Shown in pieces: positions 1-64,000 of a stretch of 64,000 bases of DNA. The stretch comes from Phycisphaerae bacterium (GTDB taxonomy: Bacteria > Planctomycetota > Phycisphaerae > Sedimentisphaerales > Anaerobacaceae). The stretch is from NCBI GenBank assembly GCA_012744475.1, contig JAAYBV010000097.1, positions 62,001 to 126,000 of the forward strand, read 5' to 3'. The first letter of the stretch is position 1, and each line of letters starts with the position of its first letter. The translations under genes were made by a program, and so were the position numbers. The notes under the pieces were generated by a model that did no database searches, had not been told where the DNA came from, and worked only from the letters and a program-made list of their open reading frames with translations.

Positions 1-731
1 GCCCGGTGGCCGTGGGTGTCGTTGATGGCCTTGAGGTTGTCGATGTCGGCCATGATCATCGAGATCGTGCCGCCATAGCGACGCGACCGCCACAACTCCC
101 GCTCCAGGGCTTCATAGAAGGTCCTGTGGTTCATCAACCCGGTCAGGCCGTCCAGCATGGCCTGACGCTGCATCTTCTCGAACAGCTTGATATTGCCGAT
201 CGAGGCACCGATCAACTGCCCCAGCAACTCGATCAGCGAGATGTCTTCCCGACCGAACGAGGCAGGTTGGGCCTTGTCCGCCAGATTCAGGACGCCAACG
301 ACACCGTCGTGACAGATCAGGGGCACGATCGCACAATTGGTCGTCGTGTAGTTTCCCGCAAATGCCCGTTGCGACTTCTTGATGATCGGTCTGTTGTACG
401 TGTCGATGTCACCGGTCAGGATCAGTTCCTTGCTCTTGACGGCCACGACCATCGGTGACGGCGGCGTCTGATTCAGGGACACGATCTTGTTGATGGGAAA
501 CGGATGGTTGCAGCGGACCAGATGGAGAATGTGGTTCGGCTCGTCCAGCACGTACAGTGACGCGAAAGTCGATCCTACGATCGCGGGAATCTTCGCGACG
601 CAGACATCTGCGATCCGGTCCATGTCCAGACTGTTGATCTGGCGCGCCAGCGGCGTGACCAGCTCCAGCAAGGAGCGGCCGGACGAGGGAGCGTCCTTGT
701 GCTCGTTCGATTGGTCGATTCGTCTGGTCAT
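1..731 (-). CDS. GAF-GGDEF protein, probable diguanylate cyclase (3' end cut by window)
   Basis: About 243 N-terminal residues are present. They hold a GAF sensor domain (roughly residues 20-185) followed by the start of a GGDEF domain, recognised from DGLTGLMNHRTFYEALE and then MADIDNLKAINDTHGH. The GGDEF signature loop, the catalytic residues and any I-site lie beyond the window edge, so activity cannot be judged. The family makes cyclic di-GMP from two GTP. The chosen ATG lies at 729-731; no strong Shine-Dalgarno is visible. The gene is divergent from the MerR gene across a 570-bp gap with an operator-like palindrome. The protein probably feeds the same c-di-GMP network as the HD-GYP and PilZ proteins elsewhere in the window (inference). 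Confidence 0.85.
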   Translation of the reverse strand, partial: MTRRIDQSNEHKDAPSSGRSLLELVTPLARQINSLDMDRIADVCVAKIPAIVGSTFASLYVLDEPNHILHLVRCNHPFPINKIVSLNQTPPSPMVVAVKSKELILTGDIDTYNRPIIKKSQRAFAGNYTTTNCAIVPLICHDGVVGVLNLADKAQPASFGREDISLIELLGQLIGASIGNIKLFEKMQRQAMLDGLTGLMNHRTFYEALERELWRSRRYGGTISMIMADIDNLKAINDTHGHR

Positions 732-1004
732 GGGCGAACAACAGCACCCCGAGTCATCACAGATTACGGTGTCTGCACCTACACCGCCTCTTATCGTCCA
801 ATCCCCGACAGCCTGTTTGGAGAAATCTCCAAATGGACTGCTGCCATGCCCCTGACGCGGAAATGCGCCGGTCCGGACGGCCTGCGAACCCGCATGTCCA
901 AGAGTTATAGGGCTTTAGCGTGAGAACAGGTCCGGCGTCTGCCGAGGTCTATCGCGCTGCGAACGAATCGGCCGAAGATTTTTCCGCAAAAATCCCAAAA
1001 CCAG
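732..1004. other. non-coding stretch upstream of the GGDEF gene
   Basis: No convincing gene, repeat or RNA is seen here. The short open frames lack ribosome-binding sites and family motifs. It presumably carries the leader and promoter of the minus-strand cyclase gene, but no clear -35/-10 pair was found for it. Confidence 0.5.
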
Positions 1005-1051
1005 TTGACAGGCCGATAAAGGCCTTTTACATTTTGCAAAATGTAAAAGGC
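1005..1051 (+). promoter_or_regulatory. promoter with overlapping perfect palindromic operator
   Basis: TTGACA (1005-1010), a 17-bp spacer and TACATT (1028-1033) form a good sigma-70-type promoter pointing at the MerR gene. A perfect 30-bp palindrome with no loop occupies 1022-1051; its half-site is GCCTTTTACATTTTG. It covers the -10 element and the expected start site. An unlooped palindrome of this length suits a dimeric repressor better than an RNA hairpin. Which protein binds is unknown; the adjacent MerR regulator is the obvious candidate, although classical MerR operators sit between -35 and -10. Confidence 0.65.
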
Positions 1052-1301
1052 GTTCTCTGCGGTCGCCGCAGACAGGTGCAAGGCGTTTGGCTGTGACATG
1101 GATGGTTGGTCAGGCGTGGATTTGGCGACAGCAGATGCCGCCACAGCGTGGGTCGTGTGTCTCGGGATGCTCCGGAGCGGGAGGCCACCTCGAAAGGATG
1201 GTTTGCCTGGTTCGGAATGTGTTTGTCTCTTTTGGGTGTGGTCTCATGGGTATGCGCGGTGAGAAGAATCTCTGTGCTGCCCCCGTCTTCGGGGCGCAAT
1301 C

Positions 1302-1676
1302 GTGAGCTGGCAAAAGATGGGTCAGAGGCTACAGGTTCCTGCCAAACGCTATCGTATCGGCGACCTGGTTCGCTATAGCCCCTTCTCCCGACAAACGATC
1401 CACAACTACACCATCATGGGACTCATTCGCGAGGCGGAATGGACCGAAGGCGGGCATCGTCTCTACGATGAATCGGTGTTCGATCGTCTCTCCCGAATCA
1501 TGGAACTGCGAGAGAGCATGAGTCTCAGCGAGATTCGTCGCACGCTGAATGAGGAAGAGCGAACGCAGAGAGCTGTCCACTACGACGGCAGTTGCCGATC
1601 TCGGCCGATGGAGGCCCCCGGACCGGGCAACGCCACGCCCTCTGGAGAAGATTTCCTGTCGTCCGAAGCTACATAA
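1302..1676 (+). CDS. MerR-family transcriptional regulator
   Basis: 124 residues. Residues about 16-80 form a winged helix-turn-helix of MerR type: YRIGDLVRYSPFSRQTIHNYTIMGLI, then EGGHRLYDESVFDRL, then a helix with SLSEIRRTLNEEER. The C-terminal 40 residues are low complexity and Pro/Gly-rich, with no effector-binding domain or metal-binding cysteines, so this is a minimal MerR-like protein. The start is GTG at 1302; an ATG at 1317 is an alternative. It lies upstream of flagellar genes and downstream of a promoter-palindrome, so autoregulation or flagellar control is possible but unproven. Confidence 0.75.
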   Translation: MSWQKMGQRLQVPAKRYRIGDLVRYSPFSRQTIHNYTIMGLIREAEWTEGGHRLYDESVFDRLSRIMELRESMSLSEIRRTLNEEERTQRAVHYDGSCRSRPMEAPGPGNATPSGEDFLSSEAT

Positions 1677-1966
1677 GCGTTTGTGATAAGCCGCGGCGCT
1701 CAGAGCGCGCGTCTGTACCCCATGGAGGTTCGCCGCTTCATGGGGGTTGAAGGAAGACCGAAAGGATCAAGGATGAGACATCCGGCTTCAGTGCGAGCAA
1801 CACCGTCTCGTGTGCATTCCCTACTCACATACGGACACATTTCCGCGAATCCCCGCGAGCCTGCGACGGACAATGCCGGCTCCCATCAGACTCGTACGCA
1901 TCAGCGCACGTCGTGTTGCTGTGCGGTTCGGACCGCGTGAGATCGTCTTGCCGAGAGGGATTGCTC
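1677..1966. other. non-coding gap between MerR and FlgB-like genes
   Basis: No supported gene. It contains one inverted repeat, CCCCATG at 1718-1724 with CATGGGG at 1739-1745 (14-nt loop), which could form a 7-bp hairpin but has no T-run after it. The last bases (GAGAGGGA) are the ribosome-binding site of the next gene. Confidence 0.4.
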
Positions 1967-2458
1967 ATGGACCTGCTGTTTTCCATTCCCGACAATCTGA
2001 CGGAGTTGCTCGTGAAGATCCTGCGTTTCACGGAACTCCGTCGCGCCGTTTTGTACCAGAACATGCACAATACACGGACCGTGGGGTACGTGCCGCAGGA
2101 CATGCCGGTGCTGGAGTTCGTACACGCACTCAATGGCGCGATCGCCGAACACCTCCAGAATCAGCGTCTTCTGTTCTGTGATACGGAAAACATCAAGTTT
2201 GGTCCGCACAGCACGATGGAGATTCGGCCGCAGCCGGACCCTCAGGCCCAGGCGCTGCTCGAACGGAACCGGGACGAATACATCGAGTTCCAGGTCGGCA
2301 AACTTCTTGAGAATTCGCTGAATCGGAAGATCGCCAAGGAACTGCTGGCTCTGAAATGCGGCACTCCGTGGAGCCTGACAGGGCTGCCCATCGCCAAGAT
2401 CGCGGCTCCTGACAGCCCTTTTGAAGACTCGTCGACACCCCGTGAAACCACCGACTGA
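1967..2458 (+). CDS. FlgB-like flagellar rod protein (divergent) or unknown flagella-linked protein
   Basis: 163 residues. ATG at 1967 follows a clear GAGAGGGA Shine-Dalgarno. The N-terminal part, with LRRAVLYQNMHNTRTVGYVP followed by QDMPVLEF, resembles the axial-protein signature of FlgB-type rod proteins, where an amphipathic helix leads into N-x-x-N-x-x-T-x-G-Y. The C-terminal third is a long helix (NRDEYIEFQVGKLLENSLNR) placed like the C-terminal helix of FlgB. Length is close to FlgB, but the middle is unlike canonical members. It is followed 10 bp later by flhG and then fliA, a flagellar setting. FlgC and FliE, the usual FlgB neighbours, are absent, so this may be a repurposed paralogue. 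Confidence 0.5.
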   Translation: MDLLFSIPDNLTELLVKILRFTELRRAVLYQNMHNTRTVGYVPQDMPVLEFVHALNGAIAEHLQNQRLLFCDTENIKFGPHSTMEIRPQPDPQAQALLERNRDEYIEFQVGKLLENSLNRKIAKELLALKCGTPWSLTGLPIAKIAAPDSPFEDSSTPRETTD

Positions 2459-2468
2459 CTCAAAGGCA

Positions 2469-3326
2469 ATGCCCGTAATCATGGCCAATCAAGCGGTCAA
2501 TCTGCAGCAGGCGCCGGTCGGCGACCGGGCGGTCGCCCGCGTTCTGGCCGTCACCAGTGGAAAAGGCGGAGTTGGCAAGACAAACATCGCCACCAACCTC
2601 GCCCTGTGCATGGCCGCCTCCGAGAAGCGAGTCCTTCTCCTCGACGCGGACATCTCGCTGGGCAATCTGGATCTCCTGTTGAACATTCGCAGCAAGTACA
2701 ATATCTCGCACGTGATCAACGGGTCCAAACGCGTCGAAGACATCATCCAACTCGGTCCCCTGGGGCTTCAGATCATCTGCGGCGCATCGGGCCTGGACCA
2801 GCTCGCCGACATCAGCGAATCGGAGCAGCATCGCCTGCTTCAGCATCTTTCCGGACTGCAACATGCCAGCGACACAATCGTAATCGATACCGCCGCGGGG
2901 ATTTCCAACTCGGTCGTCAGCTTCTGCCTCGCGGCCGATCACGTGCTGGTGGTCACCACGCCGGAAGTAACCGCCATGACCGACGCCTATGGCATGATCA
3001 AGGTCCTGGTCCGAAAGCGATTCGACGGTCCGATAAGCGTTGTGGTCAACATGGCGCAAAGCATTGCCGAAGGCCGGAGTATCTACCAGCGCCTGGCCGA
3101 CGTGGCGGCCCGGTTCCTTCGGGTCGACCTCTACTACGCCGGGGTCCTTCTCAAGGATGAACGTTTGTGTGCGGCTGTACGATCCCGTCAGCCGGTCGTA
3201 CTGGCCTATCCGAAGTCCCAGATTGCCAGTTCGTTCAACAGTCTGGCGGCTCGTCTGGGAGGAATCGATTGCAGCCGAGCCGACGGCGGAACGTTTTTCC
3301 GGAGAGTCTTTCGGTGGCTGACCTAA
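2469..3326 (+). CDS. flhG: FlhG/YlxH, MinD-like flagellar number ATPase
   Basis: 285 residues, cytoplasmic or membrane-peripheral. The deviant Walker A VTSGKGGVGKTNIATNLAL (near residue 25) with both lysines, the LLLDADISLGNLDLLL switch region and VIDTAAGISNSVVSF identify a ParA/MinD-class ATPase. Within this class it matches FlhG, which partners FlhF to limit flagellar number and place basal bodies. Start ATG 2469 (MPVIMANQ) is preferred; upstream TTG 2421 would overlap the FlgB-like gene by 38 nt, and ATG 2481 is also possible. The C-terminus (FFRRVFRWLT) is basic and amphipathic, as expected for a membrane-targeting helix. FlhF is not in the window. Confidence 0.85.
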   Translation: MPVIMANQAVNLQQAPVGDRAVARVLAVTSGKGGVGKTNIATNLALCMAASEKRVLLLDADISLGNLDLLLNIRSKYNISHVINGSKRVEDIIQLGPLGLQIICGASGLDQLADISESEQHRLLQHLSGLQHASDTIVIDTAAGISNSVVSFCLAADHVLVVTTPEVTAMTDAYGMIKVLVRKRFDGPISVVVNMAQSIAEGRSIYQRLADVAARFLRVDLYYAGVLLKDERLCAAVRSRQPVVLAYPKSQIASSFNSLAARLGGIDCSRADGGTFFRRVFRWLT

Positions 3327-3463
3327 AGTCTCGGCCTCCAAGGCCGATAATGACAGATGTGGGTATCGTCTTGACCGGCGGACCTCAGGAACCGATGCCG
3401 GCCCACAGGCTTCAGAGCACGACAAAAATGGATTGCGGCTGCGACATGTAACGGAGACAACCT

Positions 3464-4261
3464 GTGAAGACACCATCAGCGACGAAACCCGAGAAGAAGC
3501 TCAGCATCGAAAAGGTGTGGGAGTTGTTCCACGAGAATCGTCAGGACTACTATCGCAACCTCCTCATGGAGCACTACCGAGATCTGGTCAAGTACGCCGC
3601 CGAACGGCTCCACAGCAAGCTTCCGGACAAGGTGGAGCTGGACGATCTCGTCAGCGCCGGCATCTTCGGCCTGATGGATGCCATCGACGCATATGACCCC
3701 GCCCGGGGCGTGAAATTCGAAACCTATTGCGCGCCGCGCATCAAGGGCTCGATTCTCGATGAACTGCGCAGTATGGACTGGGTGCCCCGCCTGGTGCGCG
3801 CCCGCGCCCATCAACTGGCCCGGGCCACACACGCGCTCGAGATGCACCTTGGCCGCAAACCCGACGAGAACGAGTTGGCGGAGGAATTGGACATGGAAAT
3901 GGATGAGTTCATTCGTCTCCAGCGTGACGCCAATGCCGCCAGTCTCGTCTCCCTGAGCACCAAGTGCGGCGATGGGGATGGAGAGAAGGACGTCTACGAA
4001 ATCGATGTCATCAAGGACACCCGCAGCGAAGACCCCCTTCTCGAAGCCCAGAAGCGCGATCTGAAGAACCTCCTGACGAAAGGACTGACCCGCGCCGAAA
4101 GGCTCATCATCGTCCTGTACTACTACGAGGAGATGACGATGAAGGAAATCGGCGCGACGCTGGACCTGTCCGAGTCTCGCGTCTCGCAGATGCACTCATC
4201 GATCGTCGCGAGGCTCAAGGCCCAGATGAACACCCGTAAGAAGGAGTTTGCGGTCGAGTAG
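3464..4261 (+). CDS. fliA: flagellar RNA polymerase sigma factor FliA (sigma-28 family)
   Basis: 265 residues, a normal length. Region 2 is seen in YAAERLHSKLPDKVELDDLVSAG and GLMDAIDAYDPARGVKFETY, continuing into IKGSILDELRSMDWVPR, which is the hallmark of FliA/WhiG sigma factors. Region 3 follows, then region 4 with LTRAERLIIVLYYYEEMTMKEIG and SESRVSQMHSSIVARLK. It would direct RNA polymerase to late flagellar and chemotaxis promoters. The start is GTG at 3464, 8 nt after GGAG. The 137-bp gap after flhG contains a small hairpin (TCGGCCT/AGGCCGA near 3330-3345) and no gene. No FlgM anti-sigma gene is nearby. Confidence 0.93.
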   Translation: MKTPSATKPEKKLSIEKVWELFHENRQDYYRNLLMEHYRDLVKYAAERLHSKLPDKVELDDLVSAGIFGLMDAIDAYDPARGVKFETYCAPRIKGSILDELRSMDWVPRLVRARAHQLARATHALEMHLGRKPDENELAEELDMEMDEFIRLQRDANAASLVSLSTKCGDGDGEKDVYEIDVIKDTRSEDPLLEAQKRDLKNLLTKGLTRAERLIIVLYYYEEMTMKEIGATLDLSESRVSQMHSSIVARLKAQMNTRKKEFAVE

Positions 4262-4417
4262 AGCCGCGACGCCGAGCGACGGAACAGTCTGTTGCGGCCT
4301 TGCGATTCGCAGGCAGCCTCGCCAAATCAAGTTTGTGCCCCGCGCGGCAGATTTGTGCCTTCCTCCCGAACGTACGCCGCTTGCTCTTTGTCTGCGGGGA
4401 TCACTTCCGGAGAGAAG

Positions 4418-4502
4418 TGCCCGGGACTGGATTCGAACCAGCACGGGCCGAAGCCCACCAGCCCCTCAAGCTGGCGCGTCTGCCAAATTCCGCCACCCGG
4501 GC
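4418..4502 (-). tRNA. tRNA-Leu (anticodon GAG)
   Basis: An 85-nt class II tRNA on the minus strand. The acceptor stem GCCCGGG/CCCGGGC is followed by discriminator A at 4418. The D-arm contains GGCAGACGCG, the anticodon stem CCAGC/GCTGG carries loop TTGAGGG (anticodon GAG, decoding CUC/CUU), the long variable arm is TGGGCTTCGGCCCG, and the T-arm is CTGG-TTCGAAT-CCAG. The 3' CCA is not encoded (ACTT follows), so it must be added enzymatically. It lies downstream of queE on the same strand. Confidence 0.96.
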
Positions 4503-4599
4503 AACAAAAGGAGGATTATCACCGGCTGCCAAGTGATTGTCAACCGTGATTCGCACGGAATGCGAAAAATGGGGGAAGGTCCGCGCCGACAGTCAGGAG

Positions 4600-5298
4600 T
4601 TACACGCCGCGACGGTCGCTCCAGAGCAGCACGTGCAGACGATGTCCGAAGCGATACCCTGTTTCCACGCACAGATGGGCAATCGCCGGGGCCCGTGCCA
4701 AGAACTCCTGCGTGGTTGCGGCCTGAGGCATCAGCAGAATGCGATCCGCCGGAACAGGGGGCAAACGGTCCACCAGCAGGCGAACCTCCTGAACATCGTC
4801 TGCGGTTTCGACCACGAACTTGAGCTGGCTGGGATATGCCTGGATCAGAGCAGCCAGGGCTTCGACGTCGAGCCGCTGCCTTTCATGGGACTCCCGGACA
4901 GCAGGGTCCAGGGGAACCGAATTGGTCATCTTGGGACTAAGGCTCATCAGATCGCACGCCAGATCGGGCACAAAAAGCCCCCCTGCCGTCTCGATCGTCA
5001 CGTGCATTCCATCGGCTCGCAGGCGATGCGTCAACTCCACCAGATCTTCTCTGGCCGCGAGATCCGGCCCGACCATCGGCTCGCCTCCGGTGATCACAAC
5101 GTAACGGCAGGAATGCCTTCGGACCGCCTCAACCAAGTCTGCCAGATCATACTCCCGGCCTGCCGAAACATCCCACGCGTACTTCGTATCGCACCAGCGA
5201 CATCGCAGGGGACATCCTGACAGCCGGACGAATAGACTTGGTGTGCCGCAGAGGATGCCCTCGCCCTGCAAAGAATCGAATATCTCCCTTACGCGCAT
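4600..5298 (-). CDS. queE: 7-carboxy-7-deazaguanine synthase QueE
   Basis: 232 residues. A small radical SAM enzyme converting 6-carboxytetrahydropterin to 7-carboxy-7-deazaguanine in queuosine synthesis. REIFDSLQGEGILCGTPS near the N-terminus is typical of QueE, and the iron-sulfur motif CPLRCRWC gives the C-x3-C-x2-C ligands. VVITGGEPM is the SAM-binding glycine-rich motif. The gene follows queC by 11 bp on the same strand, so the two are co-transcribed. queD is not in the window. Confidence 0.93.
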   Translation of the reverse strand: MRVREIFDSLQGEGILCGTPSLFVRLSGCPLRCRWCDTKYAWDVSAGREYDLADLVEAVRRHSCRYVVITGGEPMVGPDLAAREDLVELTHRLRADGMHVTIETAGGLFVPDLACDLMSLSPKMTNSVPLDPAVRESHERQRLDVEALAALIQAYPSQLKFVVETADDVQEVRLLVDRLPPVPADRILLMPQAATTQEFLARAPAIAHLCVETGYRFGHRLHVLLWSDRRGV

Positions 5299-5309
5299 GA
5301 GAAACCCTG

Positions 5310-6014
5310 CTATCGGTCAGGGGGAACATAGGCGACCGGATCGGTCAGCCCCGCCTCGGCAAAACCTCTCAACCGCAGCCGGCAGGAATCGCACCGCCCG
5401 CAGCTTCGCCCCTGGGCGTCCGGATCATAGCAACTGTGTGTCAGAGCGTAATCAACCCCCAGTCGCGTTCCCGTTCGGATGATCTGGGCCTTGGTCATCT
5501 CGATGATGGGCGCACGAATGCGATACCGGCCCTTTCCCTCGACCGCCGCAGCCGTGGCCAGGTTGGCCATCGCTTCATAGGCGGCGACGAACTCGGCCCG
5601 GCAGTCCGGATATCCGCTGTAGTCGGTCGAATTGACGCCGATGAACAAATCGAACGCGCCGAGGACTTCCGCCCAAGCCAGAGCGTAGCTGAGGAAGATC
5701 GTGTTTCTCGCCGGCACGTATGTCACGGGGATGTCGGTGGCCCTGTCGAGTGAATCGCGATCTTTGGGCACGTCGATGCGACTGTCGGTCAAAGCCGAGC
5801 CGCCAAAGGCCGCCAGGTCGATCTCCACCACGCGTTGCTCAACAGCCCCGAGCGACTCGCAGACCCTCCGGGCGGCATCGGTCTCCCGTCGGTGACGTTG
5901 TCCGTACAGGAACGTCAAGGCGTAGCAGGCGTACCCCTCGCGTCGGGCGATTGCCAGCGTCGTAGCCGAATCCAATCCCCCGCTCACCAACACAATGGCT
6001 TTGTTCTTCTCCAC
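5310..6014 (-). CDS. queC: 7-cyano-7-deazaguanine (preQ0) synthase QueC
   Basis: 234 residues with the proposed start. It converts 7-carboxy-7-deazaguanine to preQ0 using ATP and ammonia. The PP-loop [14 protein letters not shown] lies at the N-terminus. The C-terminal zinc site is [17 protein letters not shown], with four cysteines. [14 protein letters not shown] is a characteristic QueC segment. GTG at 6014 is preferred because AGGAG lies 8 nt upstream; an in-frame GTG at 6038 would swallow that site. It is first in the queC-queE unit, divergent from queF. Confidence 0.93.
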
Positions 6015-6171
6015 AGCCTGCTCTCCTGAAATCACCACCCGGACACCACAGCGGCGGCCGCCCTGCTCGGATGGATCGACCGGCCATGGTATCGCGTCCG
6101 TCCGGCCCTGTCAAAGGGCGCGGCACGCAGCACCGACAGGCCGTTTCTGCCCCGTCCGAGCCGATTCTTGC

Positions 6172-6200
6172 TTGTCACACTCGCACCCGTGCGCTATACT
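6172..6200 (+). promoter_or_regulatory. sigma-70-type promoter of queF
   Basis: TTGTCA (6172-6177), a 17-bp spacer and TATACT (6195-6200). The expected start near 6207 leaves a leader of about 24 nt containing an AAGGATCAGGGC ribosome-binding region before the ATG at 6231. The leader is too short for a preQ1 riboswitch. Confidence 0.65.
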
Positions 6201-6230
6201 GGCAGGCAGAAACGCAACAAGGATCAGGGC

Positions 6231-6584
6231 ATGAGTGAACCCGGCACAATCGAGATGTTCGACAACCCGCGTCCCGGACGCGACTACCGGATTACCATCC
6301 GTTGCCCCGAGTTCACCAGCGTCTGCCCGAAGACGGGCCAGCCCGACTTCGGAGAGATTCTCGTGGAGTACTGCCCCGACCAGCGCTGCATCGAGCTGAA
6401 GAGCCTCAAGTTCTATTTGCAGGGCTACCGGAATCGGGGCATCTTCTATGAGTCCCTGACGAACGACATTCTGGACGATCTGAGCGGCGCGTGCAAACCG
6501 CGGTGGATGAAGGTGACGGCCCGCTTCGCACCGCGGGGCGGCATCACCACCGATGTCGCGGCCGAATACCATGCGCAGGGTTAA
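6231..6584 (+). CDS. queF: NADPH-dependent preQ0 reductase QueF (short, type I)
   Basis: 117 residues, the length of the unimodular QueF class. It reduces the nitrile of preQ0 to preQ1. The catalytic Cys lies in [16 protein letters not shown] and is followed by the QueF motif region [20 protein letters not shown], which binds substrate and NADPH. It diverges from queC-queE across a 216-bp gap with its own promoter. With QueE and QueC it covers conversion of carboxytetrahydropterin to preQ1; Tgt, QueA and QueG/QueH must be elsewhere. Confidence 0.94.
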
Positions 6585-6605
6585 CCGCTTCGTGTGAGGT
6601 CTGAC

Positions 6606-7109
6606 ATGTCCATCAAGTTTCACTGCGAGCACTGCGGCAAGAAGATCGATGCCCCCGACACCGCCGGCGGCAAGTGGGGCAAGTGTCCCGCCTGCCACAA
6701 CAAGGTCTACGTCCCCCAACCGGAGACCGAGGAGGAGGAGCTGAAACTGGCGCCGATCGATGAGACGGAAGAAGAGCGCCAGAAACGGCTCCTGGCTGAG
6801 ACGTTCCAGCTCACGCAGAGCATCCTCCAGGAGAAAGAGATTCCCGATGCCGGCGGGCACACCCAACCGACGCAGGACATCAGCAGCGAGAAGATGACTG
6901 AGGCCATTGTCCGCTACCTGCGTCAGATGGCCGACGGCGACCTGGACAGCGCGCAGCGGACCGCCGAGACCATCGCCAGCAACCGCCGCAAGGCCAAAGA
7001 GATCCTCGATCAGATGTCCACCAGCGATCCGCCCGATCCGGCCCTTCATGACATCCCGCGCCAGGTGCTTTCCGGCCTGATTCGGAATCTGCGAACGCGC
7101 CTCAGTTAG
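6606..7109 (+). CDS. zinc-ribbon protein of unknown function
   Basis: 167 residues. The N-terminus holds a zinc ribbon, FHCEHCGKKIDAPDTAGGKWGKCPACHN, with two CxxC pairs at about residues 6-9 and 26-29. Such ribbons begin many planctomycete proteins. The remainder is charged, predicted helical and partly coiled-coil, with no membrane segment or enzyme motif. ATG 6606 follows GTGAGGT. It lies 21 bp after queF in the same direction and may be co-transcribed, but nothing links it functionally to queuosine. I do not recognise a family. Confidence 0.75.
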   Translation: MSIKFHCEHCGKKIDAPDTAGGKWGKCPACHNKVYVPQPETEEEELKLAPIDETEEERQKRLLAETFQLTQSILQEKEIPDAGGHTQPTQDISSEKMTEAIVRYLRQMADGDLDSAQRTAETIASNRRKAKEILDQMSTSDPPDPALHDIPRQVLSGLIRNLRTRLS

Positions 7110-7300
7110 GACAACCTGCAACCATCATCTGCGTCCGAAAAACGGGCCCCTCGACATGGAGCCTGCCGCGTTTTTTCGGGCCATTTCTCTCCCCCCCTGT
7201 CCCGGCGGCGCTGTTTGGCACACCCCCTCCTGTGGCGTACATTTTAAGTGTGGATTCACGCACTCGGATCGACGTACGTTGACGCTTGGGGAGACCTCAC

Positions 7301-9076
7301 ATGGGCGAAGAGAACATCGCGGTGCACGTCACGCATGAAGCCGCAGGGAAGATCGGGGGAATCGGCGCCGTCCTGCAAGGCTTCTTCACGTGTCCGTCCT
7401 ACCTGGACGCCATCGGTCGTTCCGTGCTGATCAGCCCGTTGTTTACGATGGAAGGCTCCGTCCAGGACCGGCTCGGGGAAGACGGGGAGGTTCTGTACTC
7501 GTCGATCGACGGCTTGATCAACCCCAGCTACAGCCACGCGTTCGGTCGAATCGAGAGCCTCTACAACGTGGGCATCGTGTACGGACGTCGCACGTTCATC
7601 GACAAGCAGACCGGCGTCCGGAGCACGCCCGAAGTGCTGCTGATCGACGTGCGCTACATGGATCGCGGCATGCTCAACGAATTCAAGCGACGTCTCTTCG
7701 AGGAGTTCGGCATCCAGAGCCATCTGCACGAGCACCTCTGGGAGTACGAGCAGTACGTGCGCCTGGCGTCGCCGGCCATCGCCGTGCTCAAGGCGCTGGG
7801 CGCCGCCGAGGGACGAACCACCATCATCTCGCACGAGTTCATGGGCATGCCCACCGTGCTCGCGGCCCGGCTGGAACCGTACTGCAACTTCCGAACGGTG
7901 TTCTACGCACACGAGGTGGCCACGATACGGCGCATCGTCGAGGAGCATCCGGGCCATGACACGATGTTCTACAACGTCATGGAGCGCGCCCATCGCGACC
8001 GGCTCTACGTAGGCGACGTCTTCGGGAATCAGGGCACGTATTTCAAGCACTCGCTGGTCGAAGCCTCGAAATACTGCGATCACATCTACGCGGTCGGCGA
8101 TTTCGTCGCCGACGAGCTGCGTTTTCTGGCGCCTGAGTTCGAGACGGCCGACATCGACATCGTGTACAACGGGATTCCCGCGCACGAGATCCACATCGGC
8201 GAGAAGCTAGCCTCGAAGGACAAACTCCAGCGTTACTGCGAGAACCTGCTGGGATATCGGCCGGACCACATCTTCACTCACGTGACGCGTCTGGTCCGCA
8301 GCAAGGGACTCTGGCGGGATCTGCGCGTTCTGTCCGAGATGGATGCGACACTAAGACAGCAGGGACAGACCGCTGTCTTTCTCCTGCTCAGCACGGAAGT
8401 CTCACGCCGACGCAGTTGCGACATTCATCGCATGGAATCGACCTACGGCTGGCCCGTCGCCCACCGTGAGGGCTGGCCGGATTTGTCCGGCGGGGAGGCC
8501 GACTTCCACACGGCCATTCAGCAGTTCAATGCCCGCAGCAGAAACATCAAGGCCGTCTTCATCAACCAGTTCGGCTTCGACCCGAAATCCTGCGGCAGCC
8601 ACATGCCGGCCGACATCGAATTCCTCGACATTCGAAAAGGCAGTGACGTGGAGTTCGGTCAGAGCATCTACGAGCCGTTTGGCATCGCCCAGCTCGAGCC
8701 GCTCACCTACGGCAGTCTCTGCGTGTTCACGGGCGTCTGCGGCTGTGCCGGCTTCGTTCGCGACGTGACGGGCGGACAAGCGGTCAGAAACGTCCTCCTG
8801 GCCGACTACACCGATCTGGGCGATCATCCGTATCGCGACGTGGAAGACCTCCTCCAGATCGACCGTCAGGTGCGCGATCGCATTGAAGCCGCCGAGGCCG
8901 CCCGGCTCGCGAGGGAGATCCTGGAGCGCCTGCCTAAGAACGAAGCGGAGCTCGACGGGATGATCTGCGAGGGATATCGTCTGGCCTACAACATGAGTTG
9001 GGACGTCGTGGTGCGCAAGTACCTGCTCAACGATCTGTCGCGAGCCACCCAGAAGCAGCTTTCGTGCCGCAACTGA
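7301..9076 (+). CDS. glycogen/starch synthase-like glycosyltransferase (GT-B fold)
   Basis: 591 residues, longer than bacterial GlgA (about 480). The N-terminal HVTHEAAGKIGGIGAVLQGF corresponds to the K-x-G-G-L nucleotide-sugar loop of glycogen synthases. The C-terminal domain has THVTRLVRSKGL and the donor-binding SIYEPFGIAQLEPLTYGSLC, with the E-x7-E arrangement. An insertion of roughly 100 residues lies mid-protein (MESTYGWPVAHREG region). It most likely uses ADP- or UDP-glucose to build an alpha-glucan; the acceptor is unknown. ATG 7301 is preceded by TTGGGGAG at good distance. Confidence 0.75.
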   Translation: MGEENIAVHVTHEAAGKIGGIGAVLQGFFTCPSYLDAIGRSVLISPLFTMEGSVQDRLGEDGEVLYSSIDGLINPSYSHAFGRIESLYNVGIVYGRRTFIDKQTGVRSTPEVLLIDVRYMDRGMLNEFKRRLFEEFGIQSHLHEHLWEYEQYVRLASPAIAVLKALGAAEGRTTIISHEFMGMPTVLAARLEPYCNFRTVFYAHEVATIRRIVEEHPGHDTMFYNVMERAHRDRLYVGDVFGNQGTYFKHSLVEASKYCDHIYAVGDFVADELRFLAPEFETADIDIVYNGIPAHEIHIGEKLASKDKLQRYCENLLGYRPDHIFTHVTRLVRSKGLWRDLRVLSEMDATLRQQGQTAVFLLLSTEVSRRRSCDIHRMESTYGWPVAHREGWPDLSGGEADFHTAIQQFNARSRNIKAVFINQFGFDPKSCGSHMPADIEFLDIRKGSDVEFGQSIYEPFGIAQLEPLTYGSLCVFTGVCGCAGFVRDVTGGQAVRNVLLADYTDLGDHPYRDVEDLLQIDRQVRDRIEAAEAARLAREILERLPKNEAELDGMICEGYRLAYNMSWDVVVRKYLLNDLSRATQKQLSCRN

Positions 9077-9113
9077 CCGGCGCGCGTCGCGCCGGCCGTG
9101 TCGCAAGGCATTG

Positions 9114-10313
9114 TCACATGGCCCCGGTCTGGGCGAAGACGTCGTACCCCTGGCCGTCGGGTGGTTCGGCGATCCAGACCACCACGTAGCGACCGTCGGG
9201 CGCCATCGCCGCACCCGGATACCAGTTCCGGCGCGCGCCCTCAACATGCAACGCCGATTCACAGTCCACCAGGCCCCCTGCCCCGGTGCAAAGCTGGCTT
9301 CGCACGCAGCAGCCATCTCCACTCGGATCGTGGCAGTCCCAGAGGATCAGGAATCGATCGCTGCCGTCGGACGTGACACAGGGGCGTCCCTGGTTGCCTT
9401 CCGTGCAGGTGTTGACGATGTAGGGCGGCGTCACCGGTTCGGCATCGGCGTCGAACGGCTGAGCGCAGATGTTGTAGGGGAAAGGACCGATGGCCCAGGC
9501 AACCACGAACCGCCCGTCGCGACCGGCCGCCACGGACGGGCCGTACCACCGGCTGTTCAGGTCGTCTGTCAATAACTTCTCCGGCCCCAACGGCGTCCCA
9601 TCCGCATCGAATTGACGGACCCGGATGTATTCGCCGTAGGGGCGATTGTAGGTGTCACCCATCCGAATCCAGGCGACGATGAACCGTCCCGCCTCGTCGA
9701 TCGCCACATCAGGCCATTTCTGCTGCGGCTCGTCGCTGACCTCGAACGGTTCGACCAGAGGTGATCCGTCGGCCCCGTAAACGCGGACCGCCGCATAGCT
9801 TCGGCCGGTGTACGAATCGCCGTACCAGTTGGTCCAGACGACGGCGAAGGTCCCTGTGGAATTCATCGCGATCTTGGGGTCGGACTCCGCGATATCCGCA
9901 CAATCCGCCACCGCCAGCTCATCGGTCAGAGCCTCTCCCTCGGCATCGAATCGGCGTACCACGACGTTACGGTCGCCCTCTCGCGCTGCCACCCATGCGA
10001 CCACAAACTCGCCGGAAGGGGCCATCGCCACCGCCGCTGTCCAGTTGTCCACGTCCACCTCGGAAATATCGACCCTGAATTCGTCGTCCAGGGCCGTTCC
10101 ATCAGCGCCGAATCGCCGACCGAATACTCCCCCTCCCCGGCCGTCGGCCACGTGGCTGCGCCAAACCACCACGAATTGGCCGTCGTCGTTCATGGCCACC
10201 GCCGGATGCGTCTGGTGATGCGGGCCATAGCCGTTCACCTGGATTTGGGCAAAGGCGCCTGCCGCCAGAGCCAGGGCAATTCCAATGGATGCGCAGATTC
10301 TCCGCCTGTACAT
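9114..10313 (-). CDS. exported repeat protein, probable beta-propeller-like
   Basis: 399 residues. A Sec signal peptide (MYRRRICASIGIALALAAGAFA) is followed by six or seven repeats of about 50-60 residues. Each repeat contains an A-x-x-x-D/N-G-x-F-x-V-x-W core followed by a VRRFDADG(T)-PL segment, for example IAMNSTGTFAVVWTNW and VRVYGADGSPL. This fits a secreted or periplasmic propeller without catalytic motifs. ATG 10313 is preceded by GGGAG. A longer open frame continues upstream inside antisense tatC sequence and is not real. Function is unknown; protein or glycan binding is a guess. Confidence 0.75.
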   Translation of the reverse strand: MYRRRICASIGIALALAAGAFAQIQVNGYGPHHQTHPAVAMNDDGQFVVVWRSHVADGRGGGVFGRRFGADGTALDDEFRVDISEVDVDNWTAAVAMAPSGEFVVAWVAAREGDRNVVVRRFDAEGEALTDELAVADCADIAESDPKIAMNSTGTFAVVWTNWYGDSYTGRSYAAVRVYGADGSPLVEPFEVSDEPQQKWPDVAIDEAGRFIVAWIRMGDTYNRPYGEYIRVRQFDADGTPLGPEKLLTDDLNSRWYGPSVAAGRDGRFVVAWAIGPFPYNICAQPFDADAEPVTPPYIVNTCTEGNQGRPCVTSDGSDRFLILWDCHDPSGDGCCVRSQLCTGAGGLVDCESALHVEGARRNWYPGAAMAPDGRYVVVWIAEPPDGQGYDVFAQTGAM

Positions 10314-10663
10314 GGTCGTACTCCCGCCAGCTTCCCTGTGTGAATGGAATCTCGTCTGGAACCACACTCGCAATACATCCCACACCCCGCCGTGGGTATC
10401 TACGTAATAAGACGCAATTGCGCGTGCTTTGTTACAAGAAAAGGTAGAAAAACTGGCCCGTGGTCCGGGGGCACCCCCTACACAATCCTGTCGACTTGCC
10501 GTTGGTGCTGCGAGGCTTCTCTGTCTGGGGTCCCCGGCTGGGGCTCGAGGGTGAGATAAAGCATCGATTCGGAATCTACTTTGTTGATGTGTGTGCCCGG
10601 TGTGCCGTGCCCATGCCAGATCGACAGGACCGGCGTTTCCGTACGCATCCACTCGCGTGAGGG
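10314..10663. other. non-coding gap between tatC and the exported repeat protein
   Basis: About 350 bp without a supported gene. It holds the leader of the minus-strand repeat protein and a 10-bp palindrome CGCAATTGCG near 10422. No confident promoter, terminator or repeat was found. Confidence 0.4.
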
Positions 10664-11677
10664 CTAATCGCGGTGAGGCGGTGCGGCCGCGTTCGCCTCT
10701 TGTTTCTTCTTCTCGGCCTTCCTGCGCGAGAGGTGGGCCAGCAGGATGCCCGTTTCGTACAGGGCATAGAGCGGAATGGCCAGCGCGATTTGGGAAATCA
10801 CGTCCGGCGGAGTGACAACCGCCGCAACAATGACCGTCACGAGAATGACGTACTTGCGAATGCGCCGAAGAGTCTCCACCGGGACCAGGCCGGTACGCAC
10901 CAGGATGAAGATCGCGATGGGCGTTTGAAAGGCCAGTCCGAAAACCAGCATCAGAATGGTCACGAAGGAAATGTACTTCTCCAGGGTCCAGTTGGCCGCC
11001 ACCCCGACGATATCGTTGAACGCCAGGAAGAACTTCAGCGTCAGCGGCGCGACCACGAACAGAAAGAACAAGGCTCCGATGATGAACAGCGCGGCGGAGA
11101 ACGGCACCGCCTGACGTACGTAACGCCGCTCGTGCGCATAGAGCCCAGCCGCCACGAACATCCAGAGCTGGTAAAACACCCACGGACAGGTCAGGATCAG
11201 CCCCGAGATAAAGGCAATCTTCATATAGGCCGAGAAGGCTTCCGGGATGCTAATCACCTTGAGGCGCGCATCGTCCGGCAGCTTCTTGCCGTCGCGCGCA
11301 CCGTACGTCTGTTCTGTCCACGCCTTGAGGGCCTTCACGGACACATCCCGAATGAAATCGACACGGTTCGGATCGATCGGCGGCGCATTCGGATCGGTCG
11401 CCAGCTTCTCTGTGAGGTCCGTGAAGAACAGATCGAGAAAACCCAGGACTTCGGACTGCATCCGGGGCACCTCGGTATCCTGGAGCCGCTTGCCCATCGT
11501 GCGGTTGTAGGGCCCCTCGATGAACCTCAAGATGTGCGTGCCGAAGATCAGGGCAATGACCGAGCCGATCACCAGGCCGAGGATGGCCAGGATCAGCCGC
11601 GCGCGAAGCTCTTCGAGGTGATCGCCTAAACTCATCGTGCAGCTTAGGGGATCCTGGTTCTTCATGGTATCGCCCAT
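10664..11677 (-). CDS. tatC: twin-arginine translocase subunit TatC (with large loop insertion)
   Basis: 337 residues, about 80 more than typical TatC. The N-terminal MSLGDHLEELRARLILAILG is the conserved TatC start, and PEAFSAYMKIAFISGLILTC, then PWVFYQLWMFVAAGLYAHERRY, are signature segments. Six membrane segments can be traced. The extra length is a charged insertion (about residues 60-135) in the first periplasmic loop. The C-terminus is Lys/Ala-rich. ATG 11677 is given; ATG 11665 is an alternative. tatA lies 38 bp upstream. The system would export folded proteins such as the RR-signal sulfatase at 16577-18055. Confidence 0.92.
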   Translation of the reverse strand: MGDTMKNQDPLSCTMSLGDHLEELRARLILAILGLVIGSVIALIFGTHILRFIEGPYNRTMGKRLQDTEVPRMQSEVLGFLDLFFTDLTEKLATDPNAPPIDPNRVDFIRDVSVKALKAWTEQTYGARDGKKLPDDARLKVISIPEAFSAYMKIAFISGLILTCPWVFYQLWMFVAAGLYAHERRYVRQAVPFSAALFIIGALFFLFVVAPLTLKFFLAFNDIVGVAANWTLEKYISFVTILMLVFGLAFQTPIAIFILVRTGLVPVETLRRIRKYVILVTVIVAAVVTPPDVISQIALAIPLYALYETGILLAHLSRRKAEKKKQEANAAAPPHRD

Positions 11678-11715
11678 CTCGGTCGAGAGCAGGAGGGTGC
11701 CGGGTCAGGCGGCGG

Positions 11716-11985
11716 TCAGCTTTTCAGATCGGAGTCGTTCAGGCCCGAAGCGTCCTTGGCGTCCTTCACGACGTCATTCTTGACTTTGCGGACGTCATCG
11801 ACCAGATCGTCAGAGGACTCCTTCGCCTCGTTGATGCCCTTCTTGAATTCGGTGAGGCTCTTTCCGACGCTGCGTGCGATCTCCGGCAGACGCCTGCCGA
11901 AGATCAGCAGCGCGACGACGAGAATGACCACCCACTCCCACTGGCCGGGCATCCAAGCCAAGACATATTGCGTCGAATCTAACAT
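11716..11985 (-). CDS. tatA: TatA/TatE sec-independent translocase protein
   Basis: 89 residues: an N-terminal membrane helix (WEWVVILVVALLIFG), the conserved hinge FGRRLPEIARSVGKSL, an amphipathic helix and an acidic tail. The start is decided by the ribosome-binding site: TTAGGAG abuts the in-frame ATG at 11991 and is 6 nt from the ATG at 11985, so 11985 is the better start. It is first in a tatA-tatC operon. No TatB-like gene is seen, so TatA may be bifunctional, as in other minimal TatAC systems (inference). Confidence 0.92.
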   Translation of the reverse strand: MLDSTQYVLAWMPGQWEWVVILVVALLIFGRRLPEIARSVGKSLTEFKKGINEAKESSDDLVDDVRKVKNDVVKDAKDASGLNDSDLKS

Positions 11986-11997
11986 GGTCATCTCCTA

Positions 11998-12389
11998 AGT
12001 GCTTTGCTGCGTGCTCCTATGTGTGAAATAGGGCATAGCATCCTAATGTTGGTTCTTGAGTCATTTTTGCCCTCCGCAGCAGTTTCGGTACTTCGCGTAC
12101 CTAGGGGAGGCGACAACGCCATGCTCGCCACTCTAATCGCATGGCAGGATCGCGTCAAACAAAATATACGGTCGCGGCCGGGCGGCAGTTCTGAGGTTGC
12201 CACGCCCAATCCTTGCGCTGCCCCATCTCCTCGTGTCTTTCCGACCACGTTTGCAGTCGGCTCGCATAACGTTATATGGGACGTTTCCGGACGCCGGGCC
12301 ACTGTTGGGTATCGCGGCATCTCCCGAAGTCGGAATTTACACAAACGCATTATATACAATGACTTATGATCTATATCGGCTCTTTTCTC
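11998..12389. other. non-coding stretch between tatA and the 31-codon ORF
   Basis: About 390 bp with no supported gene; short antisense frames lack starts and motifs. It contains the minus-strand promoter of tatAC (12130-12158) and an AT-rich segment near 12340-12370. The palindrome ATAACGTTAT lies near 12267. Confidence 0.45.
12130..12158 (-). promoter_or_regulatory. candidate promoter for tatA-tatC
   Basis: On the minus strand, TTGACG (12158-12153), a 17-bp spacer and TAGAGT (12135-12130). It points to tatA with a leader of roughly 140 nt. The -10 matches only 4 of 6 consensus positions. Confidence 0.45.
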
Positions 12390-12419
12390 TTGCTTTGGAG
12401 CCCCCATTTCGGCTATAAT
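12390..12419 (+). promoter_or_regulatory. promoter with consensus -10 ahead of a 31-codon ORF
   Basis: TTGCTT (12390-12395), an 18-bp spacer and a perfect TATAAT (12414-12419). The expected start near 12426 leaves about 38 nt before the ATG at 12464. There is no other plus-strand gene for it to serve before the convergent folP. Confidence 0.6.
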
Positions 12420-12463
12420 ACGGTCGTTGAGATTGATGGAAACTTGGGGGGCAGAAACGAACC

Positions 12464-12559
12464 ATGAACAGCTTCTATTACGAAACCTGGCTTCCGTTTG
12501 TCATCAGCAAGCGACGCATCCTCGTACTGGCCGTTGCCAGCTACCTGGCTCTGTGCTGA
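12464..12559 (+). CDS. candidate 31-residue membrane microprotein
   Basis: ATG at 12464 to TGA at 12559 encodes 31 residues: a polar/aromatic N-terminus with SFYYETWLPFV, a basic KRR, then a short hydrophobic tail ILVLAVASYLALC. A GGGGGG tract 12 nt upstream could act as a weak Shine-Dalgarno. The case rests on a consensus promoter just upstream with nothing else to express. A competing 52-codon frame starts at ATG 12436 and looks less protein-like. It could instead be a small RNA. Not recognised. Confidence 0.35.
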   Translation: MNSFYYETWLPFVISKRRILVLAVASYLALC

Positions 12560-12673
12560 GCTTCGCCTGGTCTGTCTGGTCTCTACAAGTCTGAAGACCG
12601 CCCCGCAGCATCTGCCCTCATTGCGCCTCTGATCACCCCGCGCGCCGAACCCGGCGACAGCCATATCGACGAT

Positions 12674-13525
12674 CTAACATTCCCGCACCGCTCGCACAAC
12701 CTTGAGCACGTCCTGCATCGCCGCAACGTCGTGAACTCGCACGATTGACACCCCAGCCATCGCACAGAGCGCCACGGTGGCCGCCGTGCCGAACACGCGA
12801 TCGGCGGGCCTCTCGCGCCCGGTGACCGCCCCGATAAATCGCTTGCGGCTCGGGCCTACCAGCACGCGGTAGCCCGTCGCCGCGAAACGTCCGATATGCT
12901 TGAGCAACAGCAGGTTGTGCTTTGGGGTCTTGCCGAACCCGATCCCCGGATCGATCCAGATCCGCTCGCCGGCAATGCCGATCGATTCCGCCCGCCTGGC
13001 CCGACCGACCAGAAAGTCCAGGACCTCCCCCACTACATCTCCGTAATGCGGATCGGCCTGCATTGTCCTGGGGGTTCCCTGCATGTGCATCAGCGTCACG
13101 GGAACCTGCGCCTCGGCCGCCAGCCGGGCCATGTCGTCGTCCGCAAGGGCCGTGATGTCGTTCACGATGCAGGCGCCGGCCGCCAGCGCCGCTGCCGCCA
13201 CCTCTGTATCACAGGTGTCGATGCTGATCGGGGCTTCTGTCTGACGCCTCAGCGATTCAATCACCGGGACCACGCGACGAATCTGCTCGGCCGCCGGGAC
13301 CGACGCAGCGCCGGGCCGGGTGGATTCACCGCCGATGTCGATGATGGCCGCGCCTTCGCAGACCATCTCCAGGCCGTGCGCGACCGCCCTGTCGATATCC
13401 AGGAACTGCCCGCCGTCGCTGAAGGAATCCGGTGTGACATTGAGCACACCCATGATCAGACAGCCGCCGGAGAAATCCAATGCGCCGCCGGGCCACCGAA
13501 GCACGTCGTCACTCGTCGCCTTCAC
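12674..13525 (-). CDS. folP: dihydropteroate synthase
   Basis: 283 residues. It condenses p-aminobenzoate with dihydropterin pyrophosphate in folate synthesis. The motifs are complete: MGVLNVTPDSFSDGG, IIDIGGESTRPGA, the ISIDT pterin-binding strand, DPGIGFGKTPKHN and VLVGPSRKRFIG. Its start overlaps the 3' end of pdxB by 17 nt on the same strand, so translation is probably coupled. Length and motifs are normal. Confidence 0.95.
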   Translation of the reverse strand: MKATSDDVLRWPGGALDFSGGCLIMGVLNVTPDSFSDGGQFLDIDRAVAHGLEMVCEGAAIIDIGGESTRPGAASVPAAEQIRRVVPVIESLRRQTEAPISIDTCDTEVAAAALAAGACIVNDITALADDDMARLAAEAQVPVTLMHMQGTPRTMQADPHYGDVVGEVLDFLVGRARRAESIGIAGERIWIDPGIGFGKTPKHNLLLLKHIGRFAATGYRVLVGPSRKRFIGAVTGRERPADRVFGTAATVALCAMAGVSIVRVHDVAAMQDVLKVVRAVREC

Positions 13526-14678
13526 GCCGCCGCCCTTTCGCCTTGAAACCGATTCCCAGCAGCTTACGAATCAAAGCGCCGGCAGGCTCCGGCACGATGA
13601 CCGTCGTGTTGTGGAACTCGCGGCGCACCGGATAGCTTTTTCGCAGGGCGTCAAAGAACCGTCCTCGGGCCTCGGGCGGTTCATTCGCGATCCGCCGGAG
13701 ATTCGCGTCGTCCCGCACGATGCTGTAGACCTTCTCCACGGCGAACGCGATGGCCGCCTGGTCGTCGGTGACATCGTCAGGCAGCTCGATCGTGGCAACG
13801 TCAGGAGCCGGCAGGAAATCGCCCGCGTCGAACTTCGGCGGCAAGCCGAAGTGCTCGCAAAGAGCCTGATAGATCATGATCAGGCCGGCAATCTTGCCGT
13901 CCAGCGAGTAGCCGGCGATGTGCGGCGAGCCCAGGTCCACCTCGTCGAGCAGCCCCACGTCGATGTTCGGCTCATTCTCCCAGACGTCCAGCCCGACGGC
14001 CGTCAGACGCCGCGAGTGGATCGCCGCCGCGAGGGCCTGCGAGTCCACGACCGCGCCGCGTGCGGCATTGAGGAAGACCGCCCCTTGCCTGAGCCGGGAG
14101 AAGAACCGGCCGTCCGCCAGATGATGGGTCTTGTCGGGTCCTTCCCGCGTCAGCGGCGTGTGGATCGTGACGAAGTCGCAATCGAACACCGCTTCGAGGG
14201 GAACATACTTCGGATCGCCCGTCCGCCTCTGGAGCGGCGGATCGTTGCGTCGCACATGCATCCCCAGCGCCTCGCACTTGGCGGCGACGCGCCCGCCGAC
14301 GTTGCCGACGCCGATCACGCCGATGGACCGGCCGTCGAGCCGAACGGCGTGACGTCGGGCGATTTCGAGCAACGCCGCAATGACGTACTCGGCCGCGGAG
14401 TTCGCGTTGGAGCCGGGCGCCGAGGCAAAGCCGATGTTGTGCGTGTGAAGGTAGTCGAGATCGACGTGATCGAAGCCGATCGTCGCGGTGCCGACGAACC
14501 TCACCGCGCTGCCTGAAAGAAGGTGTTCGTCAACGCGGGTGATGCTCCGCACGAGCAGCGCATCGGCATCCGCGACCGCCTGGGGCATCATGTCACGCCC
14601 CCCCATGACCAGCACATCTCCAATGGACGAAAAACACTCTTGAACGAAAGGGATATTCCCATCTGCAACGATCTTCAT
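13509..14678 (-). CDS. pdxB: erythronate-4-phosphate dehydrogenase-like D-2-hydroxyacid dehydrogenase
   Basis: 389 residues. The N-terminal MKIVADGNIPFVQECFSSIG matches PdxB, the second enzyme of DXP-dependent pyridoxal phosphate synthesis. The NAD-binding motif is GVIGVGNVGGRVA. Catalytic residues of the D-2-hydroxyacid dehydrogenase fold are visible as LNAARGAVVD (Arg), the downstream WENEP (Glu) and SPHIAGYSLDGK (His). The C-terminal extension expected of PdxB is present. It overlaps folP and lies 6 bp after the radical SAM gene. No other pdx gene is in the window, so the exact substrate is inferred from the family match. Confidence 0.82.
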   Translation of the reverse strand: MKIVADGNIPFVQECFSSIGDVLVMGGRDMMPQAVADADALLVRSITRVDEHLLSGSAVRFVGTATIGFDHVDLDYLHTHNIGFASAPGSNANSAAEYVIAALLEIARRHAVRLDGRSIGVIGVGNVGGRVAAKCEALGMHVRRNDPPLQRRTGDPKYVPLEAVFDCDFVTIHTPLTREGPDKTHHLADGRFFSRLRQGAVFLNAARGAVVDSQALAAAIHSRRLTAVGLDVWENEPNIDVGLLDEVDLGSPHIAGYSLDGKIAGLIMIYQALCEHFGLPPKFDAGDFLPAPDVATIELPDDVTDDQAAIAFAVEKVYSIVRDDANLRRIANEPPEARGRFFDALRKSYPVRREFHNTTVIVPEPAGALIRKLLGIGFKAKGRRREGDE

Positions 14679-14684
14679 GGAACC

Positions 14685-15719
14685 TCAAAGCTCGAAACCT
14701 GCAATCTCCGTGCCGCACTGCGGGCACCTGGAGTTCTCAATCACATTGGCGACGATCTGGTAGCCCGCGCGTTCGATCAGCAGGCGCCCGCACTTGTAGC
14801 AGAACGTGCTCTCCGACCGCGTTCCCGGAATGTTGCCGAGGTAGACGTATCGAAGCCCGGCGTCCTTGCCGATGCGCTCGGCCCGCCGCAGGCTGTCCAT
14901 CGACGTGGCGTGCGCATCGACGCATTTGTACTGTGGATAGAAGCGGCTGATGTGCCAGGGAACATCCGGGCCGGCCTGGCGGACCAGGAAGTCGGCGAGC
15001 TGCTTCAACTCCTCCTCGGAGTCGTTCTCGCCCGGGATCAGCAGGGTCGTGACCTCGATCCAGATGTCCGTGTGACACACGATGTAGGCGATCGTGTCCA
15101 GCACCGGCTGCAAGCGGGCCTTGCACAAGCGACGGTAGTAATCGTCGCTGAAGGCCTTGAGATCGACGTTGATCGCACCGAGCCAGTCCCGCGCGAAGTC
15201 GATTGCCTCGCGCGTCATATAGCCGTTGCTGACGAAGACGTTCGTCAGACCCTTTTCTCTGGCGAGCCGGCCGCAATCGGCGCACAGCTCCATGAACACA
15301 GTCGGCTCAGTGTAGGTGTAGGCAATGCTGCGGCAGCCGCTACGGAGGGCCCCTGCAACGATCTGCTGGGCGGTCAGAGCCTGGCCGTCGATTTCACCGC
15401 CTCCGAGCGCCGCCTGGCTGATCTGCCAGTTCTGACAAAACTCGCACTGGAAGTTGCACCCCATCGTGGCGATGGAATAGCTCGTCGATCCCGGCTGGAA
15501 ATGGAACAGAGGCTTTTTCTCGATCGGGTCGGGATTGGCCGCACAGACCTTGTCGTAGTTGAGCGAATACAGCGTGCCGCCCACGTTCCGGCGTACACAG
15601 CAGTGCCCCAGCTTGCCCTCGCCGATCAGGCACCGAAACGCGCAGAGATGGCAGCGGACCTTCTTGTCCTCGACAGGTTCCCACAGCACTGCTTCCTTCA
15701 GTTTGCCTTCTTTTTCCAT
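14685..15719 (-). CDS. amrS: AmmeMemoRadiSam-type radical SAM enzyme (AmrS-like)
   Basis: 344 residues from ATG 15719, which has GGGA 8 nt upstream; a longer frame to 15902 lacks support. The cluster motif is CNFQCEFCQNW (C-x3-C-x2-C). An N-terminal cysteine-rich part (VRCHLCAFRCLIGEGKLGHC) and a C-terminal pair of CxxC motifs (CYKCGR and CPQCG) flank the radical SAM barrel, as in AmrS/PflA-like proteins. The reaction is unknown for this family. The usual partners AMMECR1 and Memo are not adjacent. It heads the unit leading into pdxB and folP. Confidence 0.82.
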   Translation of the reverse strand: MEKEGKLKEAVLWEPVEDKKVRCHLCAFRCLIGEGKLGHCCVRRNVGGTLYSLNYDKVCAANPDPIEKKPLFHFQPGSTSYSIATMGCNFQCEFCQNWQISQAALGGGEIDGQALTAQQIVAGALRSGCRSIAYTYTEPTVFMELCADCGRLAREKGLTNVFVSNGYMTREAIDFARDWLGAINVDLKAFSDDYYRRLCKARLQPVLDTIAYIVCHTDIWIEVTTLLIPGENDSEEELKQLADFLVRQAGPDVPWHISRFYPQYKCVDAHATSMDSLRRAERIGKDAGLRYVYLGNIPGTRSESTFCYKCGRLLIERAGYQIVANVIENSRCPQCGTEIAGFEL

Positions 15720-15860
15720 GGCCAATTCCCAGGAATTGCGTTTGCCGGCAGCCGACCCACTATAAGGAATGCCCCGGTCGAAATCAACGGCCGCGCTGCC
15801 CGAGAACGACGGAGCCGCGCAGCCCCCTGTCGGGACCCGGACCGAAAAGCAACAACGCCT

Positions 15861-15890
15861 TTGAACCCCAGTATGTGGGTAGCGTATCAT
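15861..15890 (+). promoter_or_regulatory. promoter of the Hcp-like gene
   Basis: TTGAAC (15861-15866), an 18-bp spacer and TATCAT (15885-15890, 5 of 6 consensus). The leader is about 40 nt and contains AAGAGGTG as ribosome-binding site before ATG 15937. Confidence 0.55.
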
Positions 15891-15936
15891 TGAAATACGC
15901 ATCCAGCTTTCGGCGTCTCAGGACAAGAGGTGCAAG

Positions 15937-16542
15937 ATGAAGACGGTACGCATACCGACGCGGCTGGCCGCCATTTGTCTTGTGGCGTGCACAGGATCGT
16001 GGCTCGTCTTTGGCAGCGCCGCACAGAGCCAGTTTCCCGCCGCACGGCAGGAACCTCCCGAACGGGTATTCCTCAGGATCCAGGGCGTGGACGGCGAATC
16101 GACCGATCGCGATCATCCCGGCTGGATCGACATCGTGTCATTCACATATGGGTTGAGTCGCCCGCCAATCGACCCGATGGCAATCGACGGACCGCAGCCG
16201 CCGGCAAACCATCGAGGCTTGAGCCTCGTCAAGCACACCGACCGAGCCACGGGCCTGCTATACATGCACTGCAACAACGGCCGGCCCATCGAGGAGGCCG
16301 TTCTCGAAGTGCTGCAAACGACGGAGCTTGGTGTCAGCGTGCAGGAGTATCGGCTCCAGGGAGTCATCGTCACGGCGGTCCAGACCAGCGGTGGGTCACG
16401 AACGGGCGCCAGGGCGACCGAGAACGTGACACTGCACTATGCCTCGGTGCAGTGGACCCATGTCCGTCTCGATCCGGTCACGGGAAGCGTAATCTCCGAG
16501 GTCGCCATGCAGTGGGACCTGGCCGGCAGTCCGGCACCATAG
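15937..16542 (+). CDS. exported Hcp-like (type VI tube protein fold) protein
   Basis: 201 residues. A signal peptide (about residues 1-30, RLAAICLVACTGSWLVFGSA) precedes an Hcp-type domain. VFLRIQGVDGESTDRDHPGWIDI corresponds to the Hcp start (folded here as IQGVDGE...GWIDIVSF), followed by GLSLVKHTDRATGLLYMHC, and near the end ENVTLHYASVQW, the conserved Hcp tail. Classical Hcp has no signal peptide and is secreted by type VI systems. Here no Tss gene occurs in the window, so this is probably one of the stand-alone exported Hcp-fold proteins of unknown role. It is convergent with the sulfatase gene. Confidence 0.7.
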   Translation: MKTVRIPTRLAAICLVACTGSWLVFGSAAQSQFPAARQEPPERVFLRIQGVDGESTDRDHPGWIDIVSFTYGLSRPPIDPMAIDGPQPPANHRGLSLVKHTDRATGLLYMHCNNGRPIEEAVLEVLQTTELGVSVQEYRLQGVIVTAVQTSGGSRTGARATENVTLHYASVQWTHVRLDPVTGSVISEVAMQWDLAGSPAP

Positions 16543-16576
16543 GGCACGGCAATCCCATACCCGAGACGGTGCGGGT

Positions 16577-18055
16577 CTAAATCGTGCGCATCGGGTCCAT
16601 CTGCCTGAGGAGCGTCTCGTCGGGGCCGCCGCCGAATTGCCGCCAGTAGCGCTCCTTGAACGGATTGATCTTCGGACCGACGGCGTCCTCGTTGACCATG
16701 CAGGGCAGGACCTCGCTCCACCAGCGGTCGTAAGCTGCCCGCATCTTCGCGACAACGTCGGGGTGCTGGTCGATGACGTTCTTCGTCTCGCCCGGGTCAT
16801 TGACGATGTCATAGAGTTCGGTGTTGTTAACCAGCCGGAACCGCTCGTTCCGCACGGCACAGTCGGCTTGCTTGCTCTCCGCGGCTTTGCCTCGCGTCCA
16901 GCGACCTTTGTGGACGAAGACATAGCGGTCGGGCCAGTCCGCCTCCGGATCCAGCAGCAGAGGCACAAGACTGCGCCCGTCCAACTCGACGGACGGCGGA
17001 ACCCCTGCTCCAGCCAGCTCCGCCAGCGTGGCAAACAGGTCGATGTGCGCCGCCAGCCTGTTCACGTCCACTCCCCTGCCGAGCGTGCCCGGCCAGCGGA
17101 AGAACGCCGGCACCCGCGTGCCGCCCTGGTAAGGGCTGCCCTTCATGGATCGCATGCCTGCGTTGTACAGCCTGCCCCGCGAGTGGCCGTTGTCGGTCAT
17201 GAAGATCAGCAGCGTCCGCTCGCTCAGTTGCCACTCGTCGAGCCTGGCGACAAGGCGGCCGACATTGTCGTCGATATTGGTGATCATTCCGTAATACGCC
17301 GCATCGGCCTCCCCCAAGCCCGCGTCGAGATAGGGCTTCCGGTACGACTCCGGGCAGACGTAGGGACTGTGCGGGGCGTTGGGCACGATATAGGCAAAGA
17401 AAGGCCCGCCCTTCTGCCACTGGTGATGAATCCAGCCGAGCGCGCGCTCGAAAAAGACGTCGGTGCAGAAACCCCTGGTCTTGACGAACGTGCCGTTGTG
17501 CAGGATCGCCGGGTCGAAGTATGTGTTGCCCGGCGCGTCGCCGCAACTGCCGGGGTAGGTCTGGCCGATCCCGCCGGCCCCGTGGATGAAGACCTCGTCG
17601 AAGCCGCGTCTGTTGGGTTGGTATGCCTCTTCATCGCCGAGGTGCCACTTGCCGAAGATGCCGGTGGCGTAGCCCGCATCCTTGAGCACCTGGGCGATCG
17701 TGGTCGCGTCGAGACTGAGCCGCTCGCGTTCGTAGATCGTGTGCGTTACGCCCGAGCGAAATTCGTGCCGCCCGGTCATTAGTGAGGCCCGCGTCGGAGC
17801 GCACGTCGGACTGACCTGGAAGTCGGTGAATCGAACGCTCTGGGCGTGCAGCCTGTCCAGGTTGGGCGTGCGGATGATCGGATTTCCGTGGTAGGCCAGC
17901 TCACCATAGCCCTGGTCATCGGTCATGATCAGGACGATGTTCGGCCTGCTTGCGGCCAATCCAGCCGTCCGGGCACATGCGAATCGAGACGTCAGTGCGG
18001 TTGCGCCCGCCAGACCGGCCGCCTTGACGAAATCGCGTCGGGTCATCGCCTTCAT
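16577..18055 (-). CDS. secreted formylglycine-dependent sulfatase
   Basis: 492 residues. A twin-arginine signal (MTRRDFVKAAGLAGATALTS) indicates Tat export. The alkaline phosphatase-fold sulfatase domain starts with RPNIVLIMTDDQGYGELAYH (metal-binding Asp pair). It contains the modification motif CAPTRASLMTGR, where Cys becomes formylglycine. Further active-site elements are GKWHLG, APHSPY and FMTDNGHSRG. Start ATG 18055 is preferred; MTRRDF at 18046 is an alternative. A maturing enzyme (FGE or anSME) must be elsewhere. It probably desulfates a polysaccharide, with substrate unknown, near GH43-like and enolase-family genes. Confidence 0.9.
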   Translation of the reverse strand: MKAMTRRDFVKAAGLAGATALTSRFACARTAGLAASRPNIVLIMTDDQGYGELAYHGNPIIRTPNLDRLHAQSVRFTDFQVSPTCAPTRASLMTGRHEFRSGVTHTIYERERLSLDATTIAQVLKDAGYATGIFGKWHLGDEEAYQPNRRGFDEVFIHGAGGIGQTYPGSCGDAPGNTYFDPAILHNGTFVKTRGFCTDVFFERALGWIHHQWQKGGPFFAYIVPNAPHSPYVCPESYRKPYLDAGLGEADAAYYGMITNIDDNVGRLVARLDEWQLSERTLLIFMTDNGHSRGRLYNAGMRSMKGSPYQGGTRVPAFFRWPGTLGRGVDVNRLAAHIDLFATLAELAGAGVPPSVELDGRSLVPLLLDPEADWPDRYVFVHKGRWTRGKAAESKQADCAVRNERFRLVNNTELYDIVNDPGETKNVIDQHPDVVAKMRAAYDRWWSEVLPCMVNEDAVGPKINPFKERYWRQFGGGPDETLLRQMDPMRTI

Positions 18056-18139
18056 GCCTTCTGCCTTTCCGCTCGTTGAGTGCGAACTTCCCCACCTTAC
18101 CCCACCGGGCCGATTCCGTCCAGCCGGACGCTGATCGTA

Positions 18140-18169
18140 TTGACGAAGCACCGCAGGCGACGGTATGAT
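18140..18169 (+). promoter_or_regulatory. promoter giving an apparently leaderless channel mRNA
   Basis: TTGACG (18140-18145), an 18-bp spacer and TATGAT (18164-18169). The ATG at 18179 is only 10 nt beyond the -10 element, so transcription would start at or within a few bases of the start codon. No Shine-Dalgarno is present. Confidence 0.55.
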
Positions 18170-18178
18170 TCGCGCGAT

Positions 18179-18988
18179 ATGGCAGTCTGGTCATACCTGA
18201 GTGTTCGTAAACGCGTGCAGGAGATCGTGGCAATCGCCCGCCCGGGCGACACCGTCAGCCGGGTGTTCGACGTCTCGATCGTCGTGCTGATCCTACTGAA
18301 CGTCGCGGCGATGATCTTCGAATCCGTCGCTTCGGTCTGCGAGGCAATGGACGGTGCCTTCGCGGCGTTCGAATACGTCTCGGTGATCGTCTTCTCGCTG
18401 GAGTATCTGCTCCGAGTCTGGTCGTGCGTCGAGGATCCGCGATACGCCCATCCGGTATTCGGGCGACTTCGGTTCGCACGGACTCCGCTGGCCCTGATCG
18501 ACCTTCTGGCGGTGCTGCCCTTCTATCTTCCGTTCGTCAACGTGGACTTGCGGATGCTGAGAATCCTGCGCATCATGCGGATCGCCCGACTGGCCAAGCT
18601 CGGACGCTACTCGGATTCGCTACAGACCCTCGGCCGCGTCGTCGCGACCAAGAAGGAGCAACTCATCAGCACCGTGTTCATTCTGCTGATTCTACTGGTG
18701 ATTGCCGCGTGCCTGATGTACTACGCGGAAAACGAGATGCAGCCGGACCGCTTCTCGAGCATTCCAATGGCCATGTGGTGGGCCGTCACGACGCTGACCA
18801 CCGTCGGCTACGGAGACGTTCTTCCCGTGACCCTCATTGGCCGGCTTATGGGCGCGCTCATTGCCATCCTCGGGATCGGCATGTTTGCCCTTCCCACCGG
18901 CATTCTCGGGGCCGGATTCGTCGAAGAGATGGAACGCCGCAAACAGCCGCGATGCTGCCCTCACTGCGGCAAAGAGCTGCCAAAATAG
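18179..18988 (+). CDS. voltage-gated potassium channel, 6-TM
   Basis: 269 residues. Six membrane segments are visible. S4 carries regularly spaced arginines (RMLRILRIMRIARLAKLGRY), the voltage sensor. The pore loop WWAVTTLTTVGYGDVLP contains the K+ selectivity filter TVGYGD. The C-terminus is a short zinc-ribbon-like tail, CCPHCGKELPK, instead of a cyclic-nucleotide or RCK domain. Start ATG 18179 sits directly behind a promoter without a ribosome-binding site. It is divergent from the sulfatase gene. Confidence 0.9.
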   Translation: MAVWSYLSVRKRVQEIVAIARPGDTVSRVFDVSIVVLILLNVAAMIFESVASVCEAMDGAFAAFEYVSVIVFSLEYLLRVWSCVEDPRYAHPVFGRLRFARTPLALIDLLAVLPFYLPFVNVDLRMLRILRIMRIARLAKLGRYSDSLQTLGRVVATKKEQLISTVFILLILLVIAACLMYYAENEMQPDRFSSIPMAMWWAVTTLTTVGYGDVLPVTLIGRLMGALIAILGIGMFALPTGILGAGFVEEMERRKQPRCCPHCGKELPK

Positions 18989-19133
18989 ACCGGACTCGGC
19001 GGGACAGTCCTCGCCCTCGATTTGGCTGGAATTGGGGCAGACGAGACGATACCATCCTTGGAGCGGGCCGACGGCGGTCGGCGCGGGCGAATCGTTCACG
19101 CAGTTGCGATGTCAACAGGATCAGGGACACAGA

Positions 19134-20048
19134 ATGCGACAGATCGGTCGGCTGGAAGACGAGACGCAGGCAAGGCAGTTCGGGGACTTCCTCTACAGCC
19201 GACAGATCGAGAATCAGGCCGACCCGGCCTCCGACGGCGGCTGGGACATCTGGGTCCTCGACGAATCGCGCATCGAAGAGGCGGCGTCTCTGTTCGAGCA
19301 GTTCATCGAGCAGCCCGATGACTCGATGTTTGTCCTGGGCGCCGGACAAGGCGCCAGGCAACGACATCGCGACAAGCAGGAAGGGGTTCCGAAGCGGGCG
19401 CGCATCCTGGACGGCCGGACCGCATTCTACAAACCTCCGATCGGCTATGGAATGCTCACCATCACGCTGCTGGTTGCCAGTGTGGCCGTGACGTTGGCCA
19501 CCAGCCTCGGCCGCAACGACCGTATCACTGCGTACCTATCGATCACACACTACTCCGTTGACGGCGATTACGCAAAATGGGATTCCGGCCTGCCCGAGGT
19601 CCGCCACGGTCAGATTTGGCGTCTGTTCACCCCCATATTCGTCCACTTCGACCTGCTGCACATCTTCTTCAACATGCTATGGCTCTGGGACCTCGGCAGC
19701 ATGGTAGAGACCCGCAAGGGAACGTGGCGGCTGCTGGCGCTCGTGTTGGTCATTTCCGCGCTGTCCAACGTCGGGCAGTATCTATACAGCGGACCGACGT
19801 TCGGCGGCATGTCCGGCGTGGTCTACGGACTGCTCGGCTACATCTGGATGCAGGGCAAGTTCGATCCCGCCTCCAATCTTGAACTGCACCCCCAGACCGT
19901 CACGTTGATGATCGTCTGGTTCTTCCTGTGCCTGACGGGACTGCTCGGCAACATCGCCAACGTGGTCCACGCGGTCGGCGCGGTCGTGGGGATTTCCTGG
20001 GGCTTCCTGGAAGCCCGGTGGACCGTTCGGCAGCGCCATCATCGATGA
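19134..20048 (+). CDS. rhomboid-family intramembrane serine protease
   Basis: 304 residues. The N-terminal cytosolic domain (QARQFGDFLYSRQIENQADP, WDIWVLDESRIEEA) resembles the GlpG N-domain. A linker leads to six membrane segments. Catalytic Ser lies in FGGMSGVVYGLLGY and catalytic His in NIANVVHAVGAVVG; the L1-loop region includes WRLFTPIFVHFDLLHIFFNM. It would cleave membrane proteins within the bilayer; substrates are unknown. Start ATG 19134 follows CAGGGACA. The next gene starts 12 bp after the stop, suggesting co-transcription. Confidence 0.9.
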   Translation: MRQIGRLEDETQARQFGDFLYSRQIENQADPASDGGWDIWVLDESRIEEAASLFEQFIEQPDDSMFVLGAGQGARQRHRDKQEGVPKRARILDGRTAFYKPPIGYGMLTITLLVASVAVTLATSLGRNDRITAYLSITHYSVDGDYAKWDSGLPEVRHGQIWRLFTPIFVHFDLLHIFFNMLWLWDLGSMVETRKGTWRLLALVLVISALSNVGQYLYSGPTFGGMSGVVYGLLGYIWMQGKFDPASNLELHPQTVTLMIVWFFLCLTGLLGNIANVVHAVGAVVGISWGFLEARWTVRQRHHR

Positions 20049-20060
20049 AAGGACTATCGC

Positions 20061-21059
20061 ATGAGGAACCGAATTCTCGTCGGTTTGTATTTTGCGTCTC
20101 TGGTCTGCGGCCTGTGCCACGCCGGCAACGAACGGACTTTCGACCTGGCCAACGCGCCCGCCCCGCTGTTCAGCGACCCGATTTGGGATGGGGCCGCCGA
20201 TCCCGCGCCCGTCTGGAACCAGCAGGCAGGCGAATGGTGGGTGTACTACACCCAACGACGTGCGACCCTCCAGCCGAACGAGGGCGTCGAATTCTGCCAC
20301 GGCTCGGCCATCGGCATCGCCGCGTCGAAGGATGGGCGGCAGTGGCGCTACCTGGGCACATGCCAGGGCGACCAGGGCCTTGGCGATCCCATCGCCAACA
20401 ACTGTAGCTGGTGGGCGCCGGGCATCCTCTTCCACGAGGGCCTGCACCACATGTACGTCTCCTGGGTGGACGGCATCTACAAGGATTGGATTGGCAAGCG
20501 GTTCATCAAGCACTTCACCAGCGCCGACGGCAGGACCTGGACGTATCAGTCCACGCTCGACCTGTCGTCAGACCGGTGCATCGACGCCTGCGTCTATCGG
20601 GCAGGCAGCAAGTGGTGCATGCTCTATAAGGACGAGGTCCACGGGTCGCGCTCCTACCTCGCACAGAGCGACGACCTCTATCGCTGGGCGGTCGTGGGAC
20701 CGACAGTCACCGACGTCAGCCACGAAGCGCCGTTCGTCTGGCAATGGCAGAATGCCTACTGGCTGGTCGTGGACGCCGGGCAGCGCGGCATACGGGCCTA
20801 TCGCTCACAGGACGGCCTCACGGAATGGCAGTTCAACAATGGGCTGCTCTTCGAGCCGGGCAAGCGTCTCAAGGACGATGCCAAGGGAGGCCACCCCGGC
20901 GTGATCCTGCTCGAAGGCCGGCCCATCGTGCTCTACCACGTGCACTATCCGCCAGATCATCCGCTCTATCGCACCAACCGCACCGTCCTCCAGGCGGCCG
21001 AACTCGAATACCACGACGACAAGATCACCTGCAACCGCGACAAATACGGCAGGCCGTAA
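20061..21059 (+). CDS. exported GH43/GH117-like five-bladed propeller glycosidase
   Basis: 332 residues with an N-terminal signal peptide (ILVGLYFASLVCGLCHA). The body is a five-bladed beta-propeller with blade cores such as EWWVYYTQRRA, HHMYVSWVDGIY, KWCMLYKDE and YWLVVDAG. Candidate acidic residues are Asp in WDGAADPAPVW (blade 1) and Glu in SHEAPFVW, as in GH43/117-type sugar hydrolases. Substrate cannot be told. ATG 20061 follows AAAGGA. It is adjacent to a sulfatase and an enolase-family sugar dehydratase, consistent with polysaccharide use. Confidence 0.65.
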   Translation: MRNRILVGLYFASLVCGLCHAGNERTFDLANAPAPLFSDPIWDGAADPAPVWNQQAGEWWVYYTQRRATLQPNEGVEFCHGSAIGIAASKDGRQWRYLGTCQGDQGLGDPIANNCSWWAPGILFHEGLHHMYVSWVDGIYKDWIGKRFIKHFTSADGRTWTYQSTLDLSSDRCIDACVYRAGSKWCMLYKDEVHGSRSYLAQSDDLYRWAVVGPTVTDVSHEAPFVWQWQNAYWLVVDAGQRGIRAYRSQDGLTEWQFNNGLLFEPGKRLKDDAKGGHPGVILLEGRPIVLYHVHYPPDHPLYRTNRTVLQAAELEYHDDKITCNRDKYGRP

Positions 21060-21079
21060 ACGCAGGGAACGCCGGCCAA

Positions 21080-22411
21080 CTACGGTCGGACGGCGGTGCC
21101 GTCGGGCCGGCGGACGGGCTCCCAGTAACCGGGATGCTCCGGCAAGGGGAACTTGGCGGCCAGGGTCTCATCGATGTCGACGCCCCATCCCGGCGCTTCG
21201 TGGATGTGCATGTAGCCCTTTTCGATTGTCGGAGCGCCCGGAAAGACCTCGCGCGTCTTCTCGTTGAAGCTGACCGCCTCCTGAATCCCGAAGTTCCAGA
21301 TCGCCAGGTCGAGATGCGCGTTGGCGGCGTGCCCGACCGGCGAGACGTCGCCCGGCCCATGCCAGGCGCTGCGGACGTTGAACCACTCGCCCAGCGCCGC
21401 GATCTTGCGCGCCACGCTGAAACCACCGATCTGCGAGATGTGGACGCGGATGAAGTCGATCAGCCGCTCGCTCATCAGGCCGACCCATTCGTGCGGGTTG
21501 TTGTACAACTCGCCCATCGCGATCGGAACGCAGGTCTGCTGACGCAGCAGTTTGAAGTAGCCGATGTCCTCCGGCGAGAACGGGTCTTCGATGAAGAACG
21601 GCCGATACTGCTCCAGTCGCTTGACCAGGTTGATCGCCTCGATGGGAGGGATGCGCTCGTGGATGTCGTGCAGCAGCTCGACGTCGTCGCCGCACGTGTG
21701 GCGGATGTGCTCGAACATCTCCAGTGTGCCCTTGACGTAGGGCCGGACCTCCATGTTCGAATCAACCGGCGCTCCGAAACCGGCCTCTTTGAAATCGGCC
21801 TGCTTCGACAGGTGGGGCGAGCCGTAGCCGCCGCGTTGGATGCGGATGTGCCGGAACCCTCGCTCCATCGCCCGCCGGACGCTCTCTTCGACTTGCGCGA
21901 GCGTGCCCCCGCCGCAATGTGTGTAGCAATCGACCGCGAACCGGCACTTGCCGCCCACCAACTGGTAGACGGGCATGTTCGCCCGCTTGCCCTTGATGTC
22001 CCACAGGGCCTGGTCGAGCCCGCTCAGCGCGTTGTTGAGCACCGGGCCGTTCCGCCAGTACGAGCTGGTATAGGCGTTCTGCCACATATCCTCGATGTTC
22101 TCGGCGTCGCGCCCCTTCGCAAACGGCCGGAGGTATTCGTTGACCGCCGTCACCACCGTCAGAGGTCGCTGGTTGAACGTCGCGCAGCCGAGCCCGTACA
22201 GGCCCGGCTCGCTCGTTTCGACCTTCACCACGCACAGCCGGATTCCCTGCGGAGCGGTGAGGATCGCCCGGACGTCGGTGATTTTCAGCGGGGGCAATCC
22301 CTTTGTCGCCCTGGCGTACTCGGCCGCCGAGGCATCCTGCCGCCGGCCCGCCAGTCCAAGCAGTCCGGCCGCGCCAAATCCAAGGGCCTCCAGCATCTCG
22401 CGTCGGTCCAT
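21080..22411 (-). CDS. enolase-superfamily sugar acid dehydratase (mannonate dehydratase/RspA-like)
   Basis: 443 residues. The start is ATG 22411 with AAGGAG 9 nt upstream. The N-terminus (DRREMLEALGFGAAGLLGLAG) looks like a Tat signal, unusual for this family. The enolase fold is complete: metal ligands in LLHDIHERIPP (Asp), FFIEDPFSPED (Glu) and MGELYNNPHEW (Glu), and the ManD/RspA-type WHGPGDVSPVG motif with catalytic His. It should abstract the alpha proton of a sugar acid, for example D-mannonate or D-gluconate. The specific substrate is inferred only at family level. It is convergent with the GH43-like gene. Confidence 0.8.
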   Translation of the reverse strand: MDRREMLEALGFGAAGLLGLAGRRQDASAAEYARATKGLPPLKITDVRAILTAPQGIRLCVVKVETSEPGLYGLGCATFNQRPLTVVTAVNEYLRPFAKGRDAENIEDMWQNAYTSSYWRNGPVLNNALSGLDQALWDIKGKRANMPVYQLVGGKCRFAVDCYTHCGGGTLAQVEESVRRAMERGFRHIRIQRGGYGSPHLSKQADFKEAGFGAPVDSNMEVRPYVKGTLEMFEHIRHTCGDDVELLHDIHERIPPIEAINLVKRLEQYRPFFIEDPFSPEDIGYFKLLRQQTCVPIAMGELYNNPHEWVGLMSERLIDFIRVHISQIGGFSVARKIAALGEWFNVRSAWHGPGDVSPVGHAANAHLDLAIWNFGIQEAVSFNEKTREVFPGAPTIEKGYMHIHEAPGWGVDIDETLAAKFPLPEHPGYWEPVRRPDGTAVRP

Positions 22412-22454
22412 CCGTGTCTCCTTGTCCTGATTCGCCTGCCCGCGGAGCAGCGTA

Positions 22455-22886
22455 CTACCAACGGATCGGGTGACCGGTCTCCCCCTGGCCGCGATCGACC
22501 TCGTCGATCTTTTGCGGCCCGTACACCGTGACACGCATCCGCTCGCCCACCTTCTTGTAGTGCAATAGCGCGCTGTCCTTGTCTTTGAAGTCCTTGTCCA
22601 CAAACAGCAGCGTCGTCAAACCGACCAGGATGACGTCTCCATCGGCCAGAGGCGTCTCGCCGGAGATCCGCTGGTTGTTGATGTAGACCCCGTTGCGGCT
22701 CTTCATGTCATAGGCGTAGTATCGGCCCGTCTTCTCGTCGAACCGGATTTGCAGGTGCTTACGGGACACCATGTTGTCCAGGATCTGGATCAGCAGCGCC
22801 TCATCCCGACCGATCACGCTGGTCCGGTGCCCGAGTGGATAGTAGTCCCCTTCCCGTTTGCCCGATGTGACAATGAGTGATGCCAT
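22455..22886 (-). CDS. FHA-domain protein
   Basis: 143 residues. A single FHA domain occupies about residues 1-95: SVIGRDEALLIQILDNMVSRKH, with the GR, SRKH and NG motifs (SRNGVYIN) that bind phosphothreonine peptides. The tail (YKKVGERMRVTVYGPQKIDE) has no recognised domain. It likely reads Ser/Thr kinase signals, but no kinase is nearby. It has its own promoter at 22938-22966. Confidence 0.88.
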   Translation of the reverse strand: MASLIVTSGKREGDYYPLGHRTSVIGRDEALLIQILDNMVSRKHLQIRFDEKTGRYYAYDMKSRNGVYINNQRISGETPLADGDVILVGLTTLLFVDKDFKDKDSALLHYKKVGERMRVTVYGPQKIDEVDRGQGETGHPIRW

Positions 22887-22937
22887 AGCTGCGACCCCGA
22901 CCTTCAGCCCGTAGAACCGACCTGTCCCAATACCGAA

Positions 22938-22966
22938 ATCGTAGAGACCCGGTCCGACCCTGTCAA
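22938..22966 (-). promoter_or_regulatory. promoter of the FHA gene
   Basis: On the minus strand, a perfect TTGACA (22966-22961), a 17-bp spacer and TACGAT (22943-22938). The leader to ATG 22886 is about 45 nt and contains GGTCGGGG. Confidence 0.65.
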
Positions 22967-23079
22967 CCCTCGACCGGGCGTAACCGGCCCAAGGCCGGGA
23001 TTGACGCCTCCAGGCTCATCCGGTAGTCTTGCACCAGCATTTGCCGGCTGGGGCATTCCTGGTGGTTTCTGGAGAATCG

Positions 23080-23853
23080 ATGGAAGAGCTAAGAAGCAAA
23101 CGCGGGTTCGTCTGCGACATGGACGGGGTGATCTACCACGGTTCCCGTCTGCTGGAAGGCTCGAAGGCCTTCGTGGACTGGCTGAAGGCCGAGGGCAAGC
23201 GGTTCCTGTTCCTGACCAACAGCTCGGCCCGCTCGCCGCGAGAACTGCACCAGAAGCTGCTGCACATGGGCATCGAGGTGGGTGAGGACCATTTCATCAC
23301 CTCCGGGATGGCGACCGCCCATTTCATCGCCTCGCAATGCCCCGGCGGGCGGGTCTTCGCCATCGGCGACTCCGGGCTTCACCAGGCGTTGTATGAAGCC
23401 GGGCTTTCGGTCGATGAGAACAGCCCGGACTATGTCGTGGTAGGCGAAACACGAAGCTACAGCTACGAGAAGATCGAGACCGCCATCCAACTGGTCCTGG
23501 GCGGCGCCCGACTGGTGGGGACCAATCCCGATGTTACGGGGCCGACGGAAAAAGGCATCGCGCCGGCGTGCCGGGCTCTCATCGCGCCGATCGAGATGGC
23601 CACCGGACGGCAGGCGTATTTCATCGGCAAACCCAACCCGCTGATCATGCGCCACGCCCAGACTCTGCTCCAGTGCCACCGCGACGAGACCGTCATCATC
23701 GGCGACCGGATGGACACGGACATCGTCGCCGGTATCGAGTCGGGTATCGACACCGTCCTGGTCCTCAGCGGGATCACCAGGGAGTCCGACCTCGACCGCT
23801 ACGCTTACCGGCCGCACCACATCCTCCAGGACGTCAGCGAATTGACGAAGTAG
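23080..23853 (+). CDS. HAD-IIA phosphatase, NagD-like
   Basis: 257 residues from ATG 23080, which follows GGAG by 6 nt. The HAD motifs are FVCDMDGVIYHGS (DxD nucleophile), FLTNSSARSP (motif II), KPNPLIM (Lys) and IIGDRMDTDIVAG (acidic motif IV). The cap is of C2 (NagD/PGP) type. It probably dephosphorylates small phosphorylated metabolites such as nucleotides or sugar phosphates. No neighbour narrows the substrate. Confidence 0.9.
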   Translation: MEELRSKRGFVCDMDGVIYHGSRLLEGSKAFVDWLKAEGKRFLFLTNSSARSPRELHQKLLHMGIEVGEDHFITSGMATAHFIASQCPGGRVFAIGDSGLHQALYEAGLSVDENSPDYVVVGETRSYSYEKIETAIQLVLGGARLVGTNPDVTGPTEKGIAPACRALIAPIEMATGRQAYFIGKPNPLIMRHAQTLLQCHRDETVIIGDRMDTDIVAGIESGIDTVLVLSGITRESDLDRYAYRPHHILQDVSELTK

Positions 23854-23929
23854 GCTGGGCATCGCCCACCACTGCCCCGGCCATATCTCACGTCTGCCCA
23901 TCATTCCACGGGTGCACTTCACCTTTGTG

Positions 23930-24120
23930 GGCAGATCTGTACGGGGATGCTGCAATCGGCTTTGTCATTCCGACCGGAGCGCCGCGGAGTGGATGAACCT
24001 GGCTGCGAAGGGGACACTGCCTTGTCCTCGGCCTGTGGCCCCATTCGACTTCGCTCAGAGCCTGCCCTGAACGCTGTTGAAGGGGCAAGCTCTTGGTCGA
24101 AATGACATCCGCGACGCTCT
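23930..24120. repeat. dispersed REP-like repeat block
   Basis: The gap 23854-24210 has no gene. It includes GTCATTCCGACCGGAGC near 23964 and ATTCGACTTCGCTCAGAGCC near 24046, followed by GTCGAAATGACATC. These palindrome-prone modules resemble a copy at about 26675-26712 (CTTCGACTTCGCTGCGCTCC then GCTCAGCATGACA). This is typical of dispersed extragenic elements; copy number in the genome cannot be judged here. Confidence 0.5.
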
Positions 24121-24210
24121 CCGAGATGACAAAACCCCTTCCTGGCCTCGGCAGGAACCTGCCCACAACCACGCAGTGCATCCTCATTCCACCATTCCAT
24201 GATTCCATCA

Positions 24211-24239
24211 TTCCAACGTCGGCTGGTTCCCTGTACAAT
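24211..24239 (+). promoter_or_regulatory. candidate promoter of the CNT transporter
   Basis: TTCCAA (24211-24216, weak -35), a 17-bp spacer and TACAAT (24234-24239). The ATG at 24248 is 8 nt beyond the -10, so the transcript would be leaderless or nearly so. Confidence 0.4.
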
Positions 24240-24247
24240 TGGTCGTC

Positions 24248-25561
24248 ATGGACATCTACAATCTCGTCAGCTTCTCGGGAATCTTCGTCCTGATGGGCGT
24301 CGCCTGGGTCTTTTCGGCCGAGCGGCGCAAAATGAACTGGCGGCTTCTCACCTGGGGTGTGGTGCTGCAACTTGCAGTCGCGGCGTTCATCTTCATGGTG
24401 CCTGCCGGAGCGAAGGTCTTCCTGCTCGTGAACGATGTGGTCGTCCGCGTGATCGATTCGGCCGGCGCCGGCGCACGCTTCGTCTTCGGACGCCTGGCCC
24501 TCGGACCGGGCCAGACTGGAGACGATGGCGAAACATCGCTCGGCTTCATCCTGGCCTTTCAGGGCTTCCCGACGATCATCTTCTTTTCCGCCCTGATCGC
24601 GATCCTCTACTACCTGCGGGTCATGCCGCTGCTGATCAAGGCCTTCGCCCGAGTCTTCACCCGGCTGATGCGGATCTCCGGCGCCGAATCGCTCGTGACC
24701 GCCAGCAACATCTTCGTGGGCGTCGAGTCCATGCTCACCGTCAAGCCCCACCTCGCCCACATGACGCGGTCGGAGACTTGCACGATCCTGACCGCGGGAA
24801 TGGCCACCGTCTCATCCAACGTACTTGCGCTATACGTCTTCAGCCTGCGGGAGCAGTTCCCGATGATTGCCGGCCACCTGGTCTCGGCGTCCCTGCTCTC
24901 GGCGCCGGCCGCCCTGGTCATGTCGAAGATTCTCCTGCCGGAAAGCGAGCAGCCCCAGACGCTCGGCGTTCACGTCGAGCCCTACTATGAGAAGGACAGC
25001 GGGCTTTTCGAGGCGATCATCAACGGCGCCAATGCCGGAGTGCGCATGATCGTCGGCATCACCGCCCTGCTGATCGCCGTCCTCGGCCTGGTGGCGCTGG
25101 TGGACCTGCTCCTCGGCGAACTTGGAGCGTGGATCAACTCCCTGTTCGGCTGGCAGGGACAGTGGTCGCTCAAGGCCCTGTTCGGATACCTGTTCTATCC
25201 CGCGACGCTCGTCCTGGGCGTGCCTGCGGCAGATGTTCGTGAGATCTCACGGATCGTTGGAGAACGCCTGATCGTCACCGAAGTGACCGCCTACAACGAC
25301 CTGGCGGCCGCGATGAAGGCCGGCCTCGTGCAGCATCCTCGCTCGGCGGTCCTCGCGACGTACGCTCTGTGCGGATTCGCCCACATCGCGTCGATGGCGA
25401 TCTTCGTCGGCAGCCTCTGCGCCCTGGCACCGCAGCGGACGCAGAACATCGGACCGATCGCGGTCCGGGCCCTGATCGCCGCGACGCTGGCGTGCCTGAT
25501 GACCGCCTGCGTCGCCGGCACGTTCTTTACGGAAGGATCGATTCTGTTGGGAGGATCGTAA
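24248..25561 (+). CDS. concentrative nucleoside transporter (NupC/CNT family)
   Basis: 437 residues with about ten membrane segments. Family features: an N-terminal bundle, GFILAFQGFPTIIFFSALIA and LYYLRVMPLLIKAF, then ASNIFVGVESMLTVKPHLA, the conserved nucleoside-binding loop, and the C-terminal NDLAAAMKAGL and ALCGFAHIASMAI. It imports nucleosides with Na+ or H+. ATG 24248 has no Shine-Dalgarno and sits close behind a promoter. Its stop overlaps the cupin start by one base (TAATG), so the two are coupled. Confidence 0.9.
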   Translation: MDIYNLVSFSGIFVLMGVAWVFSAERRKMNWRLLTWGVVLQLAVAAFIFMVPAGAKVFLLVNDVVVRVIDSAGAGARFVFGRLALGPGQTGDDGETSLGFILAFQGFPTIIFFSALIAILYYLRVMPLLIKAFARVFTRLMRISGAESLVTASNIFVGVESMLTVKPHLAHMTRSETCTILTAGMATVSSNVLALYVFSLREQFPMIAGHLVSASLLSAPAALVMSKILLPESEQPQTLGVHVEPYYEKDSGLFEAIINGANAGVRMIVGITALLIAVLGLVALVDLLLGELGAWINSLFGWQGQWSLKALFGYLFYPATLVLGVPAADVREISRIVGERLIVTEVTAYNDLAAAMKAGLVQHPRSAVLATYALCGFAHIASMAIFVGSLCALAPQRTQNIGPIAVRALIAATLACLMTACVAGTFFTEGSILLGGS

Positions 25562-25926
25562 TGCTCGTACGGTCGCTGAGCGAGTGCGCCGAGTTCATCG
25601 CCGGAGACGGTTCGCTCCTGCATGAGCTGCTGCATCCGGACAAGATGGACGCGGAGATTCGATACAGCCTGGCCCATGCGGCAGTGGCGCCCGGAGAGGC
25701 GACGAGGCCGCACCGTCTCGCCGGCTCGGAGGTCTATTACGTCATCGCCGGTTGCGGCCGGATGTTCATCGGCGATGAATCGCACGTCGTCGCCGCCGGG
25801 TGCGCCGTCTACATCCCGCCGGGCGCCACCCAGTTCATCGAAAACACCGGCACCGAAGACCTCGTCTTCCTCTGCATCGTCGACCCCGCCTGGCAAGAGC
25901 AAGACGAAGAAATCGTCGCTGACTGA
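25561..25926 (+). CDS. small cupin-domain protein
   Basis: 121 residues, one cupin barrel. Motif 1 is PHRLAGSEVYYVIAGCGRMFIG, with His and Glu ligands, and motif 2 is GCAVYIPPGATQFIENTG. The usual second-motif His is not evident (TQFIEN), so metal binding may be incomplete. It is translationally coupled to the nucleoside transporter, suggesting binding or isomerisation of a nucleoside or sugar product, but substrate is unknown. A short terminator follows. Confidence 0.82.
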   Translation: MLVRSLSECAEFIAGDGSLLHELLHPDKMDAEIRYSLAHAAVAPGEATRPHRLAGSEVYYVIAGCGRMFIGDESHVVAAGCAVYIPPGATQFIENTGTEDLVFLCIVDPAWQEQDEEIVAD

Positions 25927-25934
25927 GAAATGTG

Positions 25935-25953
25935 GCCGGGATTCCGGTTTTTT
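25935..25953 (+). terminator. weak Rho-independent terminator after the cupin gene
   Basis: GCCGG-GATT-CCGGT (25935-25948) is a short stem followed directly by TTTTTT. It ends the transporter-cupin operon just before a new promoter. Confidence 0.5.
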
Positions 25954-25954
25954 C

Positions 25955-25983
25955 TTGACGCCGAAACCGATGGCATGTAAGAT
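25955..25983 (+). promoter_or_regulatory. promoter facing a repeat-rich non-coding stretch
   Basis: TTGACG (25955-25960), a 17-bp spacer and TAAGAT (25978-25983). Downstream is no convincing gene for 440 bp, only repeat sequence and then a 55-codon ORF at 26426. Confidence 0.5.
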
Positions 25984-26125
25984 ATCCAAATAACTCAATA
26001 GTCCATCCGTGACCGTCAACGCCAGGGACGCACTCATGGCCATCCAAACACCAGTTCCGAGCAATCGAGACCACCGTCCCGGGTGGCTCCGGGCCGGGAT
26101 CGCCGCTCCACCACCCCCCCCAACC

Positions 26126-26358
26126 GTGCAAAACAAACCCAATTATCGGCCTTTTCTGGCCAAGAACAGCGATTCGGCCGGGGAAACGAACCCAATCGAA
26201 CCCAATTCGCGAGGGCGCCGGCTGGCCACCGTGCCAGCTCGAGTGTCGAGGCACGAGTCGCAGGTCACGGCCCTGGAGCAACGAATCGTGCAAAACAAAG
26301 CCAATTTCCCATGTCCTTGTCCCAAGAACGCGGTTTCCGGCCCGAAAACAAGACCGAT
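26126..26358. repeat. two degenerate copies of a dispersed repeat
   Basis: Copy A (from 26126, GTGCAAAACAAACCCAATT) and copy B (from 26288, GTGCAAAACAAAGCCAATT) are spaced about 162 bp. They share further blocks over roughly 70 bp, such as CCAAGAAC and a final GAAAACAAG/GAAACGAACC segment. All frames through it read as low-complexity Asn/Lys/Pro-rich peptide (VQNKANF, VQNKPNY). This favours non-coding repeat over gene. Confidence 0.55.
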
Positions 26359-26425
26359 CTCAGCCGAGGCCAGACCGACTATGGACCCCGCCAGTCCGGA
26401 CAGCACGTGAGGGCAGGTGCTTCTG

Positions 26426-26593
26426 ATGTTGCAGGCGATTCTCGGCTATGTGCTGCTGGGGGCGCTGGTGACGCGGTTCGCGGTGTTGTTCGCGACCGGC
26501 GGTCCGGCGGGGAAGTTCGCCGAAGAGAAAGGGCTCATGGAGCGCATGTGCAGATGGGTGAAGAAGATGCTCAGGCGAAAGAAATTGGAATGA
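26426..26593 (+). CDS. 55-residue small membrane protein
   Basis: ATG 26426 to TGA 26593. One N-terminal membrane helix (LQAILGYVLLGALVTRFAVLF), a short GGPAGKFAEEKG linker and a strongly basic amphipathic tail (WVKKMLRRKKLE). A GAGGGCAGG stretch 9-17 nt upstream can serve as ribosome-binding site. The protein-like composition contrasts with the surrounding repeats. It lies upstream of the PutP-type symporter on the same strand, separated by 216 bp containing another repeat. It might be an accessory subunit, but this is speculation. Confidence 0.6.
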   Translation: MLQAILGYVLLGALVTRFAVLFATGGPAGKFAEEKGLMERMCRWVKKMLRRKKLE

Positions 26594-26614
26594 AGCACTT
26601 GGCAACGATCAATG

Positions 26615-26760
26615 TGTCACCCCGGGCCTGCCGAGGGGTCTACCCGGGGACAAGAGGCGCGCATGGCCTTTGGCCAGATGCTTCGACTTCGCTGCGCTCC
26701 GCTCAGCATGACAAGAGGAACGAGGCGGCTCTCGGACGGATGAAGAGAAGGCTCCTTTTG
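26615..26760. repeat. dispersed REP-like repeat between small protein and symporter
   Basis: GTGTCACCCCGGGCCTG, a GGCCTTTGGCC hairpin near 26666, then CTTCGACTTCGCTGCGCTCC and GCTCAGCATGACA. It shares its core with the block at 23930-24120. No gene is seen between 26594 and 26809. Confidence 0.5.
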
Positions 26761-26809
26761 CCGCGATTCTTGCTGCGTTGCGGGCGCGGTCACGCGGTAT
26801 GAGCAACGA

Positions 26810-28300
26810 ATGGTAGATTATATGATGACGACGGAGACGATGGTCACGTTTGTTGTGTACTTTGTCGTACTGCTGGCGATCGGCTTCTACTTCTACCGGC
26901 GTAACGAGAGCATCGAGGAGTACCTGCTGGGCGGGCGCGGGATGGGCGCGTGGGTCACGGCGTTGTCGGCCCAGGCCAGCGACATGAGCGGCTGGCTGCT
27001 GATGGGTCTGCCCGGCGCGATCTACGTTGGCGGTCTGACGAACGCCTGGATCGCGGTCGGCCTGTTCGTCGGCACGGCCCTCAACTGGCTGCTGGTCTCC
27101 CGGCGGCTGCGTCTCTACACCCAGAAGACCGATTCCATCACGCTGCCCTGCTTCTTCGAGGCACGGTTCGGCGATCCCACCGGCCTGCTGCGGACGGTCT
27201 CGGCGATCGTCATCCTGATCTTCTTCACGATCTACGCCTCCAGCGGCCTGGTCGCGGCGGGCAAACTCTTCGAGTCCACCTTCGGCGTCTCCTACCAGGT
27301 CGCGGTCGTCATCGGCGGCGCCATCATCATCGCGTACACGTTCATGGGAGGCTTCCTGGCCGTCTGTTGGACCGACGTGTTCCAGGGCTCGCTGATGATT
27401 GTCGCGCTGGTGGTCGTCCCGACGCTGGCTTACGCGCGGGCCGGAGGCGCCGCCGGCATCCAGGACGGCATGGCGGTCAGGGACATCGCACGGAGCCTCC
27501 GCCCGCCCGGCGGACCGGCGGCCTCTCTCGCTGTCGTCTCGGCAATGGCCTGGGGACTCGGCTATTTCGGCCAGCCTCACATCCTCGTGCGGTTCATGAG
27601 CGCCAAGTCCCTCGCCGGGCTTTCTCGGTCGATGGCGATCGCGATCGTGTGGGTGTTCGTCTCGCTGGCCGGGGCGGTCGCGATCGGCCTGATCGGCATC
27701 GGGTTGTTCCGGACGGTGCCGGGCGGCGACCCCGAGAAGGTGTTCATCTACATGATCGCCGAGGTCACCCATCCGTGGCTGGGCGGCATCATGCTGGCGG
27801 CCATCCTCTCGGCGATCATGTCCACCATCGATTCCCAGCTCCTCGTCTCGTCGTCGGCATTGACCGAGGACTTCTACCGCCGGGTGATCCGCCGCGACGC
27901 TACCCCTCGCGAGGTCGTGCTCGTAGGACGCATGTGCGTTCTGGCCATTTCGCTCATCGCTCTGATCCTGGCCCTAGGCGTGAAAACGGAGACCATCCTG
28001 GAAATCGTCGCTTACGCCTGGGGCGGGTTCGGCGCCGCCTTCGGGCCGTTGGTGCTCTTCGCGTTGTTCTCGAAACAGACGAGTTGGCCGGCGGCGCTGG
28101 CGGGCATGATCAGCGGCACCATCACGTTGGTCCTCTGGAAGCAGGTGGGCCTGAGCGAACGGATGTATGAAATCGTTCCGGGGTTTGTCGCCAATTGCGC
28201 GGCCATCGCCGTGGTGAACCGGCTCATCCGACAGAGCGACAAGGTCGTATTACAGCAATTCGATGAGGTCGTTGCACAATTGCGAAAAGGAACATCATGA
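26810..28300 (+). CDS. sodium/solute symporter, PutP (proline) type
   Basis: 496 residues with about 13 membrane segments. Features of the SSS family are plain: YLLGGRGMGAWVTALSAQAS and DMSGWLLMGLPGAIY in TM2-3, and AILSAIMSTIDSQLLVSSSA with the Na+-site serine/threonine residues in TM8. Similarity to PutP is close in these motifs, so Na+-coupled uptake of proline or a related amino acid is likely. Start ATG 26810 is uncertain; ATG 26822 is possible. The stop overlaps the next gene's ATG (ATGA). Confidence 0.87.
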   Translation: MVDYMMTTETMVTFVVYFVVLLAIGFYFYRRNESIEEYLLGGRGMGAWVTALSAQASDMSGWLLMGLPGAIYVGGLTNAWIAVGLFVGTALNWLLVSRRLRLYTQKTDSITLPCFFEARFGDPTGLLRTVSAIVILIFFTIYASSGLVAAGKLFESTFGVSYQVAVVIGGAIIIAYTFMGGFLAVCWTDVFQGSLMIVALVVVPTLAYARAGGAAGIQDGMAVRDIARSLRPPGGPAASLAVVSAMAWGLGYFGQPHILVRFMSAKSLAGLSRSMAIAIVWVFVSLAGAVAIGLIGIGLFRTVPGGDPEKVFIYMIAEVTHPWLGGIMLAAILSAIMSTIDSQLLVSSSALTEDFYRRVIRRDATPREVVLVGRMCVLAISLIALILALGVKTETILEIVAYAWGGFGAAFGPLVLFALFSKQTSWPAALAGMISGTITLVLWKQVGLSERMYEIVPGFVANCAAIAVVNRLIRQSDKVVLQQFDEVVAQLRKGTS

Positions 28301-28908
28301 GTCAGATCGCCGTCGACATCGTGCTCCTGCCCGAAGCGAGGATCGCCCGACTGGCGGTCGAGACCAACCGCAAACTGACCGGCAGCAGTTGTCGCGAGAT
28401 CGTTCTGGACGAGACCACGTGCCTGCCGCACATTTCCCTGGCGATGGGCTGCATCGAATCCGAGCAGGTCGATGCGATCGGAAAGATGCTCGGTGCGGTC
28501 GCGAAGGCCTGCCCTGTCGGCAAGCTTGCGATCACAGGAGTCGTGACGGTGCTGAACACACGGAACGAGCCGAACTCGCTCTTTGCCGTGGCCAAGACCG
28601 AGGCCCTTCAGACGCTGCACGAGCAGATCGTGGAAACGATAGAGCCCCATGCGAGCCACGACGTGACGGCCGAGATGATCTGCGGCGATGAAGAGGTGGC
28701 GCCGAGCACACTGGCGTGGATTCGGGACTTTCGCCGCAAGGCGGCGTTCGCCGTGTTCTTCCCGCACATCACGATCGGGTATGGCGTGGTGACCGAGCCG
28801 ATGACGTTCCCCATGGATTTCGTCGCCCCGCAGTTGGCCCTCTGCCACCTGGGCAACCACTGCACGTGCCGCAAGGTGCTCGCTTCGGCGTCAACGATCG
28901 ATCAGTGA
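28297..28908 (+). CDS. 2H phosphoesterase-superfamily protein (2'-5' RNA ligase-like)
   Basis: 203 residues. Two H-x-[ST]-hydrophobic motifs are present, LPHISLAMG near residue 45 and FPHITIGYG near residue 155, which form the paired active-site histidines of 2H enzymes. Such enzymes act on 2',3'-cyclic or 2'-5' phosphodiesters. It is translationally coupled to the PutP-type symporter (4-nt overlap). Its 3' end overlaps the 3' end of gspF by 7 bp on the opposite strand. Confidence 0.75.
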   Translation: MSQIAVDIVLLPEARIARLAVETNRKLTGSSCREIVLDETTCLPHISLAMGCIESEQVDAIGKMLGAVAKACPVGKLAITGVVTVLNTRNEPNSLFAVAKTEALQTLHEQIVETIEPHASHDVTAEMICGDEEVAPSTLAWIRDFRRKAAFAVFFPHITIGYGVVTEPMTFPMDFVAPQLALCHLGNHCTCRKVLASASTIDQ

Positions 28909-30092
28909 GCGATCACGCTGGAGACCCGGAAGACCGGCAGCAGAAGCGCAATGGCGATCGTTCCGATGACCACGCCGAGAATGGTGATCATCAGCGGCTC
29001 GATCACCGTCATCACGCTCTGGATGGAAGCCTGGAGCCTCTTCTCGTAGAAGATGGAGACCTTGTCGCACACCTCGCCCAGCCGACCGGCCTTCTCGCCG
29101 GCCCGCAGCATCTGAATGATCCCGGGCGCAATCAGCTTGGCGCGTTCGGAGATCAGAATGGCCTCCGAGAGCTGGTATCCATCCTGGACCCTTTCGTCCA
29201 CTTCTTCCCAGAGCTGCTGGAAGTAGTAGTTGTCCACACAGCCCTGGATCACGCGGATCGCGTCCAGGAGCCGAACCCCGGTATTGACCATCGTGGCCAT
29301 GATCCGCATGCTCCGCGTGACGACCATGTCCACGAACATGGTGCCGATGATCGGGGTCCGAATCTTCACCCCGTCGAGGACGCGCCGTCCGGAGACGGTG
29401 TGCGACCACCAGTACAAACCCACCCCCAGCAGGATGACGCTCGTCACCAGGGCCGCCATGATTGCCCCGTTGCCCACAATATGACTGATGTGAACGAGAA
29501 CCAGGGTGAGCTTGGGCAATGCCGCCTCGCGGGCTTCGTAAATCCGCATGAAGCGAGGCAGCACGAAGAACATCAACGTACCGGTGGCGGCGATCGCCAT
29601 CAACACCATGATCAACGGATACGTCAGAGCGCCGAGGACGCGCTTGCGCGTGTCGGCCTCGAAATTGAGGTATCCCGTCAGGACGGACAGCATCTCGACC
29701 ATTCGTCCGGAGGCCTCCGAGGCCTTCACCATACTGATGAACATCTTGTTGAACGTGTTCGGATAGAAGGTCAAGGCCCGGGAGAACATCTCGCCGCCTT
29801 TGACGCGTTCGGAGAGATCCAGGATGATGGCCTTGAATCGCGGGTCTGCGGCCTGTTCCCCGATGGCATCCAGGGCGTCGCTGAGGATGACGCCGCTGTC
29901 CAGCATGACCGCCAACTGCGTGGTGAAGAGAATCAGGTCGCTGGTCTTGACGCGCACCTTCCCCATCGGCGCCGGGTCCGCGGGACCGTGAGCAGCACCG
30001 CCGGCGCCCAGCTTCGATTCCGTGGGCGACGCCAACGTCGCGCCGCCGTCCTCGGTACCGGTCTTTCGCATCTCTGTCATCACAGTTGCCAT
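28902..30092 (-). CDS. gspF: type II secretion/type IV pilus inner-membrane platform protein GspF/PilC
   Basis: 396 residues. Two repeated GspF domains: DLILFTTQLAVMLDSGVILS starts the first, and VTRSMRIMATMVNTGVRLLD the second. Three hydrophobic segments are near residues 165-190, 205-230 and 365-390. A 45-residue low-complexity N-terminal extension precedes domain 1. It anchors the assembly ATPase and organises pseudopilus assembly. It is last in the minus-strand locus, 26 bp after gspE. Confidence 0.93.
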   Translation of the reverse strand: MATVMTEMRKTGTEDGGATLASPTESKLGAGGAAHGPADPAPMGKVRVKTSDLILFTTQLAVMLDSGVILSDALDAIGEQAADPRFKAIILDLSERVKGGEMFSRALTFYPNTFNKMFISMVKASEASGRMVEMLSVLTGYLNFEADTRKRVLGALTYPLIMVLMAIAATGTLMFFVLPRFMRIYEAREAALPKLTLVLVHISHIVGNGAIMAALVTSVILLGVGLYWWSHTVSGRRVLDGVKIRTPIIGTMFVDMVVTRSMRIMATMVNTGVRLLDAIRVIQGCVDNYYFQQLWEEVDERVQDGYQLSEAILISERAKLIAPGIIQMLRAGEKAGRLGEVCDKVSIFYEKRLQASIQSVMTVIEPLMITILGVVIGTIAIALLLPVFRVSSVIAH

Positions 30093-30118
30093 AGGTCTGC
30101 TTCTTCACACAATCGACG

Positions 30119-31855
30119 TCACGATTCGCCGCCAGCCGATGCGTCCAGGGCCGTGATGCGCAGAATCTCCTCGATCGACACGATCCCTGCCTTGACCTTC
30201 TCGATGCCGTCGAAGTGCAGCGGAGTCATGCCTTTGGCCAGGGCGGTCGCCCGGAGCTTCTTGGCGCTGACGCGTTCGTTGATCATCTCCATCATCTCGT
30301 CGTCCGGGACGAGCAACTCGTGAATGGCGATTCGCCCGACGTACCCGGTGTTGCGACACTTCCTGCACCCCACGCCCCGATAGAACTTGCAGGTCTCGCC
30401 GCCCTGGGCTTGGACGGACCTCTTCAGACTGGGCGACGGATCGTATTCCGTCTTGCAGTTCGAGCAGATCTTGCGGACCAGCCGCTGCGCCAGCACGCCC
30501 TTGAGGGAGGCGCTCACCAGGTACGGAGCCACCCCGAGATCGAGCAGACGGGTCACCGCGCCCGGCGCATCGTTCGTGTGCAGCGTGGACAACACCAGGT
30601 GCCCGGTCAGTGCGGCCTGGACGGCGATGTTGGCCGTGGCCTGATCGCGAATCTCGCCGACCATGATGATGTCGGGATCTTGTCGCAACAGGCTGCGCAG
30701 GGCGGTGGAGAATTCGAAACCCACCGCGGTGTTGACCTGGAACTGATTGATGCCGGAGATGTTGCACTCCACGGGGTCTTCCACGGTGCAGATGTTCACC
30801 TCTTCGCTGTTCAATTCGGACAGCGCGGCGTACAGTGTGGTGTTCTTGCCCGACCCGGTCGGGCCGGTAACGAGAACGATACCGTTGGGCACCTGAATGA
30901 TCTGGCGAAAATGCAGCAGGTTGTCGTACGTGAAACCGAGCGACTCCAGGTTGTAGAGGATCTTCTGCGGATCGATAATCCGAATGACGACCTTCTCTCC
31001 AAAATTGCCCGGCATGACGGAGACGCGCAAATCGATCGGGCGGCCTTCCACCAGGACGTGAATGCCTCCGTCCTGCGGAAGACGTCGCTGCGCGATGTCC
31101 AGCTCGGCCATGATCTTGATTCGGGAGACGACGGCCGCGTGCATCTGGTGCGGCGGACGCATCTTCTCGTAGAGCTTGCCGTCGACGCGATACCGGACGC
31201 GCAGCCGCTTTTCGTCGCACTCGATGTGGATGTCGCTGGCGTTCTCACGGACGGCGTTGTACAGCAGGTAGTTGACCAGCTTGACCACCGGCGACTGGCC
31301 GGCCACCTCCTCGAGATTGCTGATGTCCTGCGTGATGCTCTCGATGAGGGTGAATTCCTCAAGCCCCTCCTCGTCGATGATGTCGTCAATCACGAAGACA
31401 TTGGCCGCGGGGAGATACGACTGTAGCGTGGCCCGAATGTCCTTGGCGGTCGAGCAGACCACCCGAACGCGGCACCCGCTGATCCGCTCGATTTCGTCGA
31501 TCAGAAAGACGTTCGTCGGCTCGTTGACCGCCACGGTCAGGACATCATGAACCTTGAACAGAGGCAGGACGATGTGCGCTTCGAGGAACTCTCGCGGCAG
31601 CAGTTCCACGGCCTTGGGGTCGCACAGCTTCGGGCTGACCTGCGCATAGGGGACCCCGTAGGCTTCCGCCAGGGCCGCCGCGATCTGGTTCTCCGTGCAA
31701 TGGCCCATCTCGACGAGCAACTCGCCGAGAAGCTTGCGATGGCCCTTCTCCTGCTGTTCGGCCAGGGCCCTGTCGATCTGCTCCTGACTGACCACGCCCC
31801 GCGCCAGCAGAAGCTGGCCGAGCTGCATCTTGTTCTCAAGCAGAATCTGACTCAT
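30119..31855 (-). CDS. gspE: assembly ATPase GspE/PilB with Asn in Walker A
   Basis: 578 residues from ATG 31855. An N-terminal MshEN-type domain (MQLGQLLLARGVVSQEQIDR, then YGVPYAQVSP) is one known to bind c-di-GMP in some homologues. The ATPase core follows, with Walker A GPTGSGKNTTLYAAL, Asp box and Walker B (DIIMVGEIRDQATA), His box LSTLHTNDAP and a zinc site CSNCKTE...CRKCRNTGY. In Walker A the Mg-coordinating Thr/Ser is Asn (codon AAC), which is unusual; the second ATPase in this window has the normal GKT. It powers pseudopilus or pilus assembly. It lies between the STAS gene and gspF. Confidence 0.92.
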   Translation of the reverse strand: MSQILLENKMQLGQLLLARGVVSQEQIDRALAEQQEKGHRKLLGELLVEMGHCTENQIAAALAEAYGVPYAQVSPKLCDPKAVELLPREFLEAHIVLPLFKVHDVLTVAVNEPTNVFLIDEIERISGCRVRVVCSTAKDIRATLQSYLPAANVFVIDDIIDEEGLEEFTLIESITQDISNLEEVAGQSPVVKLVNYLLYNAVRENASDIHIECDEKRLRVRYRVDGKLYEKMRPPHQMHAAVVSRIKIMAELDIAQRRLPQDGGIHVLVEGRPIDLRVSVMPGNFGEKVVIRIIDPQKILYNLESLGFTYDNLLHFRQIIQVPNGIVLVTGPTGSGKNTTLYAALSELNSEEVNICTVEDPVECNISGINQFQVNTAVGFEFSTALRSLLRQDPDIIMVGEIRDQATANIAVQAALTGHLVLSTLHTNDAPGAVTRLLDLGVAPYLVSASLKGVLAQRLVRKICSNCKTEYDPSPSLKRSVQAQGGETCKFYRGVGCRKCRNTGYVGRIAIHELLVPDDEMMEMINERVSAKKLRATALAKGMTPLHFDGIEKVKAGIVSIEEILRITALDASAGGES

Positions 31856-31886
31856 ACCCCGCCTCTCCACATCGTGTCCGGCACGC

Positions 31887-32222
31887 TCAGGCAAAGCTCC
31901 GGACCGCTTCGGCCAGTTCCGCGTGACGATCGAATTCGGTCTGAAGACCGGTAATCTCGAGAATCTTCTCGAGGGTTTCGTCCAGCCCGGCCAGCTTGAG
32001 CTGCGTGCGGTTCTGACGGCAATACTGCCGCACCCACAGCAGCAGTTCCAGCCCCTGGCTGTCCACCCCGTTAACGTTGCTCATATCGACCACGATCCGC
32101 TTGCGTCCCGCAGCCGTCGTCTCCGTCACCGTATCCTTCAGTGATGCCGCGATGTCCCCATCGAGTTCGCCCTGCAACTCGACGACCGTGACATCGTTGT
32201 AGTTCTGCCTGTTGATCTTCAT
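31887..32222 (-). CDS. STAS-domain protein, anti-sigma factor antagonist-like
   Basis: 111 residues, a single STAS domain. VTVVELQGELDGDIAASLKD is the N-terminal strand-helix, and NVNGVDSQGLELLLWV holds the conserved D-S phosphoacceptor region of SpoIIAA-like antagonists. The start overlaps the HD-GYP stop (ATGA), so the two are coupled. A partner anti-sigma kinase is not identified. Being inside the secretion locus, it may transmit signals to that system or to stress sigma factors. Confidence 0.88.
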   Translation of the reverse strand: MKINRQNYNDVTVVELQGELDGDIAASLKDTVTETTAAGRKRIVVDMSNVNGVDSQGLELLLWVRQYCRQNRTQLKLAGLDETLEKILEITGLQTEFDRHAELAEAVRSFA

Positions 32223-33928
32223 CGCAACAACGTCCCTATCGCCGTGGTCCCATATTCGCAGACATGTCCCCCCTCGTACATCGAGGGGCCGTTCCCCTGG
32301 ATCAGGTCCCAGAGATGGTAGATGTCGCTCTCGAGGAAGATGGTCCCGATCTTCTCATCGAACTGCGTTCCCAGCCCCTTGCGGATTTCCTCCAACGCGC
32401 AGTCCACGGTCATGGCGTCGCGATAGACCCGTTTGGACGTCATCGCGTCGAAGCTGTCGGCCAGGCCGAGAATCTTGGCCATGAGCGAAATCTGGTCGCC
32501 GACGAGACCGTCGGGATACCCCTTTCCATCCACGCGTTCATGGTGCTGAAGCACGCCGGGAACAATGTCGCGCATTTGCTTGATGCCGCGGAGAATTCCC
32601 GCCCCGATCGATGGATGACGCTGGATGATCTCGCGCTCCTCGGGCGTGAGCCTGCCGTTCTTGCGGAGCACGTTCTCGTCCACGCCGATCTTGCCGATGT
32701 CGTGCAGAAGGCCCGCCAGGTAAATTCGATGGATCTGCTCGTCGTCGAGCGGCTCCCGTTCCGCGACGCGTTCCGCCAGCCATCTCGAAATAATGGCCAC
32801 CCGCTCGGAGTGGCCACGGGTGTATTGGTCCTTGGCGTCGATGCTGTCCGTCAGGGCCTTCAAGGAACCGAGGAAGAGTTCCTTGAGATCATTGAAGAGA
32901 CGTCCGTTTTCGATGAACACGGCGCAGCCGCTCGCAACGGAGCCGAAGAGCTTCATGTCCGTGCTGTCGAAATCGGGCTTGTCGATGCGGTTGACCGCGA
33001 CCATGTATCCGATGATCGTCACAGCATTCTCGTCGCGCGCCGCCCGTCGCGAATGCTGCGGCTCCTTGGCACACAGCGGCACGGCGATGACGTTGCGAAT
33101 GCTCGCCGGCCACTCATACCGGAACGGCGTATCGACATCGCTGTCCAGCAGCGCCTCCTGCCCGCGGCGGATCTCTTCCGCCAGACGACTGTGCAGCAAG
33201 GCCGTCATGCGCGCGTCCAGATCGATCAGACCCGATCCGGCCGCCACCATGAATCGTTTTTCCCCCTCCACGATCCGCTCCAACACGACGGCGATCCCTT
33301 CAACGAGAACGATGTCCGTCAGGCTGTCACAGGCCAACTGGAGGAACGTACTGTCAGATTCGGTGAGCTTCATGTGCGTGCTGATCTTGTGCAGCAGCAC
33401 CAGCTCCTCGTACACCTGGGCCAGCTCCGTGCCCATCTTTTCCATCTGTTCGTCGCTGCGCGCGGACATCTGAAGATTCTGCGCCGCCAGCCGCAGCATC
33501 TCGCCGAGGCATGCCGCCGATATGGACGAATCCCCGGTTCTGCCCTCTTGCGCCGGGTCAGACGGCCGCTCGACGCAAGCCTCCGGGCCCTGATCGGCCA
33601 CGATCACGCCAGCCAGCCGGTGTTCAGCGGTTGCCACACGAGGCAAACACAACGGGACCGCCAGCAGCGTGCCCGCGTCGCAGAACTGCCACACGCGGCC
33701 CTCGCAGCTCTCGGCCGTGTGCCTGCCCAAAGCTTGCGAGACGGCGCGGGCCGCCTCCACAATCGCCTCCATGTCGCTGTCGAACTGCCCGGCGTTGTGC
33801 AGAACCACAATGCCGCCGCTGGGGTCTACCACGGCGAGATTCACGCCAAACCGCCCGATACGCTCCCCGAATCGCTCCAGATCGCGTCGTTGCTGGCAGG
33901 TCAGTCCTGGTGTCGTCGTATTCGGCAT
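32219..33928 (-). CDS. GAF-HD-GYP protein, probable c-di-GMP phosphodiesterase
   Basis: 569 residues. An N-terminal GAF-like region (about 15-120) and a coiled linker precede a second GAF (about 185-345). The HD-GYP domain (about 355-525) has LHDIGKIGVDENVL, HPSIGAGIL and HHERVDGKGYPDGL, with the metal and GYP residues intact. It should hydrolyse c-di-GMP to pGpG/GMP in response to ligand or protein signals. No membrane segment is seen. It is coupled to the STAS gene by a 4-nt overlap and lies 52 bp from the response regulator. Confidence 0.92.
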   Translation of the reverse strand: MPNTTTPGLTCQQRRDLERFGERIGRFGVNLAVVDPSGGIVVLHNAGQFDSDMEAIVEAARAVSQALGRHTAESCEGRVWQFCDAGTLLAVPLCLPRVATAEHRLAGVIVADQGPEACVERPSDPAQEGRTGDSSISAACLGEMLRLAAQNLQMSARSDEQMEKMGTELAQVYEELVLLHKISTHMKLTESDSTFLQLACDSLTDIVLVEGIAVVLERIVEGEKRFMVAAGSGLIDLDARMTALLHSRLAEEIRRGQEALLDSDVDTPFRYEWPASIRNVIAVPLCAKEPQHSRRAARDENAVTIIGYMVAVNRIDKPDFDSTDMKLFGSVASGCAVFIENGRLFNDLKELFLGSLKALTDSIDAKDQYTRGHSERVAIISRWLAERVAEREPLDDEQIHRIYLAGLLHDIGKIGVDENVLRKNGRLTPEEREIIQRHPSIGAGILRGIKQMRDIVPGVLQHHERVDGKGYPDGLVGDQISLMAKILGLADSFDAMTSKRVYRDAMTVDCALEEIRKGLGTQFDEKIGTIFLESDIYHLWDLIQGNGPSMYEGGHVCEYGTTAIGTLLR

Positions 33929-33980
33929 GGCCCTCTCAAGATCCTTCAGAACAGGCAGTGCTCCGGCAATCGCCTTCGGG

Positions 33981-34379
33981 TCAGTTCTTCACCGCCACCG
34001 CACGCTGATAGAGTATGTCCTCGATGGTCTTGAGCAACTCCTTGGGGCTGAACGGTTTGCTCAGGCACTCCTGCACGCCGAGCGAGTCCTGCATCTCCTG
34101 CGTGATCGCAAAGCTGCGCGCCGTCAGCAGGATCGTCGGAATGTGCATGGTGGCCTCGTTCTTCCGCAGCTTCTCGATCAGCTCGATTCCCGTGACGAAC
34201 GGCATCTGATAATCGGTCACGACGATGTCGGGGTGCTCGCTGCACGCGAGTTCATACGCCTCGGCGCCGTTGTTGGCCGCAATCACCTCGTACCCGTTGT
34301 TGCGCAACTTGATCGCGACGACGTGAATAATGTGAATCTCATCATCCGCAATCAGCACCTTCTTGCCTGTCATCTTCAT
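33981..34379 (-). CDS. single-domain response regulator
   Basis: 132 residues, only a receiver domain. KVLIADDEIHII carries the acidic pair, VVTDYQMPF the phosphoacceptor Asp, ILLTARSF the Thr/Ser switch and CLSKPFSPKEL the conserved Lys. There is no output domain, so it probably acts by protein contact, like CheY, possibly on the HD-GYP or pilus proteins. ATG 34379 or 34373 are both possible after GGAG; upstream TTG 34388 is less likely. The histidine kinase gene ends 56 bp upstream. Confidence 0.9.
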   Translation of the reverse strand: MKMTGKKVLIADDEIHIIHVVAIKLRNNGYEVIAANNGAEAYELACSEHPDIVVTDYQMPFVTGIELIEKLRKNEATMHIPTILLTARSFAITQEMQDSLGVQECLSKPFSPKELLKTIEDILYQRAVAVKN

Positions 34380-34435
34380 CCACTCCAAAACTGGGTTTCA
34401 GGAATCCCCCCCGTGAAGAGGCGCGAACTCCCCCG

Positions 34436-35884
34436 TTATCGGGCCGTGCCCGCCAGCTCGGCCGCCGCCAGAGGCAGTTCGAATCCGAACGTGCTTCCGA
34501 CGCCCACCTCGCTCGTAACGAACACACGACCGTCGTGTACTTTCTCGACGATTTGCTTGACGAGGTTCAGGCCAAGACCGGTCCCGCTGGCCTGCTTGTT
34601 GTTGGCGCGCACGCGATAGAACTTGTCGAACACGTGAGCGACCTCGTCGGCGGGAATGCCGACGCCGGTATCCGTAACGGTGACGCGGACCACCTCCTCC
34701 GTCTCGTTCACCTCCGTTTTGATCCGCACGGTCCCGCCGGGCGGAGTGTACTTGACCGCGTTGCTCAGCAGGTTCACGATCACCTGTGAGATCATGTCCT
34801 TGTCGGCCAGAACCTGGTCGTATACGATAGGGTTCTGTCCAACGACCGTGATCTTCTTCTCTTCCGCGAATCCCCGGATCATCTGCATCTGTTGTTCGAT
34901 CAGAATCGTCAGACTGACCGGCTCCTTCTGGACCTTGATCAGTCCCGACTCGATTCGTGACACGTTGAGAATGTCCTCGATCAGGCGGTTGAGCCGCTGC
35001 GCCTGAGTCTGAATGATCTCGTAGAATTCCTTGCGCGTCTGCTCGTCGTCCGCCTCTCCGTCGGCCAGCATCTCGGAGTAGGCCGTGATGGATGCCAGCG
35101 GCGTCTTCAACTCATGCGAGACGTGACTGACGAAATCGTTCTTCATCTGCGAGACTTCCTTCTCTCGCGTAATGTCATGCAACACCGCGACCACACCCGA
35201 GACCTGGTTTCGCTCGAAGACACAGGAGACAATCGTGTCGAACGTATGCGGACCCTCGGGCCGGGCGAACTGCATCTCTCGGCGCGTCGCCTCCGTGGCG
35301 CTCTGCCGGCTGGACTGAATCAACTGGACGAAATCCTCGTGTCCTGGGTTGATGCTCTCGGCGAGCGGTTTGTGGCGCGCCTGCTCCGGGTCAAACCCGA
35401 AGAGCCGGGCGGCGGCCGCGTTCGCCATCAGCAGCCGATCCGCCTCGTCCACCACCACCACGGCGTCGCGCAGGCTGTAGATAATGGCCTCGGTGTGCTG
35501 CTTCTGTCGATCGGCAAGCTGCGATCGAATGCGGAGATCCGTAAGCTCGGTCTCCAGCGTGCGAAGAGCCTCCTGCCCTTCCCGGAGGCGTGTCTGAACG
35601 GCCTGGGCCGCCCGCTCAATCGCCTGGAGATCCATCAGGCCGGCCGGGTCGCCGGAAAGCTGCCGGGCTATGGACGCGACCGTCCCGGCCAGCCGATGAT
35701 AGGCCAGACCCAGGAAGATCACGCCCACAGCCCCGATGCAGCAGGCAATAAGACGCCACGCAACGAGATGGTTGCGCCACCCTACTCCGATGCCAGAATG
35801 GAAAAGCCCAGTCAGGGCCGCGATGCACAGCGAGGCCATCACCATGGCAACCGCGGCCCAGACTAAGCGTCTTTGACGTCTCAC
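34436..35884 (-). CDS. membrane histidine kinase with PAS domain
   Basis: 482 residues. Two membrane helices (about 8-30 and 43-64) flank a very short outer loop. A coiled region, a PAS domain (about 130-245) and then HisKA with FVSHVSHELKTPLASI (phosphorylated His) follow. The HATPase domain shows N-box VIVNLLSNAVKYTP, DTGVGIP and GTGLGLNLV. The start is GTG 35884 with GGAGGAG 5 nt upstream. The small periplasmic region suggests sensing within the membrane or by PAS. Its likely partner is the adjacent receiver protein. Confidence 0.93.
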   Translation of the reverse strand: MRRQRRLVWAAVAMVMASLCIAALTGLFHSGIGVGWRNHLVAWRLIACCIGAVGVIFLGLAYHRLAGTVASIARQLSGDPAGLMDLQAIERAAQAVQTRLREGQEALRTLETELTDLRIRSQLADRQKQHTEAIIYSLRDAVVVVDEADRLLMANAAAARLFGFDPEQARHKPLAESINPGHEDFVQLIQSSRQSATEATRREMQFARPEGPHTFDTIVSCVFERNQVSGVVAVLHDITREKEVSQMKNDFVSHVSHELKTPLASITAYSEMLADGEADDEQTRKEFYEIIQTQAQRLNRLIEDILNVSRIESGLIKVQKEPVSLTILIEQQMQMIRGFAEEKKITVVGQNPIVYDQVLADKDMISQVIVNLLSNAVKYTPPGGTVRIKTEVNETEEVVRVTVTDTGVGIPADEVAHVFDKFYRVRANNKQASGTGLGLNLVKQIVEKVHDGRVFVTSEVGVGSTFGFELPLAAAELAGTAR

Positions 35885-35942
35885 AACAACTCCTCCGAAC
35901 CCGTGAACTACGGGTGTAACGTCCGATCATGGAAGCACGCGT

Positions 35943-37709
35943 TTAGCGTCTCTTCCAGTTCTTGGCCTCTTGCTGATCGATCGCCTGTTGAACGATACTG
36001 TCGATCCGCTCGAGTTCATCGGGATCGGTTTCGACGATAATCCGTTCCCTCAGCCGCAGCGCCTCCAGATACGACGGACGCATCATCAGCGCGACCTTGA
36101 CGTTGTACACGGCGCTGTCGACATCGCCTTCGAGATAGTATTTGGCCGCTCGCGCGTAGGCGTCCTCCGCCATGCGCGAACGATCGAGGGCCTGCAGGTT
36201 GTGCCTGGCGCCGTCCATCTTCAGCCGGATGTCGTCGGCGCGATCTGCGCCACCCGTCTCGGAAGGCTCTTCGATGATATGAGGCGTCAACATGATGATC
36301 ACCTCTTCGCGCCCAACTGTGTCCGTGGTACCGCGGAACGCGACGCCGATCAACGGCAGGTTGCCCAGCAGCGGCACCTGGTTTCGTGACGTATTCGTAT
36401 AGTCACGGAACAGGCCCCCAAGAATCACCGTCTCACCATCCTTGACGATCACATTGGTCCGGAGCTCCGTCGTCTGCTCTTGGGGAAGAGAGTTCAGAAT
36501 CTGTCCGTCACTGTCTTTCGGATAGATGTCCATCCGAATATAACCGTCGCTGCCGATGTACGGCCGGAAGATCAACTGCGTACCGGTATTCAAGAAGGCC
36601 ACCGACTGCGTGGTCGTGGTCTGGGTCTGGGTCGTCTGGTCCAGGTACCCCAGCTTCTTACCGATCAGCACAGAGCCTTCCTGCTTGTTGACCGCCAGGA
36701 TCTTCGGGTTGGCCAGCAGCGTCGTGTCCGTGACTTCTTCCAGAGCCGTGATAATGGCCTGGACGTTGTCAGACGAGAACCCTATCCTCAAGCCCGTTGC
36801 GCCACCCTCACTGGCCTTCGCCAGGAAGCCGGATGTCTGCCAAGGTGTGCCCTGGCCCCCGACGATACTGGCGGGATAGCCGGTAATGGCGACGCCGCTG
36901 AGGAGGTTCCAGTCCACGCCAAACTGCGTGGTATCTTTCAGCCGTGCAGCGAGGATCGTCGCTTCGACCAGCACCTGCTTGGGCCGAACGTCGATCTCCC
37001 GAATGACTGCTTCGGCCCGCTCGATGTTCTCCGGGAAGTCGAAGACCACGAGCATGTCATTGGCGGCCATTTTGTCGCCACCGCCACCACCGCTGAGAGA
37101 TCCACCCCCTGCGCCTGCGCTGCTGGCGGAGGAGATCTTCTCTTCGGCGGCCGTCGTCTTGGTGATCTGCGCGCTGGCGCTGAGCACCGGGCGGACCAGC
37201 TTTTCCGCCTCTTCGGCGGTCGTGTAGTACAGCGTGATCACCTTGTGGACCATCCGTTCGGGGTCTTCCTTGATCTTCTTGTGCTCGTCCTTGGTGCGAA
37301 TGTGAATCAGGTTGCCCTCCTGCACCGGGACGAACTTGTCGCCCAGCATGGCCGCCAGCGCCTGTTCAAACGTCACATCGCGCAGTTCCGGACAATTCAG
37401 GGGACCACTGACACTGGCCGAAGGAACAATGTTCTTGCGGCACAGCTTGGCCAGCAGACGCAGCCCATCCCGCACATCGCCGTCCTTCTTGAAGGCGATG
37501 AACTTGATGATGACTCCATCACCGGAGAAGTCCACCTGGGCCTGATCGGGTTCAACGGCCAGGGTGTCCATCGCCGCCTCAGAAGTCGCTGCCGGATCGC
37601 TCTCGGCAGCCGTCACCGGTCCGGCCAACAGAGCCAGCACCGCCATAACGCAAAGCCATCGGCCCCACCGGGCCTCCAAAGGTTTCACTGTTGTTCTGTC
37701 GTAGTACAT
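35943..37709 (-). CDS. gspD: secretin (GspD/PilQ family) outer-membrane channel
   Basis: 588 residues. A signal peptide (LCVMAVLALLAGPVTA, about 20-35) and an N-domain with the LRDVTFEQALAAML motif are followed by a Gly/Ser-rich low-complexity loop (about 200-220) and the secretin core. The core contains VLVEATILAARLKDTTQFGV and the C-terminal VPLLGNLPLIGVAFRGT with VIIMLTPHIIEEP. The last 100 residues are helical and TPR-like (YYLEGDVDSAVYNVKVALMM), a C-terminal extension beyond the secretin. AAGGAG lies 8 nt before the ATG. This is the exit pore for the locus. Confidence 0.93.
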   Translation of the reverse strand: MYYDRTTVKPLEARWGRWLCVMAVLALLAGPVTAAESDPAATSEAAMDTLAVEPDQAQVDFSGDGVIIKFIAFKKDGDVRDGLRLLAKLCRKNIVPSASVSGPLNCPELRDVTFEQALAAMLGDKFVPVQEGNLIHIRTKDEHKKIKEDPERMVHKVITLYYTTAEEAEKLVRPVLSASAQITKTTAAEEKISSASSAGAGGGSLSGGGGGDKMAANDMLVVFDFPENIERAEAVIREIDVRPKQVLVEATILAARLKDTTQFGVDWNLLSGVAITGYPASIVGGQGTPWQTSGFLAKASEGGATGLRIGFSSDNVQAIITALEEVTDTTLLANPKILAVNKQEGSVLIGKKLGYLDQTTQTQTTTTQSVAFLNTGTQLIFRPYIGSDGYIRMDIYPKDSDGQILNSLPQEQTTELRTNVIVKDGETVILGGLFRDYTNTSRNQVPLLGNLPLIGVAFRGTTDTVGREEVIIMLTPHIIEEPSETGGADRADDIRLKMDGARHNLQALDRSRMAEDAYARAAKYYLEGDVDSAVYNVKVALMMRPSYLEALRLRERIIVETDPDELERIDSIVQQAIDQQEAKNWKRR

Positions 37710-37778
37710 AGCGTTACTCCTTTTCTTTCACATCCTGCTTGACCGTACTGATTTCATTATCGTTCTAAGACAAAATCG

Positions 37779-38387
37779 TCACTTTCTTACGTCGGCGGGC
37801 GACGACAGCTTCAACGTCCACTGTCGGTCGCGGCATGTCACAAGCACGGCATCTTCTTTGATCTGTACTACTTCGAATACGTAGGCGTCGGAACCGTCCG
37901 AGAGAGCAATGGTGTCCCCGAGGCGCACCAGTCGATCGTTGACGAACGCCTGCGGGTCCGCGCTCCACAGCACGGCCTCCAGCCTGAGACTCTTGGCCAG
38001 TTTGTCGATCACGTCATTGGTTCTCTTCGATGCAACCGTTTGTACTTCTGTTTCAGAACCCGTGCTCTGTGGTTTGGACACACTGGAGAAACGGCTCCAG
38101 TCTTGCGTCGTGAAGAAATCTCTGTGGATGCGGTCGTTCCGCCCGGGCTCCAGCGGCAAATCGACGAGACGCACCGTGGGCGGTTGTTTCTGCGGTTCAT
38201 CGGTCGGCGGCGTCCCATCCGGCCTGGCTTCCGCCGCCCGGGGTTTCTGGCCGGTGAACACGCGGATCCACATCACGGCCATCACGATCACCAGGGCGAT
38301 CGCAAAGCCCGTCCTCCTGCCACCTCGGATCAGGTGGCTGGCCATCTGAGAAACCGAGCCCAACGTGTTGGTCGCATTACGCTTCAT
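37779..38387 (-). CDS. PilP/GspB-like inner-membrane linker protein
   Basis: 202 residues. A short cytoplasmic tail and one membrane helix (GFAIALVIVMAVMWIRVF) precede a Pro-rich disordered stretch. A C-terminal small beta domain follows (LEAVLWSADPQAFVNDRLVR, LGDTI, YVFEVVQIKEDAVLV), typical of GspB/GspC HR or PilP domains that bind the secretin. It overlaps the PilO-like gene by 11 nt and precedes the secretin gene, the position PilP occupies in pilMNOPQ operons. Sequence identity to either family looks weak; assignment is mainly by topology and position. Confidence 0.65.
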   Translation of the reverse strand: MKRNATNTLGSVSQMASHLIRGGRRTGFAIALVIVMAVMWIRVFTGQKPRAAEARPDGTPPTDEPQKQPPTVRLVDLPLEPGRNDRIHRDFFTTQDWSRFSSVSKPQSTGSETEVQTVASKRTNDVIDKLAKSLRLEAVLWSADPQAFVNDRLVRLGDTIALSDGSDAYVFEVVQIKEDAVLVTCRDRQWTLKLSSPADVRK

Positions 38388-38991
38388 CGTTCACGGCATC
38401 CGTTGTGTTCTGGCTCGCGGACAGATTTGCGTTCTGCGTCTTCCGCGTCCGATAGAAGATGACCGCGTCGGCGTCCATGGTCACACTGCCGGTGAAGGCC
38501 TTCGCATTGACCAACGTGGTCTTCTCAATTCGCACAAGCCGACCGAGATTCTGAAGGTCCTGAAAGAACCCGAAGATCCCATTCAGGTTGCCCACACACT
38601 TCATGTGGACGGGAATGCAGATCAGGTCATCGGAGATTCGTTCCTGACCGAGAACCACATCCTGGTCCGACAGGTTGTTCTTGGTCATGATCTGGGCGAT
38701 CTGCCCCAGAAACTGCCCCAAGGCGCTTTCGTAGGGAATCCAGTCTTCGTAGTTCCGGACGTACCGATCGGTCTCTCGGAGGCGTTCGGTCAGGGATGGC
38801 AGCACGTCGCTGTGCGCCTCGGCGGCAGCGATCAACTGCGTCCGGCGCGTCTTCGCTTCGACCAGAGATCGGAGTCTTTCACGCGACGGCAGATATCCGT
38901 ACAGCACAAAGTCCGCCAGGAACAGGCCGCCAATGGCGAAGACCCACAACTGCTGCCGGCTCAGCCAGGAATTGGATCGTTTCTCACTCAT
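38377..38991 (-). CDS. pilO: PilO-like inner-membrane assembly protein
   Basis: 204 residues from ATG 38991, which overlaps the PilN stop (ATGA). One N-terminal membrane helix (LWVFAIGGLFLADFVLYGYL), a coiled-coil segment and a C-terminal ferredoxin-like domain (CIPVHMKCVGNLNGIFGFFQ, NLGRLVRIEKTTLV) correspond to PilO/GspM. It would dimerise with PilN in the alignment subcomplex linking PilM to PilP and the secretin. Confidence 0.82.
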   Translation of the reverse strand: MSEKRSNSWLSRQQLWVFAIGGLFLADFVLYGYLPSRERLRSLVEAKTRRTQLIAAAEAHSDVLPSLTERLRETDRYVRNYEDWIPYESALGQFLGQIAQIMTKNNLSDQDVVLGQERISDDLICIPVHMKCVGNLNGIFGFFQDLQNLGRLVRIEKTTLVNAKAFTGSVTMDADAVIFYRTRKTQNANLSASQNTTDAVNDEA

Positions 38992-39713
38992 CGCTTGCCC
39001 TGTTCCTCGTAGTTGGCCAGGTAGCACGTGATCTCAAACTCCGTGACATTGACCGATCGCGCATCGGTCCGCTGGGGCTCGCTCTCATTCGCGTGCGAGG
39101 CCGCAGACACAGCGGCGCCGATCTGAATCGTGTTGTCGCGATACAGCGGGTGAACCTGCCGGAAATAGGGGGAATCGTCCAGCCGATGGACCAGGGCCGC
39201 GACCTCGGCCGAATCGGCCGCGATTCCCGCCAGGGCCACCCGAAACCGGACCTTGCCCAGAGAGGCTGCTTTTGCAGGCGCACGAGAGGCGCTGGCGCTG
39301 CGCACCGCGGCCGCGTCGCGTTCCGGCGTCTTTTCCTGGGCGGCCAAGGGCTCGGATATGAACTCCAGGCGGCTTAGAAGCACGCGGTCACTGATGATGT
39401 AGCTGATCTCCGCCAGCACCGCCGCCACGTCGATGCGCGCATCGACCTGCTCGACCGAAGCCACCTTGGCCCGGCGCGCTTCCAGTTGCTCGGTGACGGC
39501 GCCATACTCACGCAGCATGCCCTCGGCCCAGAACCGTCGGTCCTCGAGCCTGGCCAGGTCCGCGTTGGCTCTCGAAATCCTGTGCGTCGCGATCGCGTTG
39601 TATGTCACCAGGACCAGAAACAAGACCATCAGCGCGGCATACTGCCGGCGCATATGAAGCCGACGGCGCCTGCCTTCTTTGTGCCATTCTGGAAGAAAGT
39701 CGATCTCTTTCAC
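38988..39713 (-). CDS. pilN: PilN-like inner-membrane assembly protein
   Basis: 241 residues from GTG 39713 (TAGTG overlap with the PilM stop). The N-terminus VKEIDFLPEWHKEG matches the PilN I-N-L-L-P-type motif that binds PilM. A membrane helix (ALMVLFLVLVTYNAIA), a coiled coil and a C-terminal ferredoxin-like domain interrupted by a low-complexity insert (about 130-150) follow. It couples PilM in the cytoplasm to PilO in the periplasm. Confidence 0.82.
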   Translation of the reverse strand: MKEIDFLPEWHKEGRRRRLHMRRQYAALMVLFLVLVTYNAIATHRISRANADLARLEDRRFWAEGMLREYGAVTEQLEARRAKVASVEQVDARIDVAAVLAEISYIISDRVLLSRLEFISEPLAAQEKTPERDAAAVRSASASRAPAKAASLGKVRFRVALAGIAADSAEVAALVHRLDDSPYFRQVHPLYRDNTIQIGAAVSAASHANESEPQRTDARSVNVTEFEITCYLANYEEQGKR

Positions 39714-40861
39714 TATGGTGCACCTTCCAGTATGGATTCCAGTCCGACATCGGATTTCACCAGGGCCACCGTGGAGGCACCCCATCCTTTAAGGCTCAGT
39801 CCGACCGCCAGCGAGAAGTCCGCTGCCGGATGGAGGTCCTCCGTATTGGCCCCAATCGACGTGAGATCGAACCCGCGCAGCGGTTCGGCGATATCCGTCT
39901 CGATGGCCAAGTGATGTCTCATTACCGTGAGCAAGGCCTCCTCGTGGACACCACCTCCGGCCAGCAGAGCCCGCTCGACTCGTTTGCCTCGGAACGTCAC
40001 CGTGTAGTACCGAAGGCACAGCGAGATCTCTGCGGCCAGTTGCTCGGCCGTGCCGTGCAGCACGTCGGCAACGAGACGACGCGTCGCCGCATCGACCGAA
40101 TCGCTGGACGTCATCTTGCGGCGCAGAGACTCGGCGTCGGCCACAGAGATCGACAGCCGGGCCGCAATGTCTTCCGCGAACCGCGAGACCCCGAACGCCA
40201 TCTGTTTGACGAAGCAGATCTCACCGGCCCGCCCCAGGACGACGGTGGTGTACCGATGGCCGACGTCCAGAAACATGATCGTTCGTTCCTTGTCTTCCTG
40301 GCGCCGCAGCACCCGCTCGAAACACCGGAACAGGGCACAGGGCGATGCGTCGATGCCCACCGGCTGCAGGCCCACCTCTTCCACAAGGGCGATGTGCTCT
40401 CGAATCACCTCGTCGTCACCGGCGAACAGGATGTATTCGTTCTTGAGTTCATCCCCCTGCCGAACGCTGCCGGCCAGCACGTAGCTTACCGAGTCGATCT
40501 TCGGGTTCAGTGCGAATCGATGGGCGGCTTCTCTGCGAAGCGTCTGCTCCACGTCATCGCCCGGCGTCTCCGCCAGTCTCACGGATGTGATCTTCAGATC
40601 GTCCGCCGGCAGAGCCGTGACCACGTCGGGTCCCCTGAAGGCCCCCTCGGCCAGCAGGCGCCGGACGGCCGGAGCCACCCGACGTCGCCACGAGTCATCG
40701 TCGCTCGCCTCATTCGAACCGACGACGGCCCTTTCGGCCGCGAGCACCCGGACCCCGTCCTCGGATACCGCCAACTGGATCATCTTGACAACGTTGTGTC
40801 CGATATCCAGTCCGATGGGCAGGATCTTCTCTCTTCGATTCATCCAATGAGACAGTCGCAT
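39713..40861 (-). CDS. pilM: PilM-like actin-fold assembly protein
   Basis: 382 residues from ATG 40861; a TTG two codons upstream is the alternative. The actin-like ATP-binding segments are PIGLDIGHNVVKMIQLAV, the phosphate-2 strand TIMFLDVGHRYTTVVLG and the adenosine motif ALLAGGGVHEEAL. VVTALPADDLKITSVRL is typical of PilM. It is the cytoplasmic ring protein of type IV pilus-like systems and forms a tightly overlapping unit with pilN and pilO. Confidence 0.88.
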   Translation of the reverse strand: MRLSHWMNRREKILPIGLDIGHNVVKMIQLAVSEDGVRVLAAERAVVGSNEASDDDSWRRRVAPAVRRLLAEGAFRGPDVVTALPADDLKITSVRLAETPGDDVEQTLRREAAHRFALNPKIDSVSYVLAGSVRQGDELKNEYILFAGDDEVIREHIALVEEVGLQPVGIDASPCALFRCFERVLRRQEDKERTIMFLDVGHRYTTVVLGRAGEICFVKQMAFGVSRFAEDIAARLSISVADAESLRRKMTSSDSVDAATRRLVADVLHGTAEQLAAEISLCLRYYTVTFRGKRVERALLAGGGVHEEALLTVMRHHLAIETDIAEPLRGFDLTSIGANTEDLHPAADFSLAVGLSLKGWGASTVALVKSDVGLESILEGAP

Positions 40862-40871
40862 ATCCAAACAC

Positions 40872-41396
40872 TCACTCAGAAACGGAGATGAACCCCGTCA
40901 CAGGCTCGACCGTCACCGTCCGCGTGAAATCCCCGGCCTTCAGCACCACGGTTCCACCATTGTCCGGGCTGCCGAGCGAATCGAACTCCACGAAATCGTT
41001 GTTGGAAGCACCGAACGCGGCACTTTCGACCTTCACCTGGTCCAGTCTTCCATCCGTGGTGAAATTGACGATGTACCCATTCTCCTTCTGGGTCACCGGG
41101 TGCTTGATCACCGCACCGCTCTGGTCCTGAATCTCATACCGTTCGTTCGCCGGATCGAAGACAACCTTGTGCTTCTGGCCCCGGCTGATCGCCATGCTCC
41201 TGGCGTATTCGAGATCGGCTGCCACGATGCCGCCGGCGGCGCGCATCTGCGAACTCGCGGCCGAGGACATCATCGGCACCGCGATCGCCGCGGAGATCGC
41301 AAGAATCACGATGACGATCAACAGCTCGATCAGCGTGAATCCGGCACGAGACCTCACGGTCTGCCCAACAGATTGTGCTGTCGTATTCCTACACAT
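40872..41396 (-). CDS. minor pseudopilin, GspH/FimT-like
   Basis: 174 residues. The prepilin signal is a 17-residue basic leader followed by [20 protein letters not shown], with the conserved Gly at -1 and Glu at +5 for prepilin peptidase. The body (LEYARSMAISRGQKHKVVFD) resembles GspH/FimT minor pilins. ATG 41396 is preceded by GGAGGCAAGG. It is 10 bp upstream of pilM, so it is part of the same transcript. Confidence 0.87.
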   Translation of the reverse strand: MCRNTTAQSVGQTVRSRAGFTLIELLIVIVILAISAAIAVPMMSSAASSQMRAAGGIVAADLEYARSMAISRGQKHKVVFDPANERYEIQDQSGAVIKHPVTQKENGYIVNFTTDGRLDQVKVESAAFGASNNDFVEFDSLGSPDNGGTVVLKAGDFTRTVTVEPVTGFISVSE

Positions 41397-41772
41397 GGTC
41401 AACCTTGCCTCCGTTTCTCTTTCGGCCCGTCGGGAGCCGGGCTTAACCTGCGACTGGACCGACCTGCCGAGACACTCGGCGTTTGACATGGCCGGCGCCC
41501 AAGCGCTGCCGCGACCGCCGTCTGCCGGCAGACCAAGAGACCCCCGACAGACCCTACAGGCGTCAGGAACGCGACGCGACGCGGCCAACGTCCCGAAATA
41601 TGCCTCCTGGATCGCCATTCGTTCTTGTGTCAAACACGTGGCCTCGGCGGCGCCTTTGACGCACGACCATCTCCCGCGGGCGGCGGCGAGTCGCGTTTTT
41701 TTCCTCCGCGACGCGTTGGGACCGATAAACCGCTCTGTGTTTTGGGACCTGGCCATCTGCTCCGCCACCTCA
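41397..41772. other. non-coding stretch between pseudopilin genes
   Basis: About 376 bp. The GspH frame stays open upstream but has no starts with ribosome-binding sites and no domain, so it is read as non-coding. On the minus strand TTTGACAC occurs near 41629 without a matching -10. The segment before the GspH start has several GC-rich stems (CGCCGAG...CTCGGC, GCCCGGC...GACGGGC) and could be a structured leader, but no known riboswitch consensus was recognised. Confidence 0.4.
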
Positions 41773-43479
41773 CTATTCCACGCGATGAATGCTCTTGAAG
41801 AACGCGCCCCCCGCCGGACTCCAGTCCACTCGCGACCCGGAAGCCCACGTCGTGATCGCCGCCTTCGTCGGCGACGCAACCACGTTCAACGCCGAGCCGC
41901 TCCCGGCAAAGGTCCAGTGTCCGATCAGTGAATCGCTCGGCAGGGCGAAGATCTCAGAGGCGAGCAACGCGCGCTTATAGACCCGCACTTCGTCCAGCAG
42001 GCCTTTGTACACGTAGCTGGCCGAACCGGTGCGATCGGCGCCGATGTTCAAGTGCCCGTCTCCACTTCCGGGCATGTTCGAAAAAGTGCCCGTGGCGCGC
42101 TCCGTCCAGTCCAGATATGACTTCATCGTGGTTCCCTGGCGGACCACCACCACATGGTGCCAAATCCCGTCCGTCAGCTCCGTGCGCAGAATCCCTGTGG
42201 ACCAGCGGACCGAGTCATGGCCGACGATCAATTCCGTCGCGGTGCTGTCGAACTGGAGCACCCAGTGGTTGATGCTTCCGGCCGGATCGGTCTTGCACAC
42301 GATTGCCGCCCAGGGGTTCTGCGTGACGGCAGGCGCGAGCAGAACGCTCAAGGTGTAGTCACCGGTGACCTGCAGACTGTCCGCATCGTCCAGCGTCTGC
42401 ATATATTGGCTGACCCCGTCGAGCGTCAGAACGCCCGTGGCCGGCCACGTCGGAATATTCCGAAGGATGGCGTCGTTGGGAATCCACGTGGAATCGATGG
42501 CGGCCTCCGCAATCTCGCCGTTGGCAAAAAGGCCGCCGACGATCTCGGCGTCCGAGCCGTGTCCCACGAGAACACTGCCGTCCACGGCGACGAGGCCCTC
42601 GATCTGGAGGTCGGTCGCGCCGTGAAGAAAGAGGTTCCCGGTGACATAGGCCGCCGGGAGGTTCTTGGCGGCCGTGAGCCTTGCCCCAACGCCCTTGATG
42701 ACAAGATCGCCTTCGACCAGCAACATGCCGTTGATGACGAGCGCCCCGTCCAAGGTAAGATTTCCGCTACACCGCCAGATCTTTGGCGAGCTGTAGCTGC
42801 CGCCGCTGACCGTGCCGGGTCCGATGGAGGAGATCACGTAGTCCGGATGGCTGTAACCCGCCGTCACGGGGGGCCACGTCATGGCCAAAGTCCCGGCGTC
42901 CTTGTACGTTCCGACGATGCCTCCGCTCAGACCGCCGGCGAAGAGGTCGCCGTCTACGGCGCCGGCAACCCCCAGATTGGTGAACGTCCCGGCCGCATAC
43001 GCGTCCCCGACCACACTCCAGGCCGCGCGATAAGACAGATCGCTGCCACACCACAGGCCGATAGCGGGGTCCAGACGAACGACCGCCGCAAAACTGCTAT
43101 TGCCCACCTGTTCCGCCTGGCGGAGCCGATAGGCCTCGCACGTGACATCGAAAACGCACTCATCGCTCGGATCGGCGGTAACGGTCACGTCGTAGAAGTC
43201 GTTCGTGTTGGGGTCCAGTTGGATCGATGTGTCTCCGGTCCAGTACGCACCCCCGGCGTCCTGCGGATTCAGAAGAAGACCACGGGCGTGTTCCAGGGCC
43301 GAGACCGCCATCTGGTCCATCTGGACGCGGACAGCCAGGCTCCGGCCCGACGCCAGCTCCACGTCACATCGGGCGATGAACCCCAGCGACAACAGGGTGA
43401 TCGCCATGATGATGCCCAGGACCAGCAGCAGCGCCACGCCTCTGCGACAAGGCCGAGTTGTCCGGATTCTCCTATTCAT
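41773..43479 (-). CDS. large minor pseudopilin (PilX/GspK-like) with C-terminal LamG domain
   Basis: 568 residues. The N-terminus RGVALLLVLGIIMAITLLSL is a PilX/GspK-type class III-like signal helix. The middle region (about 120-350) is repetitive, beta-rich and resembles a DUF-type polymer-forming or beta-helix segment (LTLDGALVINGMLLVEGDLV). Residues about 380-545 form a LamG/concanavalin-like domain: YTLSVLLAPAV, GIWHHVVVVRQGTTMKSYLD and GLLDEVRVYKRALLASEI. It overlaps the preceding gene by 8 nt. It is likely located at the pilus tip or pseudopilus, where the LamG domain could bind glycans. Confidence 0.82.
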   Translation of the reverse strand: MNRRIRTTRPCRRGVALLLVLGIIMAITLLSLGFIARCDVELASGRSLAVRVQMDQMAVSALEHARGLLLNPQDAGGAYWTGDTSIQLDPNTNDFYDVTVTADPSDECVFDVTCEAYRLRQAEQVGNSSFAAVVRLDPAIGLWCGSDLSYRAAWSVVGDAYAAGTFTNLGVAGAVDGDLFAGGLSGGIVGTYKDAGTLAMTWPPVTAGYSHPDYVISSIGPGTVSGGSYSSPKIWRCSGNLTLDGALVINGMLLVEGDLVIKGVGARLTAAKNLPAAYVTGNLFLHGATDLQIEGLVAVDGSVLVGHGSDAEIVGGLFANGEIAEAAIDSTWIPNDAILRNIPTWPATGVLTLDGVSQYMQTLDDADSLQVTGDYTLSVLLAPAVTQNPWAAIVCKTDPAGSINHWVLQFDSTATELIVGHDSVRWSTGILRTELTDGIWHHVVVVRQGTTMKSYLDWTERATGTFSNMPGSGDGHLNIGADRTGSASYVYKGLLDEVRVYKRALLASEIFALPSDSLIGHWTFAGSGSALNVVASPTKAAITTWASGSRVDWSPAGGAFFKSIHRVE

Positions 43480-44104
43480 CGTCGTCTCCCGTCACGAGAC
43501 CGTCGCCGGTAGCGTTCAGCAGGTGGCCGGCCCAGGCCAGCAGTGTCACATCCACTTCGTGCGTGCGGGCGACATGGTCCTGCGTCAGCTCAAAGGAGAT
43601 CGTCACGCGCCGGGTCGATGGAGCAGCGGGGTCGCACGCCAATTGCACATTGCCGCACGCGGGAAGAAGCGATACGGAGGCAACCGCATTCCCGCTCACC
43701 AGGCTGGCCTGGCTCACGGAAAGGACGCCCGAACTGAGCGTTACCGACGGATCGCTGACGGAGTAGAATCGCACCAGGCGAAGTGTGTCGTGCGTCGCGG
43801 TGCAGTCGAGGAAGGCCAGTTCATTCACGTTGATGCCGGCGTCCCCGTTGTAGTCCGCCAGCCAGATCGCCAGCTCGGTGTCCGACGCGGTCAGAATCAT
43901 CCGGCAGTTTCGAATCACTTCGACGATGCGCACCATGCCCAAACGAAGCCGGGCCTGGGATGACGCGGTGTCGCTGCCAGTCGTCGCCGCACTGTTCATC
44001 GCGAACGCCAGCGTCGCGACCGCCGACAGAAGGATCCCCGTGATGACCAGGGTCACCAGCAGCTCGACGAGCGTGAACGCCTTGATGTTTCGGCTTCGGT
44101 TCAT
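43472..44104 (-). CDS. minor pseudopilin, PilW/GspJ-like
   Basis: 210 residues from ATG 44104. The prepilin motif is IKAFTLVELLVTLVITGILL: Ala rather than Gly precedes Phe, which peptidases tolerate, and Glu+5 is present. The body contains SQARLRLGMVRIVEVIRNC, typical of PilW/GspJ, and a dockerin-like or EF-hand-like DYNGDAGINVNELAFLD loop. It overlaps the LamG pseudopilin by 8 nt. Confidence 0.82.
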   Translation of the reverse strand: MNRSRNIKAFTLVELLVTLVITGILLSAVATLAFAMNSAATTGSDTASSQARLRLGMVRIVEVIRNCRMILTASDTELAIWLADYNGDAGINVNELAFLDCTATHDTLRLVRFYSVSDPSVTLSSGVLSVSQASLVSGNAVASVSLLPACGNVQLACDPAAPSTRRVTISFELTQDHVARTHEVDVTLLAWAGHLLNATGDGLVTGDDDE

Positions 44105-44249
44105 TCGATCTTGTCCGGCGCCTGCCGTTCTGATCTCGGACGCCTTGGCCGCTCTACCGGGCCTCGACATGGCGGCAGGACGCGGATGTCAGTCCGGTCC
44201 TCCCGTGAATCGCCGCCCGCAATCGGATAGGGGTCCGCCTCAATTCAAA

Positions 44250-44708
44250 TCACTGGACTGCCTTACTGATCAGACGATAGATCGTCGCTACGTTCCGCCC
44301 CTGATGGGCCACTCGCACCATGGCGAGGACAAAGCCCGGCTGAGCGTCGTCGCTCTGCGGGGGCACATGCACGTATTCGCACCTGGCCTCGCGGCTGTAA
44401 TCGGCGTACATCGAATCGGTATAGGGGGTCCCACTGGCGTCCTGCACCTGCCCCTGGGATTCGATGCGGGTCCCATAGATATCGACGATGTCGTCGAACG
44501 GGGTGCTCACAATCCGCTCGATCAGGTCGTTGGCCAGCCTCGTGCCGAGCGTGCGGCGCACGCCTTCTGCCTGGACGGTCGCGCCGCCTGCAAACGGCAA
44601 CAGGACGCCGGCGGCGGCCATCCCCAACAGCACCGTCGCGAGCGTCGCCTCGGCCAGCGTGAAACCCCGCCGGACCGCGATGCCTCGTCGTTTGGGATCA
44701 ATAGGCAT
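44250..44708 (-). CDS. minor pseudopilin, PilV/GspI-like
   Basis: 152 residues. The signal is RRGFTLAEATLATVLLGMAA with Gly-1; the Glu after Leu-Ala is at +5. The TLGTRLANDLIERIVSTPFD segment is typical of PilV/GspI, where the helix after the signal carries A-x-x-L-x-E. It overlaps the preceding GspG-like gene by 11 nt. A 145-bp gap separates it from the PilW-like gene. Confidence 0.8.
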   Translation of the reverse strand: MPIDPKRRGIAVRRGFTLAEATLATVLLGMAAAGVLLPFAGGATVQAEGVRRTLGTRLANDLIERIVSTPFDDIVDIYGTRIESQGQVQDASGTPYTDSMYADYSREARCEYVHVPPQSDDAQPGFVLAMVRVAHQGRNVATIYRLISKAVQ

Positions 44709-45201
44709 AGTACGCTCTTCCCGCGTCGTCCGTCCCGGAGTTGCCGGGTCGGATTTCGCCCGTCCGCGCCCTGTAGATCCAGCCGTGACCATTATCGGGC
44801 GCCGCCGGAAAGTCCTCCCCGTCAGCCAGCATCCGGACCGTGGCCCGTCCGTTGCACGGATTCCTCGGCATATTCGACAGGTAAGGTCCGTATTTGTAGC
44901 CAGCGGTTCCCCGGGGGGCCGTCTGGCCCTCGGCGTCGCTGGCGAGCAGCGCCTGGGCAATGAAGACGTCGGCATCGACCGGCGAACCGCGACCGGCGGT
45001 ATACCCCGGCCCGACCTCCCCATGCTGGCTGGTGTACACCAGCACGAACCGCCGCAACACGTCGAGGTTGGCTTTCAGCACGCCGGCGCGAGCCGTGGTT
45101 CCGCTGTTCGCGACAGACGGAATGACCACGGCCGCCAGAATGCCCAGCAGAACCACCACAACCAGGATTTCCACCAGCGTAAAGGCCTTTGCTCTACACA
45201 T
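44698..45201 (-). CDS. pseudopilin, GspG-like
   Basis: 167 residues. The short 6-residue leader MCRAKA is followed by FTLVEILVVVVLLGILAAVV, with Ala at -1 and Glu+5. The GspG-like region is GVLKANLDVLRRFVLVYTSQ, with the C-terminal GHGWIYRARTGEIRPG ending typical of the family. ATG 45201 has AAGGAG 5 nt upstream. It is the third of the pseudopilins in transcription order. Confidence 0.85.
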   Translation of the reverse strand: MCRAKAFTLVEILVVVVLLGILAAVVIPSVANSGTTARAGVLKANLDVLRRFVLVYTSQHGEVGPGYTAGRGSPVDADVFIAQALLASDAEGQTAPRGTAGYKYGPYLSNMPRNPCNGRATVRMLADGEDFPAAPDNGHGWIYRARTGEIRPGNSGTDDAGRAYYAY

Positions 45202-45292
45202 GGTTCTCCTTCTGATTCGTACGGCACCCGCCGTATATGGGCAAACCGAACGGACGCGAGGTCCTTCGGATGCTTTTCTACGTTTCGGCCCA

Positions 45293-45901
45293 TCACAATC
45301 CGGCATGATGGACGCTGTCATTGGCAAAAATCTCGCCGGTCCCGGGCACATAAGCCCAGCCGGCGTTTCCCGGAACGGGAACGTCGTTCCGGTCACGCAC
45401 CACAACGATGGCCCCGCTGCCGTTGAACGGATTGGCGGGAACCTCTTCGAGATACGGACCATAGCGGAACACCTCGTCCCGCCGGGTCCTCGGCCGGTCT
45501 GGCTTGACGTTCCCGTCGGCGTCGGTGCAGTAGAGCATCTGATCGAATCGGCCATCGGCCGCGATCGTGCCATCGACCACCCGCATCGGGGGATTGTCGC
45601 TGTGCTGCACCTTGTACAGTTCGATCTGCGAGCGGAGCAACTGAAGGTTGTTGCACAGCTCGTCCATCCGGTTCTCCGCGATCCCCGCGCCGCTGAACCG
45701 GGGCGCTACAACGGCCGCCACCACCGCCAGCACCATCACCACGATCGTCGCCTGGATCAGCGCGAAAGCCCTTCGGCGAGCCGTCCCATCCCTCCTCGGG
45801 CGACGGGCAGAAGGTCGCGTCGCCGTGCCGGTCGAGACGGCGCCGACAGCCGGCGCGACGTTGATCGCCTGAGCCGCGGCAAATCCATTGTGTTTCGTCA
45901 T
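45293..45901 (-). CDS. atypical pseudopilin with long leader and no Glu+5
   Basis: 202 residues; ATG 45901 has GAGGAGAGGGA just upstream. A 50-residue basic, Ala/Arg-rich leader precedes RAFALIQATIVVMVLAVVAA. The processing motif is degenerate: Ala instead of Gly-1, ALIQ instead of TLIE, so Glu+5 is replaced by Gln. The body is clearly GspG-like (ENRMDELCNNLQLLRSQIEL, GWAYVPGTGEIF). Glu+5 is needed for methylation and assembly in studied pilins, so this member may be unprocessed or act as an assembly regulator. Confidence 0.75.
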   Translation of the reverse strand: MTKHNGFAAAQAINVAPAVGAVSTGTATRPSARRPRRDGTARRRAFALIQATIVVMVLAVVAAVVAPRFSGAGIAENRMDELCNNLQLLRSQIELYKVQHSDNPPMRVVDGTIAADGRFDQMLYCTDADGNVKPDRPRTRRDEVFRYGPYLEEVPANPFNGSGAIVVVRDRNDVPVPGNAGWAYVPGTGEIFANDSVHHAGL

Positions 45902-45984
45902 TCCCTCTCCTCCATTGGCATTACAGGATGAGCGTTTGCTCATCGCCTCGGCATGAAAACGCCGAGGAACCTCTTCGTCGTGAT

Positions 45985-46025
45985 AAAAAAAGCCGGCCGA
46001 CTCCATGGGAGCGGGCCGGCCGGCT
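45985..46025 (-). terminator. Rho-independent terminator between first and second pseudopilin genes
   Basis: On the minus strand AGCCGGCCG (46025-46017), a 17-nt loop, and CGGCCGGCT (45999-45991) followed by a run of T (45990-45985). It directly follows the stop of the first pseudopilin gene at 46046. It should make the upstream gene more abundant than those that follow. Confidence 0.8.
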
Positions 46026-46045
46026 GTCAGTCTTGCTTTGTGCTA

Positions 46046-46555
46046 TCAGCCCTCTTCTTCTTCAGGAACAAGCGCATCGCCAGCCTTAAGCGACGCCAGC
46101 ACAGCGGCATCATCCTCATCGTCGAGGCACGTGGCGTCCAGATACATGGCGCCGGTGTCCTGATCGTAGATCCAGCCATTGTTGGCCCCCCCGGCCGCCG
46201 CAACGCCTCTCTGGTTGTTCCAGGGATTCACGGGAAGGATCTGCATGTACGGACCATACGGATATACCGCCTTGTCGCGTCCCTCTACTTCGACATATCC
46301 GTCCCCCGAGAGGGCGGCATTCGAACACATCGTCATCGCATCCTCGAAGTCCGCCAGTGTAGGCACATTGTCATTGTGCTGAATCCTGTACAGCTCAATC
46401 TGCGACCGCAGGCTCTGCAAGCTGCTCAGCGAGCTGCTGACCTTCGCCTCGGTGCTGGCCTGGGTGAACTGAGGAACCACGATCGCGGCCAGAATGCCCA
46501 GAATGACCACGACGATCAGGATTTCCACCAACGTAAAGCCTCTGTTTGCCTTCAT
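46046..46555 (-). CDS. gspG: major pseudopilin, GspG-like
   Basis: 169 residues. The ideal prepilin signal KANRGFTLVEILIVVVILGI has Gly-1 and Glu+5. The body is of GspG type: SSLSSLQSLRSQIELYRIQH, then YMQILPVNPWNN and a GWIYDQDTGAMYLDA ending, and finally an acidic tail. ATG 46555 follows GAGGAGG by 8 nt. It is the first pilin gene of the locus, has its own terminator and a long structured leader, and is the probable major subunit. Confidence 0.92.
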   Translation of the reverse strand: MKANRGFTLVEILIVVVILGILAAIVVPQFTQASTEAKVSSSLSSLQSLRSQIELYRIQHNDNVPTLADFEDAMTMCSNAALSGDGYVEVEGRDKAVYPYGPYMQILPVNPWNNQRGVAAAGGANNGWIYDQDTGAMYLDATCLDDEDDAAVLASLKAGDALVPEEEEG

Positions 46556-46688
46556 GTCATTGTCCTCCTCGTTGTGCGTAAGAAAAAGAAACATGGAAAA
46601 CGATTGGTTGTTTCGACGTTGTTCGTCGCTTGTTCCGTGAACCTTATCGACAGGATCGCAAGGTCACTTGATTCACCGCTCTTCTCTT

Positions 46689-46827
46689 GAGCCGCAGACC
46701 CTTTCAAAAAGCATGACCGTGTGAAAGCCGCCTTCCTCTACGTCCAACATGAGTTTCGTTCCCTTATGGATTCCGGAGCCTTTAACTTTGCCGCCCAAAC
46801 CAAGTCGGGCAGCGTTATCTGCGGCTC
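46689..46827 (-). ncRNA. candidate structured RNA / riboswitch-like leader of the pseudopilin operon
   Basis: A 139-nt minus-strand segment closed by a perfect 10-bp stem: GAGCCGCAGA (46827-46818) pairs with TCTGCGGCTC (46698-46689). Inside are a 7-bp hairpin GCTGCCC/GGGCGGC (46813-46807 with 46796-46790, 10-nt loop) and a 5-bp stem CTTTC/GAAAG (46727-46723 with 46705-46701). The start codon of the major pseudopilin lies 134 nt downstream. One minus-strand frame is open through it but lacks a start with a ribosome-binding site. No known riboswitch consensus, including c-di-GMP-I, was matched. Confidence 0.5.
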
Positions 46828-46934
46828 CTCTCAGTCCATCCAAACCATAGAAAACGCGGTACGCGCGCCAAAACGCGGAGAAGAGAAAAATCGCATAAAA
46901 AAGGAATGGGGGATCGGGGGATGAATCGGGGCGT

Positions 46935-47390
46935 CTATTCCGGGACCTTGACGTGCGGCGGCAGGTCGGCGATCCGGATGGTGCGGGCGCGCGGTCCGGC
47001 GTGCGCCAGGGTGATGCGCATAGGGTTTGTAGCGGCAATCGCCGGCTCGACCCGGTCAGCCCATTCAATCAGCACGACCGATTCCGGATAGCACAGGTCG
47101 TCGAAACCCAGCCTCTCGAACTCGGCGATCAAGTCCAGGCGATAGGCATCGATGTGATAGAGGTCCAGGCGGCCGGCATAGTGGTTGACCAGGACAAACG
47201 TCGGGCTGTTCACCTCCCGGCGGTCGGCGGCGCCGGCGCCTTCGGCAATGCCCTTGATCAGATGCGTCTTGCCGCTGCCGAGCGGACCGACGATCGCGAT
47301 CACCTCGCCTCCGGCGAGCTGGCGACCCAAGGCCCGGCCCAGCGCGATCGTCTGTTCCGGCGAATGGGATGTGATGGTGATTTCCCTCAT
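46935..47390 (-). CDS. tsaE: tRNA threonylcarbamoyladenosine biosynthesis ATPase TsaE
   Basis: 151 residues. Walker A is AIVGPLGSGKTHLIKGIAEG, followed by the TsaE motifs REVNSPTFVLVNHYAGRLDL and YHIDAYRL, and VVLIEWADRVEP. It works with TsaB/TsaD in t6A37 tRNA modification. Start ATG 47390 is preferred over longer frames reaching into the adjacent repeat. It is oriented toward the pseudopilin leader, but a 379-bp gap suggests it is not part of that operon. Confidence 0.93.
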   Translation of the reverse strand: MREITITSHSPEQTIALGRALGRQLAGGEVIAIVGPLGSGKTHLIKGIAEGAGAADRREVNSPTFVLVNHYAGRLDLYHIDAYRLDLIAEFERLGFDDLCYPESVVLIEWADRVEPAIAATNPMRITLAHAGPRARTIRIADLPPHVKVPE

Positions 47391-47420
47391 AAGTACCAGA
47401 GCGCCCGTCGAGGCGAAAGT

Positions 47421-47556
47421 CCGAAGCACGAAACTCGAAATCCGAGACAAATTCGAAACCCAGAGCACGAAGGCCCCAAACGCCGGCGGCGGTCAGACAT
47501 TCGTTTTGGACTTTCAGTTTTGAACATTCGGATTTGTTTCGGATTTCGTGCTTCGG
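47421..47556. repeat. 136-bp element bounded by 13-bp inverted repeats
   Basis: CCGAAGCACGAAA (47421-47433) is the exact reverse complement of TTTCGTGCTTCGG (47544-47556). The interior is rich in CGAAA/TTTCG and CGGATTT motifs and has imperfect secondary inverted repeats. Frames across it read as low-complexity Arg/Asn/Ser peptide. It lies between tsaE and the lyase gene and resembles a small palindromic dispersed element rather than a gene. Confidence 0.6.
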
Positions 47557-47566
47557 ATTTCGGATT

Positions 47567-49261
47567 TCAGAATTCGGTCGCCAGTTGCGCGGGATAGTAA
47601 TATCCCATTGTCTGGGCGACGACACCCATGCGATACTGATGATCGGTCAGCAGGCAGGGACGCCTCTCGCGTGTCGGGATCGTCGTCGTGTAGATGCGCA
47701 CCTCGCCTGCAACGCTCGTGACAACCTCTTCGCGGTGATCGCCCAGACAGTCCATCACGACGATCACGCGGCCCTCGATCGGCTGGATAGCGGGACCGTT
47801 CCACTTCTGGATCGCGCGGCCGAAGATGACCTCTTTCTGAGGATCGGCGTCCCACCACAGCGGCCGGGGTGTCAGAGGCCGCTCGCCGCCGGCTTCGATC
47901 AACTCGCCCGAGGCGCTGTAGAGCCAGCGCTTCGGATAGTCGCGTTCCCCCGCCAGCACCTCCATGCCGGGATGCTCGGCGAGCACATCGGCAGCCATGC
48001 CCTGGCCGTGCAGATGGAACGTCGGCTCCTTGTGCGTCCAGAGCTTGCGCCCCGTCCGGGCGTCGACCACACACATGCCGTCGGTCTGCTGACGCGACTC
48101 AAACCCATAGAAGATCTCCAGGCCGGGATTGGACGGCTCGACGTCCGCGACGTAACAGACGTCCGGATGGCCCATCGCAAGCGACCAGAGCCCTTTGCCG
48201 TTGTCGTCGAGAACGGCGGCGCCAAGGACCAGCTCATCGCGCCCGTCCCGATCCGCGTCAGCCGTGATCAGGCCGTGCGAACCCTGTCCGGCGTATTTCG
48301 TCTGCTCCTGCGTCGAGTCCCAATGCCAGAGCCGGCGGAGGTCCTTGTCGAGGGCCTGAACCTTGATCAGGTTGTACGTGCCCCGCTGCATGACCAGCGA
48401 GGGCGTCTGTCCGTCCAGATACGCGACGGCCAGGAAGTTGCGGCAGTAATAATTATAGTCGGGGTACCCATCCCGGCTGAGCCAGTCGGTCCGGGCCACG
48501 ATGCGTCCGGTCTGGCCATCGAGCTTGATCAGGTATTCGGGACCGGTCTGCACGAGGCCCTTCTCGTCGCGCGGGTCGCCTTCGCCCGCCTTGCAGTAGA
48601 CCTCCGCCTTGCCGTCACCGTCCACGTCGTAGACCACCCAGGGCGAGTACCAGATGCCCGCCTCGATCGACCAGCCCATGTCGTGGCGCCACAGGAGCGT
48701 GCCGTCGCGACGGTAGGCCTCGATCTTGTAGGTGGTGGTGCTGGGCTTCCAGTAGCCCGGCCGCTGATAGGGGTCGGTGTTGAAATTCGGCTGCTTGATG
48801 ACGAATTCGAGCGAACCGTCGCCATCGAGGTCGCCGATGCCTACCTTCTGGAAGTCGTAGTCGCCCGCCAGCGGGATGCGAACGTAGGGCGGCGCGTCCT
48901 TCCGGATCGCAACGTGTGCGGTCTCCTTGACAGACGTGCCTTCTTGCGCGTGCACACGAAGCTCGTAGCGTCGCTCGGACACCGCCGGACCCCACGCGCC
49001 CTTGTCGATGAGATTCGTCAATCGCTGCGGCGTCTCTGTGAGTCGGACCTCGGACGACGAGCCTTCCCGGCGAGCGAGCGAAAAGCTAGTCTGGTCGACA
49101 TCCGCCGCCAGCAGTCGCCAACTGAGAAAGACCGATCCATCTCCGCGCGGCACGGCGACCAGCCCGCGATCCAGATGTTCCGCCCCGCCGCAAGCGAGGC
49201 ACGACAGCAGGACAACCAACGTCACGACAGCCGCTCGACACGTTCTTTGTGCGTGCTTCAT
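47567..49261 (-). CDS. rhamnogalacturonan lyase (PL11, YesW/YesX-like)
   Basis: 564 residues from ATG 49261 with GGAGAG 7 nt upstream. A signal peptide (CRAAVVTLVVLLSCLACGGA) precedes an N-terminal beta domain and an eight-bladed propeller with calcium-binding repeats: GIGDLDGDGSLEFVIKQP, VYDVDGDGKAEVYCKAGEGD and TADADRDGRDELVLGAAV. The GTYNLIKVQALDKDLRRLWHW and HGQGMAADV segments are typical of PL11. It cleaves the rhamnogalacturonan I backbone of pectin outside the cytoplasm. It follows thiL by 23 bp on the same strand. Confidence 0.9.
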   Translation of the reverse strand: MKHAQRTCRAAVVTLVVLLSCLACGGAEHLDRGLVAVPRGDGSVFLSWRLLAADVDQTSFSLARREGSSSEVRLTETPQRLTNLIDKGAWGPAVSERRYELRVHAQEGTSVKETAHVAIRKDAPPYVRIPLAGDYDFQKVGIGDLDGDGSLEFVIKQPNFNTDPYQRPGYWKPSTTTYKIEAYRRDGTLLWRHDMGWSIEAGIWYSPWVVYDVDGDGKAEVYCKAGEGDPRDEKGLVQTGPEYLIKLDGQTGRIVARTDWLSRDGYPDYNYYCRNFLAVAYLDGQTPSLVMQRGTYNLIKVQALDKDLRRLWHWDSTQEQTKYAGQGSHGLITADADRDGRDELVLGAAVLDDNGKGLWSLAMGHPDVCYVADVEPSNPGLEIFYGFESRQQTDGMCVVDARTGRKLWTHKEPTFHLHGQGMAADVLAEHPGMEVLAGERDYPKRWLYSASGELIEAGGERPLTPRPLWWDADPQKEVIFGRAIQKWNGPAIQPIEGRVIVVMDCLGDHREEVVTSVAGEVRIYTTTIPTRERRPCLLTDHQYRMGVVAQTMGYYYPAQLATEF

Positions 49262-49284
49262 ATCGGTCTCTCCATTCTGCGCCC

Positions 49285-50214
49285 TCATTCGGGCCCGCTC
49301 AAATGGTCGTACCCGCCGGGCATCAGCTCAACGATCTGCCCATCCGGCATGCGAAGCTGCATCCGGCTGCCTTCGACGATCCGCCCGATCCGCGCAATCG
49401 GCGTCGGGTCGTCCCACGTCTGCAATAGCCGTGCCCAATCGCCGGGCGCCAGGGTGAAGAGCAACTCAAAATCCTCTCCATCGTGCAGCGCCGCCGCGAG
49501 CGGATCGGCCAGCGTCCTGGCATCGTCCGAAATCGGAATGCTCGCCGCGTCGAGGATCGCGCCGACGCCGCTCTGCTCGCAGATCCGATTGAGGTCCGTG
49601 CTCAAGCCGTCGCTGATGTCCATCATCGAGTGCAGTGTCACCGTCTGCGCCATCCGCAGGGCCTCGCGAATCCGAGGCTCAAACTCCAGGTGCTTTCGCA
49701 GGAGCGAGCCGCCGAGCGAGCCGGTCACGCAGACGGCATCGCCGACCCTGGCGCCGTTTCGCCGGACCGGGGCGTTCGTCGACCTCCGGCTGAGCATGGT
49801 GACATTCACCGCGAAGGGATGATCGTGGCGCCACGACGTGATGTCCCCTCCGATGAGCGGACAGTCGTATCTCTCGGCCGCCTGTGCAATCCCGGCGTGA
49901 AGTTCCTTGAGCCGGCGCGCCCCGAATCCAGGCGGCAGCGCCACCGCCACAACCGCCGCCAGCGGCACGGTTGCCATCGCGGCGCAGTCGCTCAGACTGG
50001 CAGCCATCGCCTTGTAGCCCACCTGTTCGAGCGTCGCGGTCTTCAGATCGAAATGCGAGCCGTCGAGGAGCATGTCGGTGGTGATCAAGACGGATGCGGC
50101 GTCGTTGAGGCGCACCTCCGCCATGTCGTCCCCGATGCCGATGGGAAACGCCGATGGATCGATGCGGCTCTGCTGCCGGAACCACGCCGTGATGTCGTCT
50201 TCGTGCGGTCTCAT
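49285..50214 (-). CDS. thiL: thiamine-monophosphate kinase
   Basis: 309 residues. It phosphorylates thiamine phosphate to thiamine diphosphate. Motifs of ThiL/PurM-type kinases: IGIGDDMAEVRL near residue 25, LITTDMLLDGSHFD, AASLSDCAAMA, IGGDITSW and MMDISDGLSTDLNRI. The C-terminal GEDFELLFT is also conserved. The start overlaps the argH stop by 4 nt (ATGA). Confidence 0.94.
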   Translation of the reverse strand: MRPHEDDITAWFRQQSRIDPSAFPIGIGDDMAEVRLNDAASVLITTDMLLDGSHFDLKTATLEQVGYKAMAASLSDCAAMATVPLAAVVAVALPPGFGARRLKELHAGIAQAAERYDCPLIGGDITSWRHDHPFAVNVTMLSRRSTNAPVRRNGARVGDAVCVTGSLGGSLLRKHLEFEPRIREALRMAQTVTLHSMMDISDGLSTDLNRICEQSGVGAILDAASIPISDDARTLADPLAAALHDGEDFELLFTLAPGDWARLLQTWDDPTPIARIGRIVEGSRMQLRMPDGQIVELMPGGYDHLSGPE

Positions 50215-51599
50215 CGCTCGGCGAGATGCTTTTTCCAGTAAGCGACGCGGTCCTTGACCTGCTCGGGCCCGGCGGCGCCGGCCGAGGCATAACGCTCGAC
50301 CACGTGACGCGCCCCGAGATAATCATACACGTCCGTGTCGATCTGCGGGCAGTGCTCCTGGAACGTCTCCATCGGCACGTCCGACAAGGGCCAGCCTTCC
50401 TTCTCGCACAGCGACACGAGCGCCCCGACGATGCCGTGGGCCTGGCGGAACGGAACGCCCTTGCCCACCAGGTATTCCGCCAGCGCCGTGGCGTCGAGGA
50501 ACCCGGCGTCCAGACCCGATGCGATCCTGGCGGTCTTGAATTGCGTGTGCGCCACCACGGCGCGGGCCATCTCCAGCGAAGCGCGGACCGTGTCGGCGGC
50601 GGCGAACAGGTGGATCTTGTCCTCCTGCAAGTCGCGGTTGTAGCCGGATGGCTGGCCTTTGAGGATCGTGAGTATGCCGATCAGCGCGCCGTACAGCGAG
50701 CCGGTCTTGCCTCGCATCAGTTCCAGCACGTCGGGATTGCGCTTTTGCGGCATCATGCTCGACGACGTGCAAAAGGCGTCGTCGATCCGGATGAAATCGA
50801 ACTCATTCGAGGAGAACAGGATCCAGTCCTCCGCGAAACGCGACAGGTGCGCGCCGATCAGCGCGCAATCGAAGATGAACTCGGCGCAGAAGTCGCGATC
50901 GCTGATTCCGTCGATGCTGCTGTAGGCGATGTCGGCGAAACCCAACTGCCTGGCGGTGCTGATCCGGTCGATGGCCAGCGTCGAGCCGGCGATCGCTCCG
51001 CTGCCGAGCGGCGAGACGTTCAGCAGGTTGCGGCAGTTGGTCAGGCGAGTGAAATCCCGTTCGAGTTGCTCGACGAAGCTGAGTAGATAGGCGCCGATAA
51101 CGATCGGTTGTGCCCGTTGCAGATGGGTGTAGGCGGGCATCAGGTCGTTGTCGTGCTTGCCGGCCAGTTGGACGAACGCCTGCTGAAGCTGCACGATCGC
51201 GGCCTGCTGGCCCTCGATCTCGTCGCGCAGCCACAGCCGGACGTCGGTGGCCACCTGATCGTTGCGGCTGCGGGCGGTGTGCAGCTTCTTGCCCGGCTCG
51301 CCAATTCGCTCGATCAGGGCCGCCTCGATCGCCATGTGGATGTCTTCGGTGGCTTTGTCGAACCGGAAGCGCCCCGCTTCGATCTCTTCGCTGATCTCGA
51401 TCAGGCCGCTCTTGATGGCCTTGAGCTCCGTTTGCGTGATCAGCTTTCGCTCGGCCAGCATCGTGGCGTGCGCGATGGACCCCACGATATCGTATTTGTA
51501 GAGCCGCGTGTCGTACGACAGCGACTCGACGTAGTTAACCGTCAGTTCATCCGGTTTGGCAGCCAGCCGTTTTTCCCAGCTTCGTTGCTTGTCTGTCAT
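50211..51599 (-). CDS. argH: argininosuccinate lyase
   Basis: 462 residues, a typical length. It splits argininosuccinate into arginine and fumarate. The fumarase/aspartase signature is SSMMPQKRNPDVLELMRG, preceded by TARSRNDQVATDVRLWLRDE and the histidine in AYTHLQRAQP. ATG 51599 follows GGAG by 9 nt. The gene is coupled to thiL and lies 40 bp after the flavodiiron gene; no other arg genes are present. Confidence 0.96.
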   Translation of the reverse strand: MTDKQRSWEKRLAAKPDELTVNYVESLSYDTRLYKYDIVGSIAHATMLAERKLITQTELKAIKSGLIEISEEIEAGRFRFDKATEDIHMAIEAALIERIGEPGKKLHTARSRNDQVATDVRLWLRDEIEGQQAAIVQLQQAFVQLAGKHDNDLMPAYTHLQRAQPIVIGAYLLSFVEQLERDFTRLTNCRNLLNVSPLGSGAIAGSTLAIDRISTARQLGFADIAYSSIDGISDRDFCAEFIFDCALIGAHLSRFAEDWILFSSNEFDFIRIDDAFCTSSSMMPQKRNPDVLELMRGKTGSLYGALIGILTILKGQPSGYNRDLQEDKIHLFAAADTVRASLEMARAVVAHTQFKTARIASGLDAGFLDATALAEYLVGKGVPFRQAHGIVGALVSLCEKEGWPLSDVPMETFQEHCPQIDTDVYDYLGARHVVERYASAGAAGPEQVKDRVAYWKKHLAER

Positions 51600-51639
51600 G
51601 GTAACCACTCCAGCACGAGAGGTCTTTCCTGGTACGGCG

Positions 51640-52842
51640 TCATTCGCCCTTTGCGCCGAGACGCTCGACCATTCTCCGACCCAGCTCGTGACATTGCTCG
51701 ATTTGCTCGGGCGTTCCTGCGAATCGGACGTCCACCGTCGGCTCGACCAGTCCGAGCCCGTTGTCCTTGACGAAACCGGCCATCGCCTGGACCGCGCCCC
51801 CGGCCCATCCGTGACTGCCGAACAGACCGACGATGCGTTTGGCGATCCGCTTGGTGCTCAGCAGCCTGAGTAACGCATCCATCGGCGGAAAGACGCTCGC
51901 ATCGTACGTCGGACAGCCGAGAACCAGACCTCGATAACGCCAGATGTCCTGAATGAGGTAGGAGACGTGGGTCGTCGAGACGTTGTGCATCCGGACCGAC
52001 TTGAGTCCTGCGTCGGACAGACCTCTGGCAACCGCTTCGGCCATGATCTGCGTGTTGCCGTACATTGACCCGAAGACCAACACGACGCCCGGCTCGGCTT
52101 CGTAGCGACTCCAGCGGTCGTAGAGGCTGATGATGTGCTCCGGCCGGCTCCGCCAGATCGGGCCGTGTGTAGCCGCAATCACCTTCACGTTGAGACTGCC
52201 CAGCCTTTGGATGGCCTTCTGCACCATGGGCGAGTATTTGCCGACGATGTTCGAGAAGTAACGGAGAATCTCGTCCTCGAAGTACTCGAGCTGAACCTGG
52301 TCGTCGAAGATGCCGCCCTCCAGACATCCGAACCCGCCGAAGGCGTCTCCCGAGAACAGAATCCCGTCGGTGACCTCGTAGGTCATCATGGTCTCAGGCC
52401 AGTGCACCATGGGCGTCATGTAGAACCGCAGCGTGCGCCGCCCCAGGCTCAGTTCCTCGCCGTCGTTGACAACCTGAACGTTATCCTCGATCCCGTAGAG
52501 ATCCTTGAGGAACCCGGCCGTCTTCTTGCTGCCGACGATCGTCATCGCCGGGAAAATCCGCCGCAGCACAGGCACGCTGCCGGAGTGATCTGGCTCCATG
52601 TGGTTGATCGCGAGATAGTCGATCTGACGGTCCGGGCCCAGGAGACTCTTCAGTCGCGCCAGGTACTCGTTCACCGAGAGGTCTTTGACCGTGTCGACCA
52701 GCAGGGTCTTCTCGTCCAACAGCAGATAGGAGTTGTATGAGACCCCCCGTGGGATGGGCCAGATCGACTCGAACAGATTCGTCTTCCGGTCGTTCATGCC
52801 GACCCAGTAGACGCCATCCGCGATGGGAATTCCGTGTCGCAC
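51640..52842 (-). CDS. fprA: flavodiiron protein (FprA/ROO-type)
   Basis: 400 residues. The start is GTG 52842 because AGGAGG lies 8 nt upstream; a longer frame to 52911 lacks support. The N-terminal metallo-beta-lactamase diiron domain has the metal ligand string NHMEPDHSGS and the later VHWPETMMTYE, SGDAFGGFG and ATHGPIWRS. The C-terminal flavodoxin domain binds FMN (FGSMYGNTQIMAEAVARGL). There is no extra rubredoxin domain. It reduces O2 or NO, indicating anaerobic or microaerobic life with oxygen defence. Confidence 0.93.
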   Translation of the reverse strand: MRHGIPIADGVYWVGMNDRKTNLFESIWPIPRGVSYNSYLLLDEKTLLVDTVKDLSVNEYLARLKSLLGPDRQIDYLAINHMEPDHSGSVPVLRRIFPAMTIVGSKKTAGFLKDLYGIEDNVQVVNDGEELSLGRRTLRFYMTPMVHWPETMMTYEVTDGILFSGDAFGGFGCLEGGIFDDQVQLEYFEDEILRYFSNIVGKYSPMVQKAIQRLGSLNVKVIAATHGPIWRSRPEHIISLYDRWSRYEAEPGVVLVFGSMYGNTQIMAEAVARGLSDAGLKSVRMHNVSTTHVSYLIQDIWRYRGLVLGCPTYDASVFPPMDALLRLLSTKRIAKRIVGLFGSHGWAGGAVQAMAGFVKDNGLGLVEPTVDVRFAGTPEQIEQCHELGRRMVERLGAKGE

Positions 52843-53095
52843 CGCATTGCCTCCTGTCTGAAAATGCGGATTTGCTGTCGTCGTCGCGCGGCGCGTGTAC
52901 ACGCGCGCCACAGCCGGACTCTGCGAGCGTCACGATAGCGGAAACAGGAGACAGGGTCAAACAAAACCGCCCTCCGGCGGAGCCGGCGGCCGGTACGGGG
53001 TTGCGGGACGGCAGCCTTGCCCGTATCCTGGTGGTTTGCCCGCGCGGCTGCGGGTCGAAATCATGTAGGCAAGAGAGAACAGGAATGAGGCGATC

Positions 53096-54259
53096 ATGGC
53101 ATCACTTCTGATAAGAAACTGCAGGCGATACGACGCTCCCCCCACCGATGGGCACAGCAATGTGCTCGTACAGGACGGCTGCATCGGGTGGATCGGCGCC
53201 GGTGAGCCCCCTGCGGCGCCCGAGCAGGTTCTCGACGCCGGTGGCCGGCTCCTGGCGCCGGGATTCATCGACGTGCACATTCAGGGCGCCGGCGGCGCCG
53301 ACGTCCTGGACGCCACGCCGACGGCACTGGCGGCGATCGCCAAGGCCTGTGCCCGCTGCGGCGTCACCTCCTATCTGGCGACGACAGTCTACAAGATCGG
53401 TCAGGAGAATCGGCATCTGGAAGTCGCCTCCGAATGCATCGGCCGCGACCTCGGGGGCGCCCGCCTGCTCGGCATCCACCTCGAGGGCCCCTTCATCTCT
53501 CTGCGCAAGCGGGGCATGATCCAGCCCGATTGCCTGGCAGACCCAAGCCCCTCGGCCCTGGAGGCGATTCTGGCCAGGACCGGCGACGGCCTTGCCATGA
53601 TGACGGTCGCCCCGGAGCTGCCCTGCGGACTGGAGGTGGTCAGGGCCCTGGCGGATCGCGGCATCGTCGCTTCGCTGGGGCACACTCACGCAACGTACGA
53701 ACAGGCGCTTGCCGGGTTCGACGCAGGAATCAACCATGTGACCCATCTGTTCAATGCGATGCCCTCTCTGCATCACCGGGACCCCGGGCCGCTGGGGGCG
53801 ATCTTCGAGCGCTCGGACGTGACGGTTCAGGCGATCACCGACGGCGTGCACATCCATCCCTCGGTCCTGCGGCTGGCGTTTGCAGCACTGGGACCGAGCC
53901 GGTTCGTCACCATCACGGACGGCATGCAGGCGCTGGGCCTGCCCGATGGGCGATACGTCTACAACGGGATTCCATACGAAACCCGAAACGGGGCGGCCCG
54001 ATACAAAGACGGCACGTTGATCGGGACCGCGGTGGGGCTCAACCAGATGCTGGCCCGCCTCGTGAATGTCACCGGATGTTCGGAAGCGACGGCGATCCGC
54101 ACGGCAACCGAGAACCCAGCATCCATCCTGGGGCTTGCCAAGAAGACCGGAGCGATCCAGGCGGGATACGATGCGGACATGGTGCTCCTGGAAGAAGACT
54201 TCACCGTCTATGCGACGGTCGTCGGGGGTCGGATCGTCTACCGGCGGGAAAGCGATTGA
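53096..54259 (+). CDS. nagA: N-acetylglucosamine-6-phosphate deacetylase
   Basis: 387 residues. ATG 53096 follows GAGG by 6 nt. It shows amidohydrolase motifs: APGFIDVHIQGAGG, HLEGPFISLRKRG (metal Glu), ASLGHTHATYEQA, THLFNAM with the second-shell residues, and ITDGVHIHP and ITDGMQALG (catalytic Asp). It deacetylates GlcNAc-6-phosphate in amino sugar or cell-wall recycling. nagB is not in the window; the gene stands alone, convergent with ltaE. Confidence 0.93.
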   Translation: MASLLIRNCRRYDAPPTDGHSNVLVQDGCIGWIGAGEPPAAPEQVLDAGGRLLAPGFIDVHIQGAGGADVLDATPTALAAIAKACARCGVTSYLATTVYKIGQENRHLEVASECIGRDLGGARLLGIHLEGPFISLRKRGMIQPDCLADPSPSALEAILARTGDGLAMMTVAPELPCGLEVVRALADRGIVASLGHTHATYEQALAGFDAGINHVTHLFNAMPSLHHRDPGPLGAIFERSDVTVQAITDGVHIHPSVLRLAFAALGPSRFVTITDGMQALGLPDGRYVYNGIPYETRNGAARYKDGTLIGTAVGLNQMLARLVNVTGCSEATAIRTATENPASILGLAKKTGAIQAGYDADMVLLEEDFTVYATVVGGRIVYRRESD

Positions 54260-54262
54260 GCG

Positions 54263-55303
54263 TCAGGAGGCTGCCATCACTCCGGCCAGCGCCGCAAGCG
54301 TCTCGTCGATATGGTTCCGTTCGATGCCGTAGTGCGTGACCGCCCGAATGCGACCCGGCCCCGAGCAGAGCATCTTCACACCTCGTTCGGCCAGCAGCGA
54401 TACGAGCGTCTCGGCCGACAGCCCTTCACGCACCACGTCGAAGTACACGATGTTGGTCTGCACGGCGGTCAGATCGACCTCCAGTCCGCTCAGGCCCGCG
54501 ATTCCTCGTGCCAGACGCGCGGCGTTGTCGTGATCGTCCCGAATTCTGTCGATCATCGTATCGAGCGCCACGATGCCCGCCGCAGCGATGATCCCCGCTT
54601 GGCGCATGCCGCCGCCGAGAATCTTGCGGGTGCGCCGCGCCTCGCCAATGAACCGCTTCGAGCCACAGATGACCGAGCCGACCGGTGCGGCTAGTCCTTT
54701 CGACAGGCAAATGCTCACGGACTCGACCGCCTGCGTAAGGGCCTTGGCGTCAACGCCCAGAGCCACTGCCGCATTGAAGATTCGCGCCCCGTCGAGGTGA
54801 AGCGCCAAGCCATGCTCTCGGGCCAAGGCCGCCACGGCTTGCGTGTATTCCGCCGACAGGACCGCCCCGCCGCATCGATTCTGCGTGTTCTCCAGGCAGA
54901 TCAGACGCGTTCGCGGAAAGTGCGCATTGTCCGGACGGATCGCCGCGCGGATGTCCTCCAGCCGCAGCGTTCCATCGCGCTGATTCGGGACCGTGCGGGG
55001 GTGGATGCCCCCGAGGGCGCTGATCCCGCCGGCTTCGTAGTAGAATGTGTGTGACTGGTCCCCGAGGATCACTTCGTCGCCCCGGCCGCAGTGCGTCAGA
55101 ACACAGACGAGGTTGCCCATCGTTCCACTGGCGACCAGCAGAGCGGCCTCCTTGCCGACCAGATCGGCCAGTTTCCGCTCCAACCGTTGCACCGTCGGGT
55201 CTTCGCCGAATACGTCGTCCCCGAGTTCGGCCTCATAGATCGCCTGCCTCATCTGAGGCGACGGCAGCGTCACGGTGTCGCTCCGCAGATCGATTGTCTT
55301 CAT
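54263..55303 (-). CDS. ltaE: low-specificity L-threonine aldolase
   Basis: 346 residues from ATG 55303. A fold-type I PLP enzyme: RSDTVTLPSPQMRQAI at the N-terminus, LVASGTMGNLVCVLTHCGRG, LHLDGARIFNAAVALG and the PLP lysine in SICLSKGLAAPVGSVICG. It splits threonine or allo-threonine to glycine and acetaldehyde. It ends 3 bp from nagA, tail to tail. Confidence 0.94.
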   Translation of the reverse strand: MKTIDLRSDTVTLPSPQMRQAIYEAELGDDVFGEDPTVQRLERKLADLVGKEAALLVASGTMGNLVCVLTHCGRGDEVILGDQSHTFYYEAGGISALGGIHPRTVPNQRDGTLRLEDIRAAIRPDNAHFPRTRLICLENTQNRCGGAVLSAEYTQAVAALAREHGLALHLDGARIFNAAVALGVDAKALTQAVESVSICLSKGLAAPVGSVICGSKRFIGEARRTRKILGGGMRQAGIIAAAGIVALDTMIDRIRDDHDNAARLARGIAGLSGLEVDLTAVQTNIVYFDVVREGLSAETLVSLLAERGVKMLCSGPGRIRAVTHYGIERNHIDETLAALAGVMAAS

Positions 55304-55463
55304 ATTCCAACTGCCTGTCATCGCACGAAATTGGCTAAGCGTTCTCGGGAACACGGACGATAACAGTCCCGGCCCGCCCTGTCAATTCACACGTCCAGCC
55401 CGAGGCAACAGAAAGTGTCTGTGCAGGTTCAGGGCAAGGCCCATTTCACGCGGACAGCGCCAC

Positions 55464-55581
55464 GTGTGGCAGCCCCAAGCTCGAAGAGCGCAGGCGTGGT
55501 TCTTCACATTGGCCACCTTGTGATATCCGCGAGCCGCTAAGGCCACCATCCCCAAACGCTGCGCGTTTGAGGCTGCCACAC
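55464..55581. repeat. 118-bp element bounded by 11-bp inverted repeats
   Basis: GTGTGGCAGCC (55464-55474) is the exact reverse complement of GGCTGCCACAC (55571-55581). The right half also contains the near-palindrome AAACGCTGCGCGTTT. It sits in the 368-bp gap between ltaE and a small membrane protein. No coding sequence with a start fits. The bounding repeats and intergenic position suggest a dispersed element or structured RNA. Confidence 0.6.
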
Positions 55582-55671
55582 CTATGCCAGAATGTTTTCA
55601 CACACGCGTAAGAGACGGGGTGCCCGGCTTTTTTGCTTTGGGCCGGGCCGGACACGGCGTAGGATGGCGAG

Positions 55672-55911
55672 ATGCTGATCATAGCACGGACTATGTATAT
55701 CCTCGGCGGCTTCCTCATCCTCGGGTCGCTGGCCGTCCATATCTACGCCAGGATATGGCTGCGGCCGCGCAACGACGCCGAGCTGGACGAGGTCTACTAT
55801 GAGTTCGAGGACGAGGATCCTGGATACGCGAGATACTCTCGCTGGCTCAAGGCGACCACAGCCGCAGGCGCCCTGGGGCTGCTGCTGATGTTCATGGCGG
55901 TGGCCATATAG
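55672..55911 (+). CDS. small two-helix membrane protein
   Basis: 79 residues. Two membrane helices (YILGGFLILGSLAVHIYARI and TTAAGALGLLLMFMAVAI) flank an acidic loop with DAELDEVYYEFEDEDP. No enzyme motif. The context TAGGAT (55660-55665) 6 nt before the ATG suggests a near-leaderless message; a weak GGATGG could act as ribosome-binding site. Function is unknown. A stem (ATGGGC/GCCCAT) follows the stop. Confidence 0.65.
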   Translation: MLIIARTMYILGGFLILGSLAVHIYARIWLRPRNDAELDEVYYEFEDEDPGYARYSRWLKATTAAGALGLLLMFMAVAI

Positions 55912-55963
55912 GATGGGCTTTGGCCCATGCGGCGGAGATTCGCGAGGATTCCATGAAACGGCA

Positions 55964-55995
55964 GAGGCGAACGCTCCGCGAGAAGCGTCCGCCTC
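55964..55995. terminator. stem-loop between convergent genes
   Basis: GAGGCG-A-ACGCT (55964-55975) pairs with AGCGT-C-CGCCTC (55984-55995) around an 8-nt loop, followed on the plus strand by a T-rich GTGTTTCTTTC. It lies between the convergent small membrane protein and the PilZ gene and may terminate either transcript. Confidence 0.55.
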
Positions 55996-56073
55996 GTGTT
56001 TCTTTCATTGCCCCGTGGTGACGGATTATCCGATTCGGACCGGCGACATCCTGTCGATGGTTTCCGATCGCCT

Positions 56074-56388
56074 CTATTCGAATGCAATACCCAGACCGAT
56101 GACAGCGTCTTTGAGCGTGCCCTGGCGGTCGACCCTGACGACGCGCCCTCTCTTGATCCGAGCGAACTGCCCTTTCTTCTCGGCCAACTCATCTGTCCGC
56201 GGGAAGTTCAACTCGACCACAGAGCCCCGACGAATCGGCGTGGTCATTGGAACCGTAATGAAGACTCCCACTTTGCTTATGTTGGCGCTGCGGCCGTTGA
56301 AAAAGCGGCCCGCATCGGGAAGCCACACGCTGACCGGCCACGACAGATCCGTCCGAATCTCCCTGCGTTGTTCCACTGACGTCTCCAT
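56074..56388 (-). CDS. PilZ-domain protein (probable c-di-GMP receptor)
   Basis: 104 residues from ATG 56388, with AAAGGAG 9 nt upstream. The domain shows the RxxxR motif in QRREIRTDLSWPVSVW and the D/NxSxxG motif as NISKVGVFI, the two elements that clasp c-di-GMP. No other domain is fused. It fits with the GGDEF and HD-GYP proteins and lies next to a second GspE-type ATPase, so pilus or secretion control is plausible. Confidence 0.87.
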   Translation of the reverse strand: METSVEQRREIRTDLSWPVSVWLPDAGRFFNGRSANISKVGVFITVPMTTPIRRGSVVELNFPRTDELAEKKGQFARIKRGRVVRVDRQGTLKDAVIGLGIAFE

Positions 56389-56912
56389 TGTCTGTGTCTC
56401 CTTTCTGAGCGGGTATTCCAACACAGGGCATTATCGCCAATGTGAATATAGGTGGTTTAGTTCAAACAGTGAGAATTTTGACGATTGCGATCGCTTTTCA
56501 GTCCGTATGACATAGCGGACATGGTCGGCCCATATTATCGGGCCGGAACGAGGTTTTTCCTCTCGCCGATAGCTGTTTCCGCCCCGATCCATGTTATCGG
56601 GCCTGGACAGCCCCCTGATGCACCGCCAACCGCTCTGCCGGGCTTGTCAGCGGCAAGCAGAACAGCGGAACCTGTTGGAGTCCTGATGATACCGGACGTA
56701 TCCGGTTCCGGTCGCAGGCAATGGAGCCATCCCGGACCGGATCGCGCACGCATTCGAGACGATTTGACGACTGTATGGAGAATGCCGGTTAAGGCGCCGT
56801 GCCCTGAGGCCGACATAGCGTGCAGGCCGGGCGGCCCGTGCGGGTCCGGCCCTCGAACAAGACGGCCGATGGATTCTTGGCAAATCAAGGCCCAGTTGAA
56901 GGAGCATCCGGC
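56389..56912. other. 524-bp non-coding stretch with paired repeat
   Basis: No supported gene. CCATATTATCGGGCC (56530-56544) recurs as CCATGTTATCGGGCC (56589-56603), 14 of 15 identical. The first copy lies in a hairpin CGGCCC/GGGCCG (56526-56531 with 56540-56545). A second hairpin GAGG/CCTC follows near 56550, and CCGGA/TCCGG near 56695. It could be a regulatory leader for the downstream ATPase gene. No clear promoter was found. Confidence 0.45.
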
Positions 56913-58184
56913 ATGGCCCAGGCATGTGGAATCAGCAGTGCGACGGACCGCAGCAAGAACAACCAGACCTCCTACCCCGACCTTCTGCACACCCTCGTGT
57001 GGAACGCCATCATGGACAATGCCACCGATGTGCACCTGCACTGTGTGGACGAAGGAGTCCGCGTCATCCACCGGGTCGACGGCGTGATCGTTCCGAAGGC
57101 TGTGCTGCCGTTGATGGAAGGCCGGCGTCTGCTGAACCAGCTCAAGAGTGCCGCCGGTCTGACCGTCGTCCGTTCGTTCGCGCCTCTGGAGGGCCAGATG
57201 GACTGGCACGATGAGGATACCACATGGGAGATTCGCGTGACGCTGACACCCGTCCGCGAGCGCGAATCGGCGCACCTGCGACTGCTGAGCGCGCCCAGGG
57301 ACAGTTGGGACCTCTGCGGCCTGGGCTTTTCCACTACCGATCGCGACAGGATTGCCTCAACGGTCCGTTCGCTCAGCGGCCTGGTCCTGGTGACCGGCCC
57401 GACCGGATCGGGCAAAACGACCACGATGTACGGACTGGCGTCGCTGACCGACCTGCGAACCACGACGACCTATTCCATCGAGGACCCGGTGGAATTCAAG
57501 CTGCCTTTCGCCCAGCAGATCGAGGTGGACGAGCAACACGGTCTGACGATGCACGAGGGTCTGCGCACGATCCTGCGGATGGACCCCGACCTGATCCTGA
57601 TCGGCGAGATTCGCGACAAGGACTCGGCGATCGTGGCGGCCCGGGCGGCGTTGTCGGGCCGGCTGGTGCTGGCGACGATTCACGCGCGGGACGCCGCCGG
57701 AGCGGTCGACGCCCTGCATTATCTTGGCGTTCCGCACCACATCATCGGCAGCTCCCTGCGGCTGGTGATTGCCCAGAACCTCCTGCGGCAGGTCTGCGGC
57801 CAGTGCGCCCAGCCGCGAGAGCTGGACGAGAATGAGACAGACGTGTTCGCGCGGTTGGGCATGAACGCTCCCAAAGAGCTGCTGCACCCGGGCAGTTGCG
57901 CCGAGTGCGGCTGGTACGGCTACAAGGGACGTACCGGGATCTTCGAAGTCGCACCGATTGACGATGAGGTTGGCGCCCTGATCAGCGCGGGCGCTCGCCA
58001 TCGTGAACTCGTCGAAAGACTCCGCGTCAAAGGGATACGGTCGATGACCCAGGACGGCCTGGCCAAGGTCGCCGCCGGGATCACCACGATGGAAGAGATC
58101 TTCCGTATCAACGCCTACGCCCGAAGCGAAGAACCCACCGGGCAGAAGGACAATGCCGAACCGGTCGAAGCGTCGGTGGGTTAG
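56913..58184 (+). CDS. second GspE/PilB-type assembly ATPase, without MshEN domain
   Basis: 423 residues; ATG 56913 follows AAGGAG by 8 nt. N-terminal half resembles the GspE N2 domain (NATDVHLHCVDEGVRVIHRV). Core motifs: VTGPTGSGKTTTMYGLASL (normal Walker A), YSIEDPVEFKLP, LILIGEIRDKDSAIVAARAA and LATIHARDAAGA. A zinc site is CGQCAQP...CAECGWYGY. It lacks the N-terminal c-di-GMP-binding-type domain seen in the other GspE. A prepilin-like gene follows 94 bp later, so it may serve a second, simpler pseudopilus. Confidence 0.88.
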   Translation: MAQACGISSATDRSKNNQTSYPDLLHTLVWNAIMDNATDVHLHCVDEGVRVIHRVDGVIVPKAVLPLMEGRRLLNQLKSAAGLTVVRSFAPLEGQMDWHDEDTTWEIRVTLTPVRERESAHLRLLSAPRDSWDLCGLGFSTTDRDRIASTVRSLSGLVLVTGPTGSGKTTTMYGLASLTDLRTTTTYSIEDPVEFKLPFAQQIEVDEQHGLTMHEGLRTILRMDPDLILIGEIRDKDSAIVAARAALSGRLVLATIHARDAAGAVDALHYLGVPHHIIGSSLRLVIAQNLLRQVCGQCAQPRELDENETDVFARLGMNAPKELLHPGSCAECGWYGYKGRTGIFEVAPIDDEVGALISAGARHRELVERLRVKGIRSMTQDGLAKVAAGITTMEEIFRINAYARSEEPTGQKDNAEPVEASVG

Positions 58185-58278
58185 ACCGGCATTCGACCGC
58201 CGCCGCAATTCTTGAGCAAACCCCCTCGATAGTCCGAGCGTATGGACCGAAGGCATTGCTGCCCGTGGGGGTTGATAC

Positions 58279-59085
58279 ATGGACGTTGCCGGGAAACGTG
58301 GCTTCACCTTGATCGAGCTGCTGGTCGTCGTCGCGATCATCGCCCTGTTGATTGCCATCCTCATGCCGGCCCTGCAAAGGGCCAAGGAGCAGGCCCGGGC
58401 CGTCATCTGCCTGCACAACCTGCGCCAGTGGGGCTTGGCCACCTCGCAATACGCCACCGAATTCGACGGCATCCTCTGGCCGGAATCCTATCCGCTCGGC
58501 GGCGACGTGCAGACCGTCCCCGGCGACTGGATGGAGATGTTGCGCCCGTACTATAAGGATGTGGACAAGAGCCGCGTCTGCCCCTCGGCGAGCCGGCCCT
58601 CGGTCGATGACCAGAGCACAGAGATGCGCGGGGGCATCCGCCATGCCTGGGGCCGGCCCCGCCAGGCGTCCGACCCGAGTTCGCGTGACTTCATCTCCAA
58701 GGCCGATTTCTGGGGCAGCTACGGCATGAACCGCTGGATCACCGATCCGGTGGAGAAGGACCAGCGGTACTGGAAATATGCCTTCGAGCGAAACACCGAG
58801 GGAATCCCGGTCTTTGTCGACTGCATCCACTGGCACCTGCGGCCCCAGGACACCGACCGGCTGCCGAGCCAGCCGCTGGTGGTCTTCAGTGATTTCCCCG
58901 AGAACGGCCAGGGTGGCACCCAGATCTGGCGCACTTTCCTTGAACGCCACAACCACGCCACGCAGGCCAGCTTCCTCGACGGCTCCGCGCGCAAAATCCC
59001 GCTGTGGGATCTCTGGAACCAGCGCTGGCACCGCCAGTTCCGCCGACAGGAGTACCATCGCTCCGACTTCGCATTCCTGCGGTGA
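58279..59085 (+). CDS. prepilin-like protein with H-X9-DG motif
   Basis: 268 residues. The signal [20 protein letters not shown] has Gly-1 and Glu+5, and the following [20 protein letters not shown] is typical of planctomycete prepilin-like proteins. The C-terminal motif is [12 protein letters not shown] (H-X9-DG, about residues 237-248). The body is unlike GspG. ATG 58279 follows a GTGGGGG tract. It is next to the second assembly ATPase. Such proteins are abundant in Planctomycetota and poorly understood. Confidence 0.85.
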
Positions 59086-59115
59086 TCGGCCCAGCCGGCG
59101 CGCCGAGACCGCGAT

Positions 59116-59430
59116 TCACCGTCGGATCTCGTCCAGATGCTCCAAGGCCTGAATGCCACGGTCGTCGTCGACGTGCTTGACGCGGACGTACAGGTGCTTG
59201 CGGTGGTGCCAGAGGATTCTGGCGGCCTCGTCCAGGCTGTGGTGCGTCACGAGTCTTCGCGGGTCGGACCACTGCGATTCGCAGCAGTCGCACTGGCCGC
59301 GGTGCCGGTCGTACCACCAGAGCTGGAACCCGCCGAAACCGCGAAACTGGTCCCCCTTGATGCCGAAGACGCGCTCGGCATAGAGCAACTGCTTGATGTG
59401 CGTCTTGTCTCTGACCTCGATCGGCTTCAT
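59116..59430 (-). CDS. hypothetical protein with CxCC cluster
   Basis: 104 residues from ATG 59430 (MKPIEVRDKTHIKQLLYAER). A soluble, charged protein with GQCDCCESQW (three clustered cysteines), THHSLDEAARILWHH and a C-terminal VRVKHVDDDRGIQALEHLDE. The Cys/His pattern could bind a metal but matches no family I recognise. A longer frame to 59490 lacks a ribosome-binding site. Confidence 0.55.
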   Translation of the reverse strand: MKPIEVRDKTHIKQLLYAERVFGIKGDQFRGFGGFQLWWYDRHRGQCDCCESQWSDPRRLVTHHSLDEAARILWHHRKHLYVRVKHVDDDRGIQALEHLDEIRR

Positions 59431-59672
59431 CGCTCTGGCCCGCCCAAGTAACGCTCCCCTCAGACAGCCCAAGAATCGAAGCAGGATCACATCGAAGTTC
59501 GGCAGTCATCGTATCGCCCTTGTGCCCGAGAGTCAATCCTGTCTCATCCTGGTGGTTTCAGGCCAGGTGCAAATCACCCATAGCTCGGTGCAGTTTTGCC
59601 TTGTTTCTCAGCGGGATGGACTGGATAATGAGGGTGGTTGGAAGCCAAAGGCCAGGCAGCGGAGAACATGCG

Positions 59673-60077
59673 ATGAACAGAGTTGTTGTGCGCATCACGA
59701 TCGTCGGGGTGATCCACCTGCTGATGTTTGAGGCCCTTTGCCAGTGGTCCGTCCACTGGCGTGAGAGCAGCGAGGAGTTGGTGGGCCTGCTGCTCCTGCT
59801 GCTCTTGCTCGTCGGCCTGGTGTGGGCGACGTCCCCGGCATTCGGGAAGGTGAGCGGACGAACAAGGCGAGTCCTGTGCCGAGCTGCCCTTGTCGTGGGG
59901 CTCTTCGCCGGCCTCTATGCCGTGGACTGTTTTTACTTCTGGCACATCCGCCCGAACCTCGGGCTATACGAAGAACCCGACTGGGTGGCCCAGCACCCGG
60001 GCTTTCAGAGATCCTTGCGGGCGAGGATCGAGGCCAACATGTGGAGTCCCGCGACAAAGGTCAACACATCCCCGTAG
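59673..60077 (+). CDS. hypothetical three-helix membrane protein
   Basis: 134 residues; ATG 59673 follows GGAG by 9 nt. Three hydrophobic segments: VVRITIVGVIHLLMFEALCQ, ELVGLLLLLLLLVGLVWAT and CRAALVVGLFAGLYAVDCFY. The C-terminal 35 residues are polar (LYEEPDWVAQHPGFQRSLRA). No known family. It is convergent with the C26 hydrolase gene. Confidence 0.55.
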   Translation: MNRVVVRITIVGVIHLLMFEALCQWSVHWRESSEELVGLLLLLLLLVGLVWATSPAFGKVSGRTRRVLCRAALVVGLFAGLYAVDCFYFWHIRPNLGLYEEPDWVAQHPGFQRSLRARIEANMWSPATKVNTSP

Positions 60078-60108
60078 GTACATGTTTCGCCCACGTGGGT
60101 CCGCTCCC

Positions 60109-60909
60109 TCAGTTTGGACGGGAGTTGCCCTTCCTGGAAGGCGTGCGGGCCAGTCGGACGAGATAGCCGTAGATCGCGTTGGTGTGATTCGGGTCCTTTT
60201 CCATCATGGCTTCGGGATGCCACTGGACGAACAGCCCCAGGCCGCCGTCAGTCCGTTCGAGGGCTTCGACCACACCGTCGTCGGCGCGGGCGACGGGCTT
60301 GAGCCCTTTGCCGATCCGGTCGACCGCCTGGTGGTGCGAGGAGTAGACCATCGCGGTCTCGGCGCCGAGGAGTCGGGCCAGCGCGCTATCCGGCGAGATC
60401 GTCACACGATGATAGACCTTCTTGTGGTTCACATCGGTCCCGACCAGCGAGGGGATGTCCTGGATCATACTGCCGCCTGAGACGGCGTTGGTGAACTGCA
60501 TCCCGAGGCAGACTCCCAGGACCGGTTTGCCGCTCGCCATCCAACGGGCGATCAGCATGCTGTCGAACCGCGTCCGTCGCTCGGGCAGCACCTCGGTGGT
60601 CTCGTGGGCCGTCTGGCCGTACATCGAAGGCGGAATATCGCGCCCGCCGACCAGCACCAGGCCATGCAATTCCTTCACGTAGCGATCCACCGCCTCCTCG
60701 CTGTCGATCGGCGGCAAGACCAGCGGAATGCCTCCGTTGCGAAGCACCGCCTCCACATAGGAGATATCGACCTCGCTGACCTGACGTTTCTCGTCGAAGA
60801 CCGTCGTGATGCCGATCAACGGCCTGCCCGAGACGTGCGAGCGAGCGTTCTGACACCCGGGGGCACATGCCCATACGACCAGCAGCAGTATGACAGCAAC
60901 CTTTTTCAT
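60109..60909 (-). CDS. exported class I glutamine amidotransferase-like hydrolase (peptidase C26)
   Basis: 266 residues. A signal sequence (MKKVAVILLLVVWACAPGCQ) with a possible lipobox cysteine suggests export and perhaps lipid anchoring. The catalytic triad is visible: GVCLGMQ (Cys nucleophile) and QWHPEAMM (His, Glu). It resembles PuuD/gamma-glutamyl-GABA hydrolases, which normally are cytoplasmic. It would remove gamma-glutamyl groups from peptides outside the cytoplasm. It lies directly downstream of the C69-M19 fusion on the same strand. Confidence 0.8.
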   Translation of the reverse strand: MKKVAVILLLVVWACAPGCQNARSHVSGRPLIGITTVFDEKRQVSEVDISYVEAVLRNGGIPLVLPPIDSEEAVDRYVKELHGLVLVGGRDIPPSMYGQTAHETTEVLPERRTRFDSMLIARWMASGKPVLGVCLGMQFTNAVSGGSMIQDIPSLVGTDVNHKKVYHRVTISPDSALARLLGAETAMVYSSHHQAVDRIGKGLKPVARADDGVVEALERTDGGLGLFVQWHPEAMMEKDPNHTNAIYGYLVRLARTPSRKGNSRPN

Positions 60910-60943
60910 AGACCTGCCTCAAACCTATTGGATGGGGTCAACA

Positions 60944-63559
60944 TTACAACGGCTTGGCGACGGCCTCGACGCAGCGCCACAGACGCAGCAGGTTGCCGCC
61001 CCAGATCTTGCGGATGTCCTCGTCGCAGTAGCCCCGTCGGATCAATTCCACCGTGACGTTCAACGCTTCGGCATGGTTGGCAAATCCGCTGACGGCTCCG
61101 CCGCCGTCGAAATCCGTTCCGATGCCGACGTGGTCGACGCCTGCGACGCGGACTGCGTGATCGATGTGATCGACGTAGTCCTGGACGGTCGCAATGGGAA
61201 CCGTTTCGGCCAGCTCCTCGTAGCGCCGGTAGTACTCCTTCAGCCGGGGTCTCATCGCTGCACGCTGCTCGGTGGACCACTGCTGTCGTTCGGCATGAGA
61301 CGGGATGCCTAACTCATCGCGGAGCCGGCGAACGGCTTCTTTGCGTTCAGGCGTCTCCGGCCTCAGGTAGGCGTCGAGAGCGACGATCTGAATCACGCCG
61401 CTGTTGTCACGCAAGGCCTCAAGCTGCTCATCGGTGAGATTGCGATCTTGCGGATGGATTGCCGAACAACCCGAGTGCGACACGAGGACCGGCGCTCGCG
61501 TCACCTCAAGCAGGTCGAAGAACGCCTTCTCCGAGATATGCGAGGCATCGCACATCATGCCCAGCTCATTCATGCGCTGGACCACGCGTTTGCCGAAAGG
61601 CGACAAGCCGTTGTGCATCGGGTCCGGCGCGCTCGACGAATCGCAGATCTGGTTGTGCTCCGTGTGACACAGCGTGACGTACCGGGCCCCTCGGTCGTAG
61701 TATCGGTTCAGCAGATCGAGGTCCTCGCCGATGGGGAAGCCGTTCTCGATGCCGATCATGATCGCCTTCCTGCCGGTCGCAACGATCCGCTCTGCCTCGT
61801 CGGGACACATCGCCAGGGCGCAGCGGTCCGGATACATGCTCTGCGTCAGTCGCTCGATCGCCTCGAACTTGCTGTCAGCCATCCGCTGCGCTTCGGCATA
61901 CGTCTGGGCGTTCAGTTCGGGTGCTTGCCGGACGTACACCGCCAGGAAAACGCCGTCGACACCACCTTCAGCCATCTTGACCAGGTCGCATCGGAGCGCG
62001 GGGTTGTCGACGCCCGGATCGAGGTCGGGCGTCGCGTACTGCTCATCCGCGATGTCCACGTGCGAGTCCAGGGTGATGGCGGCCTCGTGGATCGCCCTGG
62101 CCCGGGCGATGATCTGCACGTCAGTCGTTGGTTGCCTCATCGCTGCGTCCATCCCTTCCAGGGCCGAGAGATAGAGCCCGTAGGAGAAATTGGTCAGCAG
62201 TTCACCTGCGCCGATCCGGCCGGTCTGGTGGAGCCGCCGGGCGGCGTCTTCCAGGGGCCTCTGCATCGCGACCGCGCGGCTCTCGATCCGCTCGGCGCGG
62301 TTCCTGGCGGCCGCGACGAGGGCCGGCCCCTGGCGTTCGGCCTTGTCGCGAAAGTTCGAGAACACCCAGAAGGCCTCGCGCGGATCAGGGACGAACGGCG
62401 CGCCGACCTTGCGGTCGTAGACGTCGCTCGTCGGCTGTTCCGGCTGGGTGCGAAAGCCGGCCGGGAAGTCCGTGATGCCGAAGTGAAACGGCAGATAGAC
62501 CGAGGTTCGAGGCTCCGCGAGACACACCCAATAGACCAGGCCAGTGTCGAGAGGCAGCTCACGGCGCAACTGCGCGACGAAGCTGGTCTGCGTCGCGCCG
62601 CTGCACAGCGCACAGCCGAAACCTGAAGCCGGCGATGGTTCCGGCGGGTTCCCCTCATCATGGCGAAGGATCTCCATAATATCCGTTACGCCGAGCTTGC
62701 GCTTGGGTGCTACGGAGAACGGCAGGTCGAAACCCGGTGCAATCTCCCGGCTCGCGACATACCTCAGTCCGGCCCACTGCCGGCCCGCGTTGTTCGGATG
62801 AGAGGCCGAGGCAGGATCGGCGTAGACCGCCGCGAAGTCGAACGGCCCATGCTTCTGCGGATCATACCAGCCGCGCTCGATGGCATACGTGACGATGTCC
62901 TTCGACGCCAGCACGTTGTCTTCGTCCGCGAGATCGACCTGACGAATCGTGTACGTGTTGGCAACCATCGCCACTTCGTTGTCGGGGACCCGCCTCGCGA
63001 GCCAATGCTTGCCTTGGACAGCGCAGAATAGCCAGCCTTCGTTGGGGTCAGCGACAATGTAGGTCCGTCCTGAAGCGACATAGCCGAACCGCTCCACCAG
63101 CCGGCCAGCCAGCAGCACGCCTTCCCGCGCCGAGCGTGCCCGCTGCGCGATCAGCCTTCGCAGCGTCCAGCCGATGCCGCCGTCGGTGATCTTGGGCCGG
63201 TCCTCGCGCGAGGGGCAGCCGTCCGACGTGACGGTCACGCCCCATTCATTGACGCAGGTGTCGGAGAAGAGCATCCCAGGCATTTCGGACCACAGGTATG
63301 CCCAGGTTTGCTCGACCTGTTCCAACACGCCCCCGTTGTGGAGCACCACCGTGGCCCCCGGTCCATGCATCTGCCTGGGCACCTTGTAGTGGTTGACCAC
63401 TTGCGGCGGGTAGTCGTCCTCGTTGTGGCCCACGAGCACGCAGCCGTCGGTTGACGCGTCCTTGCCCACGACGATGGAAAAACACGCGCCGCACGGGGCC
63501 GCCCACAGCATCAGCAGCGCCAGGGCGATCAGGATGAGGCCTCTGCTCTTGTCGATCAT
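60944..63559 (-). CDS. exported fusion of peptidase C69 (dipeptidase A-like) and M19 (membrane dipeptidase)
   Basis: 871 residues; ATG 63559 has GGGAGG 9 nt upstream. A signal peptide ends at PCGACFSIVVGKDAS, where the Cys after the cleavage site is the N-terminal nucleophile expected of C69. The C69 domain covers about 25-480. The M19 domain (about 540-865) has TLDSHVDIAD (HxD metal ligands), IMIGIENGFP (Glu), VLVSHSGCSAIHPQDRNLTD and DHVGIGTDFDGG. Both are dipeptidases of different catalytic type, joined in one exported protein. It is upstream of a C26 hydrolase and downstream of a symporter. Confidence 0.88.
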   Translation of the reverse strand: MIDKSRGLILIALALLMLWAAPCGACFSIVVGKDASTDGCVLVGHNEDDYPPQVVNHYKVPRQMHGPGATVVLHNGGVLEQVEQTWAYLWSEMPGMLFSDTCVNEWGVTVTSDGCPSREDRPKITDGGIGWTLRRLIAQRARSAREGVLLAGRLVERFGYVASGRTYIVADPNEGWLFCAVQGKHWLARRVPDNEVAMVANTYTIRQVDLADEDNVLASKDIVTYAIERGWYDPQKHGPFDFAAVYADPASASHPNNAGRQWAGLRYVASREIAPGFDLPFSVAPKRKLGVTDIMEILRHDEGNPPEPSPASGFGCALCSGATQTSFVAQLRRELPLDTGLVYWVCLAEPRTSVYLPFHFGITDFPAGFRTQPEQPTSDVYDRKVGAPFVPDPREAFWVFSNFRDKAERQGPALVAAARNRAERIESRAVAMQRPLEDAARRLHQTGRIGAGELLTNFSYGLYLSALEGMDAAMRQPTTDVQIIARARAIHEAAITLDSHVDIADEQYATPDLDPGVDNPALRCDLVKMAEGGVDGVFLAVYVRQAPELNAQTYAEAQRMADSKFEAIERLTQSMYPDRCALAMCPDEAERIVATGRKAIMIGIENGFPIGEDLDLLNRYYDRGARYVTLCHTEHNQICDSSSAPDPMHNGLSPFGKRVVQRMNELGMMCDASHISEKAFFDLLEVTRAPVLVSHSGCSAIHPQDRNLTDEQLEALRDNSGVIQIVALDAYLRPETPERKEAVRRLRDELGIPSHAERQQWSTEQRAAMRPRLKEYYRRYEELAETVPIATVQDYVDHIDHAVRVAGVDHVGIGTDFDGGGAVSGFANHAEALNVTVELIRRGYCDEDIRKIWGGNLLRLWRCVEAVAKPL

Positions 63560-63596
63560 ATTTGCGACCTCCCGTTTCTGATGCAACCGATGCGAC

Positions 63597-64000
63597 TTAC
63601 TCCCCCGTGGGCGCACGGCGAACCTGATTCTCCGTCGAGGCCACCACAACGGCACAAACGGCGTCCCCGGTGACGTTCACGACGGTGCGGCACATGTCCA
63701 GGATGCGGTCGACGCCCAGAATGATCCCGATCCCCTCCAAGGGCACGCCGATGCTGCCCAGCACGATCGCCAGGGTCACGATCCCGGCGCCGGGCGTGCC
63801 CGCCGCACCGATCGACGCCAGCGTGGCCGTCAGCACGATCGTCAACTGCTGGGTGCAACTCAGGTCCATCCCATAGAGCTGGGCCAGAAAGACGGCCGCA
63901 ACGCCTTGGTAGAGGGAGGTGCCGTCCATGTTGACGGTCGCCCCGAGAGGCAGAGTAAAACTGCAAATGTGGCGCGGCACTCCCAGGTTTTCAGCGGCGC
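63597..64000 (-). CDS. dicarboxylate/amino-acid:cation symporter (DAACS), 5' end cut by window
   Basis: The C-terminal 133 residues of a GltP/DctA-type transporter are present. ENLGVPRHICSFTLPLGATV continues into NMDGTSLYQG, the NMDGT substrate/Na+ motif, and then SIGAAGTPGAGIVTLAI (hairpin 2) and the VDRILDMCRTVVNVTGD TM8 signature. The N-terminal transmembrane part lies beyond the window. It is followed by the C69-M19 dipeptidase gene 37 bp later, so released amino acids may be taken up by this carrier. Confidence 0.92.
   Translation of the reverse strand, partial: AAENLGVPRHICSFTLPLGATVNMDGTSLYQGVAAVFLAQLYGMDLSCTQQLTIVLTATLASIGAAGTPGAGIVTLAIVLGSIGVPLEGIGIILGVDRILDMCRTVVNVTGDAVCAVVVASTENQVRRAPTGE

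Follow-up and report, generated by a model that had tools for sequence, protein, structure and literature searches.

A ComZ/GspK-like minor pilin of a Phycisphaerae bacterium with a nested LamG domain of apparently permuted strand order and mosaic interior

A gene in a type IV pilin cluster of a Phycisphaerae bacterium encodes a protein which follows, as judged from structural models, the plan of the Thermus minor pilin ComZ, with a LamG domain nested at the end of its beta-solenoid. Domain architecture, predicted fold, gene cluster, presence and absence of LamG among orthologues, strand order and mosaic pattern were established computationally, starting from a stretch of 64,000 nucleotides (here called the window). 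In our judgement the protein is rather probably a ComZ/GspK-type minor pilin that caps a type IV filament, with LamG as a tip lectin or CBM whose specificity part is exchangeable. The first-pass annotation of this DNA had overlooked that the core is ComZ-like, that LamG is inserted in nested fashion and with permuted strand order, that its evolution is mosaic and that the genome contains 104 LamG matches. PilC of Streptococcus sanguinis already provides an example of a minor pilin with a lectin-type module; as far as literature searches show, the nested LamG in a ComZ-like pilin, its permuted strand order and its mosaic interior are new. Among the open-licence papers listed by these searches, none dealt by its title with a permuted or exchanged LamG in pilins.

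Domain architecture and predicted fold

The LamG pilin is encoded by an intact open reading frame of 568 aa with an ATG start. The following features were assigned (window coordinates, all on the minus strand; evidence in parentheses):

41773..43479, minus: ComZ/GspK-like minor pilin with nested LamG, 568 aa (ORF, Pfam, NCBIfam, alignment, AlphaFold2, fold comparison)
43438..43479, minus: prepilin leader, residues 1-14, ending in CRRG before the putative cut (predicted site, orthologue alignment)
43270..43437, minus: N-terminal pilin helix, residues 15-70, without Glu5 (NCBIfam, alignment, AlphaFold2)
43069..43269, minus: pilin-like antiparallel sheet, residues 71-137 (AlphaFold2; superposition of a LamG-free orthologue)
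42478..43068, minus: beta-solenoid, residues 138-334 (AlphaFold2, fold comparison)
41890..42477, minus: nested LamG insert, residues 335-530 (Pfam, alignment, AlphaFold2; missing in 30/64 aligned orthologues)
42010..42372, minus: LamG interior, residues 370-490, mosaic between orthologues (pairwise distance, windowed identity, trio tests)
41902..41928, minus: putatively permuted strand SLIGHWTFA, residues 518-526, the first strand in ordinary LamG domains (motif and profile comparison)
41776..41889, minus: conserved C-terminal tail, residues 531-568, common to LamG-free orthologues (alignment)

An AlphaFold2 model of the whole protein, built on an alignment of 50 proteins, reached a pLDDT of 91.9 and a pTM of 0.85. 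It consists of a helix (residues 13-70), an antiparallel sheet to about residue 137, solenoid strands to about 346, a LamG sandwich (about 350-525) and a short tail. The three parts proposed at first pass, namely helix, beta region and LamG domain, are thus all recovered in the model. The LamG domain is supported by a match to Laminin_G_3 (PF13385) at residues 354-510 (77.1 bits, E 2e-21, cut-off 27.6), by a ConA-like fold with Z 19.0 and by the high confidence of the predicted fold. The helix had been called PilX/GspK-like; it is present in the model, but the NCBIfam model NF037980 (GspK) matches only weakly, with 24.1 bits over residues 13-75 and below its cut-off of 130. The beta region described as repetitive exists (residues 82 to about 346) and can be specified further as a beta-solenoid of the ice-binding-protein/ComZ type; FfIBP superposes on the model range 138..537 at Z 16.3. 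The N_methyl model of Pfam gave no match in the LamG pilin.

Two other identities were considered and rejected. The match to TafC (NF052521), a protein on which a search of the open-licence literature listed no paper, covers the LamG part alone and scores 37 bits vs 410. Binding domains of nerve toxins among the fold neighbours of LamG reflect the common jelly-roll fold at about 9-15% identity, with no sign of a toxin.

Prepilin leader and pilin class

The leader MNRRIRTTRPCRRG is basic and carries a Gly at its end. Inspection by eye revealed a Gly followed by a hydrophobic block in 63 of the 64 aligned orthologues, the remaining one being masked at this block. The prepilin-type site, a point on which the pilin reading might have failed, is therefore conserved among the aligned orthologues and the reading stands. 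A short basic leader, Gly at position -1 and a long helix with some 20 hydrophobic residues identify the protein as a member of the pilin superfamily; a hydrophobic residue in place of Glu5 and a gene position after I and J fit the GspK/PilX type. GspK tip pilins lack Glu5; likewise, none of the 63 orthologues displayed has Glu at +5 (by eye).

The ComZ-like core

To represent the core, a LamG-free orthologue (L104, 375 aa) was modelled with a pLDDT of 84.1. Its best PDB match in Foldseek is ComZ of Thermus thermophilus (6qvi, E 3e-5). VIA-align superposed the two with Z 12.2 over 276 residues at an rmsd of 10.4, so the domains are probably placed differently. Ice-binding-protein solenoids gave Z 13-15, PilA of S. 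sanguinis Z 9.1 and the XcpV-XcpW complex Z 8.4; it is the sheet part of L104 that aligns with XcpV/XcpW, EpsI/EpsJ and S. sanguinis PilA. The beta-solenoid is inserted ahead of the last strands of the pilin sheet, as in ComZ, although the superposition over the whole length is loose (rmsd 10.4). According to the ComZ structure report, that solenoid is inserted after the penultimate strand of a GspK-like pilin and before the last one, and its nearest fold is FfIBP; the authors argue that the solenoid fits at the filament tip only, and ComZ, which binds DNA, is proposed there as the pilus-tip DNA receptor of Thermus (PMC6561018).

Presence and absence of LamG among orthologues

A total of 70 loci with a pilin frame (the window's own, 29 and a further 40) were sampled; other places, mostly short N-terminal matches, lie outside this sample. 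From these loci 64 orthologues were aligned, leaving aside L037 (gene split over two frames, LamG present), L060 and L071 (gene start missing, LamG present) and three short N-terminal pieces in which LamG was not seen (L072, L076, L077). At L037 (positions 941-2637; also L100) the split lies inside LamG and reflects sequencing error or decay. Among the sequences compared, the nearest relative with a name is 'Phycisphaerales bacterium Planc_01' (62% identity); the labels of most others read Sedimentisphaerales, Phycisphaerae or Planctomycetota.

LamG is present in 34 of the 64 aligned orthologues and missing from the other 30. The domain sits inside the protein, with the solenoid before it and the last strands after it, and not at the protein end: a tail of about 36 residues (from about residue 531) with the motif ..ITAAPxKAAI..W.PAAGAFFKSI.R follows in carriers and LamG-free orthologues alike, except that L023 stops at a contig end ahead of it. 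A domain merely appended at the C-terminus is ruled out by this shared downstream tail. On a tree of the columns outside LamG, the distribution takes six changes on the best topology, and well-supported branches force two or more of these. Constraining the carriers to a single clade was rejected (AU p 0.001), which excludes one gain followed by vertical inheritance alone. Median genome size was 4.3 Mb with LamG vs 2.8 Mb without (p 0.007, kinship ignored). Nevertheless, no link to genome size was found once relatedness was allowed for, this comparison having only 2 independent pairs on supported branches.

Strand order of the pilin LamG domains

In these genomes an ordinary LamG domain starts with a strand such as LVGHWKLDE, followed by DSSGNG and then by the part modelled in Pfam. 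For comparison, 43 non-pilin LamG domains were collected from the window's genome and 15 others, at loci retrieved either with the Pfam model or through their similarity to pilin LamGs. A relaxed motif for the strand occurs upstream in 41 of the 43 non-pilin domains (1.6 expected by chance) and in none of the 34 pilin domains (chance 1.8). Downstream it is found in 33/34 pilin domains (chance 3.4) vs 5/43 non-pilin ones (chance 4.5), the sole pilin miss being the window's own SLIGHWTFA, whose final letter the motif does not permit. With a stricter motif, 22 of the 43 non-pilin domains had the strand upstream and none had it downstream; of the 34 pilin domains, none had it upstream and 28 had it downstream. 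At the corresponding place of the 30 LamG-free orthologues, the strand motif was not detected in any.

Shifting the end strand to the front raised the score against a profile of the 43 non-pilin domains in all 34 pilin domains, by 16.2 bits on average, compared to a mean of 1.0 bits for a shuffled strand shifted in the same way. The window's LamG rose from 99.1 to 111.5 bits. By these sequence comparisons, the pilin LamG appears as a circular permutation of the other LamGs of these genomes, with the canonical first strand standing last.

A mosaic interior

In a tree of the 34 pilin and 43 non-pilin LamGs the pilin domains do not group together, and at least four changes are forced. One origin for all pilin LamG sequences was rejected by a one-clade constraint (AU p 1.9e-6). 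L033 and L035 are sisters in the core, and a sisterhood of their LamGs is rejected (AU p 0.0004; a pair picked with the tree already in view). LamG sisterhood of L029 and L030 was not rejected by the AU test (p 0.24), and BLAST of the f2-family LamG against other LamGs was indecisive. In L027 and L034, from two genomes placed in the window's own genus, the core of the LamG pilin groups with another clade and the LamG is of a different type.

Pairwise distances were compared among the 33 complete pilins, i.e. without the truncated L023. They correlate at 0.69 between two core pieces and at 0.32 between each core piece and LamG, and mean identity is lowest in LamG (33%, compared to 52% and 40% for the other parts). 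L020 and L045 illustrate this pattern, being 80% identical in the core and 35% in LamG. By stretch, their identity is 14% at residues 381-430, 29% at 431-480 and 79-93% at 511-545. In this pair the end rim with the permuted strand stays with the core, and the interior of L045 resembles distant pilins. At core sites where L020 and L031 differ, L045 agrees with L020 at 128 and with L031 at 14, while at the interior sites it agrees with L031 at 55 and with L020 at 8 (Fisher 7e-28). Between certain distant pilins the interiors agree at 55-63%, although they differ from those of closely related pilins.

Trios for such tests were picked after seeing distance outliers, 11 as mosaics and 4 as controls. 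The former gave p values from 2.8e-6 to 7e-28, the latter 0.50, 0.19, 0.11 and 0.015, the last in the direction of more, not less, LamG likeness.

As the permuted order is common to the pilin LamGs, one original frame is indicated, and a single permuted frame whose interior was exchanged later is the simplest reading. Alternatively, LamG may have been captured repeatedly at one site, or fast evolution may distort the LamG tree. The sequence pattern suggests that the putative binding part has been exchanged between species. We see roughly even chances that the permuted LamG came into the tip pilin of Sedimentisphaerales-type planctomycetes as a frame with fixed rims, and that its ligand-binding interior is an exchangeable specificity cassette, passed between the tip pilins of different species and swapped with other LamG genes of the genome. 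If so, binding at the pilus tip would be re-tooled much like that of phage tail tips.

Gene cluster and genome machinery

The neighbouring genes of the filament machinery are, in window coordinates:

46046..46594, minus: GspG/major-pilin-like protein (Pfam, NCBIfam)
45293..46006, minus: GspG-like pilin (NCBIfam)
44698..45573, minus: GspG-like pilin, coordinates of the listed ORF, whose true start is probably nearer to residue 125 (Pfam, NCBIfam)
44250..45023, minus: pilin, GspI/PilV position (Pfam, neighbourhood)
43472..44170, minus: pilin, GspJ/PilW position, overlapping the LamG pilin gene by 8 bases (ORF, Pfam, neighbourhood)
40872..41879, minus: GspH/FimT-like pilin, coordinates of the listed ORF, whose true start is probably nearer to residue 161 (Pfam, NCBIfam, neighbourhood)
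39713..40867, minus: PilM (Pfam)
38988..39785, minus: PilN (Pfam)
38377..39027, minus: PilO
37779..38387, minus: PilP position, without Pfam match (neighbourhood)
35943..37709, minus: PilQ-type secretin (Pfam)
30119..31894, minus: PilB/GspE ATPase
28902..30092, minus: PilC/GspF platform protein

The LamG pilin gene is the sixth in a run of three GspG-like genes and the I, J, K and H positions. PilM, PilN, PilO, the PilP position and the secretin follow, with PilB and PilC further down the same strand. The order I-J-K-H-M-N-O-P-Q is kept among 54 relatives' loci: the J gene was found at 51 of them, the H gene at 52, the M gene at 47 and the secretin at 42, and the misses are at least partly due to contig ends. 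Between secretin and PilB lie genes for a PAS histidine kinase and an HD-domain (HD_5) protein (window 32219-35884, minus strand), which may tie the fibre to signalling; a kinase match was found downstream in 34/54 relatives' loci. Apart from the main cluster, a second T2SSE-type ATPase gene (56820-58184, plus strand) is followed by a pilin-like gene (58279-59085, plus strand) with an N-methylation motif and a sub-threshold match to DUF1559.

The genome also contains a prepilin peptidase gene (L142), in whose translation GLGD and paired CxxC features were seen by eye. PilT scores above the TIGR01420 cut-off at five places in the genome, none of them within the window. The window's genome holds 18 matches to the PilT-family ATPase model and 13 secretin matches over 11 contigs, and the cell thus has several type IV filament systems. 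Since the cluster lacks PilT and 13 secretin matches exist, any of several ATPases may serve this fibre, which could stay short like a T2SS pseudopilus.

The polysaccharide-degradation genes noticed at first pass are indeed present in the window, as a sulfatase (16577-18151) and a rhamnogalacturonan lyase of family 11 (47567-49288, minus strand). The lyase gene adjoins the pilin cluster, and a homologue lies upstream of the pilins in 18/54 relatives' loci (uncorrected for contig ends). The window's genome has 104 places that match LamG PF13385 at E ≤0.001, many of them lying in reading frames some 980 residues long. This organism uses LamG widely as a building block, and with so many matches the domain alone says little on pili or pectin.

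Proposed function

The nearest fold to the LamG domain is domain 4 of the arabinanase AbnA (5hon; Z 18.9-19.0, rmsd 2.4, 18% identity), which was found with arabinopentaose bound and assayed for arabinan binding (reported in PMC9110388). PAPP-A (Z 18.4) and pentraxins (Z about 18) tie with it. Because of this tie neither arabinan nor any glycan is confidently predicted, and since such folds also bind proteins, the fold itself does not give glycan binding. We favour a tip lectin because of a direct precedent, PilC of S. sanguinis, described as a ConA-like minor pilin that binds sialylated and sulfated glycans and is modelled at the tip (PMC9934059), and because a survey counts PF13385 among the common architectures of modular pilins (Raynaud et al. 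2021, PMC8179133).

According to this reading, the prepilin peptidase would cut after Gly14 and the processed pilin would join the H-I-J-K-like minor pilins in initiating the fibre; this would bring the solenoid and the nested LamG sandwich to the exposed end. LamG, acting as a lectin or CBM, could then grip a polysaccharide or a glycosylated surface, towards which a PilT encoded elsewhere in the genome might pull the cell. Exchange of the interior between pilins would swap the ligand, while the docking parts stay.

It is unlikely, though it comes closest to the tip lectin, that the protein instead forms the pseudopilus tip of a machine resembling type II secretion. The filament would then remain in the cell, and LamG would aid export by holding, in the periplasm or at the secretin, a secreted enzyme or the glycan of that enzyme. 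Among curated pilin models the N-terminus scores as GspK, the neighbours are GspG/H-like, polysaccharide enzyme genes are close by and the cluster is without PilT. However, PilM, PilN and PilO are separate with no fused GspL, the best match of the core is a competence-pilus protein, and PilT is encoded at the five places mentioned above. We regard it as improbable that the core serves as a DNA receptor for natural transformation, with LamG as an accessory for binding matrix or DNA mixed with polysaccharide. ComZ, the best match of the LamG-free orthologue, does bind DNA according to its structure report (PMC6561018), but it has no counterpart of the LamG found in more than half of the aligned orthologues (34/64). 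Quite improbable as well is a structural spacer or protein-docking module of freely drifting sequence: LamG is the least conserved part, 30/64 orthologues manage without it and pentraxin-like folds bind proteins, but drift leaves unexplained why interiors of distant pilins are alike and those of close relatives are not.

One gene position offers a natural experiment here, as close relatives have a tip pilin without LamG, or with one type of it or another. In pairs such as L020 and L045 most of the difference lies in the LamG interior, so comparing their binding could show directly what an exchange does. In addition, the permuted LamG is a case from nature of a domain broken open at a different point and set inside another protein. 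Beyond a few pathogens, the gripping part of type IV filaments and its evolution are open for most bacteria; exchange of the binding part, if real, would let these bacteria alter what their pili grip.

Comparison with known systems

ComZ (6qvi) shares with the LamG pilin the GspK-like pilin and a solenoid of the ice-binding-protein type inserted ahead of the last strand. Unlike the LamG pilin, ComZ as described has no LamG, and its solenoid is longer with about 380 residues (PMC6561018). The likeness to GspK comprises the lack of Glu5, the K position after I and J and an extra domain inside the pilin sheet. In GspK, however, this insert is given as an alpha-domain (PMC8179133), and the LamG pilin scores only 24.1 vs 130 on NF037980.

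S. sanguinis PilC is likewise a minor pilin with a module of ConA-like type, glycan binding being a feature of PilC. Its module is described as C-terminal, following a short pilin and an Ig-like part (PMC9934059), whereas that of the LamG pilin is internal, apparently permuted and placed behind the solenoid. The survey of Raynaud et al. demanded the N-methylation motif IPR012902 according to its description (PMC8179133); as the LamG pilin lacks an N_methyl match, its family probably lies outside that survey. The nearest solved LamG-type domain is that of AbnA of Geobacillus, a GH43 arabinanase, in which domain 4 acts, in contrast to the pilin LamG, as the binding module of an enzyme and binds arabinan oligomers according to the AbnA report (PMC9110388).

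Follow-up and report, generated by a model that had tools for sequence, protein, structure and literature searches.

The gene of a GspG-like major pseudopilin in the 64,000-nucleotide stretch of Phycisphaerae DNA analysed here (hereafter the window) is preceded by what is almost certainly a structured cis-regulatory leader. Comparative analysis of this region makes it likely that the leader is a cis-acting regulatory RNA of the downstream pseudopilin/T2SS locus and that it represents a new, lineage-specific RNA family, i.e., a new and apparently undescribed family of a known kind of RNA, the cis-regulatory leader. An earlier note on this DNA had singled out the region on account of a perfect 10-bp stem and had proposed a new regulatory RNA; that proposal has held up in part, in that the pilin leader is structured, conserved, without a match in Rfam and likely regulatory.

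Genomic context and anatomy of the leader

Since the pilin is encoded on the minus strand (46046..46555), the relevant RNA is that of the minus strand, and the conserved RNA lies on this strand; its position upstream of the pseudopilin gene is that given in the earlier note. The pseudopilin, the first gene after the leader, matches PF07963 and, below its cut-off, TIGR01710 (E 4.1e-16). Judged by gene content, it opens an ~18-kb same-strand T2SS/T4P locus (28902..46555, minus) with genes for pseudopilins, GspK/H-like proteins, PilM, PilN, PilO, a secretin, a histidine kinase, an HD domain protein, a T2SSE protein with an MshEN domain and a T2SSF protein. The T2SSE ATPase with its MshEN domain and the HD_5 domain protein are encoded at 30119-31894 and 32219-33928 of the window (minus); MshEN is a c-di-GMP-binding domain, and the presence of these two proteins in the locus means that c-di-GMP may act here at the protein level.

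The leader occupies the intergenic gap between tsaE (stop at 46935; PF02367) and the pilin start (46555). A promoter-like sequence of the form TTTGGC-N17-TATGGT directly precedes the conserved RNA, with the -35-like TTTGGC at 46867..46872 and the -10-like TATGGT at 46844..46849 (both minus). Nearly all of the 39 listed leaders carry TTTGGCA or TTTTGCA ~17 nt before the -10 element, TATNNT is conserved across the family, and the family-wide form of the promoter reads TTTGGCA...TATATTTT. The RNA is predicted to start at ~46841-46837 (minus), which would give a leader of ~285 nt from the predicted start to the pilin ATG (about 46841 down to 46556, minus).

At the predicted RNA start lies a near-invariant 5' block, GGACUGAG-AGGAGCCGCAGAUAACGC (46812..46837, minus), found in 12/12 leaders of the close clade (see below) and contained within covariance models R1 and R2; across these leaders it reads GGACUGAG-GGRGCCGCAGAUAACGC. 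Within it, GGAGCC (46823..46828, minus) pairs with GGCUCC (46775..46780, minus) to form helix P1, and GCUGCCC-loop-GGGCGGC (46790..46813, minus) forms the P2 hairpin, the latter corresponding to the 7-bp helix of the earlier note. Further downstream are a GAUGUA/GAAGUA box (here UUGGACGUAG; 46738..46748, minus), conserved in both clades of the family, and, at 46689..46708 (minus), a box of the GGAGG type that reads UGAAAGG in the window and precedes GUCUGCGGCUC. This box, as GAAAGG or GGAGG, together with the GUCUGCGGCUC after it corresponds to the UUGGAGG-AUUUACGGC of other genera. The 3' element, comprising UCAAGU and the hairpin GACCUUGCGA-UCCUG-UCGAUAAGGUU (46639..46671, minus), sits ~85 nt before the start codon and is the local version of a family-wide GUUAAGU...UCGAUURGGUCGAUA element. 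Inspection of the sequence additionally indicates a Shine-Dalgarno-like sequence of the pilin at 46563..46570 (minus). Presumably, GGUUAAGUCC resembles a 16S rRNA stretch, a resemblance too short for use.

Homologues and covariation in the close clade

In a DNA search of 61 genomes, four congeners and members of two further genera in the family proved to have similar leaders, all of them preceding the orthologous pseudopilin. Model R1, a covariance model that describes the 5' domain and was built from seven seed sequences, matched 12 of the 89 family genomes, in three genera and in single copy in each; all 12 matches lie 263-314 nt ahead of the pilin start codon, and five are outside the seed (E 4e-15 to 1e-11; the E-values given here come from a shortened calibration, and the genomes are metagenome-assembled). 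A strict pattern, run on named genomes, likewise found ten loci, each before the pilin, in Phycisphaerae/Sedimentisphaerales or in metagenome-assembled genomes that bear the broad label Planctomycetota. Nothing more was found when the order, class and phylum were sampled, apart from one phylum match (E 0.009), which is G+C-rich, partial and without the invariant AGAUAAC, and was taken as chance. A match on a viral contig also proved to be a chance similarity in unrelated sequence. A conserved dispersed RNA, which the earlier note had entertained, is excluded for the close clade, where the leader occurs once in each genome and invariably ahead of the pilin; similarly, a dispersed repeat was rejected with only one copy present in the leader's own genome. 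A coding region, the contrary reading that the earlier note had tied to codon-level conservation of the minus-strand frame, was also rejected: the leader is non-coding, with stops in all frames of the 12 close leaders and with lengths that are out of phase.

The covariation score for the whole structure is 0.206, as against 0.141 +/- 0.017 in shuffled controls, a level reached by 0/500 shuffles, albeit an optimistic figure because the related genomes are non-independent. Seven pairs are changed on both sides, and slid controls pair far less. P1 is kept in 12/12 leaders, with 98.6% of cells paired and one pair seen as A-U, G-U and G-C, and P2 has changes on both sides in 5/8 pairs; compensatory or consistent changes are present in P1, P2 and the 3' hairpin. 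Changes in the helices in excess of both the shuffled and the slid controls point to a conserved structured RNA. The covariation sought in the earlier note is thus found in the helices of the leader but not in the 10-bp stem that had first drawn attention to it.

That stem is perfect in the window, with GAGCCGCAGA at 46689-46698 (plus) and its exact reverse complement TCTGCGGCTC at 46818-46827, with 119 nt between them; in the RNA, its 5' strand (GAGCCGCAGA; 46818..46827, minus) overlaps the 5' strand of P1 and its 3' strand is UCUGCGGCUC (46689..46698, minus). Taken alone, the inverted repeat is at chance level and has no significance; the 64-kb window holds 33 perfect 10-bp inverted repeats (spacer 3-150 nt), as compared with a mean of 19.7 (13-30) in Markov-1 sequences. 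Fold z-scores are also weak (-1.5 on the minus strand, -1.1 on the plus strand and +0.3 for the whole leader). It is comparative sequence, then, rather than the stem by itself, that establishes the reality of the element. Among the relatives, G000, G004 and G029 have the stem in perfect form and G003 nearly so, whereas it is interrupted in G005 and all but missing from G002, and over 12 relatives 81.5% of its cells pair with no compensatory change. As the 5' strands of P1 and of this stem overlap, the two helices are mutually exclusive. The stem therefore does not stand as the defining closing helix, the role assigned to it in the earlier note, and is better regarded as a state that the leader may adopt as an alternative.

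A divergent clade in the wider family

Pilin orthologues or close homologues are present in 71/89 family genomes, and a divergent form of the leader, missed by the first models, precedes the pilin orthologues of about 20 further genera of the family. The parts of these divergent leaders follow the same order as in the close clade, namely the promoter, a GGAC-ACUUA hairpin, UUUUCGGACGU, GAAGUA, UUUUGGAGGAUUU and GUUAAGU-NNN-GUAUCGAUURGGUCGAUA. A model of the 3' part (R3), trained on 25 divergent leaders only, with the close clade excluded to avoid circularity, detects close-clade leaders at the homologous place (E 1.5e-9, 6.2e-9, 4.4e-7 and weaker). The window's own R3 match (46642-46709) is weak, with an E-value of 0.043 in 124 kb, and is absent from the genome-wide list, so that its homology with the divergent clade runs through intermediates. 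Across 161 genomes of the order, R3 gave 15 non-training matches at E <= 1.5e-4, with 14 of them just upstream of a pilin orthologue and the remaining one (in G082) on another contig where it could not be placed. In 387 genomes of the class, every match at E <= 0.001 falls within the same family.

The 3' hairpin covaries weakly in the divergent clade, and RNAalifold returned no consensus pairs for the 3' element. When a MAFFT alignment of this clade was scanned for covariation, it gave noisy helices only, a consequence of the poor alignment of the hairpin region. At three loci, from some genera, the leader is minimal, with nothing but the GUUAAGU hairpin element directly behind the promoter. 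At six loci, from one group of genera, the leader and the pilin are separated by a small ORF that encodes a prepilin N-terminus only (e.g., MRTEGSGFSLIEILIVLGVLSILAIVFTI).

Competing folds of the 5' arm

When forced into either fold, the window leader is predicted at -63.8 kcal/mol for the local (P1) state and -64.0 kcal/mol for the distal state with the 10-bp stem; the corresponding local/distal values in two other genomes, both of the divergent clade, are -41.5/-39.8 and -51.7/-48.9. Leaders of the divergent clade offer their 5' arm, for example GGACACUUA, two possible partners, a local AAGUGU and a distal AAGUGUCC. An alignment-free swap test, in which the arm of each genome is paired with its own as opposed to other genomes' partners, favoured own partners at the distal site of the divergent clade (15/5000, P about 0.003, optimistic for the same reason as the shuffles) and marginally at the local site (296/5000), while own partners were not favoured at two other sites of this clade. 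On inspection the GUUAAGU box also looked like a promising partner for the 5' arm, but this pairing was set aside as the swap test did not support it (2267/5000).

The evidence bearing on bistability comprises the isoenergetic folds, the support for P1 and a distal pairing which covaries in the divergent clade but not in the close clade. The distal arm of the divergent clade differs in position from the 3' strand of the 10-bp stem, and given these different positions a switching principle common to the two clades can only be inferred. On balance, we give even weight to the leader being a two-state switch.

Such a switch can be envisaged as follows. In the emerging RNA, the 5' arm would first pair locally (P0/P1/P2), and once the downstream segment has been made it could exchange this for a distal partner, which would be that of the 10-bp stem in the window and GGACACUU/AAGUGUCC in other genera. 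A ligand or protein that reads the invariant 5' block or the GUUAAGU-hairpin element might bias the choice of fold, and the choice would in turn set the amount of operon mRNA or pilin, either through transcription elongation along the long locus or through mRNA stability or ribosome loading via the GGAGG box. Given that it can fold in two competing ways, the leader is probably a switch or a docking site that controls the cluster. With respect to the output, no U-tailed terminator was found in the leader, the sole nearby minus-strand site in a simple scan being weak (5 bp, 46854-46866) and upstream of the predicted start; the 3' hairpin is without a U tract, and no conserved structure sequestering the ribosome site was observed in the leader. 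A classic terminator-type riboswitch or attenuator was accordingly rejected, with no U-tailed terminator before the start codon, and elongation, stability or loading becomes more likely than classic terminator attenuation; elongation control in particular is put forward tentatively.

Relationship to known RNAs and alternative explanations

Searches with 4227 Rfam families at gathering and relaxed thresholds found nothing credible in the window, the close loci or the relatives, and at the gathering threshold the window gave only a tRNA elsewhere; the impression in the earlier note that the sequence fits no known consensus is hence borne out. The leader resembles Rfam-type candidate motifs (Weinberg and others) in being a lineage-restricted conserved RNA upstream of a single gene family, but matches none of the 4227 Rfam families. 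A 2010 paper on such motifs (PMC2864571) nowhere mentions pilin or pilus, and no description of the leader was found in the literature searched, which lay outside subscription papers.

Among the explanations that compete with a regulatory switch, a constitutive 5' UTR that stabilises the mRNA or loads ribosomes, with the hairpin protecting the end, GGAGG acting as a standby site and no switching involved, is rather unlikely, though it would account for several features. The hairpin comes directly after the predicted start, GGAGG is strongly over-represented in the divergent clade (29 versus 9.0 expected), no obvious expression platform is present, and major pilins are abundant proteins. However, a hairpin that merely protects the end would not require a 14-nt invariant stretch and several conserved boxes, and the distal pairing covaries. 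It is unlikely, too, that the leader is a processive antitermination element, an RNA that would load factors on RNA polymerase for read-through of the ~18-kb locus. Elements of this type (boxA/NusB-NusE, EAR, put and LoaP-associated hairpins) are comparable in being leader RNAs at the 5' end of a long surface or secretion locus with no local terminator, both of which apply here, although we know of no sequence relation between them and the leader. The attraction of this explanation stems from a sister family of the same order (f7), in which 14/21 leaders of the same pilin have a boxA-like UUCUUUGACAAG close to the predicted start; boxA-type control of non-rRNA genes is known, with the consensus GYTCTTTAANA being gamma-proteobacterial (PMC5725501). 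In the leader's own family, boxA is lacking: the boxA-like (U/C)UCUUUGA(C/A)A is not enriched (4/66 upstream regions), and no antiterminator protein was identified.

Binding of the leader's GGA motifs by CsrA is improbable. The leader shares with CsrA/RsmA-controlled 5' UTRs the presence of several GGA motifs, and CsrA (PF02599) is found in 75/89 family genomes, including its own, but in the close clade GGA shows no enrichment relative to shuffles (71 versus 66.4 expected) and in the divergent clade ANGGA is rarer than expected (14 versus 31.5). We consider a divergent riboswitch for c-di-GMP or a related ligand very improbable. The c-di-GMP-I and c-di-GMP-II riboswitches (GEMM) provide a precedent for a structured 5' leader of a pilin gene, papers linking c-di-GMP riboswitches and type IV pili exist, and the locus encodes the HD_5 domain protein and the MshEN ATPase; yet the leader matches neither model, with no Rfam match even at relaxed E-values, and shows no terminator or ribosome-site sequestration. 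Sensing of c-di-GMP, one of the possibilities raised in the earlier note, accordingly finds no backing as far as the known riboswitch classes are concerned, in spite of these two proteins. Finally, the near-invariance of the 5' block right after the promoter could be that of promoter or operator DNA rather than RNA, an explanation to which we attach very little weight in view of the variable hairpin arms with compensatory changes and the conserved element ~200 nt downstream.

Leaders of sister families and implications

Two sister families present further variations on pilin leaders. At 14 loci of family f7, a different conserved leader is observed upstream of pilin homologues, with a boxA-like UUCUUUGA(C/A)A soon after a similar promoter (14/21) and boxes such as GCGAAGAAC..GUUCUC and AACCGAUACCGAAA; the boxA-like site suggests a Nus-type control of the pilin locus in f7. 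At seven loci of family f2, the leaders seem to keep a related but reduced form of the 3' element (AUUAAGUC...ACCGAUAGC), at some of them together with UUUUCGGAC; R3 gave no significant score on the f2 leaders.

Returning to the cis-acting regulatory leader as the preferred reading, a bolder form of it is possible, if speculative. The leader might be a new riboswitch or RNA-switch class of one Sedimentisphaerales family, in which a ligand or protein toggles the 5' arm between its local and distal partners to control the whole T2SS/pilus locus, and other families of the order might have swapped in other leaders, one of them with a boxA-like site, behind the same kind of promoter.

To our knowledge, few regulatory RNAs have been described from Planctomycetes, and the control of their secretion and pilus machinery is largely unknown. 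A leader kept at one gene in some 20 genera offers a specific RNA as a target for structure probing, mutagenesis and the search for ligands or bound proteins, and the two clades, together with the sister families, supply natural variants for finding its essential parts.
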